A stretch of 64,000 nt of DNA from Parietichytrium sp. I65-24A. Its lineage: Eukaryota > Sar > Bigyra > Thraustochytrida > Thraustochytriidae. This document shows positions 1 to 64,000 of the stretch, piece by piece. A program made the translations under genes and the position numbers. Under the pieces are notes generated by a model that saw only the letters and a list, made by a program, of their open reading frames with translations, ran no database searches and was not told where the DNA came from. Every line of letters starts with the position of its first letter. The stretch's first letter is position 1. The DNA lies in NCBI GenBank assembly GCA_012862575.1, contig BLSF01000002.1, positions 682,001 through 746,000 of the forward strand, read 5' to 3'.

Positions 1-429
1 TACGCGCGCATGACGAGGACCGTGCAGTAGCCTCGCTCCTACCAAGCTGTAAACAAATCCTAACAGTCCCTACTGGAGGGATTGTGTACGCGGCGAAACC
101 ACCGCGCGGTCCTTACTGTGTGTGGAGTACCATAAAACCTAGCGATCTCCTCGCTCTAGCTCCTTCCCTTCTTCTCTTTCTCAGGCGCGAGGAAGAGGAA
201 GAGGACAGCGCGGAGAAAGGCACTGGAGAGCACTCTGCATCGAGGAAGTGGCGGTTTTAGCAAGCCGCCACGACTCCTCGGCAAGGAGTTCGGCGTGTTG
301 TTTCTTTGTTTGTTTGGTTTGTTCGTCAGAGGTCTTTGTTCTTTGTTCTCTGGTCTTTGGTCTTTGGCAGTGCAGCGCAGAAGTGTCAGAGTAGGGTGAG
401 TGAGAGGTGGGTGGGGGTGGACGTGAAAT
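1..429. other. Upstream region and 5' leader of the macro-domain gene
   Basis: No gene is seen in this stretch. The part nearest the start codon (about 298-370) is a T/G-rich series of short repeats built on TTTG and GGTCTTTG. It probably forms the 5' leader or core promoter of the gene starting at 430. The first 150 bases have no recognisable feature. Confidence 0.5.
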
Positions 430-1541
430 ATGGCGAAACGCGCACTGCTGGGGCGCGTGGTGTACTCGGACAGGGGCAGTGGCAAGTACAAGTGCGGCGT
501 GGTACTGCCGGACGGCAAGATTTGGCACGCGCAGGAAGGGACGTTCGGCAGCACGCTGGATTGGCTAGAAGCAGCGCCGTTTCAAGATGGGAAGCAAGAG
601 ATGATGCCGATGGAGGTGAGTCGCTTTTGGCGAGACCGTGTTCGTCGATGTGGATGTGGATGTGGGTGTGGGTGTGGATATGGTTGAAGTTGACTGACGG
701 ACCATTTTGGCGGTTTCAGGAAATGGCGCGGCAGGCTGCTGAAACACAGCAGCATCCAGATATTGGGTTGGAAACAATGACACGAGGACGGCGGCGGTCA
801 AGGTCCGTTCAAAATGCCTCCAGCCCTACTCTTTCACAAGACTCTGTCTGGATCCTGCAAACCCTCGATGATGAATGGGAGAAATGGCGCGGGGAATTCG
901 ATGAGGCAAGCGAAGAGAGAGATGACAAGTGCGGTAGCACCTTTGTGATGTCCACAAGGCTGGTGTTTGGAACGAAATGTAAGAAAATATGCCTCTTTCG
1001 GGGAAATCCGGGCCTGCTACAAGCTGACGCTATATTGCGTTCGGTTGGGCCAAGCCTTGTAGAGACGAATCGCGGCAAATTTTGGGACTTGGCGCTTGCA
1101 CGCGCTGGTATTCGGCTTATGCTTACGTGTGAAAACTATCTCGTTCAAGAGAAGACGAGGAGCTTGGAAACGGGCACGATTGTGGTAACTCCTGGTTTTG
1201 ACCTCTCCTGCAAATACATTTTTCACGCTGTCTCTCCTCCTGCTGCGCTCGACATCCCGAAACTTGAAAACTTGTACAAAAACGCTTTTCAGCAAGCTGC
1301 CGAAGAAGGAGTCGATTCTCTGGTTGTCTGCTTTCTTGGAGATCAGAACTTTTGTTCCACCCAAGATTCAGCTCAAGCACTCGTTCAGGTGATGCGCGAG
1401 GAATGTCAAAATCTGGAAACCACGCTCTGGGGGCTGGAGCGTGTTGTCCTCGCCTGTTATTCAGAGGAAGACTTTGCCATTCTGCGCAAAACTATCGCCG
1501 ATGCTGCCGAGCACACGTCGCTCTTTTCTTTCCAACCTTAG
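430..1541 (+). CDS. Macro-domain protein, two exons
   Basis: Two exons, 430-615 and 720-1541, are joined in phase 0 across a 104 bp GT-AG intron (GTGAGT donor, TTTCAG acceptor). The predicted protein is 335 aa. The C-terminal two thirds reads as a macro domain, the fold that binds ADP-ribose and related nucleotides and in some families removes ADP-ribose from proteins. What I see: a strand with the motif IVVTPGFDL followed by YIFHAVSP; a helix starting at LENLYKNAF; the strand SLVVCFL; and a final VVLACYSEEDFAIL strand-helix. Before the domain is a charged linker with a basic patch (RGRRRSRS), and the first exon encodes a small separate N-terminal segment I do not recognise. The glycine-rich loops of active hydrolases are not obvious, so binding rather than catalysis is as likely. 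Confidence 0.7.
648..683. repeat. TGTGGA/TGTGGG minisatellite in intron
   Basis: A short run of six-base units (TGTGGA, TGTGGG) lies wholly inside the only intron of the macro-domain gene, about 30 bp after the donor. Length variation here would not alter the protein. Confidence 0.75.
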
Positions 1542-1740
1542 AGTTTAGAAATAGTAGTAGAGATAGAGCTAGTAAAAATTGTGCACATGAAGGCTTTGGT
1601 TTGTTGATTGTTTCACACTGTGCCCGTGAAACTCTACTGTTCGTGTGCAAACATTCGAAGAAGACCAGGACGAATCTGCGATGAATATGAAAGAAACTTG
1701 TTTCTTTTTGGTGTTGCACGTTATAAAAAAAAAGGGAGAA
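1542..1740. other. Convergent 3' intergenic gap
   Basis: About 200 bp lie between the stop codons of two genes that run toward each other. It is AT-rich, with an A9 run near 1725. Both transcripts must end here. No clear AATAAA signal stands out. Confidence 0.5.
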
Positions 1741-4371
1741 TCAGTTAGAATTTACAAGTGCTTCAGAAAATTCTGGAGCATCAAGGGTGATCAAGTTGTG
1801 CATAGGCATTTTCGTCGGCTGCCAAGCGACTTTGTCTCCCAAGGACACCAGCGCAGGTACGAGGATGGTGTTAAGCACAAAAATATCTACAAGAACCGAG
1901 GTAGACAACAACCAGCCACTCTGGTCCAACATGGTTTGGTCGCTCAAAAGTAATCCGCAAAATACGGAGACCATGATGCATCCGGCAGCTGTGATAGTAG
2001 AACCCACTTGTGCAACAGCTTTGACAGTCGCAGCTCGAATGTCATACCCACTGGCGCGATGCTCCATGATGCGGGTAATTAAGAAAATGTCCATGTCAAG
2101 GACCAGCCCGGCAATCATAGTGATGATCATGATTGGAAGACTCCAGAAGAAACCGCCGGTTGAAGATACGGCTGCAAGCCCTGTCCAGTTCAAGATCCCA
2201 TCCTGATAGACCAAGATGGCTATTCCAAAGACGGAGCAGAGAGGCAGAAACAGAGTCAGTGCCAACCGGACAGCAACAAAGTAGCTTTTCAGCATCACCC
2301 CCAGGGCTAGAAAGACCGCCAAGAGTGTGACCAAAACCATGTAAGGGAACACGTGGAAAACAGCTTCTCGAATTGCCTCCGGACCGACTTCAAACCCTGT
2401 AAAGTACAGTGAGGCTTTGCCATCAGGGTGCGCAAGATTAAATTTGGACTCCTCCTGAGCGAGAATGGCTAGAACCTTGTCGCTGAAAGGTTTGCTGGCC
2501 TTGTCAAAAGGGAAGAATGTGACGACCACGCTAATGAGCAGAGATGTCCCGCGAACGTTCACGGTATTGCTCCATAGAAAGTCATACTCTTCCACCAAAG
2601 AGCAAAGCGAATGGAAAAGCTGGACGATGAGTTTGTTCTCACACACACCGATTGTATGAGCCAGTCTAAGCGCCTCTGCCTCGAGGCTTGAAACCGGCAT
2701 CCCTTGGACCATCGCCGGCGATGTAATGGAGCAATTGGCACAGTCGGCTTCCGTGGATATGCGGGAACTGATAGCCTGCGCCATGCTGAATACGTCTTGA
2801 TGCAGAACAGTCCCAGCGGTCTCCTCTGGAAGATTCACCAAAATGGTGAATGGCGCAAAGGTACCCCCGGGAAATTCTTTGTACATCCGGTTGAGCCGAA
2901 GGGTGGTGTCTGCGTTGCGAGGCATGAGATGCAATATATTCTGGTCCAGCTCAATGTGGCTGACCTTGATCGTGAGCGGAATCGCGAAGAGGTAAAGACA
3001 TATTACAGAGATCAGGTTGCAAGGAAACTTGGTCACTCTCTTGGTAAGCCTGACTCGAAAAGTTTTGTATCGCGGGTCGATTCCTTGTGATTGGTCACTG
3101 TCTGATTCGTATGGTCCATCCTCCAGGAGCGGAGACATATTGTTCGAATGGTCTCGAAGAAGAGAATCATCTGGCTCAACGACCATTCCAGACTGGGAAT
3201 TTGAGCGAGGCTTGCCACGGCAGAGTACATTAACGTTGTCTGGAGAAGCAAAGAAAGAAGGGAACGCGTAGAGTAGGGCGGGAGACACGGTAAGATTGAC
3301 CAACACACACACTGCGATTCCGACTGCGCACGCCACTCCATCCATGCGAATGGTCGAAGAAGGGATCAGAAGGTATGCCAGCATGACCAACAGAAGTGTG
3401 GTTCCAGATGAAAGCACAACATGGCCAGCGCGGTACATCATGACGTACACCGCAAAGTGCACGTTGCCGCCCTTCTCGAGCTCATCACGAAACCGCCGCA
3501 AGAGAAAGAGGGAGTAATCAATCGTCAGAGCGACGCAAATCACTTCCATTAACTGCGCCGTGGTTCCCTCTGGATGTGGGGATCCAAGAACATCGATCGC
3601 GAAAGCCATCACGGCAAACGCGGTAAGTACCGACGTCACCATGCATATCCCGGCGATGATCAGCAACCGCCAAGAACCGATCATGTATGTCAAGATCGCA
3701 ACTGCCAAAGGGATTGTGAACATGTCAACACGAATGATCTGGTCCTTCGCAGCTTCAACGTTTGCATTATTCATGGCGTCAAACCCAGTTACCCCAATCT
3801 CGTACTGCGAGGGATCTGGATTATTAGCTTTGATCACTGCATTGAGCTCTGCGATGAAGTTGTGCCTCTCAGCGGTCGAGTTCGAAGAGCGAACCAAAAT
3901 ATTCACAAATGCGTCGCGATAAGAGCCGTTCATGAAGCTGTTTTTTAAGGCGTCCAGTGTGGTGCCATTATACTTGTACCAAGACATGATATCAAGGACG
4001 TTATTTGCGCTGTGATTGTATCTCCAAACGAAGTCTTCCAAACTGTGGTAGAAGGTTTTCAGCTCCTCGTTCCGGAGATCCGTGCATTCTTCTTGACACT
4101 CCAGGAGGACCAAGACAGGTAGTTCATGTGCCTTGTCCATGAACCTCTGCTCGAACGCCTTCGCCGCGATCGCAGCCCTGGACCCTGGTGGCGGCGACAT
4201 GCGATCATTGCCCATCCCGGCAAACTTGGGCCCAGCCACGCACGCAGCCGCCAACACCAGCGCCCAAAACACCAGCACCGCGCGGTGCTTGAGTCTCAGC
4301 TGCAGCAGCGCCGCACCGAATATCGGCCCTCCGTCCAGCCTCTGCTGCCCGAAATCTTCATCGCCCACCAT
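1741..4371 (-). CDS. MMPL/RND-family membrane transporter
   Basis: This is a single-exon gene of 876 aa from the ATG at 4371. The frame stays open to a GTG at 4482, but the extra codons cover tandem TGACAAC repeats, so the ATG is preferred. The family exports lipids or other hydrophobic molecules using an ion gradient. The protein has the RND plan: one membrane helix (about 31-47), a large non-membrane loop with several N-glycosylation sequons, a helix bundle from about residue 214, then the same pattern repeated. The bundle signature is IDYSLFLLRRF (about 284-294) in the first half and LDMDIFLITR (about 757-766) in the second. Both carry the acidic residue typical of the proton relay in MMPL proteins. 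A GHVVLSSGTT motif follows in half one, and QVGSTITAAG is its match in half two. Patched/NPC-type proteins are the main alternative, but the DYSLFL signature favours MMPL. The substrate is unknown. Confidence 0.85.
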   Translation of the reverse strand: MVGDEDFGQQRLDGGPIFGAALLQLRLKHRAVLVFWALVLAAACVAGPKFAGMGNDRMSPPPGSRAAIAAKAFEQRFMDKAHELPVLVLLECQEECTDLRNEELKTFYHSLEDFVWRYNHSANNVLDIMSWYKYNGTTLDALKNSFMNGSYRDAFVNILVRSSNSTAERHNFIAELNAVIKANNPDPSQYEIGVTGFDAMNNANVEAAKDQIIRVDMFTIPLAVAILTYMIGSWRLLIIAGICMVTSVLTAFAVMAFAIDVLGSPHPEGTTAQLMEVICVALTIDYSLFLLRRFRDELEKGGNVHFAVYVMMYRAGHVVLSSGTTLLLVMLAYLLIPSSTIRMDGVACAVGIAVCVLVNLTVSPALLYAFPSFFASPDNVNVLCRGKPRSNSQSGMVVEPDDSLLRDHSNNMSPLLEDGPYESDSDQSQGIDPRYKTFRVRLTKRVTKFPCNLISVICLYLFAIPLTIKVSHIELDQNILHLMPRNADTTLRLNRMYKEFPGGTFAPFTILVNLPEETAGTVLHQDVFSMAQAISSRISTEADCANCSITSPAMVQGMPVSSLEAEALRLAHTIGVCENKLIVQLFHSLCSLVEEYDFLWSNTVNVRGTSLLISVVVTFFPFDKASKPFSDKVLAILAQEESKFNLAHPDGKASLYFTGFEVGPEAIREAVFHVFPYMVLVTLLAVFLALGVMLKSYFVAVRLALTLFLPLCSVFGIAILVYQDGILNWTGLAAVSSTGGFFWSLPIMIITMIAGLVLDMDIFLITRIMEHRASGYDIRAATVKAVAQVGSTITAAGCIMVSVFCGLLLSDQTMLDQSGWLLSTSVLVDIFVLNTILVPALVSLGDKVAWQPTKMPMHNLITLDAPEFSEALVNSN

Positions 4372-5753
4372 TTCCCTCACGCGCAAAACGCGCCGTGTCG
4401 TGCTTCCGCAAAGGCTCCTGACCCTTGACAACTGACAACTGACAACTGACGCCTTTTTCTGTCTGCCTAGCGACTTGGACACCTTGACTTGACAATTAAT
4501 TATTCGATTTCACTCTGCCCTCTGCCGTACGCACGCCCACTCTGTCCGCCTCATAAGACCTCTGCTTTGCTTGCTCTCATTCACTTGCAAGTCCTTTTCA
4601 GTTCTTGCCTTTCTGTACTTCTTTCCCTTTTCCTTTTGGCTTTGGCTTTGGCTTCGCCTCACACAGACGGTGTCTGTTTTCTCTGACGCACTGGGAAAGC
4701 TCGCTCACTCACTCAGTAGCAGTTGTTACCAGTGGTGCTATCCGGCGGGGTAGTGTTCGCTTATATGGAGAGGTAGTGGAAAGGGTCTACTCGAGGGTAC
4801 CGGGAAGCATAGGACTGGGCTACCAGTTCGTCCCACTTGCAAAGAGATTTCGTAGGTGGATCCTGATACTGGTGTACTTGTAGCAGATGATGTAGCTAGT
4901 AGAGTAGTTCGTTGAGATGGTAAGTTGGATTTAACGAACTAGTTAGTACCAAGGTATTTTGGTGAACACAAATGAGATGTCTCACTCGGAAAGTCGCGGC
5001 GTGAGATTTTCATTTGGAAATTTATTTTGAATGTCGCTTCCGTGTTCATGAGCAATAAAGATGGACCTATCTCGTTGCTGAAGAATATTCCGCTAGGTCC
5101 ACGATATTGGGTACTATGGCACATTCAACACTGACTACTGACTCGGAGGTGGCTCGAACGAAGATTTTGACGAACAAAGTGGTGGTGTGCCAGCATCCAT
5201 TCGCCCAAACACTCACTACATGCAAAAAGACTGGCAGTGAGATTCTCTCAAGTTTTCAATCTTTTTCATGCCTGGTTTCGACGAGATCGTTTACTTTTCA
5301 TCGTCTTCAGAAAGTCGATGTGGTTTTTCTGGCTCGCGAAACTCGCGAATGTCGCGAATGGACAGCTGTGCAAGAGTTGTTACCGGTACGCTACACGTGC
5401 TGGTTGAACTGGTCGCCAGAAACGAAGAAAGAAAGACATAGAAAGACTCACTCACAACGTTGGACAACGACTTACCATCAGTCTAATTAAAGCTATCATC
5501 TCATGCAATTGAATGTTGTCAATGTTGTCAAAGTTGGCATGGCAAGAATGGCAAGCAAAGATAAGAAGATCATGATCGCACCATGATCCAAGCCAATGCA
5601 ACAGCTAGGATAGCGAGGTGGAAGACAACTCGAGTTGGGCAGATCAGGATACTCGAACCTGAAGCAGACCGACAACTCAGACAAGGCAGAGAAAGCAGAA
5701 AACAGAGATAGCAGAAGAGGGGAGGGAGAGGCAAGGAGAACGAGGCGCAAAAG
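4372..5753. promoter_or_regulatory. Divergent promoter region between MMPL and IFRD genes
   Basis: About 1.4 kb separate two divergently transcribed starts. Seen here: tandem TGACAACTGACAACTGACAAC just upstream of the MMPL ATG (about 4427-4449); a CTTTGG/CTTTTGG run near 4635-4655; a CTAG-rich patch near 4885-4945; a perfect TACCGGTA palindrome at 5391-5398; and a purine-rich sense-strand leader (about 5690-5752) just before the IFRD start. No coding signal or RNA gene was recognised. Confidence 0.45.
5391..5398. promoter_or_regulatory. TACCGGTA palindrome
   Basis: An eight-base perfect palindrome 356 bp upstream of the IFRD start. The same octamer recurs at 30042, 30451 and 41764, each time outside coding sequence and upstream of a gene. 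It may be a transcription factor site. Function is inferred from recurrence alone. Confidence 0.25.
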
Positions 5754-7019
5754 ATGGCCGAGGAGACTTTGAGTACGTGGGCGGAGCAGTTGACTGAGAA
5801 GGGCAGAGCTGCAAGAATTTCGGGGCTGGCAGGCTTGACCCGATACCTGGAAAAAAATGTCGGCGGGAACGGGGAGCTGGAAGGGAGGACAGAGACACTG
5901 GTGTCGGATCTCAAGAGCATGCTGAAGAAGGCGCAGCCGGAGGAATTTGAGAAGATCTGCGAGTGCGTGCAAGTTCTTGCGGTGTCATTGGATGAAAGCA
6001 ATGCAAAGCACTTGCTCGAAACGCTTTACCTCCCGTTGAAAGCTTTTGCGAACGCAGAAGCGTGCGTTGATGGCCAGAGCGAACATGCCATCCGAGCGCT
6101 CGCTGCACTTTGCTTCTTTTGCAATGATGACCAGCAGAGACTGGAGCAAACGATCCAACTTTGCGACGATTTTATCAATGGCTTCGTCCCCGATGAGCCC
6201 AAAATCTCGAGCCTCGAGGCATGGGGCTTGCTTGCAACGATTGTTTACGAAAAGTTCTTGGTTCGACACGAGAAAAAGTACATTCTTGGGTTCAAGTCCT
6301 TGCTAAACCACGATTGCCTCGATGTGCAAGTCGAGGCAGCTGAGAACCTGGCATTGCTCTTAGAGAGAGTACAGGTTGATGAAGCCCCTGCAGCAGACGA
6401 GAGCGGATCCGAACGTGCAGTGTATTCGGAGCAAGGCATCGTTGTTGACGACCAGTCCAAGTTCATCACAGCGCAAGAGTCGGCAAGTGCACCACAGCAC
6501 CGTGTCATCCAGCTAGGTGAAAGCGAAGAGGGGGAAGAGAGCGAAGAGAGTGCTCAATACGAATTGGACGACGATTGGCTGGACACACTCGTGCAGACTC
6601 TGGAAGATCTTTCGTTTGAAAGCAACAAAGCTCGGTCACGCAAAGACAGAAAGGAACAGCGCTCACGTTTCCGGAGTCTTGTTGACTGCATTCGGGACGG
6701 AACACACCCGAGCACAAAGGTAACGATTGAGAGGACTCAGATACCTTTTGAAAATTGGGTCGAGATCAAGCGTCTGGCGTTTCTGAAAGAGATGCTCGGC
6801 GATGGATTCTCAGCACACCTGAGATCGAATGAGCTCGTGCATCAGGTCTTTGACCTTGCCGGGAAAGGTCTCGAGGCTCATTTTTACGGCTCTGAGCTGG
6901 TAAATTTGGACGGGCGAACCTATTTTGGCGCAGACCGAACGAAAGCCGACAAGATCGCAAGAAGCAAAGCCCGAGCAAATCGAGACGCCATCAAGGAAGA
7001 CTTTTTGGCAGCCAACTAG
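5754..7019 (+). CDS. Interferon-related developmental regulator (IFRD) family protein
   Basis: A single exon of 421 aa starts at the ATG 5754, directly after a purine-rich leader. IFRD proteins are helical-repeat (ARM-like) proteins of cytoplasm and nucleus. Known members bind 60S ribosomes or act as transcriptional co-regulators. The N-terminal 210 residues form repeated helices (for example LLETLYLPLKAF, ALAALCFF, LLATIVYEKFL). An acidic spacer (EEGEESEES) follows. Residues from about 300 match the conserved IFRD core: FRSLVDCIRDG, then WVEIKRLAFLKEMLGDGF, then HLRSNELVHQVFDL. The C-terminus (RTYFGADRTKADKIARSKAR) is the basic IFRD tail. The length fits the family (about 400-450 aa). It is convergent with the PP2A subunit gene downstream. 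Confidence 0.85.
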   Translation: MAEETLSTWAEQLTEKGRAARISGLAGLTRYLEKNVGGNGELEGRTETLVSDLKSMLKKAQPEEFEKICECVQVLAVSLDESNAKHLLETLYLPLKAFANAEACVDGQSEHAIRALAALCFFCNDDQQRLEQTIQLCDDFINGFVPDEPKISSLEAWGLLATIVYEKFLVRHEKKYILGFKSLLNHDCLDVQVEAAENLALLLERVQVDEAPAADESGSERAVYSEQGIVVDDQSKFITAQESASAPQHRVIQLGESEEGEESEESAQYELDDDWLDTLVQTLEDLSFESNKARSRKDRKEQRSRFRSLVDCIRDGTHPSTKVTIERTQIPFENWVEIKRLAFLKEMLGDGFSAHLRSNELVHQVFDLAGKGLEAHFYGSELVNLDGRTYFGADRTKADKIARSKARANRDAIKEDFLAAN

Positions 7020-7813
7020 ATCGGGATCACTCTCGCCGCATTAACTAGAAAGCGTTAATTAATAAATAATTTATTTCATTTTGACTCTCGTTCGAATTCA
7101 TTTCTCTTCTCTTTCGTTGGTTTTCCATGAGTGGCCCCGCACTTAGTAGAAACAACACCCTATCTCACGCTTTAAGTTGCAGTGACGGTGAAGCGAATCA
7201 TACTCTATTCGAAATTGGACACTTGTGCACGGAAGAGAAGTACCACCAAAGCATAGTTGGGACGGTAGCCTCCCTTTCGTTTCCAAGCAGACTTGGCAAA
7301 AAGAAGATAAAACATTTCATTCTGTTCTTTTCATATGTTCACTGGCTAACAATGTTTTGAGTAGACAGCCCTGCGAAACCACCGTCCCAACGGCAACAAA
7401 ACAAAGGGGCGATAGAATGCGGGATTGTCAAAGGGCATCATCCTCTATATGAAGTGCGAAAATTCTCGGCATCTATGGACACTCGCGCTGTGAGAACAAA
7501 TGATAATCCGGCTATAGCGAGATACGAGCAGAGCCCTCGGCAACAAATAGAAAAGACGCAGGACACGTGGGCCGAAAGACCAAAATACACACATGCAAGG
7601 AGGAAAAGTGGGCCTTTCTTCGACCCCTTTTGACCCTCCTCTCCTTGCCTGCCATAGCAGGTTGACATCACAAATAAAAACAAGACGGCATGAAGGACCG
7701 CGAACGCGCGCGAGAAGAGATTCCGAGGAGACACAAGGTGGACCTCAGCTGGAAACATCCTCACTCCTATCGCTGCATCCCAAACCTATTCACTCATCAA
7801 CTTGGAACACCCT
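7020..7813. other. Intergenic region between convergent genes
   Basis: About 790 bp lie between the IFRD and B55 stop codons. The stretch just after the IFRD stop is AT-rich (near 7056-7082) and could hold 3'-end signals. No open frame with protein-like composition, RNA gene or repeat was recognised. Confidence 0.45.
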
Positions 7814-9388
7814 CTACTTTGAGTATATGAAGAGGTTATTCTCGCCAGCAACAGCAACAGCATTTGAATCCGGATGCCACGCGAGTTGCATGATTCGTTT
7901 CTCAAAATTGATACCGTTGATGTCGATTTCCCCGCCAACATCGTGGCCCGCATCTTTTGACTTCTTTTTTCTTCCGAGAAGGGACACAATTCCAGGCCGG
8001 CTGATGCGCTTCTTTTTCATGGACTTGGTGCGGGTTTCGTGGCCTGGAGAAACTGAGGAAGAAGCAGAACGATGTATTGCGGACGTCATCAGCGGCGGCT
8101 TGCTTGCCTCAATCATGGTATCAGTGTTGTTGTTGCGGTCGTAAACGTGGAACAGATTGCCATATGAGCCTGTGAGAAGATCGCCCTTATTGCTGACGGA
8201 CACATCAAAGCAGTCGAAGATATACTCGTTCTCGTACATCTCCCAAAGCTTGTTAGACAAGTAGTCGTGCACGGGAATGCAATCGTACGGAGCCTTGGTG
8301 GTGCGTACATCCCAGAGCTTCAGCTCCATGTAGCTTCTGGAGACAAGGATCTGTCCTTGCTGAGCAAACTTTACATCGCTGATGCTCCGAAGCATGTCGG
8401 CAAGAAAAGGCCTGTTAGGGAAGTTTCCGCCCGCGGTGGACGCAGCCTTCTTGTCCGCGGCCTCCAGTGTGGGGTCCACGAATTGCTTCGAAGGGGAGTC
8501 AAGCAAAGCCTTCTCGCGCATGTCACAAAGATTAATGACACCCTTGTTGGTGCCGTACATAAAGACGTGGTTGTTTGAAGCATCAAGCTCGGCGGCAGTG
8601 ATCACTTCCGTGAGTGTCGCCATGTCAGCAGGCTTGACGTCAACTATCTTGTAACTGAGTTCCGGTTGGTCCATGTGCCATTGGTTTACCGTGAGATTGT
8701 CTGCGCTGATAAAGGTCTCCCCATCGTTGGATATGCAGAGACTATGGATATTGAACTTGTGCAACTCGCTAGAGAACGAGCGCTTTTGCGTAGCAGTGAC
8801 CAACGTCTCCACCACCTCGGTACGCGGAAGGCGGAGCTGCTTGAGTTTTTTGTTTGGGTTTCGCTGGCCTTTCTCGTTGGTCACGTTGAAGCCTGATGCA
8901 AACTTGATTTCCTTCTCGTGGAGTTTCCAAAGCTTGATCGCTCGGTCATTGGTGGTGAGCACAAACTGCGAATCATTGGAGGGTTGGAGCCACTTGATTT
9001 TGTTAATTTTTTCCTCGATGGCCTGTGATCGGACGTAATCGAATTCAGGCTCGTGGGACTGGTATTCGCAGTGGAATTTGTAGTGGAGCTAAAGACGCGA
9101 GAAACAGAGTTCATCAATTGCGTGTCAGGTCTGTACGTTGCAAATACTTCACACACACACACACACACAAACCGAGAGCAAAAGCACACTTACCTTGCCA
9201 GTTTTACTGTCGTCCGCGCGAAGAACGACAACCCTGCCTCCGCGGTCGCCAGTAGCGAGAAACTCGCCCGTTTTGTCAAACTCTACAGCAGAGAGGAGGT
9301 CGCTCTCCGGCAGGGAATCTTCCACGGCCATCTTTTTGAACCATTGCGAGAATCGCCAGTTCGGCTGCTCCGGCTTATCCTCCGCCAT
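7814..9388 (-). CDS. Protein phosphatase 2A regulatory subunit B55 (PR55), two exons
   Basis: Exons 9388-9194 and 9088-7814 are joined in phase 0 across a 105 bp GT-AG intron. The product is 489 aa. B55 is a seven-bladed WD40 propeller that directs the PP2A catalytic core to its substrates, including mitotic ones. Matches seen: N-terminal WRFSQ and SAVEFDKTGEFLATGDRGGR; the family hallmark QSHEPEFDYVRS followed by IEEKINKIKWL; then NDRAIKLWKL, INLCDMR, VKFAQQGQILVSR, LKLWDVR and a closing HPDSNAVAVAGENNLFIY. The ATG at 9388 aligns with the usual family start. The frame remains open upstream with a Trp-rich stretch and another ATG at 9451. A loop of about 80 residues near the end (rich in Ser, Lys, Arg) is longer than in animal B55. 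Confidence 0.93.
9150..9169. repeat. CA dinucleotide repeat in intron
   Basis: Ten CA units lie inside the B55 intron, between donor at 9193 and acceptor at 9089. On the sense strand the run is TG repeats. Confidence 0.9.
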
Positions 9389-10981
9389 GCTTGCATTCGA
9401 AGCGGATCCCTGCGAGGACCTGGACGACCCCCCTTTTTCGCCCTTGGTCATGTTGTCCAACCACCGAAGCTCTTCCGGTCGAACGCCTTGCCACCACTGC
9501 AGGAACCGCTTGTTGTCGCCCCACGGCCACACCTTGCCTAATCGACCGCGCTTCCGCACGGCCTCTCTCTTCTCCCTGTGCTCCTTCTCTTCTCTCCCTC
9601 TCACACTTGCTCCTTTCCCCACAACGCAACTGCCTCTCTCTCTCTCTCTCTCTCGCTCGCTCGCTCTCGCTTTGTCCCGCGGCAAAGGTTCTTCGTCGCT
9701 CCCTCTCTCTCTCTCTGTCTCTGTCTCTGTCTCTGTCTCTCCCACACACACTGCCGTGCTGTCGCGCTCCTCTTTCCCGGTGTGTATCTCCCTCTCTCTC
9801 TCTGTCTCTCTCTCTCTCTCTCTCATCATCTCTCTCTCTCGCTCTGCGGCGTTGTGGTTTACAAGTCAGTAGTCGGGGTTAGGAAATCTGTGCATTTTGC
9901 CCTCTTTGTCTACCTCCCTCCTTAGCGCCCCGTAGGCCTCGCTCCCTCCTGACTGGAATTTGGGTGTGCGAGCAAGTCTCTCTACTGAAAGGATAGCAGA
10001 GGGCTACTACAGCTACGCGTGGATATGTCCTAGATGAGGGATAGGGATCTCCCAGGGCGTGTGCAGAGGTGTAAGTTGTGTTGGCGTGGTCCTAGCGGGA
10101 AGGGATATGGTGGAGAGTAGCTGAGCAGGTAAGTGGAGGGTAGGTTCACGGCGTAGGGGGTGATAGCTCAAGGAGGTAGGGATAGGTGGAGGTAGCTTGG
10201 ATGGGTAAGGGGGGATAGGGAGGAGGAATAGGAGTGGGTAGCGTGCTCTGGCGGTGGCCACGCACGCACTGCACACTCACCGAAAGTCACTTTCCTTTCG
10301 AGGTTGGTTTCGTAAGGTAAATGCTATCTATGACATAGGCCTTCTCGCTCGGGGATTGGTAGTGCATGCTATACGGCGCGGTAGGACTGCCCCAGCGGTA
10401 AGGCTCTAGCTACTTGATTCCATGAGAAGATGCTTGCACATGGCAGCGCTAGGAAGTGTAAAGGTGTGTAAGGACTCCTACAAAGGGTTCCGAGACGTGG
10501 GGATGGATTGCGGAGTGGATCCTAGCGCGTCTAGTGCTCCCTCTACCGCAGTGGCCATGTGCAAGTAGGACGATTAGGAAAACTGTCACTAGGCAGGCGG
10601 GAGGAACTACAATTTACCTAAGCTTACGTCGCGCTGCTTACTTGCCTGGTACCTCTTCCAGAGTTTTAAAGATTACCTTATACGCAGGAGTATAAGCTGC
10701 CTGATTATGCGACTACGACAAGTACTAAGCGTGCAGAGATTGGGCTCGCTCCTTTCTTTTCTCCCCAGACTCCCACCCAGTCGGCTAATCTAAACCATAG
10801 CTATTAACATGCTTTTAATATTGTTTAATGCCCGGTAGATGTGCGCTTTGGGTGGTACGCATACTAGTAATATAGTGCCTCGCTAGCGGCGTCGGTATTA
10901 TGAGGTCAACATCCTCTTGTGAACGGTTTGAACGACGAGAAGGTCTTCGAGATGCACGTGAGTGAGAACCTTGCCGTGAGT
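9389..10981. other. B55 upstream region and gene-free stretch
   Basis: About 1.6 kb lie between the B55 start and the stop codon of the next minus-strand gene. The first 450 bp hold long CT microsatellites (GA on the B55 sense strand). The rest (about 9860-10980) contains G-rich patches on the + strand around 10085-10250 (GGTAGGG, GGATAGGG, GGGTAG) and CTAG/TAG-rich sequence. No coding signal or RNA gene was recognised. Confidence 0.45.
9630..9842. repeat. CT/GA microsatellite block upstream of B55
   Basis: Three runs occur: CT repeats passing into CGCT repeats (about 9631-9670), CTCTGT repeats (about 9700-9742), and CT repeats with interruptions (about 9791-9842). Read in the direction of the B55 gene these are GA runs, 240-450 bp before its start. 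Similar sense-strand GA tracts precede several other genes in the window. Confidence 0.85.
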
Positions 10982-12994
10982 TTATTGTTGGCTACCTTTA
11001 ACGGCCGGCATATAATTGCGCGCCCGAGATTCGTCTGCTGGCCGAATCTTTGAGCTGCTCGCTTTGGAGGGGCCAGGCGAGGCAAGAACAAAAGCCTTGA
11101 AAGTGTCGAAAGAGCCCAAAATGCGGTTTACATCGTTCAAAGCGAACCGAGATTGCTTTGCAGGGGTTTTGAGACTGATCAAATCGTAGCCCCCGCCTCG
11201 ATAGATCCCGTATGTTTGCTTGATGTTGAACAGCACCAGAGTTATTGCGAAAGATAGGAGCCTTTCAGACATGAGAAATGATACGTTTCCCACTATGTGG
11301 AGTTCATACTCCTTTGATTCAAAATAATTTAACACGACTCCGCAGCAGACGAAAACAATCTGCGCTATTCCCCCCAATGGAATCAATAGAGCATTTCTCT
11401 TCGCCATAGGATGCAAAGCGTCAACATATATCATGGTCAACAGCAGCTGAGGTGACACACAAAAAAGCCCAAACACCGTCGCCGGGCGATCCTTGAACAA
11501 GAGTCCCATGCACACCAAGAAAGCGAAAGAGTTGAAGGACAAGAAGACATTATCAAAGTTCCACACGAGCTTGCGCAGCAGCGTTTTGCTCATAAAAGGA
11601 ACAATCAATACAATCTCGTTCGGCACCATCAGAATCGACAGCCACCCCAGACTTTCCTTGCCCGGAAGCAAACTGATAGACAAACATAATCCGCCGATAA
11701 GTGTCCCTGCCTTTAAAAGATACCTGAACCAATCCAAACGTGCAAGTCGCATCAGACACTGTGTGAGGCTGTATCCAAATATCGCTGTCGCAATCGCGTC
11801 TCGATGGAATGATACGTAAAATGGTTGTGAGTATGTGTACATCAAATACACCAACTTCACGTCCTGTTTTTCGTGGGCCTGATCAGTAGATTCCGAGAAA
11901 CTCTCTGTGCCTCTCAGTTTGCAAATCAAGGTCCCGACGGCTTCAACAGTTGTACTGTCCGCATTCATCTCCTTCAGCCGAATCTCCAGTCGTCTTACAT
12001 GTTCTTCAGAGGATATACTCTGCATGCCGTCATTCCACAGCGTCACGAGTCGCGTAGCCAAACCAATGGGCACCTTGATGCATCTTGGTGCGACGCGGAG
12101 CGTAGCCAAGTCGCTCTTCGATCTCAAGCCTGTATAAGCGTGTCTTGTTAACTGCGTGCAAAAGTTAAATAGAAATGCCCCACACCGGCTTTTGAGCAAG
12201 GAAAGATGCTCAACACTGTCTCCAGAGCCAAATGAATCGTTTACGATACCCACGAACATGAAGGCTGCAACTACCACTGATCCCATATGAATAAGAGCGG
12301 CTTTTCGCCTTCCTTGCGGAGGCATGGAATCATGCGCGCTCGTAAAGAGCAGGTACGGGGAGATACAAGCTATGGCAAATTGCACTGCCGGTTGACCTCG
12401 GAAAAAGTGCGGAAACGTGATCACAATACCAATCCCATTAAGGAGAATAAAAATGGCCTCAAAAGAGCGAGAGAGTTTTGCCAGCACAGACACATTTGAT
12501 CCCAGAACGTATGCAGCGGACGTAAAAAGAATTCCCGACACTGCGTAACCCATGAAATGAAATTCAAAGAAGACTGCAAGACACCACGAAGCGACGCAGG
12601 CGGTCTGAACTAATACAAGCAGAAGGTAGAATTTAGTTTGCAACTTGTTCAGAAATTGAAAGGCCGAGTCCCCAAACAAAGTGTAGCAAATCGACCCCGT
12701 TTTGAAATGCAAAATCTGTGGCGCTAACGCTGTGTAAAAAAGAAAGACTTGCTCTTCCGCGAAATCCTCGCCGGGCAATTTCGCCTCTTGCCCTGCTTTA
12801 TAGCGCGCCAAGATGCTCAGCACCTTATTGTTCAGCTCGATGCATCGCAGGCTCTCATGCAGCGCCGACAACCTCAGAGACTCCAGGCACTCCTCAAACG
12901 CCAGGCGCACCTCGTCGCTCTTCACCTGAGCGCAGAGCTCCCGCAGCTGCGTCGCTCCTTGCCCGGGGCAACAATGGTGCGCTGTCTTACCCAT
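10982..12994 (-). CDS. Unrecognised polytopic membrane protein with two homologous halves
   Basis: 670 aa from the ATG at 12994. I do not recognise the family. The protein is an internal duplication. Residues about 77-309 and 375-614 each hold an amphipathic start, five to six hydrophobic helices and a basic tail, and they align clearly. Half one has FFRGQPAVQFAIACISPYLL, and half two has LFKDRPATVFGLFCVSPQLL at the equivalent place. Both continue with a charged turn then basic residues (PQGRRKAALI versus MAKRNALLI). A soluble helical segment precedes each half. The C-terminus is basic and Ser-rich, probably cytosolic. The shape suggests a pseudo-symmetric transporter, channel or receptor. 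The frame is open for about 60 codons upstream of the ATG without another ATG, so an upstream exon or non-ATG start is possible. Confidence 0.7.
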   Translation of the reverse strand: MGKTAHHCCPGQGATQLRELCAQVKSDEVRLAFEECLESLRLSALHESLRCIELNNKVLSILARYKAGQEAKLPGEDFAEEQVFLFYTALAPQILHFKTGSICYTLFGDSAFQFLNKLQTKFYLLLVLVQTACVASWCLAVFFEFHFMGYAVSGILFTSAAYVLGSNVSVLAKLSRSFEAIFILLNGIGIVITFPHFFRGQPAVQFAIACISPYLLFTSAHDSMPPQGRRKAALIHMGSVVVAAFMFVGIVNDSFGSGDSVEHLSLLKSRCGAFLFNFCTQLTRHAYTGLRSKSDLATLRVAPRCIKVPIGLATRLVTLWNDGMQSISSEEHVRRLEIRLKEMNADSTTVEAVGTLICKLRGTESFSESTDQAHEKQDVKLVYLMYTYSQPFYVSFHRDAIATAIFGYSLTQCLMRLARLDWFRYLLKAGTLIGGLCLSISLLPGKESLGWLSILMVPNEIVLIVPFMSKTLLRKLVWNFDNVFLSFNSFAFLVCMGLLFKDRPATVFGLFCVSPQLLLTMIYVDALHPMAKRNALLIPLGGIAQIVFVCCGVVLNYFESKEYELHIVGNVSFLMSERLLSFAITLVLFNIKQTYGIYRGGGYDLISLKTPAKQSRFALNDVNRILGSFDTFKAFVLASPGPSKASSSKIRPADESRARNYMPAVKGSQQ

Positions 12995-13072
12995 CCATGC
13001 CTTCCAGACGAGGTTTCGCTGACCGAACGTCAACTCCAACGAGTGCTCTCGCGTTTCCGAGACCTTTTTCAC

Positions 13073-13615
13073 GGCAAGTTTTCTATCCGTTAACGCCGAG
13101 AACTCCGAGTCGCTGACGGCGACTTTACGATCATCGTAGAATGAAGTAACAATTTATCTACGGAGACTGATTCTTACTTCTTGCTTTACTTCATACCAGG
13201 TTCGTTGCAAATTTCTCGCGGTACATAGTCGCACAGATTGTGTTGGGGGGGGATTTGGGAGATTGTTGCCGTGGCCTTTTGACGTTGGCGCAGTTAGGGG
13301 TAGTGCACCAAATGGTCTCAGATGTTGCTGACACGATATATGGGCTTCGACTCGGAAGGTTTCGCTCTCTGCAATACTATGCGAGCTAGAGCACAGCAAC
13401 ACAATTCTGGGTAGCCGGTGGAGAGATGTACATGTATACATTGTCACAAGTCGGGCAAGATGCGCTTCGAGTCCTGACTGGTGTGGTGACTGCACTGGCA
13501 GAAAAAGATTTTTGAGACTGAACGCCGTGCGCTTAACGGAATTGAGGGCGAAAAGAGTGTAAAGTAATGTGAGTTGATTTTTTTATTTCAAGTCAAGTCC
13601 GGGAAACGTAAACAA
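13073..13615. other. Intergenic region between two minus-strand genes
   Basis: About 540 bp. The part next to 13073 keeps an open frame joined to the downstream membrane-protein gene but lacks an ATG. A G8 run lies near 13243-13250. Nothing else was recognised. Confidence 0.4.
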
Positions 13616-14394
13616 TCACTTTTTCACTGGAGAGCCAGGAGTCTTTTCAATCATACCACAGTCTTCCACAAACTCCAATTTGTTGCTGAGCAAATCGTCG
13701 CGATAAGCCTCGAGATAAGTGGCGAGGGAGACAGACTCCTCATCCCCCTCTACCTCGCCATCAATGTTGACAGTGAAGACCCCACCCTTGTGGTCGTTTT
13801 CACCTGCCGCAAGAAAATCTCCGTCAATATTCTCTGCGAACGGAACCAATCCGCTCGCCTTCATGACCCCGATTTCAGAGATTCGCTCCGCAGAGAGCAG
13901 CTTATACTCATAGAACCACACCACCGAGTCCTCGTCGTCTACCGCATCTTCGACTTGGGCAAGCAACGAACGCAGTGCCTCCGGCCCAGGCAGCGAGTCG
14001 ACGAGCTTGAGCCTCTTCTTGTTGGAGGAATCAGCTTGCACCTTGAAATACGATGCAATGTCTGTATGAACGATCCTGGTTAGTACGTCGCATCGCGAAT
14101 ATTGCTTGGTAGCGCTCCAAGCGCGATACATTCCAAACTCACCTTTGCACACTTGCAAAACCTCTTTCGGATAGTGGCTAATCGCCTTGGAGCGTCTATT
14201 CTCATTCTCTACCACAGAGACATTCTTGAACTGTCCAATCCGCAGACGCGCGACCAAACAACGGGACGCAAGCAGTCAGCCTTCATTTCTTTCTCTCTCT
14301 CTCTCCCTCGCGCATCCCCCCGCGCAAAACTTACTCCCGAGCACAGGTCGTCTTCGCCCCTGTGCTTGGACTCGTCCGCGTACTTGCCCTCCAT
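13616..14394 (-). CDS. SUKH/SMI1-KNR4-like domain protein, three exons
   Basis: Exons are 14394-14335, 14230-14143 and 14061-13616, giving 197 aa. Intron 1 (104 bp, GTAAGT...ACAG) is phase 0. Intron 2 (81 bp, GTGAGT...ACTAAC...TACAG) is phase 1, length divisible by three, and open in frame, so retention would insert 27 residues. The C-terminal part resembles the SUKH superfamily (yeast Smi1/Knr4, many bacterial immunity proteins): VVWFYEYKLLSAERISEIG, then PFAENIDGDFLAAGEN, then VFTVNIDGE, then SLATYLEAYRDDLL. In the family this is a protein-interaction fold. In yeast it links cell-wall synthesis and signalling. The first exon is short, acidic and probably disordered. The assignment rests on motif order only. 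Confidence 0.65.
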
Positions 14395-14960
14395 CTTCTT
14401 TCTGCCTGCTCACTCCTGCCGCGGCCCAACCTTCTGACCAGCGATCGTTCCACTCGCGCCTCTTCCTCTCTCTTCTCTCTCTCTCTTTCTCTCTCTCTCT
14501 CTGCGCTCTTCTCTTTTTCCATCGCCACGGACAAGACTGTCTGCTACGTTTGCAACTAATTCTATTCTAACAACGCTCAACGGTTATGTTCCAAAAAAGC
14601 TGACTTCTGTGCTTCTGAATTCTGAATTCTGTATTTCTGATGAGTCCGACTGCCCGAGAGCGCATGCGGAAGCCAGGCTTCTCGGAGGAAAGAGTGGTTC
14701 ATTTCCAACTTTCTGTTCATGAACTGACCGTAAATAGAAGAGTCGAAAACTGACTTGGAGATATTTGGCCCTGTTGTTGTGCAGAGATTCTCAAGGCGAA
14801 AGAGAGCTGCGCTGCTGGCCACGGACATGAGATTGTAGACCGTGGGAGTGGTTTTGTATACGCAGGCTAAGCCCGATTGAACGAGCCCGCGGCGTGATTA
14901 TCGCGCGGGCAAACAGCGCCATTCGTGTGCGGGGACGTCCGCTTGGAGACACTGGGGACC
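14395..14960. promoter_or_regulatory. Divergent promoter region, SUKH (-) and WW protein (+)
   Basis: 566 bp separate two start codons. It contains a CT microsatellite (about 14464-14506; GA on the SUKH sense strand) and a doubled TCTGAATTC motif (14613-14630) that also occurs at about 30611 and 48406. No coding signal was seen. Confidence 0.45.
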
Positions 14961-16628
14961 ATGCCAGAGGCTGCAATGATGGAAGGCAAACGCAAAACAA
15001 AGTTGCGCGCCAAAACGCCTCGCGGAGACGCGGAGGAGCTTTCGCGGCTCAGAGGCCGGGTGACAAAGCTGTGCAAAAAGTTTCAACAGATGGAATATTC
15101 TGAGCGGGAGGAGACTCGTGATGCGGACGGGATTCGCAATGAGATCGGGACGCTCACTGAGCTGCTAAAGCAAGTCAAGGTGGCAAAAGCGGAAGCTCTC
15201 ACTTACACTGGGCACAGCCGCGTCGAGCTTGTTGATGAAATCAAAAGACTTGTAGGCATTCTCCACGAAGCCAAGGTGGATGTAGATGACAAGGTCACAA
15301 AGATAGAGACCCTTCGTGCTGATCAAATTGCCCTGCAGGAGAAGAACGAAAAGCTGGCTTGGCGACTGCAAATGGAGAGAGAACACTTTGGCAAGATGCT
15401 CGAAGATGAACGTCGCAAGTACGGAGAGAAACTTCAACAGCTTCAGCTCGGTAGATTAGAGGGCTCTGGAGCAAGTCCCGACTTCGAAGGTAATCAAGAG
15501 ACATCCGTGAGCAAGAACAATGTCGATCCTGGCGACTCAAGTGAAACTAGAGTTCTTGGGCCCGCAGAAGAGATGAGCTCAGATGAGCTGGTAGATTGTA
15601 TTTCGAGCCAAGCAGAAGGGCGAAAGGAATCTGTACAGTTCAACGGCGAGGAGCACACTTGGCGAAAGAGCACAGAAAGCAATGACAAACCACAGCTCTC
15701 CACCTCTCTCTCCAAAGCAGAGTTGGACTCCTATGCAAAAGATCTCGCACAGGTCTTGAAGGAAAACTTGGACGCTGACGATAAAAGCCTTGTGACTGAA
15801 AGCGAAGCTTCCATACCCGGCTTAATTGGCGCAGGAGATGCTTCCTCAGATGAGTATCATAGCGCAGTGCACCGTGAAGAACATTGTACTGCACTTGACA
15901 CTGACAGGGAGAGTTTTCACGATTACGCAGAGGAGAAGAGCAGCTACCTCGAAGAAGCCAAATGTGGTCAAGGGGAAGCAAAGGAAGAAGAGGTATCGAA
16001 CAACCGCCGAGGTAGCTCCATTCGCCCAAAAAGTCGCACGGAGGAAAAACATGAGGACGGGCTCCAGAACAGAAGCAAGAGCTTTCAAGAGTCTGGAAAG
16101 GCTTCGCCCGAAGTGCAAGAGGATTTGACTCTCGAGGCGAAAGCCGCCGATGTCGAGGCGTCCAGTGTCGATGATGAAGAGAAAGAAGATGATGCGCAAG
16201 ACCATGCTGCTCAATTTGGTCGAGACGCTGCTGACAAAGACGATCAAGAAGATGGCGGGGCTGAAGTCAAAAGCACGGACGACGAGGAGGAAGAGGAAGA
16301 AGAAGAAGAAGAAGAAGAAGAGGAAGAGGAAGAGGAAGAAGAGGAAGGGGAAGAAGAGGAGGATAGCGGAGAAGAAGAGGAAGATGAGACTGGCGCACAA
16401 GAAGCCAAGAACTCCATCGAGGAAGAGCAAACAGAGCTTGTTGACGCCGGTCAGGGCAGTGTTTCAGGACTTGCGGTGAAGACGAATTCGAAGAAAAAAG
16501 AAGTTCCGTATGGCTGGACCAGGGAATGGTCAAATTCGAAGCAAAGAAGTTACTACTTTTGCTACGAGAACGGAATGTCGGTTTGGAGAATCGAGGATAT
16601 ACCTCAACAGTTTTATAAGTCGCCGTGA
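14961..16628 (+). CDS. Acidic coiled-coil protein with C-terminal WW-like domain
   Basis: A single exon of 555 aa starts at an ATG in good context (ACC-ATG). Residues 1-20 are basic. About 28-165 is a predicted coiled coil with regular Leu/Val spacing (for example LTELLKQVKVAKAEAL and RLVGILHEAKVDVDDKV). The middle is acidic and disordered, ending in a nearly pure glutamate run (about 440-475). The C-terminus (about 514-547) looks like a WW domain: the first Trp in YGWTREW, then paired aromatics YYF, then the last Trp in SVWRI. The usual final proline sits further on. WW domains bind proline-rich or phospho-Ser/Thr-Pro peptides. No specific family is recognised. It converges on the zinc-knuckle gene 450 bp away. 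Confidence 0.7.
   Translation: MPEAAMMEGKRKTKLRAKTPRGDAEELSRLRGRVTKLCKKFQQMEYSEREETRDADGIRNEIGTLTELLKQVKVAKAEALTYTGHSRVELVDEIKRLVGILHEAKVDVDDKVTKIETLRADQIALQEKNEKLAWRLQMEREHFGKMLEDERRKYGEKLQQLQLGRLEGSGASPDFEGNQETSVSKNNVDPGDSSETRVLGPAEEMSSDELVDCISSQAEGRKESVQFNGEEHTWRKSTESNDKPQLSTSLSKAELDSYAKDLAQVLKENLDADDKSLVTESEASIPGLIGAGDASSDEYHSAVHREEHCTALDTDRESFHDYAEEKSSYLEEAKCGQGEAKEEEVSNNRRGSSIRPKSRTEEKHEDGLQNRSKSFQESGKASPEVQEDLTLEAKAADVEASSVDDEEKEDDAQDHAAQFGRDAADKDDQEDGGAEVKSTDDEEEEEEEEEEEEEEEEEEEEEGEEEEDSGEEEEDETGAQEAKNSIEEEQTELVDAGQGSVSGLAVKTNSKKKEVPYGWTREWSNSKQRSYYFCYENGMSVWRIEDIPQQFYKSP
16276..16386. repeat. GAA/GAG codon repeat encoding poly-glutamate
   Basis: A purine-only tract of GAA and GAG codons lies inside the WW-protein gene. 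The mixture of the two codons shows it is an aged or selected Glu tract, not a freshly expanded perfect trinucleotide repeat. Confidence 0.85.
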
Positions 16629-17078
16629 TTAGCCTTTCTATTGCGAGAAATGCGAGAAAGGACGTCAAGTACGCTCCAGATAGTTGCTGATTTACTGTCA
16701 TATGTGTCTGAAAATCAGAAGAGTCTACTAGAGAGCTAGAGCTTAACCATGAACAACTGTATTCACTGTCAATGTCCGATTTCTCGGAGCTCGCCAACAT
16801 GTGTGCCTGAGGGAGTTGCAAGAAGAACTTGACGCTCGACCGACGGATTTTTCCAGGCATGCGGGCGATTCAAAAGCTGAAACATTGGAAAGAAGTGGCA
16901 GTTTTGATCTGGAAATGGAGACGAACTGGTCGAAAGGAAATTATAAAGATGGGATACTCCGTTTTTAGAAATTATGAGGAGAATTAATGCAATACCGTCT
17001 GCAGATCAGTCAGTGATAAATGGAAAGTTTTTTTTGATGAAGCGACCAGTTGAGAGTGAGTATCCCGTCGTTTTTCAA

Positions 17079-18311
17079 TTAGGGCTCTGTTTGTGGACAA
17101 GCCGAACTTAAGTGACCAAATTCGCCACACTGGGGTTTGTATTCAAGCGAGTCAGTAGAGGAGAAGCATTTTAGATTGCGCGCGAACGCTGGTAACTTAC
17201 AGAGTAGCACTTTGGCCCGGCGTCTTTCCCCGGACAATCTTTAGAAATATGACCCACGTCGCCGCTACGATTTGACAAGCAGAACGAACGGAGAATGTAA
17301 GACAAGTTGGTTGGTTAGGAACTCTGAGGACCAAGGGCTTCCAGTCTCTTGTCCAGTGTGTTTTTAACCAGTGAAAAGAGATGGAAGGATACATGCAAGG
17401 CGGCGAGTGGAGCTTACCAGTTGTAGCACTTTTGACGGCGGCGCTGAGGTGGCTTAGGTGCGTCGTCGCTAGCTTCGTTTTTGCATACTCTCGAAATGTG
17501 CCCTTCCTTCCCACATCGGAAACAGGTCTTAACGCCTCCGCTATGATACATTAAAAGATTTACGACACCACCAACGCAAAACGCATCAATTTTCCGCAAA
17601 ATTTTGGTAAGCTACAAAGTGCAAAACGGCAAACCACTCTACCACAATTGGGCCTCCGATTGCTGGATGGAACTTGAAAGAGCATCAATTAGATTGAACC
17701 CCCTCCCCCCCGTTTGTTGTCACCGAGTCAGTGCGAGCGCAGCATGCTCAATGAGGAGGCTACTCTACGCGAGGCTCGAGAGCCCGGCATTGTACCGTAC
17801 TAGGAAATAGCTTTCCTTTTTTGCCTGTGCCCCTCTCCTCGGGATGGGGTTGGTGCATTTTCACTACGGCTGAATGAGTCCTACATCAACTACCTTCTCT
17901 ATACCTCTCTGACAAGTTTAATAATGGAGCCGCAGCCGCCTCGGGCATATCGCAGAGCAAATGTGATGCACAGCAGATCAGGCGCAAGGGTCTCGCACGA
18001 GAGCTCTTGCCAAAAATCGCCTCGGCACGGCGAGATCACTCTGCTTGCTTTGCCGAGTTGCCCCTTCACTTTCAGGATCTCCATCTGATAGCGTTCCATC
18101 CCATTCTCCAAGGTGACGAAAATAAGTCGGCCGGCATTTGACTTCTCGTCACCTTGGCCACGTCGCCCCACCCACCCTCTCCCTCCCTCTCTCTCAAATG
18201 TTGGTCCCTAACTTACCGTGGGCAGTCTCTGGCCAGGTGCTCCGCCTGGCCACAGTGAAAGCAGGCCTTCACTTTCGCCTTTTCTGCGATTTCTGCCTCA
18301 TCTTGGCTCAT
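17079..18311 (-). CDS. CNBP/Gis2-like protein with four CCHC zinc knuckles, four exons
   Basis: Assembled from splice signals: exons 18311-18217, 17540-17418, 17264-17201 and 17129-17079, with GT-AG introns of 676, 153 and 71 bp, giving 110 aa. The frame and length agree exactly (333 nt). The protein has four C-x2-C-x4-H-x4-C knuckles: CFHCGQAEHLARDC, CFRCGKEGHISRVC, CYNCGDVGHISKDC and CYSCGEFGHLSSAC. A basic, Pro-rich spacer sits after the second. CNBP/Gis2 proteins bind single-stranded RNA/DNA, especially G-rich sequence, and associate with translating mRNAs. Seven knuckles are usual in animals and yeast. Four is short but occurs in related proteins. Introns 2 and 3 cut knuckles 3 and 4 at nearly the same place, at the second Cys. 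A 90-codon open frame inside intron 1 (18171-17899) shows no knuckle and is treated as chance. Confidence 0.88.
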
Positions 18312-18411
18312 CGCGCACGCTGTTGCCGGCCGCGCGCACACCTTCTCCGTGCCCTTGTTCCAGCCCGTTTTCTGCTTGCTGTCTCTCTGTCTTTTCTATT
18401 CCCGCAGCGGC

Positions 18412-18462
18412 GGCTCCTCCTTCTCCTCCTTCTCCTCCTTCTCCTCCTTCTCCTCCTCTCGT
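18412..18462. repeat. CTCCTCCTT nonamer repeat
   Basis: About five tandem copies of a nine-base pyrimidine unit lie 100-150 bp upstream of the CNBP-like start. It is polypurine on that gene's sense strand. Confidence 0.85.
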
Positions 18463-18597
18463 CGAAAGCCACTCACGGCGCGCGTATGTTTGGCGTTCTC
18501 CTCCTTCCTGTGCCACTGCTCTCTACTCTCTGCTCTCTCACTTGCGCGCTATTGTCCGCTGCTTATTCTGTTGCGAGTCTGGCTCATTCTGCCTCTT

Positions 18598-18660
18598 CCC
18601 CTCTCTTTCTCCTTTCTCCTTTCTCTCTCTGTCTCTCTCTGTCTCTCTCTCGCTCTGTGT
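18598..18660. repeat. CT/CTGT microsatellite
   Basis: A pyrimidine run (CTTTCTC and CTCTCTGT units) lies about 290-350 bp upstream of the CNBP-like start codon. It is a GA tract on the sense strand of that gene. Confidence 0.8.
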
Positions 18661-18802
18661 TGTGCGTCCCTCTCTTCCTCTGCGGAGGGCTTCTGACAAG
18701 AGCTTCTGAATAGGAATTACTGTTATGGTTTGGCGTAGAACACAGCTAAGCTGGTCAGAGTTCTGGTCGGGTGTGTGGTAACTTCTTGGTTGTCGTTTGG
18801 TT

Positions 18803-18820
18803 GTGGTGGTGGTGGTGGTG
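18803..18820. repeat. GGT trinucleotide repeat
   Basis: Six GGT units lie in a gene-free region. Confidence 0.85.
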
Positions 18821-19118
18821 CTGGCAATCCGTTGTTAGCAAGGGGTTAGGGCAAGAGAGTGATGTTGAGAAAGGGGTAGAGTAAACGGTGGTTGATCGAT
18901 GATGAGTATTACTAAGCTATTCTTGATTCCTCCTCTGCCCTAGGTACAGATAAGCCACTCGATAATGAGAGGGGGAACAAGTCGACAGTGGGGCCAGCTG
19001 CTGTTTCGAAGAGCTGGAAGAACCAATTGTGGATCAAAACTTGCTGAGCAAAAGCTGCTTGAGCTTCTGCTCGGTTATAATGTGAGGCATGGGCTCAAAC
19101 AGGGACGAGTCGTCCACG

Positions 19119-19145
19119 AGAAGAAGAAGAAGAAGAAGGAGGAGG
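19119..19145. repeat. GAA/GGA trinucleotide repeat
   Basis: A run of GAA units changes to GGA units, in a gene-free region. It makes a Lys/Glu-rich chance reading frame. Confidence 0.8.
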
Positions 19146-19333
19146 AGGCAAGGCTGCCTTGCCGTCCACGCACGCAGAGAAAAAAGGAATTTATTATTAC
19201 GACCAAGTTTGACTGGGAGCAGATAGAAACTGGGCTGCGACGCTGCGACTGCGACTCTGACTGCGATTGAAGGCGGGAACCACTTGACAACGACTTTGCC
19301 GTCCGGTCGCGCCCGGGCACAGTCCTGGTGTCC

Positions 19334-19369
19334 TGGTCACGGTCACGGTCACGGTCATGGTGACGGTCA
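19334..19369. repeat. GGTCAC hexamer repeat
   Basis: About five imperfect tandem GGTCAC/GGTCAT/GGTGAC units lie in the gene-free region upstream of eIF3f. Confidence 0.8.
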
Positions 19370-20433
19370 ATCTATTCCCAACAGCGACAATGGTACTGCG
19401 TAAACGACACGCATCTTAAGTTGGCAAGTTAGACATGTCATGCTTGACTAGTGTGAAAATTGTACCACTGGACTCTCAGCAAGCGATGTATCGACTGTAT
19501 CGACTCTCTAAGCTAACACTCTTGGTTTTGAGATGCTCATGCAGCATTCCGCGACTTCGGCAAAGCTTAGAGCGCTCGAGAGAAGGGATTTATTTGTGCA
19601 ATAAGCCAGCAGAAGAGGTCAACTTCAACGCTTTCTCTCTCTCAAAGTTGAAATCGATCACAACTAATGCCTGAGCGCGAGAAACGTAGCACAAGTTAAC
19701 CATCAAGGATTCCCGGAGAGGCGAGACTAGCAGCGGGCGCCCTGCTTTCTCCTTCTGGCGAGCGGGAAGAGAAGTTGGTGAGAATCTGCAAATAAGCGCT
19801 CTTTGAAGCTACCTTCAAGGAATCTGGAAGCCGCCAGATGCAGCGAGCTTTTCGGCCCGCACTCAAATCGTAACAACAGAGGGAATAGAAAAGGGGGATT
19901 AGGAACCAGCCTTTTGAAACTTGTGTCCAAGCTCGAGCATTCTTGTCAACCTGAACTTGTACCAGCACCTTTACAGCGCCTTTGCACGGAGAAATAAAAT
20001 TGTGAATTTTGCTCTTTCAAGGATCAGCTCGGACATGGTCTGCTCTGCGTCCGTGAGAGGCCGTCGTTGCCGAGCTCCTCCTTTCCCTATCTCATATTCT
20101 TTCCAGATTAAAAAAATTCTACTTCTTCGACTATCTGCAATTGAGAAACAGATGTATTCAACAGTTTTCTATTTTTTCAAATGTTTTAAAAAAAAAAATT
20201 GAAGAGTGAAGCTGTGATTTTGAACGCTTTCGAATAAACATGATCTAATAAGGCGAAACTTTGCTGAATCAGAGCAGAACAATGAGTCAATATAGATTCT
20301 GTGGACGGACCGATACCGATGGACAAAAGAACAGAGAGAGAGCCACAAAGCCATCTTTAACGAAGCAGCTTTCAAAATTGGTCCAGTCGTGACCCTCTCC
20401 CTCTTGCCTCTCAATCAAAGCCACTCGCCGAGA

Positions 20434-20500
20434 GCATGAGACGCGAGACACGTGAAACACGTGAGACGCGTGAGAGGCGGGAAAGGCGGGAGAGGCGAGC
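20434..20500. repeat. Degenerate GAGACGCGTGA repeat with two CACGTG boxes
   Basis: A decayed tandem repeat built around GAGACRCGTGA contains two CACGTG palindromes nine bases apart (20449-20454 and 20458-20463), the core recognised by bHLH/bZIP-type factors in many eukaryotes. It lies about 960 bp from the eIF3f start, so a regulatory role is only a possibility. Confidence 0.5.
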
Positions 20501-21171
20501 GTGAGTGAAGTGCGTTTTTTTTGGCTCTTGCATTTATTTTCTTTTTCTTTGGTTCTCCTCTTTTCTCCTTCTTCCTCCCGCTGTTAGGATGGGTATGGAA
20601 CAGTTGAGGATCCCCACAAGGCGAACACACGAGGTCGCTAGGACTATCCCCTCAGGGCCTCGTTGAGGATGAAATTCTTAATAGAAACTTATGCAAGGCG
20701 GTAGACGTTCGTCGGATGTACATTCCTCCCGTCAACCAACCTGTTGGTAGTACTTCTTACTGGAAATTTAACACTGTGCCAGGAGATGCAGCAGAGATGT
20801 AGGCGCAGTACAGTACCTATGCGATCGTATAACTGTGTGCGCTGCTGGCTGGAGAAAGAATTCTACGTTCTCCCGTCAAAATCAACTGATTGCCTCTACA
20901 CAATCCACTCCTACGTTTCGTCCTATTTAAGCTCTACAGCTTCTGACAATTTCATCCCGTCCACATCGCAGCTCGTCGTTGTCGGCGCAGCTGACTTCAA
21001 GCGAGCAGCTCTTTGTTCATCCAATGCGTTCCCCAGGTTAGGGCGTAGGTTAGGGCTCGTGCTGGGTGGATATGAGCGCTCGAACTCAAGGCTAGCGGCG
21101 CCTATCGCTTGCTATGGGCTCCTTGTTGGTGGATAGTGGCGACTGGGTCAAAGAGAGGAAACGAGAAAGGA

Positions 21172-21220
21172 TAGAGAGAGAGAGAGAGAGATAAGAGAGA
21201 GAGAATAGAGAGAGGGGGAC
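21172..21220 (+). promoter_or_regulatory. GA microsatellite upstream of eIF3f
   Basis: A polypurine run of GA dinucleotides on the sense strand lies about 200-250 bp before the eIF3f start, followed by a second GA-rich patch near 21340-21366. The position and strand match the GA tracts of other genes here. Confidence 0.5.
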
Positions 21221-21421
21221 GGAGAATGTCTAACGGAGATACCGTGATGGGTAGAAATCTGGGATTGGATTACGGAAAACGTAGTAAAGTGGAGGAGTAG
21301 AAAGTGTACGCGGACAGCTAGTGGGATCCTCGGAGACAGACAGATAGAGGGAGAGAAAGAGAGGCATTTGGTGAGCTCCGAGATAGTTTGTGAGAGGGTT
21401 GAGCTATTGGGACGATCAGAG

Positions 21422-22309
21422 ATGGCTGAGGGAGGAGATTCGGAGCGGGTCAAGCAGGTGGTGAAGATCCACCCAGTGGTGCTGTTCTCGATCCTGGACC
21501 ACTACATCCACAGGAATGACGGACAAAAGAGGGTAATCGGGACGCTGCTTGGAACCAAGACCTCGAGCACGATCGTGGTGAAGAACTGCTTCCCGGTGCC
21601 TCATGTAGAGAAAGGCCAGGAGGAGGTCGCCGTGGGCAAGGACTACTCGAAACATATGCTGCAGTTGCACGAGAAGATCAACGCGAATGAAGAGGTTGTG
21701 GGTTGGTACGCCACCGCTATTGGAGATGGCCCAATGATCAATCACCAGAGTTGTCTGATTCAGGACTTCTACAATGCAGAGTGCATTGATCCAGTTCACC
21801 TTGTTGTTGATACTTCGCTGACTAACCACATGCTCTCCGTCAAAGCCTTTCTTAGTGACTCTATTCAGCTTGGCGAGAGTGTGCTGGCAGCATCGTTTAA
21901 CCAGCTCAAGGTTGAGCTTCAGTGCTCCGAGCCTGAGAGGATTGGGTTGGACATGATGATCAAGTCTTCCACAACAAAGCGCCTTGACACAACCAAACAG
22001 CTCGAGGACTCGCATGAGATTAACTCGGATATTGAAAACCTGGAGCAATCTGTAACCCGTCTGCTCTCCATGCTTGAGACGGTGAGCGCATACGTAGATG
22101 ATGTCGTGGCAAAGCGCAGGCAGCCAGACTACAAGATCGGAACCCGGATCGCCAGTGTGGTGTCCATGGTGCCACGCATCCAGCCAGAGCTCTTTGCAAA
22201 GACTTTTAGGAACAACTTGCAAGACCTTTTGATGGTGGTCTACTTGTCCAACATGACCCGCACGCAACTTGCCGTTGCAGAGCGCATCGGAAAGACTCCA
22301 ACTGCTTGA
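21422..22309 (+). CDS. EIF3F: Eukaryotic translation initiation factor 3 subunit F
   Basis: 295 aa, single exon. The ATG at 21422 is followed by an acidic start (MAEGGDSE). The protein is an MPN-domain subunit of eIF3, which gathers the 43S pre-initiation complex on mRNA. Matches seen: KIHPVVLFSILDHYIHRN, RVIGTLLGT, KNCFPVPH, EEVAVGKDYSKHML, VVGWYATAIGDGP, IHLVVDTSL-like VHLVVDTSLTNH, and ERIGLDMMIKSS. The metal-binding HxHPx7SxxD of active JAMM peptidases is absent (the site reads INHQSCLIQD), as expected for the MPN-minus eIF3f. The C-terminal helix NNLQDLLMVVYLSNMTRTQ is the family's interaction helix. CSN6 and PSMD7 are relatives, but the motifs fit eIF3f best. Confidence 0.93.
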   Translation: MAEGGDSERVKQVVKIHPVVLFSILDHYIHRNDGQKRVIGTLLGTKTSSTIVVKNCFPVPHVEKGQEEVAVGKDYSKHMLQLHEKINANEEVVGWYATAIGDGPMINHQSCLIQDFYNAECIDPVHLVVDTSLTNHMLSVKAFLSDSIQLGESVLAASFNQLKVELQCSEPERIGLDMMIKSSTTKRLDTTKQLEDSHEINSDIENLEQSVTRLLSMLETVSAYVDDVVAKRRQPDYKIGTRIASVVSMVPRIQPELFAKTFRNNLQDLLMVVYLSNMTRTQLAVAERIGKTPTA

Positions 22310-22732
22310 TTTGATAGGGTAGATCTTTGTGGTCCGTGACTAATTCTTTTTTCCCCTACATTTGTACTGCGACGATATCTCCTTTATAATTTTCTTCTCC
22401 CCCCTTTCTTTCTTCTATCACGTGCCGTTTTCAACTCAACTGCACCCCGTGGCTTCGTCACCTAAATGAAACTTTGTCCTTTATTCTGCTCTGTGCGTCT
22501 TGGCTTGCAAGAGAAGCTACGTGTAGAGTTTTCGTAGTCTAGTTTGGACGACGTCATGTTGTTCGAAAATTTGGAAACGTTCTCACTTTTCAAAACGTAA
22601 AACGTTGAATTCTTTCTTTTCACCTTCAATCTTAAATTTCTTTCTTTAATTAATCGACCATCAAACAGGAACTATTTTAGAAAACATGAGCGGCAGGCAG
22701 GTGAGATTCACACAAAATAACATTCATACCTG
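22310..22732. other. Convergent 3' region between eIF3f and Hv1 genes
   Basis: About 420 bp, rich in T and AT. It ends near two closely spaced stop codons. No gene or repeat is recognised. Confidence 0.45.
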
Positions 22733-23746
22733 CTAATTTGTCGGTATCTCCTGCTGTCTTTGCGTATCTTGGGAGCTCTTATGCCGTGAGGCAGAAACAC
22801 CGGGTCGCGCGCCTCCTTGACTGTCATCAGCTGTCGGATCAGGAGATGGGAGATCTTCGCCGTCCGAGAGCGGCTCAAACTCCGAGTCATCATCATCGTC
22901 CCCGTTATCGCCAGTCAGCTCTCGCTGCTCTTGGATAAATTTGTCAAACTCCTGCTTCTCCTCCTCGCCAATGATTTCGGCTATCGACTCAAGGCCTTGA
23001 ACTTTGGCCATGGTCTGAGCAGCGATCTGCAGCGCTTCGCGCATGGTATCGAGCTCCTCCTTTTGAGCACGAAAGGTCTGCTCAAGACGCTTGTATTTTT
23101 CGATCTCCCTCCTGTGCGCCAGCTCTGACTTTTTGACTCGCAACTTCAAGCTCTCTACCTTCTCTTCGGATGCTACAAGCTTGTCCTTGGTGGCTTCGTG
23201 GGCCTCTTCGTTCGCAACTAGCGCTGCATTGACCATTCGTGCGACCCTCCAGAAACGAAAAATGTTCAGCAACTTCATTGCGGCAGCACGCTCCGGGACA
23301 CCGGAAGGCTCATTACTCGACATCATCCCGTAAAACATGGCTCCGACGATCACGATGTCCAGAGAGTATCCAAAGTGCGAGAAAGTGCTTGCTTTGTAGG
23401 CTCCCAGCACAAGGCCGATCTCAAACATGAACACCAATAGACTAATCCCGGACTGGTACTCCAAAATTCTGACAAATGGGTCGTTCCAGCCCTTGGCTTT
23501 CGCATACAGCTGATAAAACCCGCTCAGCAGGTCAATAACAATCAACACAACCACCACAAGCTGAACTTCCTGCGACTGCACCAGGTTCCCAACCCGAGAG
23601 AATGTCGTCAATTTCTCCTCGCTGATCGCATCTTTCCCTGTCTCAGACTGCCTTCTCGCGCTCTCTTCCAGCCGAGCATCTTCTTTCTGCTGCACATTCC
23701 GCTTCCGGATGGCTGAAAACTCCTCGAAAGAGAGGTCCGAGGACAT
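22733..23746 (-). CDS. Voltage-gated proton channel Hv1
   Basis: 337 aa from the ATG at 23746 (an open extension upstream starts only at a TTG). Hv1 is a four-helix voltage sensor that itself conducts protons outward on depolarisation. It acts in pH control, and in some algae in calcification or signalling. Seen: S1 with the selectivity aspartate (D72 in VLIVIDLLSGF), S2 with E109 (FMFEIG), S3 with D130 (YSLDIVIVG), and S4 with the signature F-R-F-W-R-V-A-R, giving R164, R167 and R170. A long coiled coil (about 180-285) follows S4, as in Hv1 dimers, then an acidic tail with an aspartate run. Human Lys157 in S2 is a valine or neighbouring residue here. The N-terminus is charged and helical. 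It shares a 930 bp divergent region with the LRR-ankyrin gene. Confidence 0.92.
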   Translation of the reverse strand: MSSDLSFEEFSAIRKRNVQQKEDARLEESARRQSETGKDAISEEKLTTFSRVGNLVQSQEVQLVVVVLIVIDLLSGFYQLYAKAKGWNDPFVRILEYQSGISLLVFMFEIGLVLGAYKASTFSHFGYSLDIVIVGAMFYGMMSSNEPSGVPERAAAMKLLNIFRFWRVARMVNAALVANEEAHEATKDKLVASEEKVESLKLRVKKSELAHRREIEKYKRLEQTFRAQKEELDTMREALQIAAQTMAKVQGLESIAEIIGEEEKQEFDKFIQEQRELTGDNGDDDDDSEFEPLSDGEDLPSPDPTADDSQGGARPGVSASRHKSSQDTQRQQEIPTN

Positions 23747-24264
23747 TTCTCCTTCCACGCCTCCACGCCTCTGCCTAGGAGAGTTTCTATAGCAGCCACT
23801 TTTGTGGCTCTGTACAGCGCAAACAAACTTCTCAAAACGCCGATTTGGGACAGTACTCGCGGACACTCGCCGGCTCACACGTCCCACTCTCTCTCTTAAA
23901 ATCAATGAAAACAATTGCGCAAATTGTATAAAGCTGTATCAAGCTTCACTAGGACACCTCACTCTGCTCACGGTATACCCCTCTGAAACTATGAAAACGG
24001 TTGGGAGAACAAAGAAGAGCTCTTCGGGTCCTTTTGGAGTCTTCGCTATTGTTCTTCTGTATGTAAGCCACGTGATGGTGCGCAAGAGCTCCAACAAGAA
24101 ACGACGTAAAAATGACTTGATGCAGCACTCGCTCAGCTCGCATCAGCGTCTCTTGGGCACTCACTGTCAATTCCCTATTCACCATTCGCCATTGGCCACA
24201 GCTTCGTTTATTCATTCACTATTCACTATCAATCATATCAACCAATGAAAAGCCATTGTTTGAA

Positions 24265-24307
24265 TGAGTGAGTGAGTGAGTGAGTGAGTGAGTGATAGAT
24301 AGATAGA
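24265..24307. repeat. TGAG and GATA tetranucleotide repeats
   Basis: About seven TGAG units are followed directly by three to four GATA units in the Hv1/LRR-ankyrin intergenic region. Confidence 0.85.
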
Positions 24308-24402
24308 TCCGGTGAAACGAATGAGACCGTGACACTGGCAGTGACTGTGACTGTGACACTGTCAATTAACAATAGCAAGTTCGACTTGCTGCTACAGTGA
24401 GT

Positions 24403-24461
24403 AATGGGCAATGGGCAATGGGCAATGGGCAATGGGCAATGGGCAATGGGCAATGGGCAAT
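24403..24461. repeat. ATGGGCA heptamer minisatellite
   Basis: About eight perfect tandem copies of a seven-base unit lie 215-270 bp before the LRR-ankyrin start. The perfection of the copies suggests recent expansion or active length change. Because seven is not a multiple of three, it reads in all frames as a periodic peptide, which explains chance open frames here. Confidence 0.9.
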
Positions 24462-24625
24462 GAATGAGCTATTTGCGTGCGGAGCTTGAGGACGAGCAAG
24501 TGAAGGGAGGGAGGCAGGGAAGAGAGGAAGAATTTGGGCAAGTGCAGAGTTAGCTGCCGTAGCTGCGCGTGGGTGTGCGATTGAACAGCGACCCGTTGGT
24601 GGAGGAGCGGCAAGAATATTGGAGG

Positions 24626-24649
24626 CCGGGCAGCCGGGCAGCCGGGCAG
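24626..24649. repeat. CCGGGCAG octamer triplet
   Basis: Three perfect copies of an eight-base GC-rich unit lie 26-49 bp upstream of the LRR-ankyrin ATG, probably within its 5'UTR. Confidence 0.85.
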
Positions 24650-24674
24650 CGAGCGTGCGCACGAGCAGAGAGCG

Positions 24675-27329
24675 ATGGAGACGGGCGTGGATGGAGACAG
24701 CATGGAGGAGCTCCGGCAAGAGAATGCAGCGCTCAGGCGGCAGGTCGAGGATCTTCGGAACGAGCTTTTGATATCGGAGGATGCAGCGACGACACACAAC
24801 TCCTCGGAGCAGCAGGGCGGAGAAACTCCGAAGAATATTAATAAAATGCGAGCTCAGAATAAGTCCCTGTTCAACAGGCTCGCGGCCCAGAAAGCGGCCA
24901 CCGCGACTGCGCAGGATGAGCTAAAGAAGAGGGACGCGCAAATATGTATTTTGACTGAGCATATTGAGAAGCTGATGAATACGCTCAAACAGCAGGGCAT
25001 GGCGAAGAAAGAAGCGGCTCAAAAGGCAACAGAGCTGTCAAAAGATCTCGATTCCGCGCATGTGGAGCTTGGCAAATTGAAAGAGTCCACGAAAGTGGCC
25101 AAGTCGCAAGCATTCTCGCTAGGCAAACAAGACGTCCTGCTAACCAAGCAATTGCAAGTGATGGACAACAAGTTCCAAAACTTGTATCGAACGTATCAGC
25201 AGACCAAATCTCAAGCAGCCCGCAAAGACCAAATGCACGCCATGCAGATTGAGCAGATCTCCAATTGGGTGTGGACGACCAACAACAAGATTAACGATAT
25301 GGTCACGGCAAGGACCAACACGCTATTATCCGCTCTTAAGCTATTCGAGTCCATATACGGTCAGATGAGTTGCGCCGTAGTCGACTTCCAGGACTGCATG
25401 CTCAGGGATGTGGGCGTGAAAGCTCTCGCTCGAACCATCCAAGCTGTGGTCGCAAGACAGGTGCAACGAAAGGAAGCGTCGCAGCAGGCGCATGCTAAGC
25501 GGTTTGAAGCTTGGAACAGAGGCGGCGGGCACGGGCCGATCCCCACGTTTGGGAGCCAGGCACAAGGGTTGCCAACCAAGTCTTGCGTGCTCAATCTTGC
25601 TTACAACGGAATCACAGATAAAGGCGTCAAATCTCTTGCTGTGGCGTTGGCAAAGTGCAAAAACATCACCGAAATAGATTTGCGGGGCAACCAAATCACA
25701 AAAAAGGCGATCCCGTTCATTGCGGATGCTCTCATGTACAATGGAAACATTGAGGCGGTCGATCTCAGTGGAAACTATTGCTCCAAGGACGACCTGGCAA
25801 ACTACATTGAACGGCTGAGCACGAGAGAGAGTGAGGCTTTGGCGGAGCAGGCACCGAGTGGAGAAGTTCTCGCGGAATCCGACACAGATACGGACAGCGA
25901 GGCGGACAACAACGTAGCACAGCACACAGGCAGCAGTAATCGGACTTTGCCAGTCCTCAGTTCATTTGACAAATACGATCACAGCCTTTTTCGGTATCGA
26001 AGTGTACCAAGGCCAAAAAGCGCTCCGCCACGTCCGTACACGACAAAGGAGGAGAGAATGCCAGACTCTTATTTGCCGGAGCACGCCTATCACTCCGAGC
26101 ATAAGGCAACGGAGCTTCACAAAGTGAGGCACAGTGATATTCTGCGACATATCACTCGCGCGCGACTTTTTCCTCCTCAAAAGTCGCCGTACTCGGCTCT
26201 CAGCCGGATCACACTGGACAGTATTTCCTCCAAACAAGCCCAGAATCCAGATCGTCGGATCCGCCCACGACCTGAGTCAGCCATGATCAGTCGAGATGGG
26301 GGCCAAGAACTTCCAAATTTGGCATCCGCCATGACCAAGCAAGTCACCGGCAGACCCTCCAGCGCGATACCCGGGGTGAGCACAACAAGCGGCGGCAAAA
26401 TCAAATTCGGTCCAAGTAAAATTCGCAACAGACTTCAGGTGTCAACAAGCATCCCGGTCCAAAAATCGCAAGGGTCCCCTGCTTCACAATCTCATTCGAT
26501 GCTGCCATCTCCGACGAAAAGCGGAAAGGTGACCCTGTTAGGGTCGCCGTCTGCATCTAGGTTCTCCCCAGCTGCGAACGGAAAGCGATCCACTCATCCG
26601 AAAACCAGAGATGCTTTCGCTGAGCCTGAGAGTGTGGATGAAAGCGGTGATCAGGAGCTCCCAAGAGATCAATCGTCTAAAGAATTGGACACAAAATCTT
26701 ATGCGCCTCCTAGTATGCAATGCGTTTTCTCATACGCCCGAAAGGGCAACATCGGCGGGATCCTGAACTTTATGAAAAAGATTGAACCCAGCCCTCTGAT
26801 GGCGAAGGCGCCACTTTCGTTCCATCCGGACATGAGGCAAAATGAAACGGGCGAGACCGTTATTATGCACGCTGCTCGCGCTGGGCAAAAACAGGTCGTC
26901 GAGCTAATGCTTGAGAAAGGCGGCGATATCAATATGCTCAGTAATGAGGGATGGACTGCACTTCACCACGCAGTTGATGCCGGCCAATTTGAGATGCTCG
27001 AGGCTCTGCTTCAATACGGATGCGATCCGAATCTGGGAGCTGGATATTCGTCAGGAACCGCTCTGCACTTGGCCCTGAGACTCGTGAGTTTTGAAGCGGT
27101 CTGCAAATTGCTTGAGCACAGGGCCGTAGATATTGAAAGTCGCGATAGGAAAGGGCGCTCACCTCTACATATTGCAGCGTTATCTGGCCGCGTTCATATC
27201 GCCAACCTGCTCCGACAACATGGTGCGCGAGGCAGTTGCAAAGATCGAAAGGGGAAGTCGCCCTTGGAGTACGCGCAAAGCCGAACAGATGTAGCGATGG
27301 AGGAAGCTCTGCGGCGTTTCAATAATTAG
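24675..27329 (+). CDS. Coiled-coil, leucine-rich repeat and ankyrin repeat protein
   Basis: Single exon, 884 aa. Domain order: coiled coil (about 10-190, with leucine-spaced heptads such as ALRRQVEDLRNELL), a helical linker, two RNI-type leucine-rich repeats (about 300-375; LNLAYNGITDKGVKSLAVAL and IDLRGNQITKKAIPFIADAL, then VDLSGN), a long basic, Ser/Pro-rich disordered middle (about 390-675), and a C-terminal ankyrin block of four repeats (about 680-875) with TVIMHAARAG, GWTALHHAVDAG, TALHLALRL and SPLHIAALSGR. Both repeat types bind proteins. The combination suggests a scaffold, perhaps cytoskeletal or ciliary, but that is a guess. No catalytic motif is seen. Few LRR copies are present, so more may have decayed. 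Confidence 0.82.
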   Translation: METGVDGDSMEELRQENAALRRQVEDLRNELLISEDAATTHNSSEQQGGETPKNINKMRAQNKSLFNRLAAQKAATATAQDELKKRDAQICILTEHIEKLMNTLKQQGMAKKEAAQKATELSKDLDSAHVELGKLKESTKVAKSQAFSLGKQDVLLTKQLQVMDNKFQNLYRTYQQTKSQAARKDQMHAMQIEQISNWVWTTNNKINDMVTARTNTLLSALKLFESIYGQMSCAVVDFQDCMLRDVGVKALARTIQAVVARQVQRKEASQQAHAKRFEAWNRGGGHGPIPTFGSQAQGLPTKSCVLNLAYNGITDKGVKSLAVALAKCKNITEIDLRGNQITKKAIPFIADALMYNGNIEAVDLSGNYCSKDDLANYIERLSTRESEALAEQAPSGEVLAESDTDTDSEADNNVAQHTGSSNRTLPVLSSFDKYDHSLFRYRSVPRPKSAPPRPYTTKEERMPDSYLPEHAYHSEHKATELHKVRHSDILRHITRARLFPPQKSPYSALSRITLDSISSKQAQNPDRRIRPRPESAMISRDGGQELPNLASAMTKQVTGRPSSAIPGVSTTSGGKIKFGPSKIRNRLQVSTSIPVQKSQGSPASQSHSMLPSPTKSGKVTLLGSPSASRFSPAANGKRSTHPKTRDAFAEPESVDESGDQELPRDQSSKELDTKSYAPPSMQCVFSYARKGNIGGILNFMKKIEPSPLMAKAPLSFHPDMRQNETGETVIMHAARAGQKQVVELMLEKGGDINMLSNEGWTALHHAVDAGQFEMLEALLQYGCDPNLGAGYSSGTALHLALRLVSFEAVCKLLEHRAVDIESRDRKGRSPLHIAALSGRVHIANLLRQHGARGSCKDRKGKSPLEYAQSRTDVAMEEALRRFNN

Positions 27330-27512
27330 ACCAGCAGTCACCGACTTTAAGATATATCAAAGCTTTGTCCCACAAGGAACGAAAACTGTCTTGGAAATTA
27401 GAATGTAAAAATGAAACTAACTACTAGTAGTAGCTCAAAAATATACAGAAGAAGAGAAAGATTACTTATGATATGCAGAAAGGAATGGCTGTTAAATTAG
27501 CTTTGCCACAGA

Positions 27513-29654
<2,142 letters not shown>

Positions 29655-29694
29655 CTTGCGTCTCCTCTTTTCCACTTTGCTGTTCTGGAAGCGG

Positions 29695-29757
29695 GCCTCT
29701 TCCTCTCTTCCTCCTCTCACTATCTCTCTATCTCACTATCTCACTTTCTCCTTCAGC
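29695..29757 (-). promoter_or_regulatory. GA-rich tract upstream of LysRS
   Basis: A pyrimidine-rich + strand run with CTCACTAT and CTCT units is polypurine on the LysRS sense strand, 40-105 bp before its ATG. It fits the pattern of sense-strand GA tracts before genes in this window. Confidence 0.45.
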
Positions 29758-30041
29758 TCCTTTGGTAGAAGCTTCCTTTTTATCACTTCCATCACTCCAT
29801 CCCATGCTTAGTCACGCGCTGACTGACAGTACGCCGCCCCTACGCTGCCTGCGCGTCTCTGCTAGCGCGAGGCTGTGATGGCTACGAGTCCGCATGGAAA
29901 TAATTAATCGAATCACTCCAATCACTGACTATCTCCATCCGCACCGATTGTATGGTTTGGATTGTTTGGATTGTATGGTTTGCACGGATGCTTGGATTGT
30001 GTGGACTCCACTCGCAGCGATCATGATGGCTGTGACTAACT

Positions 30042-30049
30042 TACCGGTA
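30042..30049. promoter_or_regulatory. TACCGGTA palindrome
   Basis: The same octamer as at 5391, 30451 and 41764. It lies in the LysRS upstream region, 388 bp from its start. Confidence 0.25.
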
Positions 30050-30450
30050 CCTTGGTTTTGAGTACCATACTGACAGTGAGTACTGACTGGGATTACCAAC
30101 CACTGCACCTCGTTGCGCCACCAAATCGTTAGCGATGTCACCCATTGTCTCCCACGCCATTCACTCACTCGCTCACTCACTGTCCAACCAGATGCGGTGT
30201 CACCAGTGTCGCCGCAACCTGCAACAGCGGCTTCCGACTGGGACCGAGACTTTTGGGTCACTTTTGATTAATCTATCTTCATCAGAATCAGATCTATCAG
30301 AACTCGTCCATTGAAAGAATATATTGATTAAAAGCGTTGACCGCAACAGGAGACAGTTCGGTCCGTTTCCGATGTGGGCCGGCGCTGGTGACGAGCTGCC
30401 ATGAACTGCTCGCAGTGCCAAGCGCAGAGGGACCAACTTGAATGCTGTGG

Positions 30451-30458
30451 TACCGGTA
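30451..30458. promoter_or_regulatory. TACCGGTA palindrome
   Basis: A second copy of the octamer in the same divergent region, about 400 bp from the first and 1.2 kb before the lysine-rich gene. Confidence 0.25.
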
Positions 30459-30473
30459 CTAATACCGACCGAC

Positions 30474-30497
30474 CATCATCATCATCATCATCATCAT
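30474..30497. repeat. CAT trinucleotide repeat
   Basis: Eight perfect CAT units in an intergenic region. Confidence 0.9.
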
Positions 30498-31490
30498 GCT
30501 GTTCCTCAAAAGGTGGGTTCTCACCAATACATGCACGGATCCATCCATCATTTTCGTCGTCTTGCTTGTGATTTGTCTCTCAATACTACTCTTCTGACCT
30601 GAAGTTTCCGTTCTGAATTCTGAATTTTGAATTGTGATAGTTTCGAGTTGTCAACAGCGATAACTCGCATCTTTTTCTTTTTTTTTTCCTTTCGTGTTGG
30701 AAGTTGCATTCTGCGCTGTGATTGTCACACGTTGTGGCAGAGTGAATCGTGGTCACCCGGATTATTATTTCAGGTAGAAAAGCGATAACAAAGACCTAAC
30801 CCTCCCTGCGCGAATTTTCCCTTCTTTTTCTCCAGCATTTTCAAACGAATTCTGATTTATTCGTGACCAATTCTCAGCTTTACACGATTCTGCGATTCTT
30901 ACAAGCAGCTACTCCCGTTCGATACAGCATCTAGTCACGGTTACCGGTCATCTAGTGCAAGGCTTTCCCGTCGTTCCCTCCAGTTCTTTTTCGTTCTCCG
31001 ACCTCGTTGTACCGTGACCTCTACCAATTATTATCCCAGCACTACTCGTACGCTACGACCATGCACCACTATCTCCCGGTAACTACCGTCCTCGGTATCA
31101 CTCAGTACGAATAGGCTTTGAACTAAACTACCTAACAAAAACAGAGAGGGAAAAAAAGAAAAGAGGGACAAAGGATGATGAAGGCGAATAAGGAAAAGAA
31201 TCTGTGAAACGAAAGCTATTTTGTCCTAATTCTACTTTCCTTTTATTCCATTTCTATTTTGATTGAGAGTGAGAGTTTTTGATTGATTTTTTTTCTCCCG
31301 CAACCTGTGCACACCGCAGAACTGGCCACTGCAATCCGTTATCCCGCTACACTATCAAATACAGCGAAGAGTACAGCGAGTACAGAGAGAATCGTACCAG
31401 AATCTTACGGTCCTCAGTGCGGTGTGCCAGTACTCGGGGACTCGGGGTGGCACTCGTAGACTCGTAGAGCCCGACGTTAAGGATCCAGGC

Positions 31491-31517
31491 GATAGATAGA
31501 TAGATAGATAGATAGAT
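31491..31517. repeat. GATA tetranucleotide repeat
   Basis: Nearly seven perfect GATA units lie about 120 bp upstream of the lysine-rich gene start, probably in its 5' leader or core promoter. Confidence 0.9.
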
Positions 31518-31635
31518 ATAGACTGGGTGGCGTACGTACGTGGCCGCGGCGACGAGTCCGCGGACAGTGCTCCGTAGACAAGTACCAGGTACTGTGGTGT
31601 TTTTGTGTGGTGTTTGAAAAAGGCGTCGGGAGAAG

Positions 31636-33114
31636 ATGGCGAGCAAAAAGCGCGGAAAGGTGCGACTGGAGCGGTTCCTGGACAGCGCGTCGGCGCAGAA
31701 GGTGTACGCGCGTCTGCCAGAGTGGTCTCGCGCGTTGGAGGGCGTGCTGGAGACGAGCGACAAGCGAGGGAAGGACGTGCTCAAGCTGCTGGAAGAGTGC
31801 GACGCGGGGAGATGGTGGGAGACTCCGCCAGACAAGTGCGACGCCAAGGAGTGGGCCGCGGCCGGGGAGAGGATGAGAGGGATCATGGAGGGCTGTTTGG
31901 AAGAGATGAAACGCAAGGAGCCCAAGCCTGGTTACCAAGCGCGAGACGCGGCGAATGCGAGGGGAAGAGTTCACGTGATGCTCGGGATTTTGTATGGGTT
32001 TCTGATGTCCACGTGCATGGGCAGCTTCAAGGCTCCTGAAGTCGAGTCCGCAAATACTTTCTATGAGTCCGTGGAGGACCATCTCAAGAACTCGAATGTG
32101 GATGTGCTTGCAGGAACAGTTGCTGAGCTTGTTGATAGGCACAGGAACAACTTCACACTGTGTATAAGAAAGTTGCTCTCGTTGGAAGGCGCTTGGCTCC
32201 CTCTCGCAAAACCAAGCCCGTTTTCAGCTGAAAATGCAGGCTTTGCTGCAGGGATATGTAGTTGCTTCAGTACTAGAACTGCTCGCTCAAAGTCATCGCC
32301 AGGGGAGCCAAAAAGAGCACCCAAGATCAGGGAGGAAGATGTAGAGATATCTAGCGTGGAGGAAGACGAAGAAGACGACGAGGAGAGTGACGACGAAAGC
32401 AAGAAAAGAAGCAAGACGCACTCTTCGCCGAAAAAGCCTAGTGATCTTTCAAAGCGTCGCGAGCCAGATGCGAGCAAGGAAACAAATCGAAGCAAGCGCC
32501 CAAGGAGTCCAGAAGAAGAAGTTGTTTCCAAAAAGGACAACAAGAAATCCAAAAAGAGGGACAAAGAAAAGGACACTTCGAAAGAGAGGAAAAAGAAGAA
32601 GGAAAAGGAAAAGGAGGCGCTTAGAGCATCTGAAAAAGTAGTGAGCAAATCTATCAAGAGAATTGAAAGCGTGGTTGATACAAGGAAGGATAAGCCTTCC
32701 AGACCAACAAAAGAGTTCAACCCGCTGCAAGCTCCATCGGCGCCCAAGCCAGTTGCTCCAGCAGCTTCATCAGCGACACAAGCACATATCCTCCTTGGTC
32801 ACTCTCGAGAGACTGCGGCACCTTCTATTCAAGAGCTTGTTAAGAAGCTCTTGCAGCCGTGCATGCATGCTTCACTGGATTCAAACAGCTCGAATGTATC
32901 CAAAACTGGATGGGGCTACTTGCAATTCTTTGCACATGCCAAGGATATTTATCCACGAGATCGTGCAGGCAAGTTAGTGGTCCGTGAGGAGCCGCCCATA
33001 ATACCTGAAGACGGAGGCTACAGTCGCAAAAATCTACGCTGGTGGGGTGTCCGGCCCTGTCCGCTGGATCCGCTCAGAGAAAACGAGTCGAGCGAGGATG
33101 AGGAGAAGAAATGA
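31636..33114 (+). CDS. Unrecognised lysine-rich nuclear-type protein
   Basis: Single exon, 492 aa. No family is recognised. Residues 1-200 look folded and helical, with Trp and Cys (RWWETPPDKCDAKEWAAA, then RGRVHVMLGILYGFLMS, then a helix before SLEGAWLPLAKP). About 220-370 is disordered: an acidic patch (SSVEEDEEDDEESDD), then long Lys/Arg/Glu/Ser runs with several candidate nuclear localisation signals (KKRSK, KRPRSP, KKSKKRDKEK). The C-terminal 90 residues are again folded-looking, with SIQELVKKLLQPCM, WGYLQFFAHAKDIYPRD and NLRWWGVRPCPLDPL. The KKRDKEKD/SKER style recalls splicing-associated proteins, and nuclear location is inferred only from this. It is convergent with Nup155, 246 bp away. 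Confidence 0.7.
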   Translation: MASKKRGKVRLERFLDSASAQKVYARLPEWSRALEGVLETSDKRGKDVLKLLEECDAGRWWETPPDKCDAKEWAAAGERMRGIMEGCLEEMKRKEPKPGYQARDAANARGRVHVMLGILYGFLMSTCMGSFKAPEVESANTFYESVEDHLKNSNVDVLAGTVAELVDRHRNNFTLCIRKLLSLEGAWLPLAKPSPFSAENAGFAAGICSCFSTRTARSKSSPGEPKRAPKIREEDVEISSVEEDEEDDEESDDESKKRSKTHSSPKKPSDLSKRREPDASKETNRSKRPRSPEEEVVSKKDNKKSKKRDKEKDTSKERKKKKEKEKEALRASEKVVSKSIKRIESVVDTRKDKPSRPTKEFNPLQAPSAPKPVAPAASSATQAHILLGHSRETAAPSIQELVKKLLQPCMHASLDSNSSNVSKTGWGYLQFFAHAKDIYPRDRAGKLVVREEPPIIPEDGGYSRKNLRWWGVRPCPLDPLRENESSEDEEKK

Positions 33115-33360
33115 GTCATACACAATGCACAGGCTGAGCAATAGCATCCCTGCTTCATCTTTACCCCCTGGTGCATTCAGCGTTTTCAACAAATTGTACA
33201 TTTACTCTGTTTCCAGTTTCTCGGACAGGCTTTGTGCTCCTCCGAGCCTGTAGTCACTTAACTTTACAAGGCGCGAAATAGGAATGGCACATTATTCTGA
33301 GCAACTTTTCCCACATAGGTTTCGTTAAATTAACGTCGTTTGTACTAGCTATATGTTTAA

Positions 33361-36300
33361 TCACATCTGATTCTGGAGCGTCTCGAAGGCTTGGCGAAGC
33401 ATTCTCTGGCTAGTGTCATCGATTGCCCCGCTGTGCAGGCTCCGAACGTTCACAGCGAGCCTTTCAATGAGGTCCCGCACCCGCGCGTTCTCTAGGATGT
33501 CATACCTCTCGTACCTCCAACCCTCGATCAGCCTCAGAAAGACACATGCAATGTGGAACTTGGATGCTTCTGAGTAGGCGTACTTCTCTTGATCCTGTTT
33601 GAGAAAGGAGAGTCCCAGCGGATCAGAGTCGCTCTGGATTTTGTTGTGGTAGTGAGAGTAAGCTTCAAAAAGATCTGGGTAAGGCACGCCAACTTCCAGC
33701 AAAGTAGAAAGCACCCAGCTCTTCCAATCCCTGTGAAAGCTGAGCCTCTCATTACTGAAGACGGTGGCGTCCTCGAGTCCCTGAACCAGAAAGTCTACGG
33801 GGAAGACAAACGACTTTCGCGTCGAGAAAGCCGGACGGTAAAAGTCTTGCCCGAGCCCTTTGAGCAAAGTGGAAAAAGCATTGTCGACATTCAACTGATA
33901 GTCACGCCTATCGACGCTTGCACAGCGTTCAAACTCTTCTTGAAAGATCTGGCGGTAGAGGAAGTGCAGCTCTTCTACGTCATTGTACTCGCACTCTTGC
34001 ATAATGCGAATACAAGATCTCCAAAGGCCGAATCGGTACGCATAGTCATTGTAAAGAGTCGTTGGGCTTCGCAGATTCTGCCACAAGTCTACCTCAGCTT
34101 CCTTGCGTAGTTCCAATGCTTCCTGAAGATCGACGTCATTTCTCCTCGAAGCATCTTGCATCGCGCGAGCCTTCTTCGTAGTGTCCTGTAGATCACGAAA
34201 CACCTCCAGCTGCAAACGAGCAACGTCGAACTCATCTTTGAGCCTGTCCAGATCGAGACCAAAAATGTCGACGCCACTGCCTGACGCAGAGTTTGCGAAA
34301 GACACTGCGCGAGTGAAATAGCTGATGCGCTGGTCAAGATTTGGCCCAGCCAAGGACGCGGACTCGCTGTTACTTGAGGGCGGCTGTACATCAAGCTTTG
34401 CCAGTCGCTGATAAACTAGTGCCGCCTTGAGGTCCTGGCGGTGACGGCCATACCAATCAGCCTGGAGGCGAAGGTGCATGTCGGCATGTGGATCTTCGTA
34501 AATATCGCGAAACTTGAGGACATCATTTGCCCTCGGATCGCCCAGAAAATTCACGATGAAAGGCGATTCAACGGAGAGCAAGAGGTCAATCAATCCTTCA
34601 CTGAGGAGGTAGTTGTAGAGAGTGTAATGCCACAGTGCGTCCTTTCTCTCCGTGGCAGCCTCAAGAACTGGGGACCTCGCCTTTTCGAGCTCTGCGGCTT
34701 TGCGAGGAAGGTGCGGCGCAAGAATGTCAAGTGCGCGCTGATAGCAGTATTCGCGCATATTGGCGCATGCAACCTGCTTGGACTGATGCAGAGACGAATC
34801 GTGAAATTGGACACTGCTCTCGTGCAACCCCCCGGCGCTTGCCTGTACCTGCGGTGGCAACACCTCGAGGGGCTGAGATGCGTAGCAAGCAGCACAGTAA
34901 AGAATGATGCACAAGGCTTCTTTAGGTTCGTCGAGCTCAATCAATTTCTTCGAGACGTCCTCCAAGGTGCCTTGCACGCTTTTGATGTTCTCGAGATCGG
35001 AGCTGAGCTTCTTGAAACCTTCCTGTAGATGCTGCTGAGCCATTTCCACAGCCTTGCGCTTTTCCGCACCGAGCTTGACTTGCTCTGCAGTTTGCAGATC
35101 CTCAATTGCAGACACCAAAAGTGCATCACCTTGGGAGAAAAATCTTCCACATCGCGCAGATAACTTGCTGATCAAGTCTCGCCCGTCGTTAATGGTACTC
35201 TTTTGCACAAGAATTTTCACCAACGATGTGGCCAAGGACACTCCGTCCCTTGTAGTGACAAAGTGCGCCCAGGTCATGTTGGTCAACATACTCCGCACCT
35301 GCGCATCGGCGAGGCTGACCATTGTTGCAAAGCGTACGCTTGGCGAGCTCTGAACCAGCTCAAAGAAAAGCAGCGACTGCACTGTGCGTTCCAAGAGCGC
35401 ATAGAGCTGCGCGATGCTCTGGCTCTCAACGGACTGAGAAAGTTGATTCTCCACGGCGTGGAAACCAATGCGATTCGTTCGCACTACAGGTGCTCGGAGT
35501 GTAATTGTATCTCCTTGCAAGTACTCGTTGATCGCATCGGCAAACGAAGCGTCCGCGAGTAAGTACTGCTTAAGCTGCACCAGAGGCTTTAGAAGCATGT
35601 GGATGTGAGTGACAGACCACCGGCACTGGATTAAAGGAAGTTTGCCTCCGCTTGCAAAGTTTTGCGCTGACGTAATAACAATCTTCCAGTCCCAGAAAGG
35701 CCTGAGAAGGCGGTACATATGCAATCTCAGACCATCAAAGCAACCCGAAAACGTGATGTCGTTTTTGTTTGGTAGGGCGCCCTGAAACATGCCTTGCCTA
35801 GAAATGCGTGGCAGTGCGGACGGCGTGTTCCCATGATCAGCATCCAGGCTCAGGATGCCGCGCCCAATACGATTGAACCAAAGCGCCGCCCTGCGGGCGA
35901 CCCATTCGCTTTGCACCGTCCGATCACTGAGACTATTTTCCGAAGCGAAGATGTTTGTCAAGCTTGCAGATGCGCCTCCTTCATGGCCAACGCTTCCATT
36001 CGATGAGGTGGTAAAACCCATTTTGCAAGCAATAGCAAGCGCCATACTGCACGACTCGTCCAACCCATAGAGTTTGAAGAATTCCTCAATGTCTGCATTC
36101 GTTCCAGGATCGGGCCCATGCAGTAGAGAGTGAAGCTGGTTGATTGGCTGATTCTTCACCAGAACCCACAGTCCATGGGAAGTAAGCACGAGAAAATATC
36201 GCCTTGGCAGAATGTGTTGGCGAGCGAGCTGAGTGAGTTGAACCGGAGTAGACACCTGATTGTCGACCTTGCCGTCCGAACTATTGGAGGACATCGCCGC

Positions 36301-38223
36301 GGCCGATCTCTTGTTGCCGCTCAAAGAGCCATTTTGGTTCACATCCGTGCCGTGGCTCTTAGAATCATTACCACCATTGCTGATACTCTGCTGTGAAGAT
36401 GATGGGGAAGACACACTTGATTTGGGAGTCTCCAAAACATGCGAGAAAACCATGTCCTCTTCTTCGCTTGTTGCTGGGTCAAATGGGGCCTCAATGATGG
36501 CCCACACCCGGCCCACAGGCAGACTGTTGTTCACCGCGGAACCGGCTCCAGACTCGATGAAAGACTGGCGCAGCGTGACGCCACCTTGGCTGAGAATGTC
36601 TGTATCAATCACCTCGTGAAACTCCTCCTTGTTCCACTGAAGAGGAGGAAAGTTTGGAATCGGGCCCGGATAGGTGCGGCGCATGCTTACATCAGAAGAA
36701 AAGCTGCACAGAAGGCCCAAATCCCCAGAAGACTGAGTGTCCTCCTGAGAGTTGGGTTGATTTTCGGGCGGTTGGAATCCAAGGATTGTTACCCCACTGG
36801 AAAACATTGCGCAAGTTACAGGCCTCTCTGTGCTACTGCCAGGCTCTATTCCATTCGGAAGCTCCTCAGAAGATGTGGCAAATTGCATGGACGGATGAGG
36901 CGGAAGAGATATCGAAGGGCCGCGTTGCGCACCTCTCAGGCAAGATTTTAGCTTGTCCTGCTCAGGAGGACCACGAACGTGCTCGATGGAGAGATTAAAG
37001 CGGTCTTTGGACTTTGTTGAAAAGAATACGCGAATGCCGGTCTGAGTGACTGCGACGAGATGAATGAGCTCGCTCTCTGACCGCTTGACCACATTCAAAG
37101 AGACTATTGTGGAGGCAGACTTGTGCTGGTCAATCGTGGACGGGGTGATGCCCACGACGTATCTCTTTGCCCCACTTCGCGTAATATGGTCCTTCAAAGA
37201 CGCTCCTAGGCTCTTGATAGTAGAGGTGTACACCAAACCATCGGCCCCGTCTTTGTTGTCAATCAGCCTGTACAGCGTCAAGCTAGATTTTTCTGAAAGC
37301 GTATAGAGCAAGTTCCGCTCGCTGTCGACAACGACCTGGAGAATTGGGTCCGGAGTCTGTTGGAAGTTACGGATGAAGCTCGGCACAAGCCACTTTGCAG
37401 CAGCTGACCCACTTAGCTCGAGCTTCCTGCATTTGCGCTTCAAACCAATACTATGAAGCATGCTTTCCTGTTCGTAAACAAACTCGTATAACGAGCCGTC
37501 GTGACCTCCCATAAATATACGCCCATCCCTTGTTCCGGCAATAGACCTCATTGGAATGTTGTCAGAGGCTAAGCTGTACTCCGTCGGCTCGAGCTCAATG
37601 TCGCCGTACACAGGGTGGCCCTTAATCTTCACCTTGAGCAGGACAATCTCTACCGGAGTGCTAATAACCAGAACGTAATCCACCTGCTCTTGCTCGTCAA
37701 AAACGCCAGGCCTTGGTCGGCCGAGACCAACGCTGACGATCAATTGGTCCAGGCCATCGTACATGTAAAAATCCTCGCCCTTGTAGTAGTTCCACAGGAA
37801 CAGACGGTTGTCAATGGTGATCCAAGCCCGGTTGATCTCGGCAAAGATGCCCATAAACATATCACACTCCACCTGAGCGTAGAGATTTCGAATGGCACGA
37901 GGAACTGCGCAACAGTCGACGCTTTGCACCCCAGGAAGCCACTCCAAGGCATTGCCCGCGTTCCTCACCCTCGTCTTTTGCAACTTGTCCACAAAGTAGT
38001 ACTGCGGCGTGTCGTACATCTGCTTGAGCTGTTGCGACAGGTCCGCTTCCTCTTGCCCCTTCTGCTTCACTCCGGTCTTGTAGGAATCCAATTCCTCCGC
38101 AGTTCCTTGAAGCATCGTGAAAGCGTCTAACTCCTGCGGGCTTTGCCCCGGCGCGGCTTGCTGCTGCCTCACTTGCGAGACATCTACGCCGCCCCTGCCG
38201 CCCTCCCCGCCGAACCCTAACAT
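33361..38223 (-). CDS. Nucleoporin Nup155/Nup170 family
   Basis: 1,620 aa in one exon, with no intron in a gene of 4.9 kb. Nup155 is an inner-ring scaffold of the nuclear pore: an N-terminal seven-bladed propeller followed by an alpha-solenoid. Matches: IRNLYAQVECDMFMGIFAEINRAW; then ITIDNRLFLWNY, GEDFYMYDGLDQLIVSVGL and the propeller strand YVLVISTPVEIVLL; GRIFMGGHDGSLYEFVYE; and the solenoid with KLSARCGRFFSQGDALL, a region found in all family members, and FLVQGLEDATVFSNERL. A Ser/Asn-rich disordered insert (about residues 600-665) sits in the propeller-solenoid part. The first about 40 residues are Gly/Gln-rich. Length is slightly above the animal protein (about 1,390 aa). Confidence 0.92.
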   Translation of the reverse strand: MLGFGGEGGRGGVDVSQVRQQQAAPGQSPQELDAFTMLQGTAEELDSYKTGVKQKGQEEADLSQQLKQMYDTPQYYFVDKLQKTRVRNAGNALEWLPGVQSVDCCAVPRAIRNLYAQVECDMFMGIFAEINRAWITIDNRLFLWNYYKGEDFYMYDGLDQLIVSVGLGRPRPGVFDEQEQVDYVLVISTPVEIVLLKVKIKGHPVYGDIELEPTEYSLASDNIPMRSIAGTRDGRIFMGGHDGSLYEFVYEQESMLHSIGLKRKCRKLELSGSAAAKWLVPSFIRNFQQTPDPILQVVVDSERNLLYTLSEKSSLTLYRLIDNKDGADGLVYTSTIKSLGASLKDHITRSGAKRYVVGITPSTIDQHKSASTIVSLNVVKRSESELIHLVAVTQTGIRVFFSTKSKDRFNLSIEHVRGPPEQDKLKSCLRGAQRGPSISLPPHPSMQFATSSEELPNGIEPGSSTERPVTCAMFSSGVTILGFQPPENQPNSQEDTQSSGDLGLLCSFSSDVSMRRTYPGPIPNFPPLQWNKEEFHEVIDTDILSQGGVTLRQSFIESGAGSAVNNSLPVGRVWAIIEAPFDPATSEEEDMVFSHVLETPKSSVSSPSSSQQSISNGGNDSKSHGTDVNQNGSLSGNKRSAAAMSSNSSDGKVDNQVSTPVQLTQLARQHILPRRYFLVLTSHGLWVLVKNQPINQLHSLLHGPDPGTNADIEEFFKLYGLDESCSMALAIACKMGFTTSSNGSVGHEGGASASLTNIFASENSLSDRTVQSEWVARRAALWFNRIGRGILSLDADHGNTPSALPRISRQGMFQGALPNKNDITFSGCFDGLRLHMYRLLRPFWDWKIVITSAQNFASGGKLPLIQCRWSVTHIHMLLKPLVQLKQYLLADASFADAINEYLQGDTITLRAPVVRTNRIGFHAVENQLSQSVESQSIAQLYALLERTVQSLLFFELVQSSPSVRFATMVSLADAQVRSMLTNMTWAHFVTTRDGVSLATSLVKILVQKSTINDGRDLISKLSARCGRFFSQGDALLVSAIEDLQTAEQVKLGAEKRKAVEMAQQHLQEGFKKLSSDLENIKSVQGTLEDVSKKLIELDEPKEALCIILYCAACYASQPLEVLPPQVQASAGGLHESSVQFHDSSLHQSKQVACANMREYCYQRALDILAPHLPRKAAELEKARSPVLEAATERKDALWHYTLYNYLLSEGLIDLLLSVESPFIVNFLGDPRANDVLKFRDIYEDPHADMHLRLQADWYGRHRQDLKAALVYQRLAKLDVQPPSSNSESASLAGPNLDQRISYFTRAVSFANSASGSGVDIFGLDLDRLKDEFDVARLQLEVFRDLQDTTKKARAMQDASRRNDVDLQEALELRKEAEVDLWQNLRSPTTLYNDYAYRFGLWRSCIRIMQECEYNDVEELHFLYRQIFQEEFERCASVDRRDYQLNVDNAFSTLLKGLGQDFYRPAFSTRKSFVFPVDFLVQGLEDATVFSNERLSFHRDWKSWVLSTLLEVGVPYPDLFEAYSHYHNKIQSDSDPLGLSFLKQDQEKYAYSEASKFHIACVFLRLIEGWRYERYDILENARVRDLIERLAVNVRSLHSGAIDDTSQRMLRQAFETLQNQM

Positions 38224-38311
38224 CCTGCTCCCCAGCTACCCTGGCACCTCCACCAGCCCTTTCGCGCCACTTCACCCCCGCACCTGTGTCTTCTGCGCCG
38301 CAATTCGCCCG

Positions 38312-38366
38312 TGACCAATCTGACCAATCTGACCAATCTGACCAATCTGACCAAACTGACCAAACG
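38312..38366. repeat. TGACCAATC nonamer array with CCAAT cores
   Basis: Four perfect copies and two decayed copies (TGACCAAAC-like) of a nine-base unit lie about 90-145 bp upstream of the Nup155 ATG. Each perfect copy carries a CCAAT pentamer, the NF-Y core, at nine-base spacing. Confidence 0.85.
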
Positions 38367-38477
38367 ACTGCTCGGAACCTCACACCACACAGATGAGCAG
38401 CAGCAAGCACTCAGGGCTCAGGGGATCTGGAGCCACACAAGCTCCTGGTCCACCGCGAAACCCGCCTTCTCACCAAT

Positions 38478-38508
38478 CTCACCTATCTCACCTATCTCAC
38501 CTATCTCT
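38478..38508. repeat. CTCACCTAT nonamer array
   Basis: Three copies of a nine-base unit lie about 255-285 bp upstream of Nup155. Like the neighbouring array the period is nine, but the unit differs. Confidence 0.8.
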
Positions 38509-38722
38509 CCTACGACCGCGAGCGTCGCTCAGTTCTACTCAGTTCTCTCAGTCGCAGTTCTCTCAGTCGCGGTTTGCGCTTCACTTGGCTTCATTCAAAC
38601 CAAGGGAAACAAACCAACGCAGAAGGAGCAGAAGGAAATGCTCTCAAAATCAATCAACAAACTTGAAACCACACGCTGTTATGTTATGTTACGTTACTAC
38701 TATCCATGTCTTTGTTGATTGA

Positions 38723-38755
38723 TCTTTCTAATCTTTCTAATCTTTCTAATCTTTC
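38723..38755. repeat. TCTTTCTAA nonamer array
   Basis: About three and a half copies of a nine-base unit, the third different nonamer array within 450 bp upstream of Nup155. Confidence 0.8.
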
Positions 38756-39876
38756 TCGCCCAGCCTGCCTTAATTAACTGTCTTACTACTTAGATAAAAG
38801 GCTAGTAAGCTAGTAGCACCCCCACACCACCCCTACGGGCGGCCACCACGCTGGTAGCTAGCTAGTGCCCCACAGAGCGGGGTGCTAGAGAGAAGAGTAG
38901 ACGGACCAGGTAGAAGGCAGAGTCTTCGTGTGGTTGGGGATGGATTTTTTGGGTCGCGAACTCGACTCACGTGAAATTTAAATTGTAGTGACGTGTTTGG
39001 GCTGTCTGTGACGTGAGAAATGACTGCAGCCTTGGGGTTTCCACGTCTATCAGTGCACTAGATGTTATTCAGAGGGAATAAGAGGTCCTATGAATAGCCA
39101 CCGTAGACGAAACTGGCTATTTAAAAACACTGTTATGTATGCTAGCTCCTCGATAGAATATTGTATCTGATAGACTCTCTTACGGGCATCAGCATTAACC
39201 CATTTTTACTACTCTCTACTCTGCTGCTATGAAAGTGTCAGTCAACCTAGGCGAGTACCGTTACTTTAGCGTAGTTCGAGTAGTCCGAGTCAAAGTGTGA
39301 TGGTCCTAGCACGGCAACTATATTATGAGTAGTGTACCCCTCTTTACAATCGTAGCCCTCTCCTACCGTGATTGTACACCCCTTCAGGGAAAGCAGTGTA
39401 AGTACCGGCAACATTCGCAGTACCCCCCACTCTTCTATGCACTGAATTACCAAACAGCGTAGAACGCCCGCCTACGTCACACACGTCGTGTCTCTAGCTA
39501 TGTATAGCCCTTGGTAACCAGCCAGCTGTCCCCTTACCGCTGTCTTATCGCTCTCTACGTTCTCATCAGTACCCTCCTTCAGCGCGCCACTAAGAGCCTT
39601 GCTATCTCAGAAGTTGCACAGTACGGAATCCCTATAACTTATAGCTAGCTACTAGCGAGCAAAGCGGAGTGCAAATGTGTCTAGAGTAGTTTCAAGCACA
39701 CTATTCTTGTGCGTAGATAGATGACTAGCACCGAGTGCAATGAGTTCAATGTCAACCCACATCTGTTGTGACTTGGCAATTATGGCAATAACAATCGCCG
39801 AGACACATCACATCTGCCAGGTGTGTGAGTGTGTGTTGTTTGCGCATTGAAGAGGAGACAACTAGCAAAGCACTCG

Positions 39877-39907
39877 TCCACGTCCACGTCCACGTCCACG
39901 TCCACGT
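39877..39907. repeat. CCACGT hexamer array
   Basis: Five tandem CCACGT units end in CACGTG, 95-125 bp upstream of the alpha/beta hydrolase start. ACGT-core sites are typical of bZIP and bHLH factors. Confidence 0.85.
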
Positions 39908-40001
39908 GCGCAAAGGAAGTGGGCGAGCTGGGCAAGTGCTAGAGGAGTGGTGGGGCAGTCGGAGATAGAGATCTCCGCTGGCGTGTGGCAAACGGGGAAA
40001 G

Positions 40002-41420
40002 ATGGTCAAGGACTCCCTGGGCAACCTCGTGCTGACAGTGGCGGGATGTCTGGTCGCATATAGGATGGTCGTGTTTGACGCAGTGTGGCTGCTGCCCAGA
40101 AATCCGGTGTCGTGGGTCGGAGGTATGCTGCCGCTGCGCTTGGCGTTTGCTTTGTCGGGGGATTACTTTAATCTGGCGTCGTGGTTCTTCGATGCGGACG
40201 CAACTTTGGCTATTGTGGCCGTGACGCTCGTTACGTTGGTGGCTCTCGGGCAGTTTGCGAGGACAATGTCGCAGAGACCGAAGCTATCATTTGCAGTGTT
40301 TGTTCTCGCACCCCTCTTTGTCCTTTTTAAGCACTACGAACTTGCGGCTCATCACGATTCTCTCAAGCGCAACCTTGTCTCAACCTTTGGAAACGAAACT
40401 TACTCGCCGACTCCAATGGAGCACGTGTATGACTCGCATGGCTACTTGTGGAACGCTCATGGCTGGGAAGGCCGCCGACTAGTCGCAAACCACTCGTACA
40501 TATTTAAGAATTTCGAGTCCACGACCGCAAAGTTTTGCTCTGCTAGATTGTTCGCTTACTTGCCAGGAAGTGCGTTGCTCCAAAGCACAAAGCGTCTTCA
40601 AGATGGGGAGCTTGAGATGGATGTTTTCATTCCAGAGAATGCTCCGGGCCACACTGGGGAGCTTCATCCTATCATAGTCTTCATCCATGGCGGCGCGTGG
40701 AAAGTTGGCGGCAAGAGCAACATTATTGTGAACAACCAAGGTGGAGGCGTACCTTTGCATCTCATTGACCAAGGCTTCGTGGTGGTTTCCATCTCGTATC
40801 GCCTTGAATGCACCGGGAGTGCAGGGCAACACATGGTTGAGGACACCGCAGACGCAATCAACTACGCTGTGGAGCATGCTTCAAAATGGAATGCCGATCC
40901 TGAGAAGGTCATCGTTTGGGGCATTTCCGCCGGGGCGCATTTGGGGCTCACCACTGTTTACCAGGGCTTGACACCAGCTGTCAAAGGAGTCATCTCCTTT
41001 TACGGGCCTGCCGAGCTCCGCGTGGAAGAGTTGTTTAGGGAGTCGCACGGATTCTTTGACTTGCTGAATACCCACATCTTCGCGCGCCACATCCGATTCT
41101 TGTGCCCGGACGGTCTTGACGAAGCGGAGTTGAAGTCCTGCTTTCGAAATCTCTCACCTGTTGCGCTTGCGAACCGAAACACCCCTCCCACATTGATTTT
41201 GCAAGGATGGAGTGACCCTGTGGTTCCAATCTTGCATTCTGAGTTGCTTGCTAAGAGACTCGAACAGCTCAACGTCCCCCATGCTTTCCTCGACATCCCA
41301 TCCGCAAGTCATAATTGCGACCTCTTCAGCTCTTCTCCCTGCGCCAAGGCCGCGCGTTTTGCGATGGAGCGCTTCCTTTTTAGCGTCCTTGAGGGCCGCT
41401 TCAGCTCAGTCTCATCCTGA
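40002..41420 (+). CDS. Membrane-anchored alpha/beta hydrolase (esterase/lipase, HGGxW type)
   Basis: Single exon, 472 aa. The N-terminal 125 residues hold about four hydrophobic segments (LTVAGCLVAYRMVVFDAVWLL, then AIVAVTLVTLVALGQF, then FAVFVLAPLFVLF). The C-terminal catalytic domain has HGGAW (about 229, oxyanion hole), the nucleophile elbow GISAGAH with Ser about 309, an aspartate in WSDPVVP (about 405), and a histidine in ASHNCD (about 437), a complete triad. Sequence PEKVIVWGISAG and TLILQGWSD are typical of the esterase/lipase group that includes isoprenylcysteine methylesterase-like and kynurenine-formamidase-like enzymes. The substrate is not predictable. The membrane part suggests an ER or plasma-membrane lipid or prenyl-ester substrate. 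It is followed on the same strand, 450 bp on, by the OB-fold gene. Confidence 0.85.
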   Translation: MVKDSLGNLVLTVAGCLVAYRMVVFDAVWLLPRNPVSWVGGMLPLRLAFALSGDYFNLASWFFDADATLAIVAVTLVTLVALGQFARTMSQRPKLSFAVFVLAPLFVLFKHYELAAHHDSLKRNLVSTFGNETYSPTPMEHVYDSHGYLWNAHGWEGRRLVANHSYIFKNFESTTAKFCSARLFAYLPGSALLQSTKRLQDGELEMDVFIPENAPGHTGELHPIIVFIHGGAWKVGGKSNIIVNNQGGGVPLHLIDQGFVVVSISYRLECTGSAGQHMVEDTADAINYAVEHASKWNADPEKVIVWGISAGAHLGLTTVYQGLTPAVKGVISFYGPAELRVEELFRESHGFFDLLNTHIFARHIRFLCPDGLDEAELKSCFRNLSPVALANRNTPPTLILQGWSDPVVPILHSELLAKRLEQLNVPHAFLDIPSASHNCDLFSSSPCAKAARFAMERFLFSVLEGRFSSVSS

Positions 41421-41874
41421 CCTTCCACACGCTTCTGATGCCAATGCACTGTATTGCACTCTTTCTTCTCCGTTCCGTTTACAAATGGTCTGTCTGGCAA
41501 TTGTCGATGAAATCGACCGAGAGCCTGTCGTTTTCTTACACAGCACATTTTACTTGGTAGAAATTGTTATTTGAGTTTTGATTGATAAATGCATCTTGTG
41601 ATCGTGACCCCTGCCTTTCCTTCCCAAAGTTACATTCTCTTGCAACCCTCACCCCTCAGCATCAAAACATTCGCAAGCCGCTGTGACCGTGACACCCCAA
41701 ACCGCAACAGCAACGTTCACTCAAACGCCGCACACATGGATGCACATGGGTGAGTACTATAAGTACCGGTAATCACTCTCTGCCTGCGGAGTTTTGGCCG
41801 TCTTGTTTTTCCAAACTTGCCCGAGTAAGGTTCTGAGCACGCGAAAGCGACTCAAGCCACCGAGGCTAGTCTGG
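41421..41874. promoter_or_regulatory. Region between hydrolase and OB-fold genes
   Basis: 454 bp. It includes the 3' end of the hydrolase gene, a TACCGGTA palindrome (41764-41771), and, at 41736-41750, an ATG followed 14 nt later by a GTGAGT. That pair could be a short first exon of the OB-fold gene, but no acceptor in the right frame was found. Confidence 0.35.
41764..41771. promoter_or_regulatory. TACCGGTA palindrome
   Basis: A fourth copy of the octamer, 104 bp upstream of the OB-fold gene ATG. Confidence 0.25.
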
Positions 41875-43981
41875 ATGGGCGAACCTCGCAGCGTGCGTCT
41901 GTCCCAGGACGAGCTCGAGCGCACGTCCTACTTTCACCAGGAACTAAGCTCGCAGCTAGCGGTGGAGGATGACTGGGACCTGAGCGACTCAGACTTGCCC
42001 GAAGATGAGGACCGCACGTTGCTGAGCGAGGGGCCGAAGAGCGCTCGACCGGCGGCGGCAGGGGGCGTGAAGGAAAAGGAGGAGGAAGAGGACATTAGCG
42101 CGAGGGTCGTCGCCGAAGGAAGAGCCCTGGTGAGAAGGCTGCACGCGGAAACGGAAGCAAGGACTAAGAGAAGGAGAACCGCGGATTGGAAGAATAGCAC
42201 CGGGAGCCCTCCTAACCTGCTGACGTTTGATGAGGAGCTCTTGAACGCGCAGTCCAGCCGCGAAGAGTCTCAACAGAGCCGCGATTATAGCACCGAGCGA
42301 GCCGGAGGAGAAGGTCGAACAAGCGGCTCCGCTGACAGGTGGACCATCCAGAGACTCGAAGATGGAAAGCACGGCGACCAGCTAAATGTAATTTGTGTCG
42401 TGATTGATTGGAATAGGAATACTTATATGAGCTCGCTGCTTGTGTCTGATATGTCGCTGGGGTACTTTCCCGTGGTTTGCACTTCGTCCGCGGCGCAATG
42501 GGCAAAGACTAACGCTAGTCCAGGGACGATTGTGCTCTTCGCTAACATGGTCTTCCGCAAGGACGAGCGATCTAACTTGCGGGGATATGTATCGGAGCCT
42601 AGGAATTGCATCGTGCTTCAAAAGCCTGGAGAAGCCACGATTGATGAGGCAAACTCAGCAAAACTTTCCAAGGTAAGATTACCGTCACCCATTGGTTCCT
42701 TTTTTCACCCACGCGGAGGTTGCGAACCTAAATTAATTTCGTTGCGTTACTGATCGATTCTCTGTCAACCAGGTAGCAAATGCGTATGCTCAAGAAATAC
42801 TTATGCAGCTTCCAAAAGTGATCGAGTGGGTTGAGGACATTTACAAGGAAGTGCTCGCTAGAACCCGGCCGAGTATGCCAGCCCGCCCTCCGAAGTATGA
42901 TCCCACGAAGACCTACAAATTGGAGGAGGTGTTGCAGCCGCAATATCTGCACGGGATAGTCAACGTGCAAGGATCCATTGAGAGTGTCAGGCTCACCAAG
43001 ACCAAGACTTTGCAATTTCTGACAATTACGTTGTGCGATGGTGACCACCTGGGTAAGTAGTTGCATTGGCTGAAATTGTGCTTGCTCGCTCAGAACCCTG
43101 ACGTCCAGATAACCAGTGCAGGTGACATGAAGCTTTGGAACTTGCTTGCCCAAGAGCGAAACAGAGATTACTTGAATAGCATGCGGGAAGCACATGAAAT
43201 CGTTCGAATCTCGTATTGCCGTGTCGTACTGGACTATTACTTGGGACAATATGTTCTGTGCAGCACGGAGCAGACACAAATTGTTCCTCACAGGCCCAAA
43301 AAGGAGAAAAAAACGTCGGATCTGGACATTAACGGAATCAATGAAATCATCGAGAATGGGTCCGAGAGGTTCTCGTGCCTGAGCCATTTCCTTTTGAACA
43401 CAACCTTTACGGAAGGAATCGTTCGTGTTCCGGCTCGCATTGTGGACATTCGACCTAGTTTACGCGCTCAGCTGTGTTGCTCAAAGTGCCATAAAGCTGC
43501 TCAACTCCAGAATGGTGAAGCGCGTTGCGAATCGAACTGCGTTCCAAGCTCGCCACTCTTACCTGATTCCGATGTTTCCCACCTCTGCCAGAAAGGAGGC
43601 GTAAATGGAGCCCGCCGAACAGGAGAGATTCTGGCAAGCGTCTGTGAAGCAATCAGGGAAGGCGAATTTGCTCGTGCACCTCCATGTGCGGGGTTCGAGT
43701 ACAGGGTTCCTGACGTCGCCGTGATAATTTCAGACTCTCGATTTGCGGAGGACAGCCTCGCTATCAACGTTCCGAACTGCAAACTAGCGGAAATAACCTT
43801 CAGCCTACCAGTCGATGCGTTACGGCATGAAGCATTAGCTAGTGATATCAAGTCGCTGTTCACAGACCCGCGAAACGAACCGTTTTTATTCGTTTTCGAG
43901 TGCAAACGAGAGCTGGACGAAAATGGTTACCCCACAGCGGAAGGAACCTTGACAAGCTTAATCGCGATTGAATTCAAGTAA
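41875..43981 (+). CDS. RPA1/MEIOB-like OB-fold protein with zinc ribbon, three exons
   Basis: Exons 41875-42672, 42773-43052 and 43122-43981 total 645 aa. Introns are 100 bp (phase 0) and 69 bp (phase 1). The frame fits at both junctions (LSK|VANAYAQ and HLG|DMKLW). The plan recalls RPA large subunit and the meiotic ssDNA-binding protein MEIOB: a disordered acidic start; an OB-like segment (WTIQRLEDG, LNVICVVIDW, SSLLVSDMS, GTIVLFANMVFR, CIVLQKPGE); a second (YLHGIVNVQGSIESV, LQFLTITLCDGD, VRISYCRVVLDYYLGQYVL); and a C-terminal region (VRVPARIVDIRP, then a C-x2-C...C-x3-C cluster at CCSKCH...CESNC, and AEITFSLPVDALRHEAL). The protein probably binds single-stranded DNA in recombination or repair. 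The ATG choice is uncertain because the frame is open upstream to 41773. Confidence 0.7.
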
Positions 43982-44184
43982 AATATAACAAATTGTTAAG
44001 ATTCAGAGGATTCGGATCGTTCACCATGGTGAAGGTGGGGTACGAGAAGATATGACATGAAGCAAATTTAGGATTCTCTAGTTATTCAATTATCAGCTTT
44101 GAAAACGAAAAAAGTTCTAACACTAACGAGGGCTCTACTTATTCGACGAAGTAGAGAATAGAGAATACACGGTACACGGTATAT
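43982..44184. other. Convergent 3' gap
   Basis: About 200 bp of AT-rich sequence between OB-fold and GNAT-like stop codons. A small repeated AGAATAGAGAATACACGG motif lies near 44155-44180. Confidence 0.45.
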
Positions 44185-44943
44185 TTACACAACAGCACTT
44201 TGCATTTTTGGAAGGGACTCCATTTCCACGGAAACGCTCTCCACTTTAGCTACTGGCCTTTTCTTCATCTTGGACTTGATGTGCAGATTCTTATTGAACA
44301 GATACCAGACGTGGTTGCTGTGCTCCACGCAATAATGATAAGGCTTTCCTTCGAAATCACCCACAAGTTTGCCCTTGCGATTGCGAACAAGGGACTCAGT
44401 GTACAAGCGCTCCATGACGGAGCAGGCCGGCGAAGGAGTGAACTTGAAACCAGAATTGGGCGGGAGTTCAATCTGAGTTCGATGAGCGGCACGAATGACA
44501 GACTGTGCAATCCGCACATCGCGGCGAGAGAGCCAGAACGGCAGCGCCGCATTCGTGCTCGTGCTCAGCATAGCATCCACCCCAATCGCAGACACGATTT
44601 TCACAAGGCCATCAAAAAGTTTGGACCCCCAGCCGCCGCCTTTGCTCAAGGATCCATACCACACGATCTCCACCACCTTGAGACCGAACTTGGGCAGATT
44701 CTTCTGCAAGCACACGCCCACGCTTTGCACCACGCCTTCATCGTCCAGGCAGCACAGCGCCACGAAGCCCTGCGGGTTGGGCTTGTCCACGCTCTCGCGC
44801 GCGAGCGCTGCGCGCATCGACTCCACATTCTCCGGAAAGTAACCCCCCAGAATCTTGAGCGCCTGCTCCGCTTGCTCGCTACCAACTAACAGTCGCACGC
44901 CGTCAACCTGCCCCTCCGTCGACGACGCCACAAATCCATCCAT
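44185..44943 (-). CDS. GNAT-like N-acetyltransferase domain protein
   Basis: Single exon, 252 aa. The central segment resembles the GNAT fold that transfers acetyl groups from acetyl-CoA: FVALCCLDDEGVVQSVGVCL (central strands), then VVEIVWYGSLSKGGGWGSKLFDGL, where GGGWGSKLF takes the place of the acetyl-CoA pyrophosphate loop and helix, then VDAMLSTSTNAALPFWLSRR, typical of the last strand-helix pair. The substrate is unknown. The C-terminal 60 residues are a separate basic part with an HYCVEHSNHVWYLFNKN stretch. The acetyl-CoA motif departs from the textbook Q/R-x-x-G-x-G/A, so enzyme activity is not certain. The upstream region carries CT microsatellites (GA on the sense strand). Confidence 0.65.
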   Translation of the reverse strand: MDGFVASSTEGQVDGVRLLVGSEQAEQALKILGGYFPENVESMRAALARESVDKPNPQGFVALCCLDDEGVVQSVGVCLQKNLPKFGLKVVEIVWYGSLSKGGGWGSKLFDGLVKIVSAIGVDAMLSTSTNAALPFWLSRRDVRIAQSVIRAAHRTQIELPPNSGFKFTPSPACSVMERLYTESLVRNRKGKLVGDFEGKPYHYCVEHSNHVWYLFNKNLHIKSKMKKRPVAKVESVSVEMESLPKMQSAVV

Positions 44944-47900
44944 TTCTCTTGACCAAATCGAATCTGCCTACTCGGCACTCGAGTACTCAGTGCTCACTTC
45001 TCAGTCCTCAGTCCTCAGTATCGCTTGCTCCAATACGCCACTAAGTTTACACCTTTGCAATTTGCCGAGCTGCAAACCTTTTTCCTCTCTTCTCTCTTTC
45101 TCTCTTTCTCTCTTTCTCCGCTCTTTGTGGTCTTTGTGGGACTGCTCTCTCTCTCTCTCTCTCTCTGTTCTCTTTGTCTTTGTTTCCGTGGTTCGGTGTG
45201 CGAGAAAATGTGGGGCATTCAATGAGGGTGCGGCGGTCGTTATCGTTTACGGTAGGCGGAGCTGTTGTGGCAGGAGGTACGGTGGAGGATACCGTAATCG
45301 CTTAGACGAGCGTTAGGAAAGCTGCCGAAACTCGTGAAACTTCGGAAATTCAAACGACCGACTACTGCCAGCGTAGGTGTGACTACCGAAGCCCACAGGC
45401 TCTGCACTGCTACACTCCCCCGCTAACAGGCACTACGTGAGCATTAGCGCGTTCCATAGGACACTCTGTACCAGCGGGGGAGTTGGGCTGAACCTCTCTC
45501 TCTCTCCAGTGCTTTCGCCAGTAGCGGTGACTGATCCTACCTATGCCTAACGATAGGACTCTTGGTTCGGTCCAGGGCGAAAGGAAAGGAAGGGGGGGTG
45601 TTGCGCGTGTTGGAACCGACACAAAGGATTCACTCTAAAACAAAACTCCCTCAATTTAGTTCTTTTTAGATTTTCACTGGCACTGTGTCTGGTTTTACGT
45701 AAATGACTTGCTCGGTCTTTCGAAACGGTTGAACAACTGGAACGTTCGTTGTGCGTGAGCTAAGTGTTGCAGTTGCTCAAGCAAAGCATAGCAAAGCGTA
45801 CTGTTGGTGCTGATTGTGATTCCAAGTCGGCTTGCACAGTGCATCTAAATTATTTCACATTTTAGGACCCGTTGCCATTCGCTCACCCCGGTTGGGCCAA
45901 GACGTCGCTCGCCTCGGAATTTTACTGTGGCAAGCTACACGCAACAACAAAAGCTTCGGTTCATGGGTTTGACCGGCCCAAGTCATTTGGGTTCGGTCGC
46001 TGAGGGCTGGTACACGTATCAGTTGGACTTACTCCAACGCACAAATTGCGAGCAGGTTCGATAACGAAGTGGTAACATTTGACCGTTGGACTGGTCTTTC
46101 GCTGGCACACAGATTACAGTGTTTGTGAAGGCACTACCCTTTGGTGAGGACGAGCGAAAAAGCTATTTGCTTGGGCTCTGGCTTGTGGGAGTGACAGCTT
46201 GAGCTAGGGATGTCTTTCAAAACTTGGATTCCCAAATTTCTAGAATAGAATTTAGATTGGCTCTCTGCAATCCCAGGTTTCCTGAACCATTCCTTGGTTC
46301 GTATGATTACAATTCTACTGCTCGATACGTGATGTAACGCGTGATTCTTTTGTTGTTCGTATATACTGTAACGTATGTGCTTTATGCCCTGTTGACTCCG
46401 AGTCAATTGGCATTGACTCAAGGATTGTGACAAGCCCGCTCTTTCTGCCAAGACGATGACGTTGTATTGAGCGCTACAGGTTGTGAAAACAGGATCGAAC
46501 GAACGTTGTGACTGGAGATCTCATTTTCAAGTCGCCCACCACACCATAAGTCCTCAAAAAACGGAGCCATCTGGAGACGCGCAAAAAAAGAGGAGAGAAC
46601 AAATCCCTTGACGTAATGTGATTCATTTGTTCATCGTTTGGCACACAACATGTCATAACACCATTCAATTCACTGACAAGGAAACTACTCATACGTATCG
46701 CGTTTGAGACTCGAAGAAGATCACTCCCTTTTATTTTTCCAAGGCCGTAAACACTTTGGCTGCTTCAAGTTTCAAGAGGGAGCAACGGCCGCAGCTAGAT
46801 GCTTGGGCGACTGTCTGTTGAGGCAACAACGGCTACGGAAACGTCGGTCCTTGGAATCTAATTATCGTTGACAGGGACTGTGAAGAAATACCTCCGGCGT
46901 AGCTTTCAATCAGGCAGAAAATAATTACCGGGGCTGCATCTCGTAACCTGTGCGGGACACAGTATTACTCAGAAGTGAGGTGTGCTGTTGGTGAACACTT
47001 CAGTGGGGGTGACTCGATGCTTTGCGGTTCAACACAACAGTGACAGAACGTGCAAGAACCATACAGACGCCTTGAGGCACGTTGCCTGTGCGCATCAGTC
47101 TCGTTCGTGGCGGCAGTCTAAACGTACTTCGGATTCTGCAAATGTGATGAGCCATCGCTCAGTGCTTCCACTTTGGACAGAGAACAGTCCAGTGCCTTTG
47201 CACCTGCGAGCCATGCGTCATCCATCGTCGTGGATTAATAGGCGAAGCATGCGAGAGGCAGTTCCAAAAAGCTAGATCTCTACGTTTCGGATGACAGTAT
47301 GCGGCAAGTACTGAACCTTGAAAATTACTCACTTCGACGTAATCCCGGTCATCGCCTAACCAATTCCACTTTATGCTCTGCGTAAACCACCCCCCTTTTG
47401 GTACTTTGGAGACTCAAGTGCGAAGAAAACTTGGTGGTTAGCGATGGAAGGAGGAGAATGTAATTCGAGACCACGTGGTGTTTCTACTTCGAAAGCAAGA
47501 CGAAAGCTTTCGAATTTGAGGACAAGTCCGCTTCAAAGTAGACTCGCACTTGAACGCTGATACTCTGGAACTCCTGAGCCGGGACTCACAGCCAGCATGA
47601 GGCTACCGAAAGGGATTGAAATCATCCGAGCAGAAGAAGTGTCACTTTCAGATTATTCAGTCGCTCAGTAGTGTTTCGCGAGCAGAATCGGGTCGCGTTT
47701 GAACGTGAAACAGATTCAACAACGTCCAGGCACCCCGACCAATACCCCCAGCCACGCTCGCTCTGGACACCATCGACTGTGAGCACGGATGTTTTAAAAT
47801 TTAAAAAAAGAAGACCTGTTGCACTCATAGCCACTCGAATGCACAGAGAACCACATTAGGCAACTTTGAATTACTATTCATGTTTTACCCGACTGAAGCG

Positions 47901-49309
47901 CACTCGTCTTCGGTGATCGTTTTCGTGCTCGAGGGTTGTACGCAGCATATTCGTTGCGCTTGCTGCTCCGTCGTTGGCGAGCCACGAAAGCTTTCTCGGT
48001 CCATTCTCTCTTTTTCTAATAGTCAAAATCGTTTCCGCACGCTGTTTGTTTAACAATGGCGCATGCACCACTCAATACAATCTGTAGAGTATTACTAGTA
48101 TTATTAGGTACTACTTGCTGCTCTAGCTAGATTTACTAGCTGCCGCTACTACTGGTATGGATAGATAGCTTGCTACCAGAGAGTAAAGTGGACCAAGCGA
48201 GTCAAGTGATCGGAAACTTCGTTTTCAAAGAGATGAGATGGACTAATGATATGATTAACAATGTTCCGTTCTGTTAATGTATGGCAGTGGATAGAGATGG
48301 ATAGACTGTGAGTAATACCAGCACGATACGTCGTCACACACCGGCGACCATTCAGTCTTTCGCTCAGAGGCTCGCTACGTCCCTGGCTTTTATAATTTAA
48401 AATTGAGAATTCAGAATTCACAAATTCTTCGAAACCAGTACTGAGAACTGATTCCATGCTCTCAAAACTGCAAGGTACCAAGACAGATGCTCGCTCACAT
48501 GCAAATTCAATTCGACCGTGAATCTGAAATAATTAATCCGGTATGCACTCTAGTCCCAGTACTCACCTCTGTGCGCTGGTAGAGTAGTATAGAGCACTGA
48601 TCGTGAGTGCATCTTTTGCGGAAACGCGGAGAAGTAAATTGTCTCGCACTCAAATCCAAACCCTTCTAGCACGGCGTTAAAACGAACCTCCAATACTCGT
48701 CGACCCCTTTCAGGTTTCTTCTTTGATTGGAGGTGTGCACGCTAAGCCGAGTGAGCAAGGACAAAACAAAAAATTCGCACGGAAGTCAACATACATGCAA
48801 TCCATGCTGCACATGCGAATCGACGACTCACGAGCCACGAGAGTGGTGTTCCTTTCTCTGTCTGTTTCTGTTTCTCTTTAATTGCACACGATGAATCATG
48901 GCTGTCGAGAAATGCGAAGAAAGACTCCGCGGCGTCCGCGAGAAGCATGAAAGTAGACTGCCCGATAACACAATGGAAATTGAGAGAATATTGAGTGGCG
49001 CTCGCTTCAATGGTGCGTTCTCGTACTGACACAACTAGCGCAACTCTTGACGTAAAACTCTGACACTCTGCCAGTGGCAAGAGTGCGAAACCTGAGTCGA
49101 ACACTCTTCAGTTCACAAATGCCATGAGAAGCACGAACACCGGCTGCCAAACCATATCGTCTGAAAGTTGAGTACGTGGGCTCGCTTTGGAAGCTCACAC
49201 TTGGCAGGCTCCATCTAGAAAGCTTGGGGGACCGACCGCAGCTGACGGACGAGCGGAGCTACAGACGAGAGAGACACAACATACGGACGGGCGCGCGAAT
49301 TTCTACACG
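44944..49309. other. 4.3 kb gene-free region upstream of the secreted protein
   Basis: This is the longest stretch without a gene in the window. Near the GNAT-like start it has CT microsatellites (45086-45170). Further on are CTAG/TAG-rich patches (about 48085-48180) and a TCTGAATTC pair on the minus strand (48406-48420). Short open frames are random in composition. I found no tRNA, rRNA, transposase, reverse transcriptase or long terminal repeat. Unrecognised noncoding RNA or enhancer sequence cannot be excluded. Confidence 0.45.
45086..45170 (-). promoter_or_regulatory. CT/GA tract upstream of GNAT-like gene
   Basis: Two CT-rich runs (CTCTTTCTCT units, then CT dinucleotides) are GA on the GNAT-like sense strand, 140-230 bp before its start. 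Confidence 0.5.
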
Positions 49310-52300
49310 ATGAAGAACACACTGCTCCATATCCTTTCGCTGGCCTCCTTGCTTCACGCCACGGCGGCCGCTGAAGCGGATTGCACTTTTGGGAGCGAAT
49401 GGGCCGAGAATGCAGATCCCGCGATATGCTCACTCAGCCCCTTTCCGGCTGGCGCGAATATTTGCGCGAAGATGACTATTGCCAGAGCCAGAGATCTCTG
49501 CGAGACATACGGCGCTCGACTGTGTACACGGCAGGAGCTCTTGAATAGAGCTGGCACAGACACTTCGAAGCACAAGTGCGGTCTTGACGCGGCCTTCGTG
49601 TGGAGTGACAACATCTGTAAGAAAGGCAAATACAACGTGTATCGTTCGGACCGCAAGAAAAGTGCTAGGTGCTATAACACGAAAAAGAAGGCTGCAGTGC
49701 GATGTTGCAGGGAAGTGGCCTCCAAAGTCACGCTTACAGTCACAATACACGTCGACAGCCAGATTTCTGACTCTGACCTCCAAGACAAGCTTGCGGATGC
49801 ATTCTTTGCAAATGCCGGCAGCGAGCCACAAGAGGTGAACATCCTTGGTCGCGACGGCGACGTAGCCACTGTACAGTTTGTCTCGGACGACTCCGCCAAA
49901 GTACAGGCCAACGAGATACAAGACTATTTTGGCACGGTGAGCGTGTCTGGCATAGAGAGCTCAAGCGTGCAGGTGGCAATTTGCTCTCCGCTGTTAGAAG
50001 GCGGAAACACTGATGCATGTGACGTGGACAAGTCATGTACTTCTGGTCCAGACCCGAATGCTCCAGAGGAGTGCGAGCAGATTTTCGACCTGTGCAAATG
50101 CGACTCGACCTCTGGGGTGGGAACGCCGTCGTGCAGCGGCGCTGACTTGCAGGTACCAATCTTTCAGACACAATCTGATCCGAATTCATTCACTGTCTCG
50201 TTCAAACAAGGAGACCAGGTTCAGACCGTACAGTCGAGCTTCTCGTTCTGGAACATCATCGAAAATGGGTGTGCCTCAAGCAGCCAATACATCTCCACCT
50301 GCCTGATGGACCAGACATGCGAGTCCCACGATGCCCGCCTCTCTCAAGCCGAAAACGGCGACGTCACAGTCACATTTCCAGCCTTTGCAGAGCCAATTGT
50401 GCTGGATAGTGTGACCGGCCAGCTTTCGACGACGTCTGGGTTGTTCATGGTGAACGAATTTGCGACAAGCAGTGATACAGTGTCCAGCTTTCCGTGGACG
50501 AGTCGCTCAGTGGGTGTCTCTGCAGTAACCTCAGATTCGTCGCTATCTGCAACCGGATCTTTTTCTATCAGCTCCTGCAGCGCAGTGTCAGGCCGAACAG
50601 CTACTCAATCATCGGACGCCACAGCAGAGAGCGGCGCCGTGTCGGCAGGAAAGGGAGACGACGGGGTCGCTCAGTTCAGCTTTCGCATCCCATCAGAGAC
50701 ACTCACAAACAATGACGAGGGCTGCAACCAATACACGGTGTCGACCAGTGGTGAATTTCGCGACGCAGGGTCAAGCTCTGCAGTGAGACACTCAAGCGTC
50801 ACAGCTGTGCTCAGTACTGCATCAGTACCTGAGCTGGGCTTGAGCGGGAGTGAAGGGACGATGGACGTCTCAGCCTCTCATGATGTGCAAGACCAGACGA
50901 GGTCCGCAAAGCTTGATTTCACGTCTTACACCACTGCTTCATCAACGCCCGTAGTGCTGTCGCTGGTAGCCGGAGACGAGAACGAGGAAGCTGGGATGGA
51001 GAGCATTTTGTGCTCGACCACCTATCAGTTTATTCAGAGCAACGGCGCAGCTGCACCGAAATCGAAGGCGGCATCCGCGTATGACGGGCGATTCTTGACG
51101 CGAGACGGGCGCTTGGAGTTGTATACGTCTCCACTCGAGAGGAGGTGTGAGTTCACGTTTCCAAGTGGAACAAAGCACGAGATCTCGAGCTCCTCCGCTG
51201 GAATCCAAGCAGACATTAGTATGGAGACCACGTCAGAGGCTGATGATGCCAGACGGCTTTTGTGGGGTCGAGGGCGAGCTCTGGACACTCGAACCAAGCT
51301 TACAAAGGCAAAAATGCAACTGGTCTCCAAGACTGTTCCTTCCGTTGACTCGCAAGACTCCAGATTCATCGTTACCGACACAGACGGGAACCTCACCGTA
51401 GAGATCCCTTTGCAGACGCAAGTCCGCTCAGCGGAGATAGCGATCACGCCTTCTGGTGAGTATGGCGAGCCGGAGAATCCTGTCACAAGTACCATGTCAT
51501 ACTCTATCACGGATAGCAAAGGCAAGTCAAGTGGGTCTGACACCAACGTTGGTGGGTTCTTTCGTGTGCAGACATTCGGCACTGGAGAGGTGGCAAGCGC
51601 TCTCCAGGTCCCAGAGCAAGAAGTCGCGTTCCATGCAGGAAAAGCAATCAATGTACAGTACAGCATATCGCTTGAGACAGAGCTCACCGACCAAGCCGCT
51701 TTGAAAGAAACGCTGGCGAGCGGATCGTGCGCTGCATCGAATGTGGATGCGACGTTGTGGAAAGGGCAGAATGGAGATATGGAGCACTTCAAAGTGACGC
51801 ACGGACCGGCAAACACGTACTCTTCAGTGCGCAATTCATTCGTGGCCGGCGCCAACGACATCGCGATCACGGCAGAGTTTACAGACACATCTGACACCGA
51901 CTCCAGGAGATTGATTTCCGATCCGACGGGAAGAAGACTGGCGCTCTCTACGAGAACTAAGAGCACGAGCAAATCTTCTTACACATCGTCAGGAAGAAAG
52001 TCCATTAGCGGGTTGAGGCGGCAACTCACGGAGACGGCCACGCAAACGGAGGGCAATTCGAGGAGATTATTATCTGGACGTGGGCTCGATGCGGATATGG
52101 ACGTGTCTGACTACCACTTTGGCATTGTGGAGATGACTCACACTCAGAGTGCAAGTGGAGAGTGGGACATTGTCACTCGAACAACACTCCCTGGCGCAAG
52201 CATCGAGCCTGATGTAGATGTTGGTTCCGACCTTCTTGACATTGATATAGACATTGAAATGGAATTGGAGGCGTATACAGAGGGCAGCTCAGCGCGTCGT

Positions 52301-55300
52301 CTAATTGGCACAGCTTCCGCATTTCAGAGACACTTGGCGACGCGGCAACTCCGGCGAAAGGCTTCAGCAAAAACGAAGTACACCTCCAAAGGTATCAAAT
52401 CGCCGGTTGGGCTTCGAAGGCGACTCTCTGGAGTGGATGTGTTCAATGCTTCATCTTCAATCACAATGGCGGGTGATGAGCATTTGGTGACAGTGAACAC
52501 CCCGTTGTTTGCCGGATCTGACAGTATCGCAACGGACGTGCGTGTTAACTCGGCTGCAACGGAAAATGGAAAGGACGATGAGACGGTCTTCGTATCTGGC
52601 TCGACTACGTACAACGTCTCTTCGCCGTACGGAGACACACCTGACTTTTTCAGCAACGATGCTGCTGATGGAGCATTTCAGATCTCCCAAGACTCTACAA
52701 CCCTCGAGTCATTTCAAACGATGACCTTCATACCATCACTGGACCACGACCTCGCTAGCGACACTGTGTCAGTCATGCTCAAGAATGACCTGTCGATAAC
52801 CAATGCTGTGAGCGACTTTCACACCAAGGTCTCCACGGATATGGGATACAAAGCGTCCGGGGACTCTGCGCAGTCCACGGTCCTGAGACGTAGTCTTGCC
52901 TCTACAGGCGCGGCCAACGATTTGCCCGACAGTCGCGTGCTGTTGTCCAGAGCGCAGACATTCGAGAGCAGAATATCGCTTGGCGCAGACGGAAACGATA
53001 TCTCTGGAACAGCTTATGTCTCCAGACAGACCCTCAAATGCACATCTGATGGCGGACTCGACAGTGGCAAGTCGTGCGCATTTGGAAGCGGTGGAAACCC
53101 AACGTCTTGCATCAAATTCTCTGATTGGACGCCGTATCGGGCTGGGTCGGCCGCACAGCCGGAACTGCCCAACACAGACTTGTCATCATGGTGCCCAACG
53201 GCGTCGAAGTATTCGAACAAAGACAAAAAGGTCAGGAGCAGGTGGGGATACTGCAACTGCTCTCCCAGCAGTTCTGCACGGCGTATGCGACTGCTCGATG
53301 CTGTTGACTCGGATCCCATGCAGCAGTTTAGTATTGTGGTGAACGGAGCATACACCGCGCCGTCGAGGCGGAGGCTTGAGAGTGTGCAGCACAGGCCAAG
53401 GCTGCTGACAGACACCGATGCTTTGGCGTCCGGCTTCTTCACGGTGTATGGGTCTCAGGCGGACTCTTCTGTCGGAGTGCAACTGGATGTCCCTGAAACG
53501 TATTCCTCAAATCTGTATGAAGCTGGCGAGCAGATGAAGACAAACATTGCGCTCGATATTTGCTCATCCGACGAGAATGGCGACTGTACTGCAAACATTG
53601 GGTCGGTGGAGTCGTCTTTCGAAGGCGCTTTGAACCCTGCTGCCACATCAAGACGACTGAGGTTGGTTGAGTATGGTAGCGGACCGCGGTCGCTGGCGAA
53701 CGAGCTGGATGCTGTGGACGGACGCAGCTATGGCACTTGGCTTCAGATCGACGGTTCCAGCATGAGTGCCATAGAGGTGACCGGGCCGCTTCCGGGGGAG
53801 AGCAGTGACTCGAAGCTGAATGCCACGGCAACCATTTTCGGCGAGGCAACAACGGTGACGGGAACGTTTGTGCAGGGAAGCTCGTCATTGACAGGAACGG
53901 TGAAGGTGAGCGCAGACAGTAGCGCAGTATCCACGAACGCGTCGATCGTGTACGAGGACTTTGGCTCTGCGTCAGCTGGAATGGACTTGTCGTTTGGTGT
54001 CTCGGCTCAGGCTGACGACGGCACCGTGACCAGTGGAAGCGCCAACATAGTGCGAACGGACGCCGTGGTGGAGTCAGACGAACTCGATTTGTTTGTAGAG
54101 AATGGCACCGTGAGCTTGGAGCTAGAGCTTCTGGACGAAGGAGAAGATGCGGAGATCGAGCTGACTGGAAGCGCTAATGTGGACGGAGAGATCAAAGCCT
54201 TCAGCTTGACCACGTCGTTTTCCAGCGTCAGCAGCAGCGGAGGCGAGGAGGATGATCGCGGACTAGTAAGCGTGTCCGCATCTGGCGAGGCAAAGGTGGT
54301 TGTCCCTGTCCGTGCTGGCTCGACCACAGACGTTGTGCTCCAGACCACAGTCTCTGGACAGGCGACGCAGACCTTCACGACTCAGGTGAAGGGTGAGATT
54401 GGTGGAGTCTCGCAACCGGTTTTCGCGACCGTCACGACGGTTCCAGGAGAGCAGCCGGTGGTGACTACGGTTGTCCGGCCAACCAAATCTCCAACTAAGG
54501 CGCCGACAAGGGCACCGACAAAGACGCCTACGAGTGCGCCTACGCGGGGTCCGACGAAGAGTCCAAGCCGAGCGCCGAGCAAAGCGCCTTCAGCGGCGCC
54601 AACCAAGGCTCCTCTGTTTACACCTCCGGTTGGTCCGAGCAAGGCTCCAAGCGCGGCACCGACGAAGACTCCGACAAGTGCTCCAAGCGCGGCACCGTCG
54701 CAGCCTCCAACAAAGTCCAAGCGCGGCACCGTCGAAGGCTCCAACAAATGCTCCGACATTGACGCCAACCAGCGTGCCGACTGCTGGACCGACAAATGCT
54801 CCAACGGTTGCGCCAAGCGCCTCTCCATCAGTGTCCCCATCAACCTCGCCAACAGCAACCCCGACGTTGGCGCCGACGAGCGCACCTTCGCAGACTCCGA
54901 CGAGTGCACCGTCATCAGCACCAACATCGGTCCCAACAAGTGCACCATCTATGGCGCCATCCGAGGCTCCGACAAGCGCACCCTCATCAGCACCGACATC
55001 GGCACCAACAGGTTCACCTACCCCGTCACTGATACCAACAGCGACCCCGACGACAGCGCCGACGGATGCCCCTTCACAAACACCAACAACAGCACCAACA
55101 AGCGCACCTTCGGTGACACCAACAACGACTCCGACGATGGCACCGACGGATGCACCTTCAGAGACACCAACTACAGCACCAACAACTGCACCTTCAGTGA
55201 CACCAACAACTGCACCTTCAGTGACACCAACAACGAGCCCAACTGCTCCCACAACGGACACCTGTAAGAACCCTTCATGCCTTGAAGAATGCACCTACCC

Positions 55301-55781
55301 AACAGGCGTCATTCCAAATATTGTGGATGTCGTGACGACCTGTAGCGGAGAGATATACGCGGACGAGTCTGAAACTGCTCACTTAATCGAAGTCCGGAGT
55401 AGCAGCACTATGCCGCTCTGTGATGTTTCAGTGTACACATCTGCTACCGCGGATCCTGCGTACAAGCGAAGACTCACGTCGTTGGAGGCTTCCAACCTTC
55501 TGTGCTATGACACGGGAACTGCGGCAGAGTATTGTACGCGATTAATACATGCCTTCGACGAATACATTGGAACGGAGGCCAAGCTCTGTGCCGTCGCATA
55601 TTCAAATGAAGGTACAGCCTACATCGCCGCGTATTACTGGGGCGAGATCCACGCGGTGACTCTGACTAGCACCGTCGAGCAGCCCAGCCGACTATCAAAT
55701 ATGGGTGTTTATATTGACGGAAATCTCGTCGCGACGGTCCCTCCCGGCAATACGCAAAGAACAGTTACCGTGACATTCTAA
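49310..55781 (+). CDS. Very large secreted protein with Cys-rich head and PTxAPT linker (interrupted by a frameshift)
   Basis: About 2,156 aa if the frame change is ignored. It starts with a clear signal peptide (MKNTLLHILSLASLLHATA). Next comes a Cys-rich module (about 22-125) with RARDLCETYGARLCTRQEL, VWSDNIC and AVRCC, a pattern I associate with secreted stramenopile proteins. A small alpha/beta segment follows (VTLTVTIHVDSQISDSDLQ). Then come about 1,600 residues rich in Ser, Thr, Asp and Val, probably beta structure, with many dibasic RR-L motifs. Then a Pro/Thr/Ser/Ala linker (TKSPTKAPT type), and a C-terminal Cys-containing domain (CKNPSCLEEC, AKLCAVAY, YYWGEIHAVTL) without a membrane helix, so export to wall or medium is likely. 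At about 54713, in a three-A run, the frame shifts by one base. Each side is a good match to the same linker style, which suggests a sequence error or recent mutation. Function is unknown; adhesion or wall structure is inferred. Confidence 0.75.
54470..55260. repeat. Pro-Thr/Ser-Ala low-complexity linker repeat
   Basis: DNA with a near 12-base period encodes APT-x-APS/TPT units. All three + frames and the antisense are open over long distances because the period is a multiple of three and lacks stops, which produces strong shadow open frames (for example antisense repeats of Gly, Val and Ala). Confidence 0.85.
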
Positions 55782-56515
55782 ATTGCTCGTCTTACATCTC
55801 AAGAAGCCAGCTTTCTCGCCAGTGAAAGGCGTCGACGCGACTCTCGAGTGATGTGCAACGCTTCGCAACCTGCAAACTACAATTGAAATTCGCGTATTTC
55901 ACAGAGTTTTTCAAAAATTCAAAATTCATTCAGAACATCGAGAACAAAAATAGTCAGTTCTTTCAATTCCGAGCTGAGCCCAGAAGTATGCTCACTGACA
56001 TGTTGGTAGTAGTAGAGCTGTGTAGCTTCTACCCAGTACTCACATCAATAGTAATTCCATTCGTTGTGTATGTCCCGGACTAGTACCGTATGTACAGTAC
56101 ACTACGGAGGGTAGTTCACCAAGAAAGTTTCTCGACTGGGCAGCCCTACTGGATTCCATAAGTGCTGGATAGAACCCGATTCGGACAAGTGTTTCGTGTT
56201 GCTTGCCATACAAGTGCCCAATACATTTTTCCCAATTGCGTTGTGTTGTGTCGCGGTTGCAGTGGTGTACTCGAGTACAGTTAGCACTGATCACTGATTA
56301 CCGCCCGAGTACACTTGGGCAAAAGTAAAAAGCTTGGACGCATTTTGGCAAGTCCGCAAGGAAGACCGCGGCGACAAACGACGGAACGCGCACGAAGAAG
56401 AAGGGCGAAACAGGACAGCAGGACAGCAGGGCAGCTCGCGAGTTTAAAGTGACCTGTGCCGATCGCAGGCTGGGAGAAGACCCGTGCGTAGGTGGTGCAA
56501 AAGGAGTCGAGAGGG
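55782..56515. other. Intergenic region between secreted and coiled-coil genes
   Basis: About 730 bp. It contains AT-rich sequence just after the secreted-protein stop, short GTAC-rich patches around 56085-56105, and a small GGACAGCA repeat (about 56412-56432). No gene was recognised. Confidence 0.45.
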
Positions 56516-56989
56516 ATGATTGCAACGAGCACAACGTCGCAGCTGCCGAACGCGATGAACAAGCTGCAGCAAGGCTCTGCAGAGGCAGAGAGGGCCCGTG
56601 AGCGCTTGGAGCGCGCCAAAGAGAAGGCCGCGAGAAGCGAAGAAAAGTACTACAGGCTGGAGAAGGAGGTTCAGGATGCTGAACGAATCATGTCAGAGTA
56701 CGAAGCAAGGTTACCTGATGTGGCCCTCGAGCGCCTTGCGGATTTGCGCAAAGCTTACGCGGCTGGGGTGCAGAGACTCGTGTCCCAGGCCCTCTCCGAG
56801 CTCGATGAGGTCACTGACGGCTTCGACAAGGACCTCTTGGCCTGCGTTTCTGGGTGGGAGAGAATCAGCGGGCAGCTACCCTCCAAGCGCACTTTGCGAA
56901 ACCAGGCATTGTCGAGAATGGAGAAGAATGCGGCGAAACTGCAGGAACTCAAAATGCTCATGGGTAATTCCGGGCAATCCATTGTGTAA
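56516..56989 (+). CDS. Small coiled-coil protein, unrecognised
   Basis: 157 aa, single exon, from the ATG at 56516. After a Thr/Ser-rich start, residues about 20-75 form a strongly helical, charged coiled coil (ARERLERAKEKAARSEEK, YYRLEKEVQDAERIM). The rest is also helical (VQRLVSQALSELDEVTDGF, then ALSRMEKNAAKLQELKML) with a Trp in the middle. No family is recognised. It may be a subunit of a larger complex. The frame is open a little further upstream, but only from a non-ATG codon. It is convergent with the next gene, about 165 bp away. Confidence 0.65.
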   Translation: MIATSTTSQLPNAMNKLQQGSAEAERARERLERAKEKAARSEEKYYRLEKEVQDAERIMSEYEARLPDVALERLADLRKAYAAGVQRLVSQALSELDEVTDGFDKDLLACVSGWERISGQLPSKRTLRNQALSRMEKNAAKLQELKMLMGNSGQSIV

Positions 56990-57154
56990 ATTCAGAACGT
57001 AAATCGTGATACTTAGTAGATGGTAAATATAGAAGCTTATTTATTTTTTCGAATATGTCGCTTGTTGTTGATCACGGATGGACGGGTTTTGAGTACACGT
57101 GCAATCGAATCCATGCAGCCATCAATTGGAGAGACCGCGCCGCGCGGGCCATAT

Positions 57155-58135
57155 TCAGCCACCTGCGCGCTGCTTGGCGCGTTTCTCCATTGAGTAACCG
57201 CGCTTCTCTGCGGCCTTGAACTGCATGGTCTTCTTGCCCGAGCCTACTTGTCTACTACCAAATGTTCGAAACTGAAGGTCATAGAGGTCATCGTATTCGT
57301 CATCGCTGTCGTAGTAAGAGCTTTTCTGTGAAGCAGGCACTTCCTTCGGTTCGTCTCCAGCATTCTGCGTGGCGTGTGCTTTCCCTGCTTTTTGAGACAC
57401 AGGGTTTCGTTTCTTCTTTTTTACAGTTTCCCATTCACTCGTATCGCTCTCGTCTTCGCCAATGACAGACTCGTCTATGCGACTTTCTCGTGGGGCCATC
57501 CCCGCACTGCGCATCGTAAGCTCTTGAGGCTTGACTTGTGATCTCGAGTTGCGCCGAACCAAACTCTGAAAGGCCGCTTCAGTATTTTCCTCGTCCGAGT
57601 CATCCGAGACCAACGCCTCCCACGGATTCGAAGTAGCGATTTTGTCATCTTTGGGAGGAGCAACCTTCGGGTTGAACCGTTTGGGTGACGGCGCACTTGG
57701 TCGCTTCCACGACGAGAAGGACTGGCTGGCGTCTTGCATCTCTCCTTCGAACACCTCCAAAAAGAGCTTGCGCCCAGTCTCTGACAAAGACCTCGCTCTC
57801 GGCGGAACCCTGGGCGACCCAACAGCGCCCGTCATCAGCGCCCTGTCAGATCCGCTCAGCTCGAGCACGGGCATTGACTGCAATCTGCGGGCTTTAAGCA
57901 CCGCAGCTGCCCGGCTGGACGGGCTCTGCGCTGGGTTCGGTGCCTCCGAGTCTCCCATGCCTTTCACTGTCCCTTGTTCAGGAACCGGCGGCGCGGAGAC
58001 AGATCTTTGCAACAGCAAATTCGAGGGCCCAGAATAGGACCACGCTCGAGCCCGGAGCTCGTTCCCCAAACCAGATCTCCTCGGCGACGCAGAGAGCATT
58101 GGCGAAAGACTCGGCCGGCTATCTAGTTCCATCAT
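57155..58135 (-). CDS. Disordered protein, unrecognised
   Basis: 326 aa, single exon. The sequence is rich in Ser, Pro, Arg and acidic residues and looks mostly disordered. It holds several SP and RS-type candidate phosphorylation sites (RPSLSPML, RSLSETG, KRPSAPSPKR), an acidic segment (SDDSDEENTE), and a cluster WETVKKKKRNP that may act as a nuclear signal. The last about 50 residues are the best conserved-looking part, with YYDSDDEYDDLYDLQF, then basic Lys/Arg-rich KRGYSMEKRAKQR. No domain is recognised. Coding status rests on the long open frame, a good ATG and a protein-like composition. Confidence 0.6.
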   Translation of the reverse strand: MMELDSRPSLSPMLSASPRRSGLGNELRARAWSYSGPSNLLLQRSVSAPPVPEQGTVKGMGDSEAPNPAQSPSSRAAAVLKARRLQSMPVLELSGSDRALMTGAVGSPRVPPRARSLSETGRKLFLEVFEGEMQDASQSFSSWKRPSAPSPKRFNPKVAPPKDDKIATSNPWEALVSDDSDEENTEAAFQSLVRRNSRSQVKPQELTMRSAGMAPRESRIDESVIGEDESDTSEWETVKKKKRNPVSQKAGKAHATQNAGDEPKEVPASQKSSYYDSDDEYDDLYDLQFRTFGSRQVGSGKKTMQFKAAEKRGYSMEKRAKQRAGG

Positions 58136-59890
58136 ATCTGTGGTGTTTCACTGCGCGCCCGCGCATCCGCGTTCTGTCTCCGCCTCTTCCTGCGCACCAA
58201 CGGCAACCGCAAAAAAATTCAAAGCTGATCCCGTCGCCCTCCGCCCTCTCTGATTCCGCCACGCAATGCTATGCAGATTTGTACGTCGCGGACACTCACA
58301 ACGTACGTATTTGGTACCGTTTACGGTATTGCGCACCTACGCTTCCGCTTTCTGTTTTTCAACGCCAAGTTCCTTGCAAATTTTCTGTCCCCTTCCCCTC
58401 ACACCACACTCACTGACACTCTCAAAGACTTTCGTCTTTTTCCATCTTTTTCCTCTCTTGTCAATGTGAGACAGGCACAGTAAACTTACTAATACTCAGA
58501 TATACGCAGTACTCAGCACATGAGCCTTTCTATAGGAGCGGATAGCATTCGCGGAGAGCATCACCTGGTGAGCATGGCATCTAGTAGCTGGCATAGAACC
58601 TCTAACGTGCACCAGTATGTGATTTGGTAGATAGTTGGTAAGACCCCCAGGGCCTCGACGTTCTTCCTACTTTTTCCTGGAAGGATAGCCTGCATTAGGG
58701 AAGTGGGGGTATGCGCGGCTATGGTATTCTTAAGAGGCTGAGGGAAAGAGTGCGAGAACTGGAAGAACTCTCTTTTTCTTCAGGATGTCTTCGAGTTCTT
58801 CTGGCTAGAATATAGCTGGGAAAAGCAAACGAGGTAGCTATTGATGGCACGAGCTTCTGTGTGAAAGTGAGCTTGAAGGCATCGAGCAATTTCTGTCCTT
58901 TGGAAGCTGGTAGAGATGAAGTGCTCCAGTCTCTAGCCGATTTGTCTTTTGAAAAGATGCGGAAGAAAAAGTCTGTGAGAATTCTATGCTGACAGTGTCT
59001 ATAACACTCCTAACTCTACGGCTTCGTAGTGGTTTTACCATACACCTAAGTAACTAATGAATGTGTATCATCGAACTTGTGGCTACCCTGGTACTGTGGT
59101 AGGAGAAGATTAAGGCTTGCATAGCCCTGGCTCCTCAAGAATAGGAACGTTGGCATACTGGACCGTACTACAAGGTCTCCTATTATCCACCTACCAATTC
59201 TGTTGCACCTACTATGCCTATGGTTAATAACCTAAACAGAGAGTACTCGAAACGGAGATCGCTTGTCCATCAGCGTTTCAGAAACGTTTTGATCGAGGAG
59301 AGAGAGACAAGAAATCAGAATCAGAACCGGCATACACAGAAGAACCAATAAGTTGCTTCGCAAAGTGAAGTGTCCACTAGTGCTCGAGTACCCATCAGTC
59401 AAACACCTTGAAATTCTGAGCATTAGTCTCGGTTCCAATAATGATATAGCTAGCTAGCTAGAGTACCGTGTACTACTCACCATACTGACCGTGCTAGCTA
59501 TCTACCTAGGCTCTTGCAGAACGCATCTGGGTGGCACCCTCCAAGAGAAACAGTGTACTCACAGTCAGTGTACACTCAACGTACCAATCAATGTAGTCAA
59601 AGTCTATTCGTATAACCTTTATCTTGTAGGAGGGGATAGGAGGAGGATGGTTTACTTATGAAATTTACTTGGTAAACCAAGTCGTCAATCAGTCAATTGA
59701 CTTTTTATTGATCGTTTCTCGTTTCTCGTTTCTGGTTTCTGGTTTCTCGTTTTGGGTCCGCGTTCCTCGAGGTTACGAGGTTGGCGTAGGTGGCGTAGGT
59801 GGCGCAGAGCTGCAGTGCGCGTGGCAGTGCGTTCGCGGAACAGAGATTGGCAGCTCGAGGGAGGAAAGGGAGACGGCTGGACTCTTGAAG
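58136..59890. promoter_or_regulatory. 1.75 kb divergent region before the AP2-exonuclease gene
   Basis: No gene is recognised. The middle (about 58490-59520) is rich in CTAG and TAG/CTA with a TAGCTAGCTAGCTA stretch (about 59447-59461). Near the downstream start are TTTCTCG/TTTCTGG units (about 59715-59752) and GTAGGTGGC units (about 59785-59805), and a short purine tract lies at about 59858-59876. Confidence 0.45.
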
Positions 59891-62020
59891 ATGGCGCAGC
59901 GGAGCAAGTATACTGGAGTGGCGTTCAACAAGCTTGAGCAGCGGTGGCGAGCGAGGTATGTGCGCAAGGATGGGAAGCGGGTGTGGGTGCCCGACTCTTT
60001 CGATAACGAGGAGGATGCGGCCCGAGCGTACGACCGCGCAGTTGTGAGCGACGGATTGCCGGCGCAGACGTTGAACTTTGGAGACGCAGCTGCGAGATTT
60101 CCCACTGAGGCAACCGGTTCAATAGGGGAGAAGACCAAGACCTCAGTGTCAAATGACGCTCAAGGAGCCGGAAAAGCTGCCGCAGATGACGAGGGTTGGC
60201 AGGTGGTGAGCCGAAAGAAGGATAGCAGGAAACGGAAACTGGCAGACGCAGCGGCTGCCGAAGCAACGGGCGCCAATGAAGGCGTGAAGGAACCCGAGGG
60301 CCCTCCGCCGTCGCTCGCACCAACCAATGGTGCTGCTCCGGCCAAGGAAACTCCAACTGGTTCAATACGCGAACTCACAGAATTCGAGCTCCGGGAAGTC
60401 AAGCGCCGTGAGAAGAAGCGAGACAAGAAAAAGCGCAGAAAATTAGAAAAGCAGATGGGCGGTTCTTTCGCAAAGCAAGAAGAGTCGATGGAGGCCCCTG
60501 CAAAGCCTGTCCGCGTGGTCGATCCGATGTGGTTTACACAGAATAAGTGGAATCCAGTGACCAGCTTCCCAATCAGATTCCCGTTAGACACCAGCGAGTC
60601 TCAAAATCCTGTGATGCTCAAATTCGTCCACTCGGTATCGCAGATGTACCAACTTGTCAACTGCGAAAAGTATTTGTCCCCTTTGTTGGAAACAATTGAA
60701 GCAGAAAAAGCGATGTGGCGATTCTCGCAACCTAATGAATCAGCTTCGAAGCACGCAAAGCTGTATGCTATCGATTGCGAAATGATTCGTTGCAGGAAGT
60801 CTTCCGCTTGCGAGGATGAGCAGCCGGTTCCCGTTCTCGCACGTGTCAGTGTGGTCCGTTGCGATTTTGACGCCAGCGGGGAGTTGAGCTTTGCATTAGT
60901 CATGGACCACCTTGTGAAAACCCCAGAGCACTACGTCGTCGTTGACTACGTTTCTGACATATCCGGAATGACGAAGGAGATGCTTGACGAGGCCACATGG
61001 ACTCTGGAGGATGTCCAGTCCTCCTTGGAGGCCATCATTAAAGCGAATGATATCCTGGTGGGGCATTCGTTATGGTCGGATCTTGCTGTCCTCCGTTTCT
61101 GGCACGGAAATTTTGTAGACAGTGCACTCATTTTCGGCGTGAAGGGCTACCCGGGAATAACACTCTCCTTGAAGGATGTTGCAAAAGCTGTAAATGATTC
61201 TTCTGGTGCGTTGAACGACTACGATGAATCCACGTTTCAAGTCGAAGGAGAGGCTCACGATAGTATCGTAGATGCCAAAATTGCTGTGAATGTGCTAGCG
61301 CACATCTTCTCTGAGAGCCACGTGTTTGACGCCTCGGACGTTGTACCTACCCTCCTTGACAACATCCCAGAGCGCTTCAAAAGCCGAATTACCTTTCGCC
61401 TTGTCCCAAAAGAATTCTCGGAGCAAGATATTAAAGCCCTTTTGGAGGTGACTGCCTTAAAGAAGAAAGATTCGCCTGCCATTCATGGGTATGTCATTAA
61501 GCCGTTGCGTTGGCACGTAAGAAAGGACGGCAGTACCACAGGTTCTGCGGTGATAGAGTTCGCAAATGCGGATGACTCCAAGTTCATCTTTGATCAACTT
61601 CAAACCGCAAAGACCGGATGCGGTGGCTATACAAATTGCGGGCCATGCTATTCTACTGGTTTCCCAGACAACACAGGCATGCAACGCAAACTAATCACGT
61701 TGCGCTCACAATCTTCCGGCGAAGAGGAGAACTGTGAAGTGGTTAGCTATTTTACCTGCGCTCTGGGTTACAAGAAAACTGTTCAGATTAAGGCTTCTTT
61801 ACTTGGGCGCGTGGTGGGCAAGTACGGCCGTACGCTGCTTATGATGCAGCAAGTAACCGGTTCTCGCATTCGTATCACGAGACAACCCGCTCGCGACTCG
61901 AAGGTTCCTGAGCTGGCCAACTTCGGGGAGTGCCTTGTGGAGGCAGACTCAATCCCCAAGCTGAAGGCCGCAGTCTTGCTCCTGGATAAGGCCATGCGCA
62001 AAGAACTTGACCTGAACTGA
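59891..62020 (+). CDS. AP2/ERF domain + DEDDh 3'-5' exonuclease + KH domain fusion
   Basis: 709 aa, single exon. Residues 5-63 are an AP2/ERF DNA-binding domain: KYTGVAFNKLEQRWRARYV, KRVWVPDSF, DAARAYDRAV and a closing LNFGD. A charged linker follows (KREKKRDKKKRRKLEK). About 285-480 is an REXO1/Rex1-type RNase domain with the DEDDh acids: AIDCEM (D295, E297), the central LVGHSLWSDLAVL, and AHDSIVDAK (H456, D461). Known family members trim 3' ends of RNAs such as rRNA, tRNA and snRNA. About 510-570 resembles an RNA-recognition fold with Cys-rich GCGGYTNCGPCYS. About 630-690 is a KH domain with the GxxG loop in VVGKYGRTLL. The gene thus joins DNA-binding, RNA-binding and RNase parts. The first codons upstream are open, but the ATG at 59891 fits the AP2 start. 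Confidence 0.88.
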   Translation: MAQRSKYTGVAFNKLEQRWRARYVRKDGKRVWVPDSFDNEEDAARAYDRAVVSDGLPAQTLNFGDAAARFPTEATGSIGEKTKTSVSNDAQGAGKAAADDEGWQVVSRKKDSRKRKLADAAAAEATGANEGVKEPEGPPPSLAPTNGAAPAKETPTGSIRELTEFELREVKRREKKRDKKKRRKLEKQMGGSFAKQEESMEAPAKPVRVVDPMWFTQNKWNPVTSFPIRFPLDTSESQNPVMLKFVHSVSQMYQLVNCEKYLSPLLETIEAEKAMWRFSQPNESASKHAKLYAIDCEMIRCRKSSACEDEQPVPVLARVSVVRCDFDASGELSFALVMDHLVKTPEHYVVVDYVSDISGMTKEMLDEATWTLEDVQSSLEAIIKANDILVGHSLWSDLAVLRFWHGNFVDSALIFGVKGYPGITLSLKDVAKAVNDSSGALNDYDESTFQVEGEAHDSIVDAKIAVNVLAHIFSESHVFDASDVVPTLLDNIPERFKSRITFRLVPKEFSEQDIKALLEVTALKKKDSPAIHGYVIKPLRWHVRKDGSTTGSAVIEFANADDSKFIFDQLQTAKTGCGGYTNCGPCYSTGFPDNTGMQRKLITLRSQSSGEEENCEVVSYFTCALGYKKTVQIKASLLGRVVGKYGRTLLMMQQVTGSRIRITRQPARDSKVPELANFGECLVEADSIPKLKAAVLLLDKAMRKELDLN

Positions 62021-62488
62021 GCCCCTCGGCTAATTTAGGGCGATTTTTGTGACTGAGAATGTTCCCATGTATGTGTGTCTCTGGAAATGCTTTCCACTCA
62101 CTTTTGAAAACAGATATAGCGCTTGTATTCGAAAGAAGTGCTTTTCTATTTTTTTATTAAGATCGCAATTGAAGCTTTGAAGCACAAATCATTTGTTTGT
62201 TCCAAGTCTGGCGCCATCTTCTCTGTTGCGCAATCACCCTCTTCGAGCACTCCTCTGACTCACCGCAAAGTCCTTCCTTCTCTGTTTCAATTCGTGTCGG
62301 TTCCGACAAGGACTGAGAGTGAGTAAGGTCAGCCAGCACTCCTCAAGCCTTTTGCGTGGACCAATTTCGCATGACCTGCCAGAACATTACAAGTCGCTTA
62401 ACCGGTATCGAACCGGAACTAAAGAATCAATCAGAAACCAAAATGTAAAACCAAAACCAAAACCAAAACCAAACCAAAACCAAAACCA

Positions 62489-62523
<35 letters not shown>

Positions 62524-62950
62524 CAACACAACAACAACAACAACAANAAACCAAAACCAAAACCAAAAACCAAACCAAAACCAAAACCAAAAACCAAAAG
62601 ACGGCGCACACCTTCCACGAACGGTAATGCTCCAGCTAGAGATCCGTACAGCATATTGCTGTTCGAGGACATTTAGTTGAACACAGTAGTGTGCCCACGT
62701 ACATTTCAAAAACAAATGGTAGTTAGGAATTTGATTTTTGACTTTTGATTTGGAAAGTGTTGTGCAAGTGACATTAGTCAATTTTGGGTGAACTTGAACT
62801 TGAACTTTGACAGGCAGAAAGGCAGAAAGGCAGAGAGCGCATTGGGTTGTTCACGCAGCAGTCACGGAGTTTCCCCGCGTCGAAGGTAGCGCCAAGAGTC
62901 GAGGACACGTGAGAATCGGAGAGACGTGGTCCAGAAAGGGAGTTGGCAAG
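62021..62950. other. Intergenic region with CCAAAA/CAA repeat
   Basis: 930 bp without a recognised gene. The main feature is the CCAAAA and CAA microsatellite at 62452-62600, which also contains the only undetermined base (N at 62547). Close to the downstream gene is a GGCAGAAA triplet (about 62814-62837). Confidence 0.5.
62452..62600. repeat. CCAAAA and CAA microsatellite with an assembly gap base
   Basis: Hexamer CCAAAA units flank a CAA (with CAACA) run. An N at 62547 sits in the repeat, so the true length is unreliable. Confidence 0.9.
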
Positions 62951-64000
62951 ATGAAATTCACCGTGACAGCCGGAGACATCAGGAACGGGCAGCATAGGTC
63001 GCTGGCAAGTGAGAACAGGTTCGGAGCTCTTCAAAGTCCAAGCCCATCGAAAATTGCAAAGGTGTGCAGGAAAGCGCGACGGAAGAGGCGCGTTGTTGGG
63101 CCAAAAGAAGCGAGCGGGCCAGTGATCGTCAAGGTGGGCAACAGACGCTCAGCATGCCAAATCTTCAGGCTCTACATGCAAGACACGAAAAGCAGGCTTG
63201 CTGCAAAGGTTCGTGTCAAGTTGGGCCTTGCAGTCGGCGCTTTGCAGCGAGCATGGAGTGGGTGCAGGCGAGTGTCCCATGTGGGTTCTTCCATTGTGGA
63301 GAAAGTCAAGAGCCGAGCCAAGGCAGTTTCAGTCGCGCCAGCTGCTCCATCCCGTCTGGATATGCTGGAGGAAAAGCTGAACCTGATTGTCTCTCGTCTT
63401 GATAAGCTCGAGTCGGCAAAGCCAAACGATGTTCGGGAACGCCAAGCCCAAACACAAGTACAAGCACAAGCCGAACCGGTAAAGCCGCAAAGTGCTCTCC
63501 CAGTTCGAGAGGAGGCGAAAACGGACAAGACACTGGAAAAGTACACGCGAATGATCAGAGTGGGGGTTCCGGAGCATGCGGTTGCACTTCAGATGAAGAA
63601 AGACGGCAAGGATCCTCGGGCTCTGTTTCCAGAAGAGACTCTTCTGGAGGAGGAAGTCGAGAAGACCAAAAAAGACGCCATTTGGAAGGCAGAGTCTCAG
63701 TCACGGCAGGAAACGTCTGAAACCCCGACTAAACGAAACCTCTCACCGCCAAGGGCCCCAAGGCCCGTGATCACAGCGAGCGATTTGCTTAAAGCCAAAT
63801 TACGATCAACACCCCAAAAAGCGCCAGCTCCACCAAAGTTGGTAAGGTCACCCAGTGCAGTCATTTCGAAGGACCAGCTCGCATCGATTCGTTTAAAAAA
63901 ATCGACAAGCTACAACTCGCCGTTGCCCAAAAGATGTGTTATCCAGCTGGCTGGGAGCGTTGAAAAATTGAGACTAAAGAAAACTTGTATTGAGCGCTCC
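62951..64000 (+). CDS. Partial gene with WASHC3/CCDC53-like motif, continues past the right edge
   Basis: An open frame starts at the ATG 62951 and runs 350 codons to the end of the window without a stop, so it is truncated by the window, not broken. The N-terminal part is basic with hydrophobic helices (LAAKVRVKLGLAVGALQ). A coiled coil follows (SRLDMLEEKLNLIVSRLDKL). About residues 195-223 is a motif seen in WASH subunit CCDC53/WASHC3 and near actin-nucleating domains: YTRMIRVGVPEHAVALQMKK then DGKDPRALFP. A Pro/Ser/Thr/Lys-rich stretch (SPPRAPRPVI) follows, with repeated short DLLKAKLRS-like and LASIRLKKS-like motifs. A role in actin or endosome regulation is only suggested by the motif. 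The rest of the protein is out of sight. Confidence 0.65.
   Translation, partial: MKFTVTAGDIRNGQHRSLASENRFGALQSPSPSKIAKVCRKARRKRRVVGPKEASGPVIVKVGNRRSACQIFRLYMQDTKSRLAAKVRVKLGLAVGALQRAWSGCRRVSHVGSSIVEKVKSRAKAVSVAPAAPSRLDMLEEKLNLIVSRLDKLESAKPNDVRERQAQTQVQAQAEPVKPQSALPVREEAKTDKTLEKYTRMIRVGVPEHAVALQMKKDGKDPRALFPEETLLEEEVEKTKKDAIWKAESQSRQETSETPTKRNLSPPRAPRPVITASDLLKAKLRSTPQKAPAPPKLVRSPSAVISKDQLASIRLKKSTSYNSPLPKRCVIQLAGSVEKLRLKKTCIERS

Follow-up and report, generated by a model that had tools for sequence, protein, structure and literature searches.

An AP2 domain in one open reading frame with a DEDDh exonuclease and a KH domain in the thraustochytrid Parietichytrium sp. I65-24A

The open reading frame and its surroundings

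The window, by which we mean the whole stretch of 64,000 nucleotides analysed from Parietichytrium sp. I65-24A, contains near its end a single open reading frame in which an AP2 domain, a DEDDh exonuclease domain, a probable RRM and a KH domain follow one another (Table 1). The AP2 domain, the exonuclease and the KH domain had been proposed in the first-pass annotation, and their presence in one frame was borne out by Pfam, by an AP2 HMM derived from the same genome and by the match of the exonuclease to SDN1. Upstream, the frame is limited at 59630, after a TAG codon. The start given in that annotation is indeed the first in-frame ATG of the 709-codon frame; since the next in-frame ATG corresponds to M189, past the AP2 domain, the latter could be omitted from the product only via internal initiation or another transcript.

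Table 1. Position of the coding frame and of its parts in the window
Feature	Position	Strand	Residues	Remarks
Whole coding frame	59891-62020	+		709 aa and TGA stop; open 59891-62017
AP2 domain, divergent	59903-60079	+	5-63	Pfam and own-genome HMM
Charged linker	60089-60502	+	67-204	29 Lys+Arg, 23 Asp+Glu
Region ahead of exonuclease	60503-60748	+	205-286	
DEDDh 3'-5' exonuclease domain	60749-61330	+	287-480	RNase_T and SDN1 match
Probable RRM	61385-61708	+	499-606	long loop with three Cys ahead of last strand
Type I KH domain	61772-62008	+	628-706	GKYG loop at 643-646

Codon bias was computed from a training set of 33 further long frames in the window and in other loci of the genome (20210 codons). 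It was positive in frame in all seven segments of the coding region (0.117 to 0.274), one reverse frame being slightly positive too, at 0.053 in the NTD segment and 0.005 in the DEDDh segment. Some 30-codon windows of the frame were at or below zero, with a minimum of -0.16 near residue 296. Between the AP2 and the exonuclease domains there is no stop in frame, and the coding bias runs through the linker, where it reached 0.170 in frame against -0.071 to -0.285 in the other five frames. When the linker DNA was submitted to 20000 mononucleotide shuffles, 76 were open and 1 had a bias as high as 0.170. The linker holds two GTRAG sites, at 60206 and 60408, which makes a hidden in-frame intron conceivable. 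It also contains a short motif, GWQVVSRKK (window 60194-60220), and its Lys/Arg-rich stretch (residues 161-188, 60371-60454) could, judging from composition, be a nuclear localisation signal. No Pfam family matched residues 201-291 at E values up to 10; residues 205-286 sit where SDN1 has its N-terminal domain, an analogy by position only.

From the 3' end of the gene, 77 bp (window 61936-62012) recur with 100% identity elsewhere in the genome (G000:C27, about 357283-357359; L010 1506-1582), in the 3' flank of a gene that we named by eye as encoding an eL8-like ribosomal protein. This copy lies between two 16-bp direct repeats and has the appearance of a templated insertion that occurred recently and duplicated its target site. 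Downstream of the gene, positions 62440-62610 of the window hold simple repeats of CAA and CCAAAA, including a single N, and the next frame on the plus strand (62807-64000), which runs past the window end, matches CCDC53, a subunit of the WASH complex (1.5e-9).

Sequence relationships of the domains

The Pfam AP2 profile (PF00847) matched the whole protein with an E value of 7e-6 and 26.7 bits, under the curated cut-off of 33.3. For the own-genome HMM, residues 1-66 were compared with 19 other AP2 frames, 17 of which yielded segments in 23 rows; the two rows with an i-E-value above 0.1 were left out, and the resulting 21 segments excluded the target protein itself. This HMM gave 45.4 bits on the protein, the best of 1000 shuffles of the protein reaching 9.4. 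The domain, although below the Pfam cut-off, thus scores far over shuffled sequences and belongs to the AP2 profile family. Its former designation as a plant-type AP2/ERF domain can be kept for AP2 but not for plant-type, the domain resembling the AP2 set of its own genome but lacking both the near-invariant RGV Arg and an otherwise invariant Gly. The closest solved AP2 structure was that of ERF096 (5wx9, E value 1.1e-4).

Several positions of the domain depart from the 21 paralogous segments. R8 of the RGV motif, an Arg in 19 of them (Asp and His in the other two), is Thr here; G35, present in all 21, is Asp; and S11, conserved in 17, is Ala. There are also one-residue insertions at position 27, where 20 of the 21 paralogs have a gap, and at position 34, where all 21 do. 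The core positions G9, V10, W19, A43, A44, D48, N62 and F63 are retained. The Arg matching R8 contacts DNA bases in AtERF1, and this base-contacting Arg, the mark of AP2/ERF DNA-binding factors, is replaced by T8. The combination of R8T and G35D makes canonical DNA binding by this domain doubtful. With a near-invariant Arg and an invariant Gly both lost, recognition of DNA or chromatin becomes a guess; the AP2 domain may have a partner other than DNA, and binding to RNA, itself a guess, is at least as open a reading.

The AP2 fold comprises three strands and one helix. A single-sequence model of residues 1-80 showed two strands followed by helices with a mean pLDDT of 46.3, too poor to count either way, and a Foldseek search with this low-confidence model gave no match at E ≤ 0.001, the AP2 structure 6sy0 appearing at a meaningless E value of 4.7. 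According to the accessible part of one survey, apicomplexan-type AP2 genes are absent from the stramenopiles scanned there (PMC4501334), a statement that leaves other AP2 types unaffected.

In the exonuclease domain, the RNase_T profile of Pfam gave an E value of 1e-4 and 23.3 bits with the whole protein, against a cut-off of 24. The four catalytic residues listed in the first-pass annotation, D295, E297, H456 and D461, were correctly placed, and the fifth, D397, is present as well, so that the set is complete and the domain belongs to the DEDDh exonucleases. These five residues align with D144, E146, D228, H278 and D283 of SDN1, in which mutating any one of them abolishes activity, as stated in the available text of PMC6123492. 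SDN1 (PDB 5z9x) was the one strong solved relative, with E values of 1.4e-13 for the whole protein and 4.1e-14 for the domain alone; ISG20L2 came next when the exonuclease domain was searched alone (0.028). The sole NCBIfam match was to the DNA polymerase III epsilon family, far below threshold (16.7 bits versus 236).

When SDN1 was used as a query on the genome, another frame, C3, scored higher (69.3 bits) than the target protein (55.7), so the two are not reciprocal best matches. The best solved match of C3 is ISG20L2, and we take this frame to be REXO4-like. Other DEDDh frames include C16, which is PAN2-like with UCH_1 and RNase_T domains, C61, which is TREX-like, and two more, C20 and C5. 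In a nine-sequence tree, two rows of which are partial, the target protein paired with SDN1 with a weak support of 66. Because SDN1 prefers C3 and the support in the tree is weak, we label the domain SDN/Rex-like and make no claim of orthology; the target protein and SDN1 are not nearest to each other by sequence in both directions, and the former is not assigned to the SDN family.

Between the exonuclease and the KH domain there is probably an RRM, overlooked in the earlier description of the frame: RRM_1 gave 13.7 bits and an E value of 0.056, without reaching its cut-off of 20.7. The three Cys of the motif CGGYTNCGPC (window 61619-61648), in the loop preceding the last strand of this probable RRM, may form a metal site or a disulphide. 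In a single-sequence model of residues 476-709, the RRM region had the RRM-like order strand-helix-strand-strand-helix-strand, with a mean pLDDT of 38.8 that is too poor to count for or against. Foldseek found no match for this low-confidence model at E ≤ 0.001, and the best 50 matches listed name no RRM or KH protein.

The type I KH domain was recovered by KH_1 (PF00013) with an E value of 8.1e-4 and 19.5 bits in the whole protein (cut-off 21.5), and with 6.5e-5 and 23.0 bits, over the cut-off, when the KH part was searched alone. The GxxG loop seen previously is present as GKYG. The KH_1 alignment spans profile positions 3-40 of 66, the second half of the domain being assigned by eye, and the matches in the PDB were the KH domains of IGF2BP1 and NOVA-2 (E values 0.01-0.02).

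Occurrence of the combination in the genome and in the literature

We searched the host assembly (42.5 Mb, 172 contigs) for each of the three domains. For AP2, the 37 matches at E ≤ 0.01, of which 10 exceed the cut-off, correspond by our own count to 33 frames including the target; RNase_T gave five matches at E ≤ 0.01 and KH_1 35 at E ≤ 0.05. Among the matches found, the frame at 59891-62020 is the only one in which two or more of these domains occur together. The profile searches were run exon by exon, so that genes split by introns may be missed and all counts are lower bounds. Pfam (E ≤ 0.1) detected no nuclease, KH or RRM domain in the 26 other AP2 frames that were scanned, out of 32. Two AP2 frames, L042 (G000:C76) and L043 (G000:C46), have TFIIA-like matches before the AP2 domain (2.1e-5 and 0.0042, both below cut-off), perhaps due to composition.

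No second copy of the fusion was found in the genome at E ≤ 0.01 with the whole protein as query; the ten places recovered at this threshold are the target itself, other AP2 or exonuclease frames with partial matches, and one fragment of the target's 3' end. Pattern searches for close relatives in eukaryote-poor collections gave 37 matches in viral contigs and 34 in genome contigs, among which no ortholog was confirmed. In the open-licence literature, we found no paper on an AP2 domain with an exonuclease in a thraustochytrid, nor on exonuclease, KH and AP2 domains together. The architecture is an unusual combination of known parts, in one genome so far, although it may still have been published.

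The host is apparently a non-photosynthetic eukaryote, its genome yielding no chlorophyll-binding protein at E ≤ 0.01 in a search whose control was positive in 1 of 14 genomes. A tandem-ACP PUFA synthase is the usual mark of thraustochytrids. PP-binding gave at least 11 matches, with no tandem acyl-carrier array among them, so that this test lends no support to a thraustochytrid carrying such a synthase. Two giant open frames, of 4460 aa with three acyl-carrier domains (G000:C7, about 19811-27643) and of 5583 aa with five (G000:C66, about 7956-22997), have these domains kilobases apart and are perhaps giant modular polyketide synthases.

Proposed function and comparison with known systems

We consider that the gene most likely encodes one protein, with the order AP2, charged linker, DEDDh, RRM and KH, that acts in RNA 3'-end trimming with AP2 as an added tether, and give this reading a probability of about 0.6. 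Its likely substrates, deduced from the relatives of the exonuclease, would be non-coding RNAs that are small or structured. The metal-dependent pocket of the DEDDh domain would accept the 3' end of such an RNA, and the 5' part of the molecule would be gripped by RRM and KH, much as it is by the RRM of SDN1. Attached through its long charged linker, the AP2 domain would serve as an extra nucleic-acid-binding tether, bringing the enzyme to its work site by contacting either DNA or RNA. This mechanism is proposed because the role described for the SDN1 RRM in the accessible text of PMC6123492 was taken as a model.

Two further readings, both compatible with this trimming enzyme, differ from each other in what the AP2 domain would bind. 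It may have been remodelled to bind either the substrate RNA or a partner protein, the whole then being an RNA-only enzyme; we hold this for a serious possibility, if somewhat short of an even chance. The substitutions R8T, G35D and S11A and the insertions at 27 and 34 favour it, as does the fact that the remaining recognised domains are nuclease and RNA-binding folds, but the eight core AP2 positions are kept and two of the 21 other AP2 segments also lack the Arg. A working DNA-binding AP2 domain, which would place the exonuclease at chosen loci for co-transcriptional 3'-end trimming, appears unlikely. The homology established with the own-genome HMM, the abundance of AP2 domains in this genome and a long charged linker whose Lys/Arg-rich stretch suits a tether agree with it, whereas the same three substitutions and the presence of AP2 in single copy speak against it. 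A little less likely still is a locus-guided RNA exonuclease in the strict sense, in which a sequence-specific AP2 domain would dock the RRM/KH-armed enzyme on particular genes or repeats and the 3' ends of their transcripts would be trimmed or degraded where they are made.

The remaining readings question either the gene or its pathway. That the AP2 domain belongs to a separate transcript, or that a hidden linker intron alters the product, is improbable. Introns do occur in this genome (judged by eye, Exo I of the C20 exonuclease seems separated from the remainder, and a GT-AG intron seems to be present in the eL8-like gene), and the linker has its two GTRAG sites; against this stand the in-frame coding bias of the linker, the rarity of open frames among its shuffles, and the lack of any stop or second in-frame ATG before M189. 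The kinship with SDN1, the nearest solved relative, and the agreeing position of the RRM also raised the turnover of Argonaute-bound small RNAs. We regard this as very improbable for want of a Piwi match in the genome (E ≤ 0.01, introns ignored; the control was positive in 1 of 14 genomes, that of M. jannaschii), which points away from such turnover on Argonaute. The PAZ search was empty too but carries no weight, no control having been positive.

AP2 domains are known chiefly from transcription factors. If an AP2 domain indeed belongs to an RNA 3'-end processing enzyme, it would either tie locus recognition directly to RNA trimming or exemplify an AP2 fold recruited for RNA. The catalytic module being ordinary, the interest of the protein lies in the addition of AP2 and KH and in whether these additions are conserved in the lineage.

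Among known systems, SDN1 is a protein of 409 aa with the order NTD-DEDDh-RRM, in which binding and processivity depend critically on the RRM (PMC6123492, from the text available). The protein described here resembles it by the five catalytic residues, by a probable RRM C-terminal to DEDDh and by a further region N-terminal to it, and differs by its AP2 and KH domains, neither of which SDN1 has according to the same text. The Rex1/REXO1 comparison made in the first-pass annotation stands for the kinship of the DEDDh domain, but the closest solved relative is SDN1, and the C-terminal half has a probable RRM and a KH domain and no KIX or CHORD. In the accessible part of PMC12129344, the sequence marks of Rex1- and Rex3-related enzymes are DCEM in Exo I, DL in Exo II and IQ before Exo III; DCEM and DL are present here, with FQ in place of IQ. 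These two marks and the central DEDDh domain recall Rex1, Rexo5 (NEF-sp) and Sdn5, and the twin RRMs of vertebrate REXO5 are likewise C-terminal to DEDDh (PMC12129344, same part). In the Rex1 clade, as that text describes it, DEDDh is inserted in an alkaline-phosphatase-like (AlkP) domain, whereas in our protein the weak RRM match and the KH match occupy the space after DEDDh and Pfam finds no AlkP-type domain in the whole sequence. Rex3/REXO1, with a related DEDDh domain, has KIX upstream and CHORD beside a DEDDh that is C-terminal (PMC12129344, same part); membership in this group was rejected, DEDDh being central here and neither KIX nor CHORD matching in Pfam at E values up to 10. The terms "AP2" and "KH domain" have no occurrence in the accessible main text of that paper. 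With AP2/ERF and ApiAP2 transcription factors, finally, the protein has the AP2 domain in common, but here this domain stands in one frame with an exonuclease and carries R8T and G35D.
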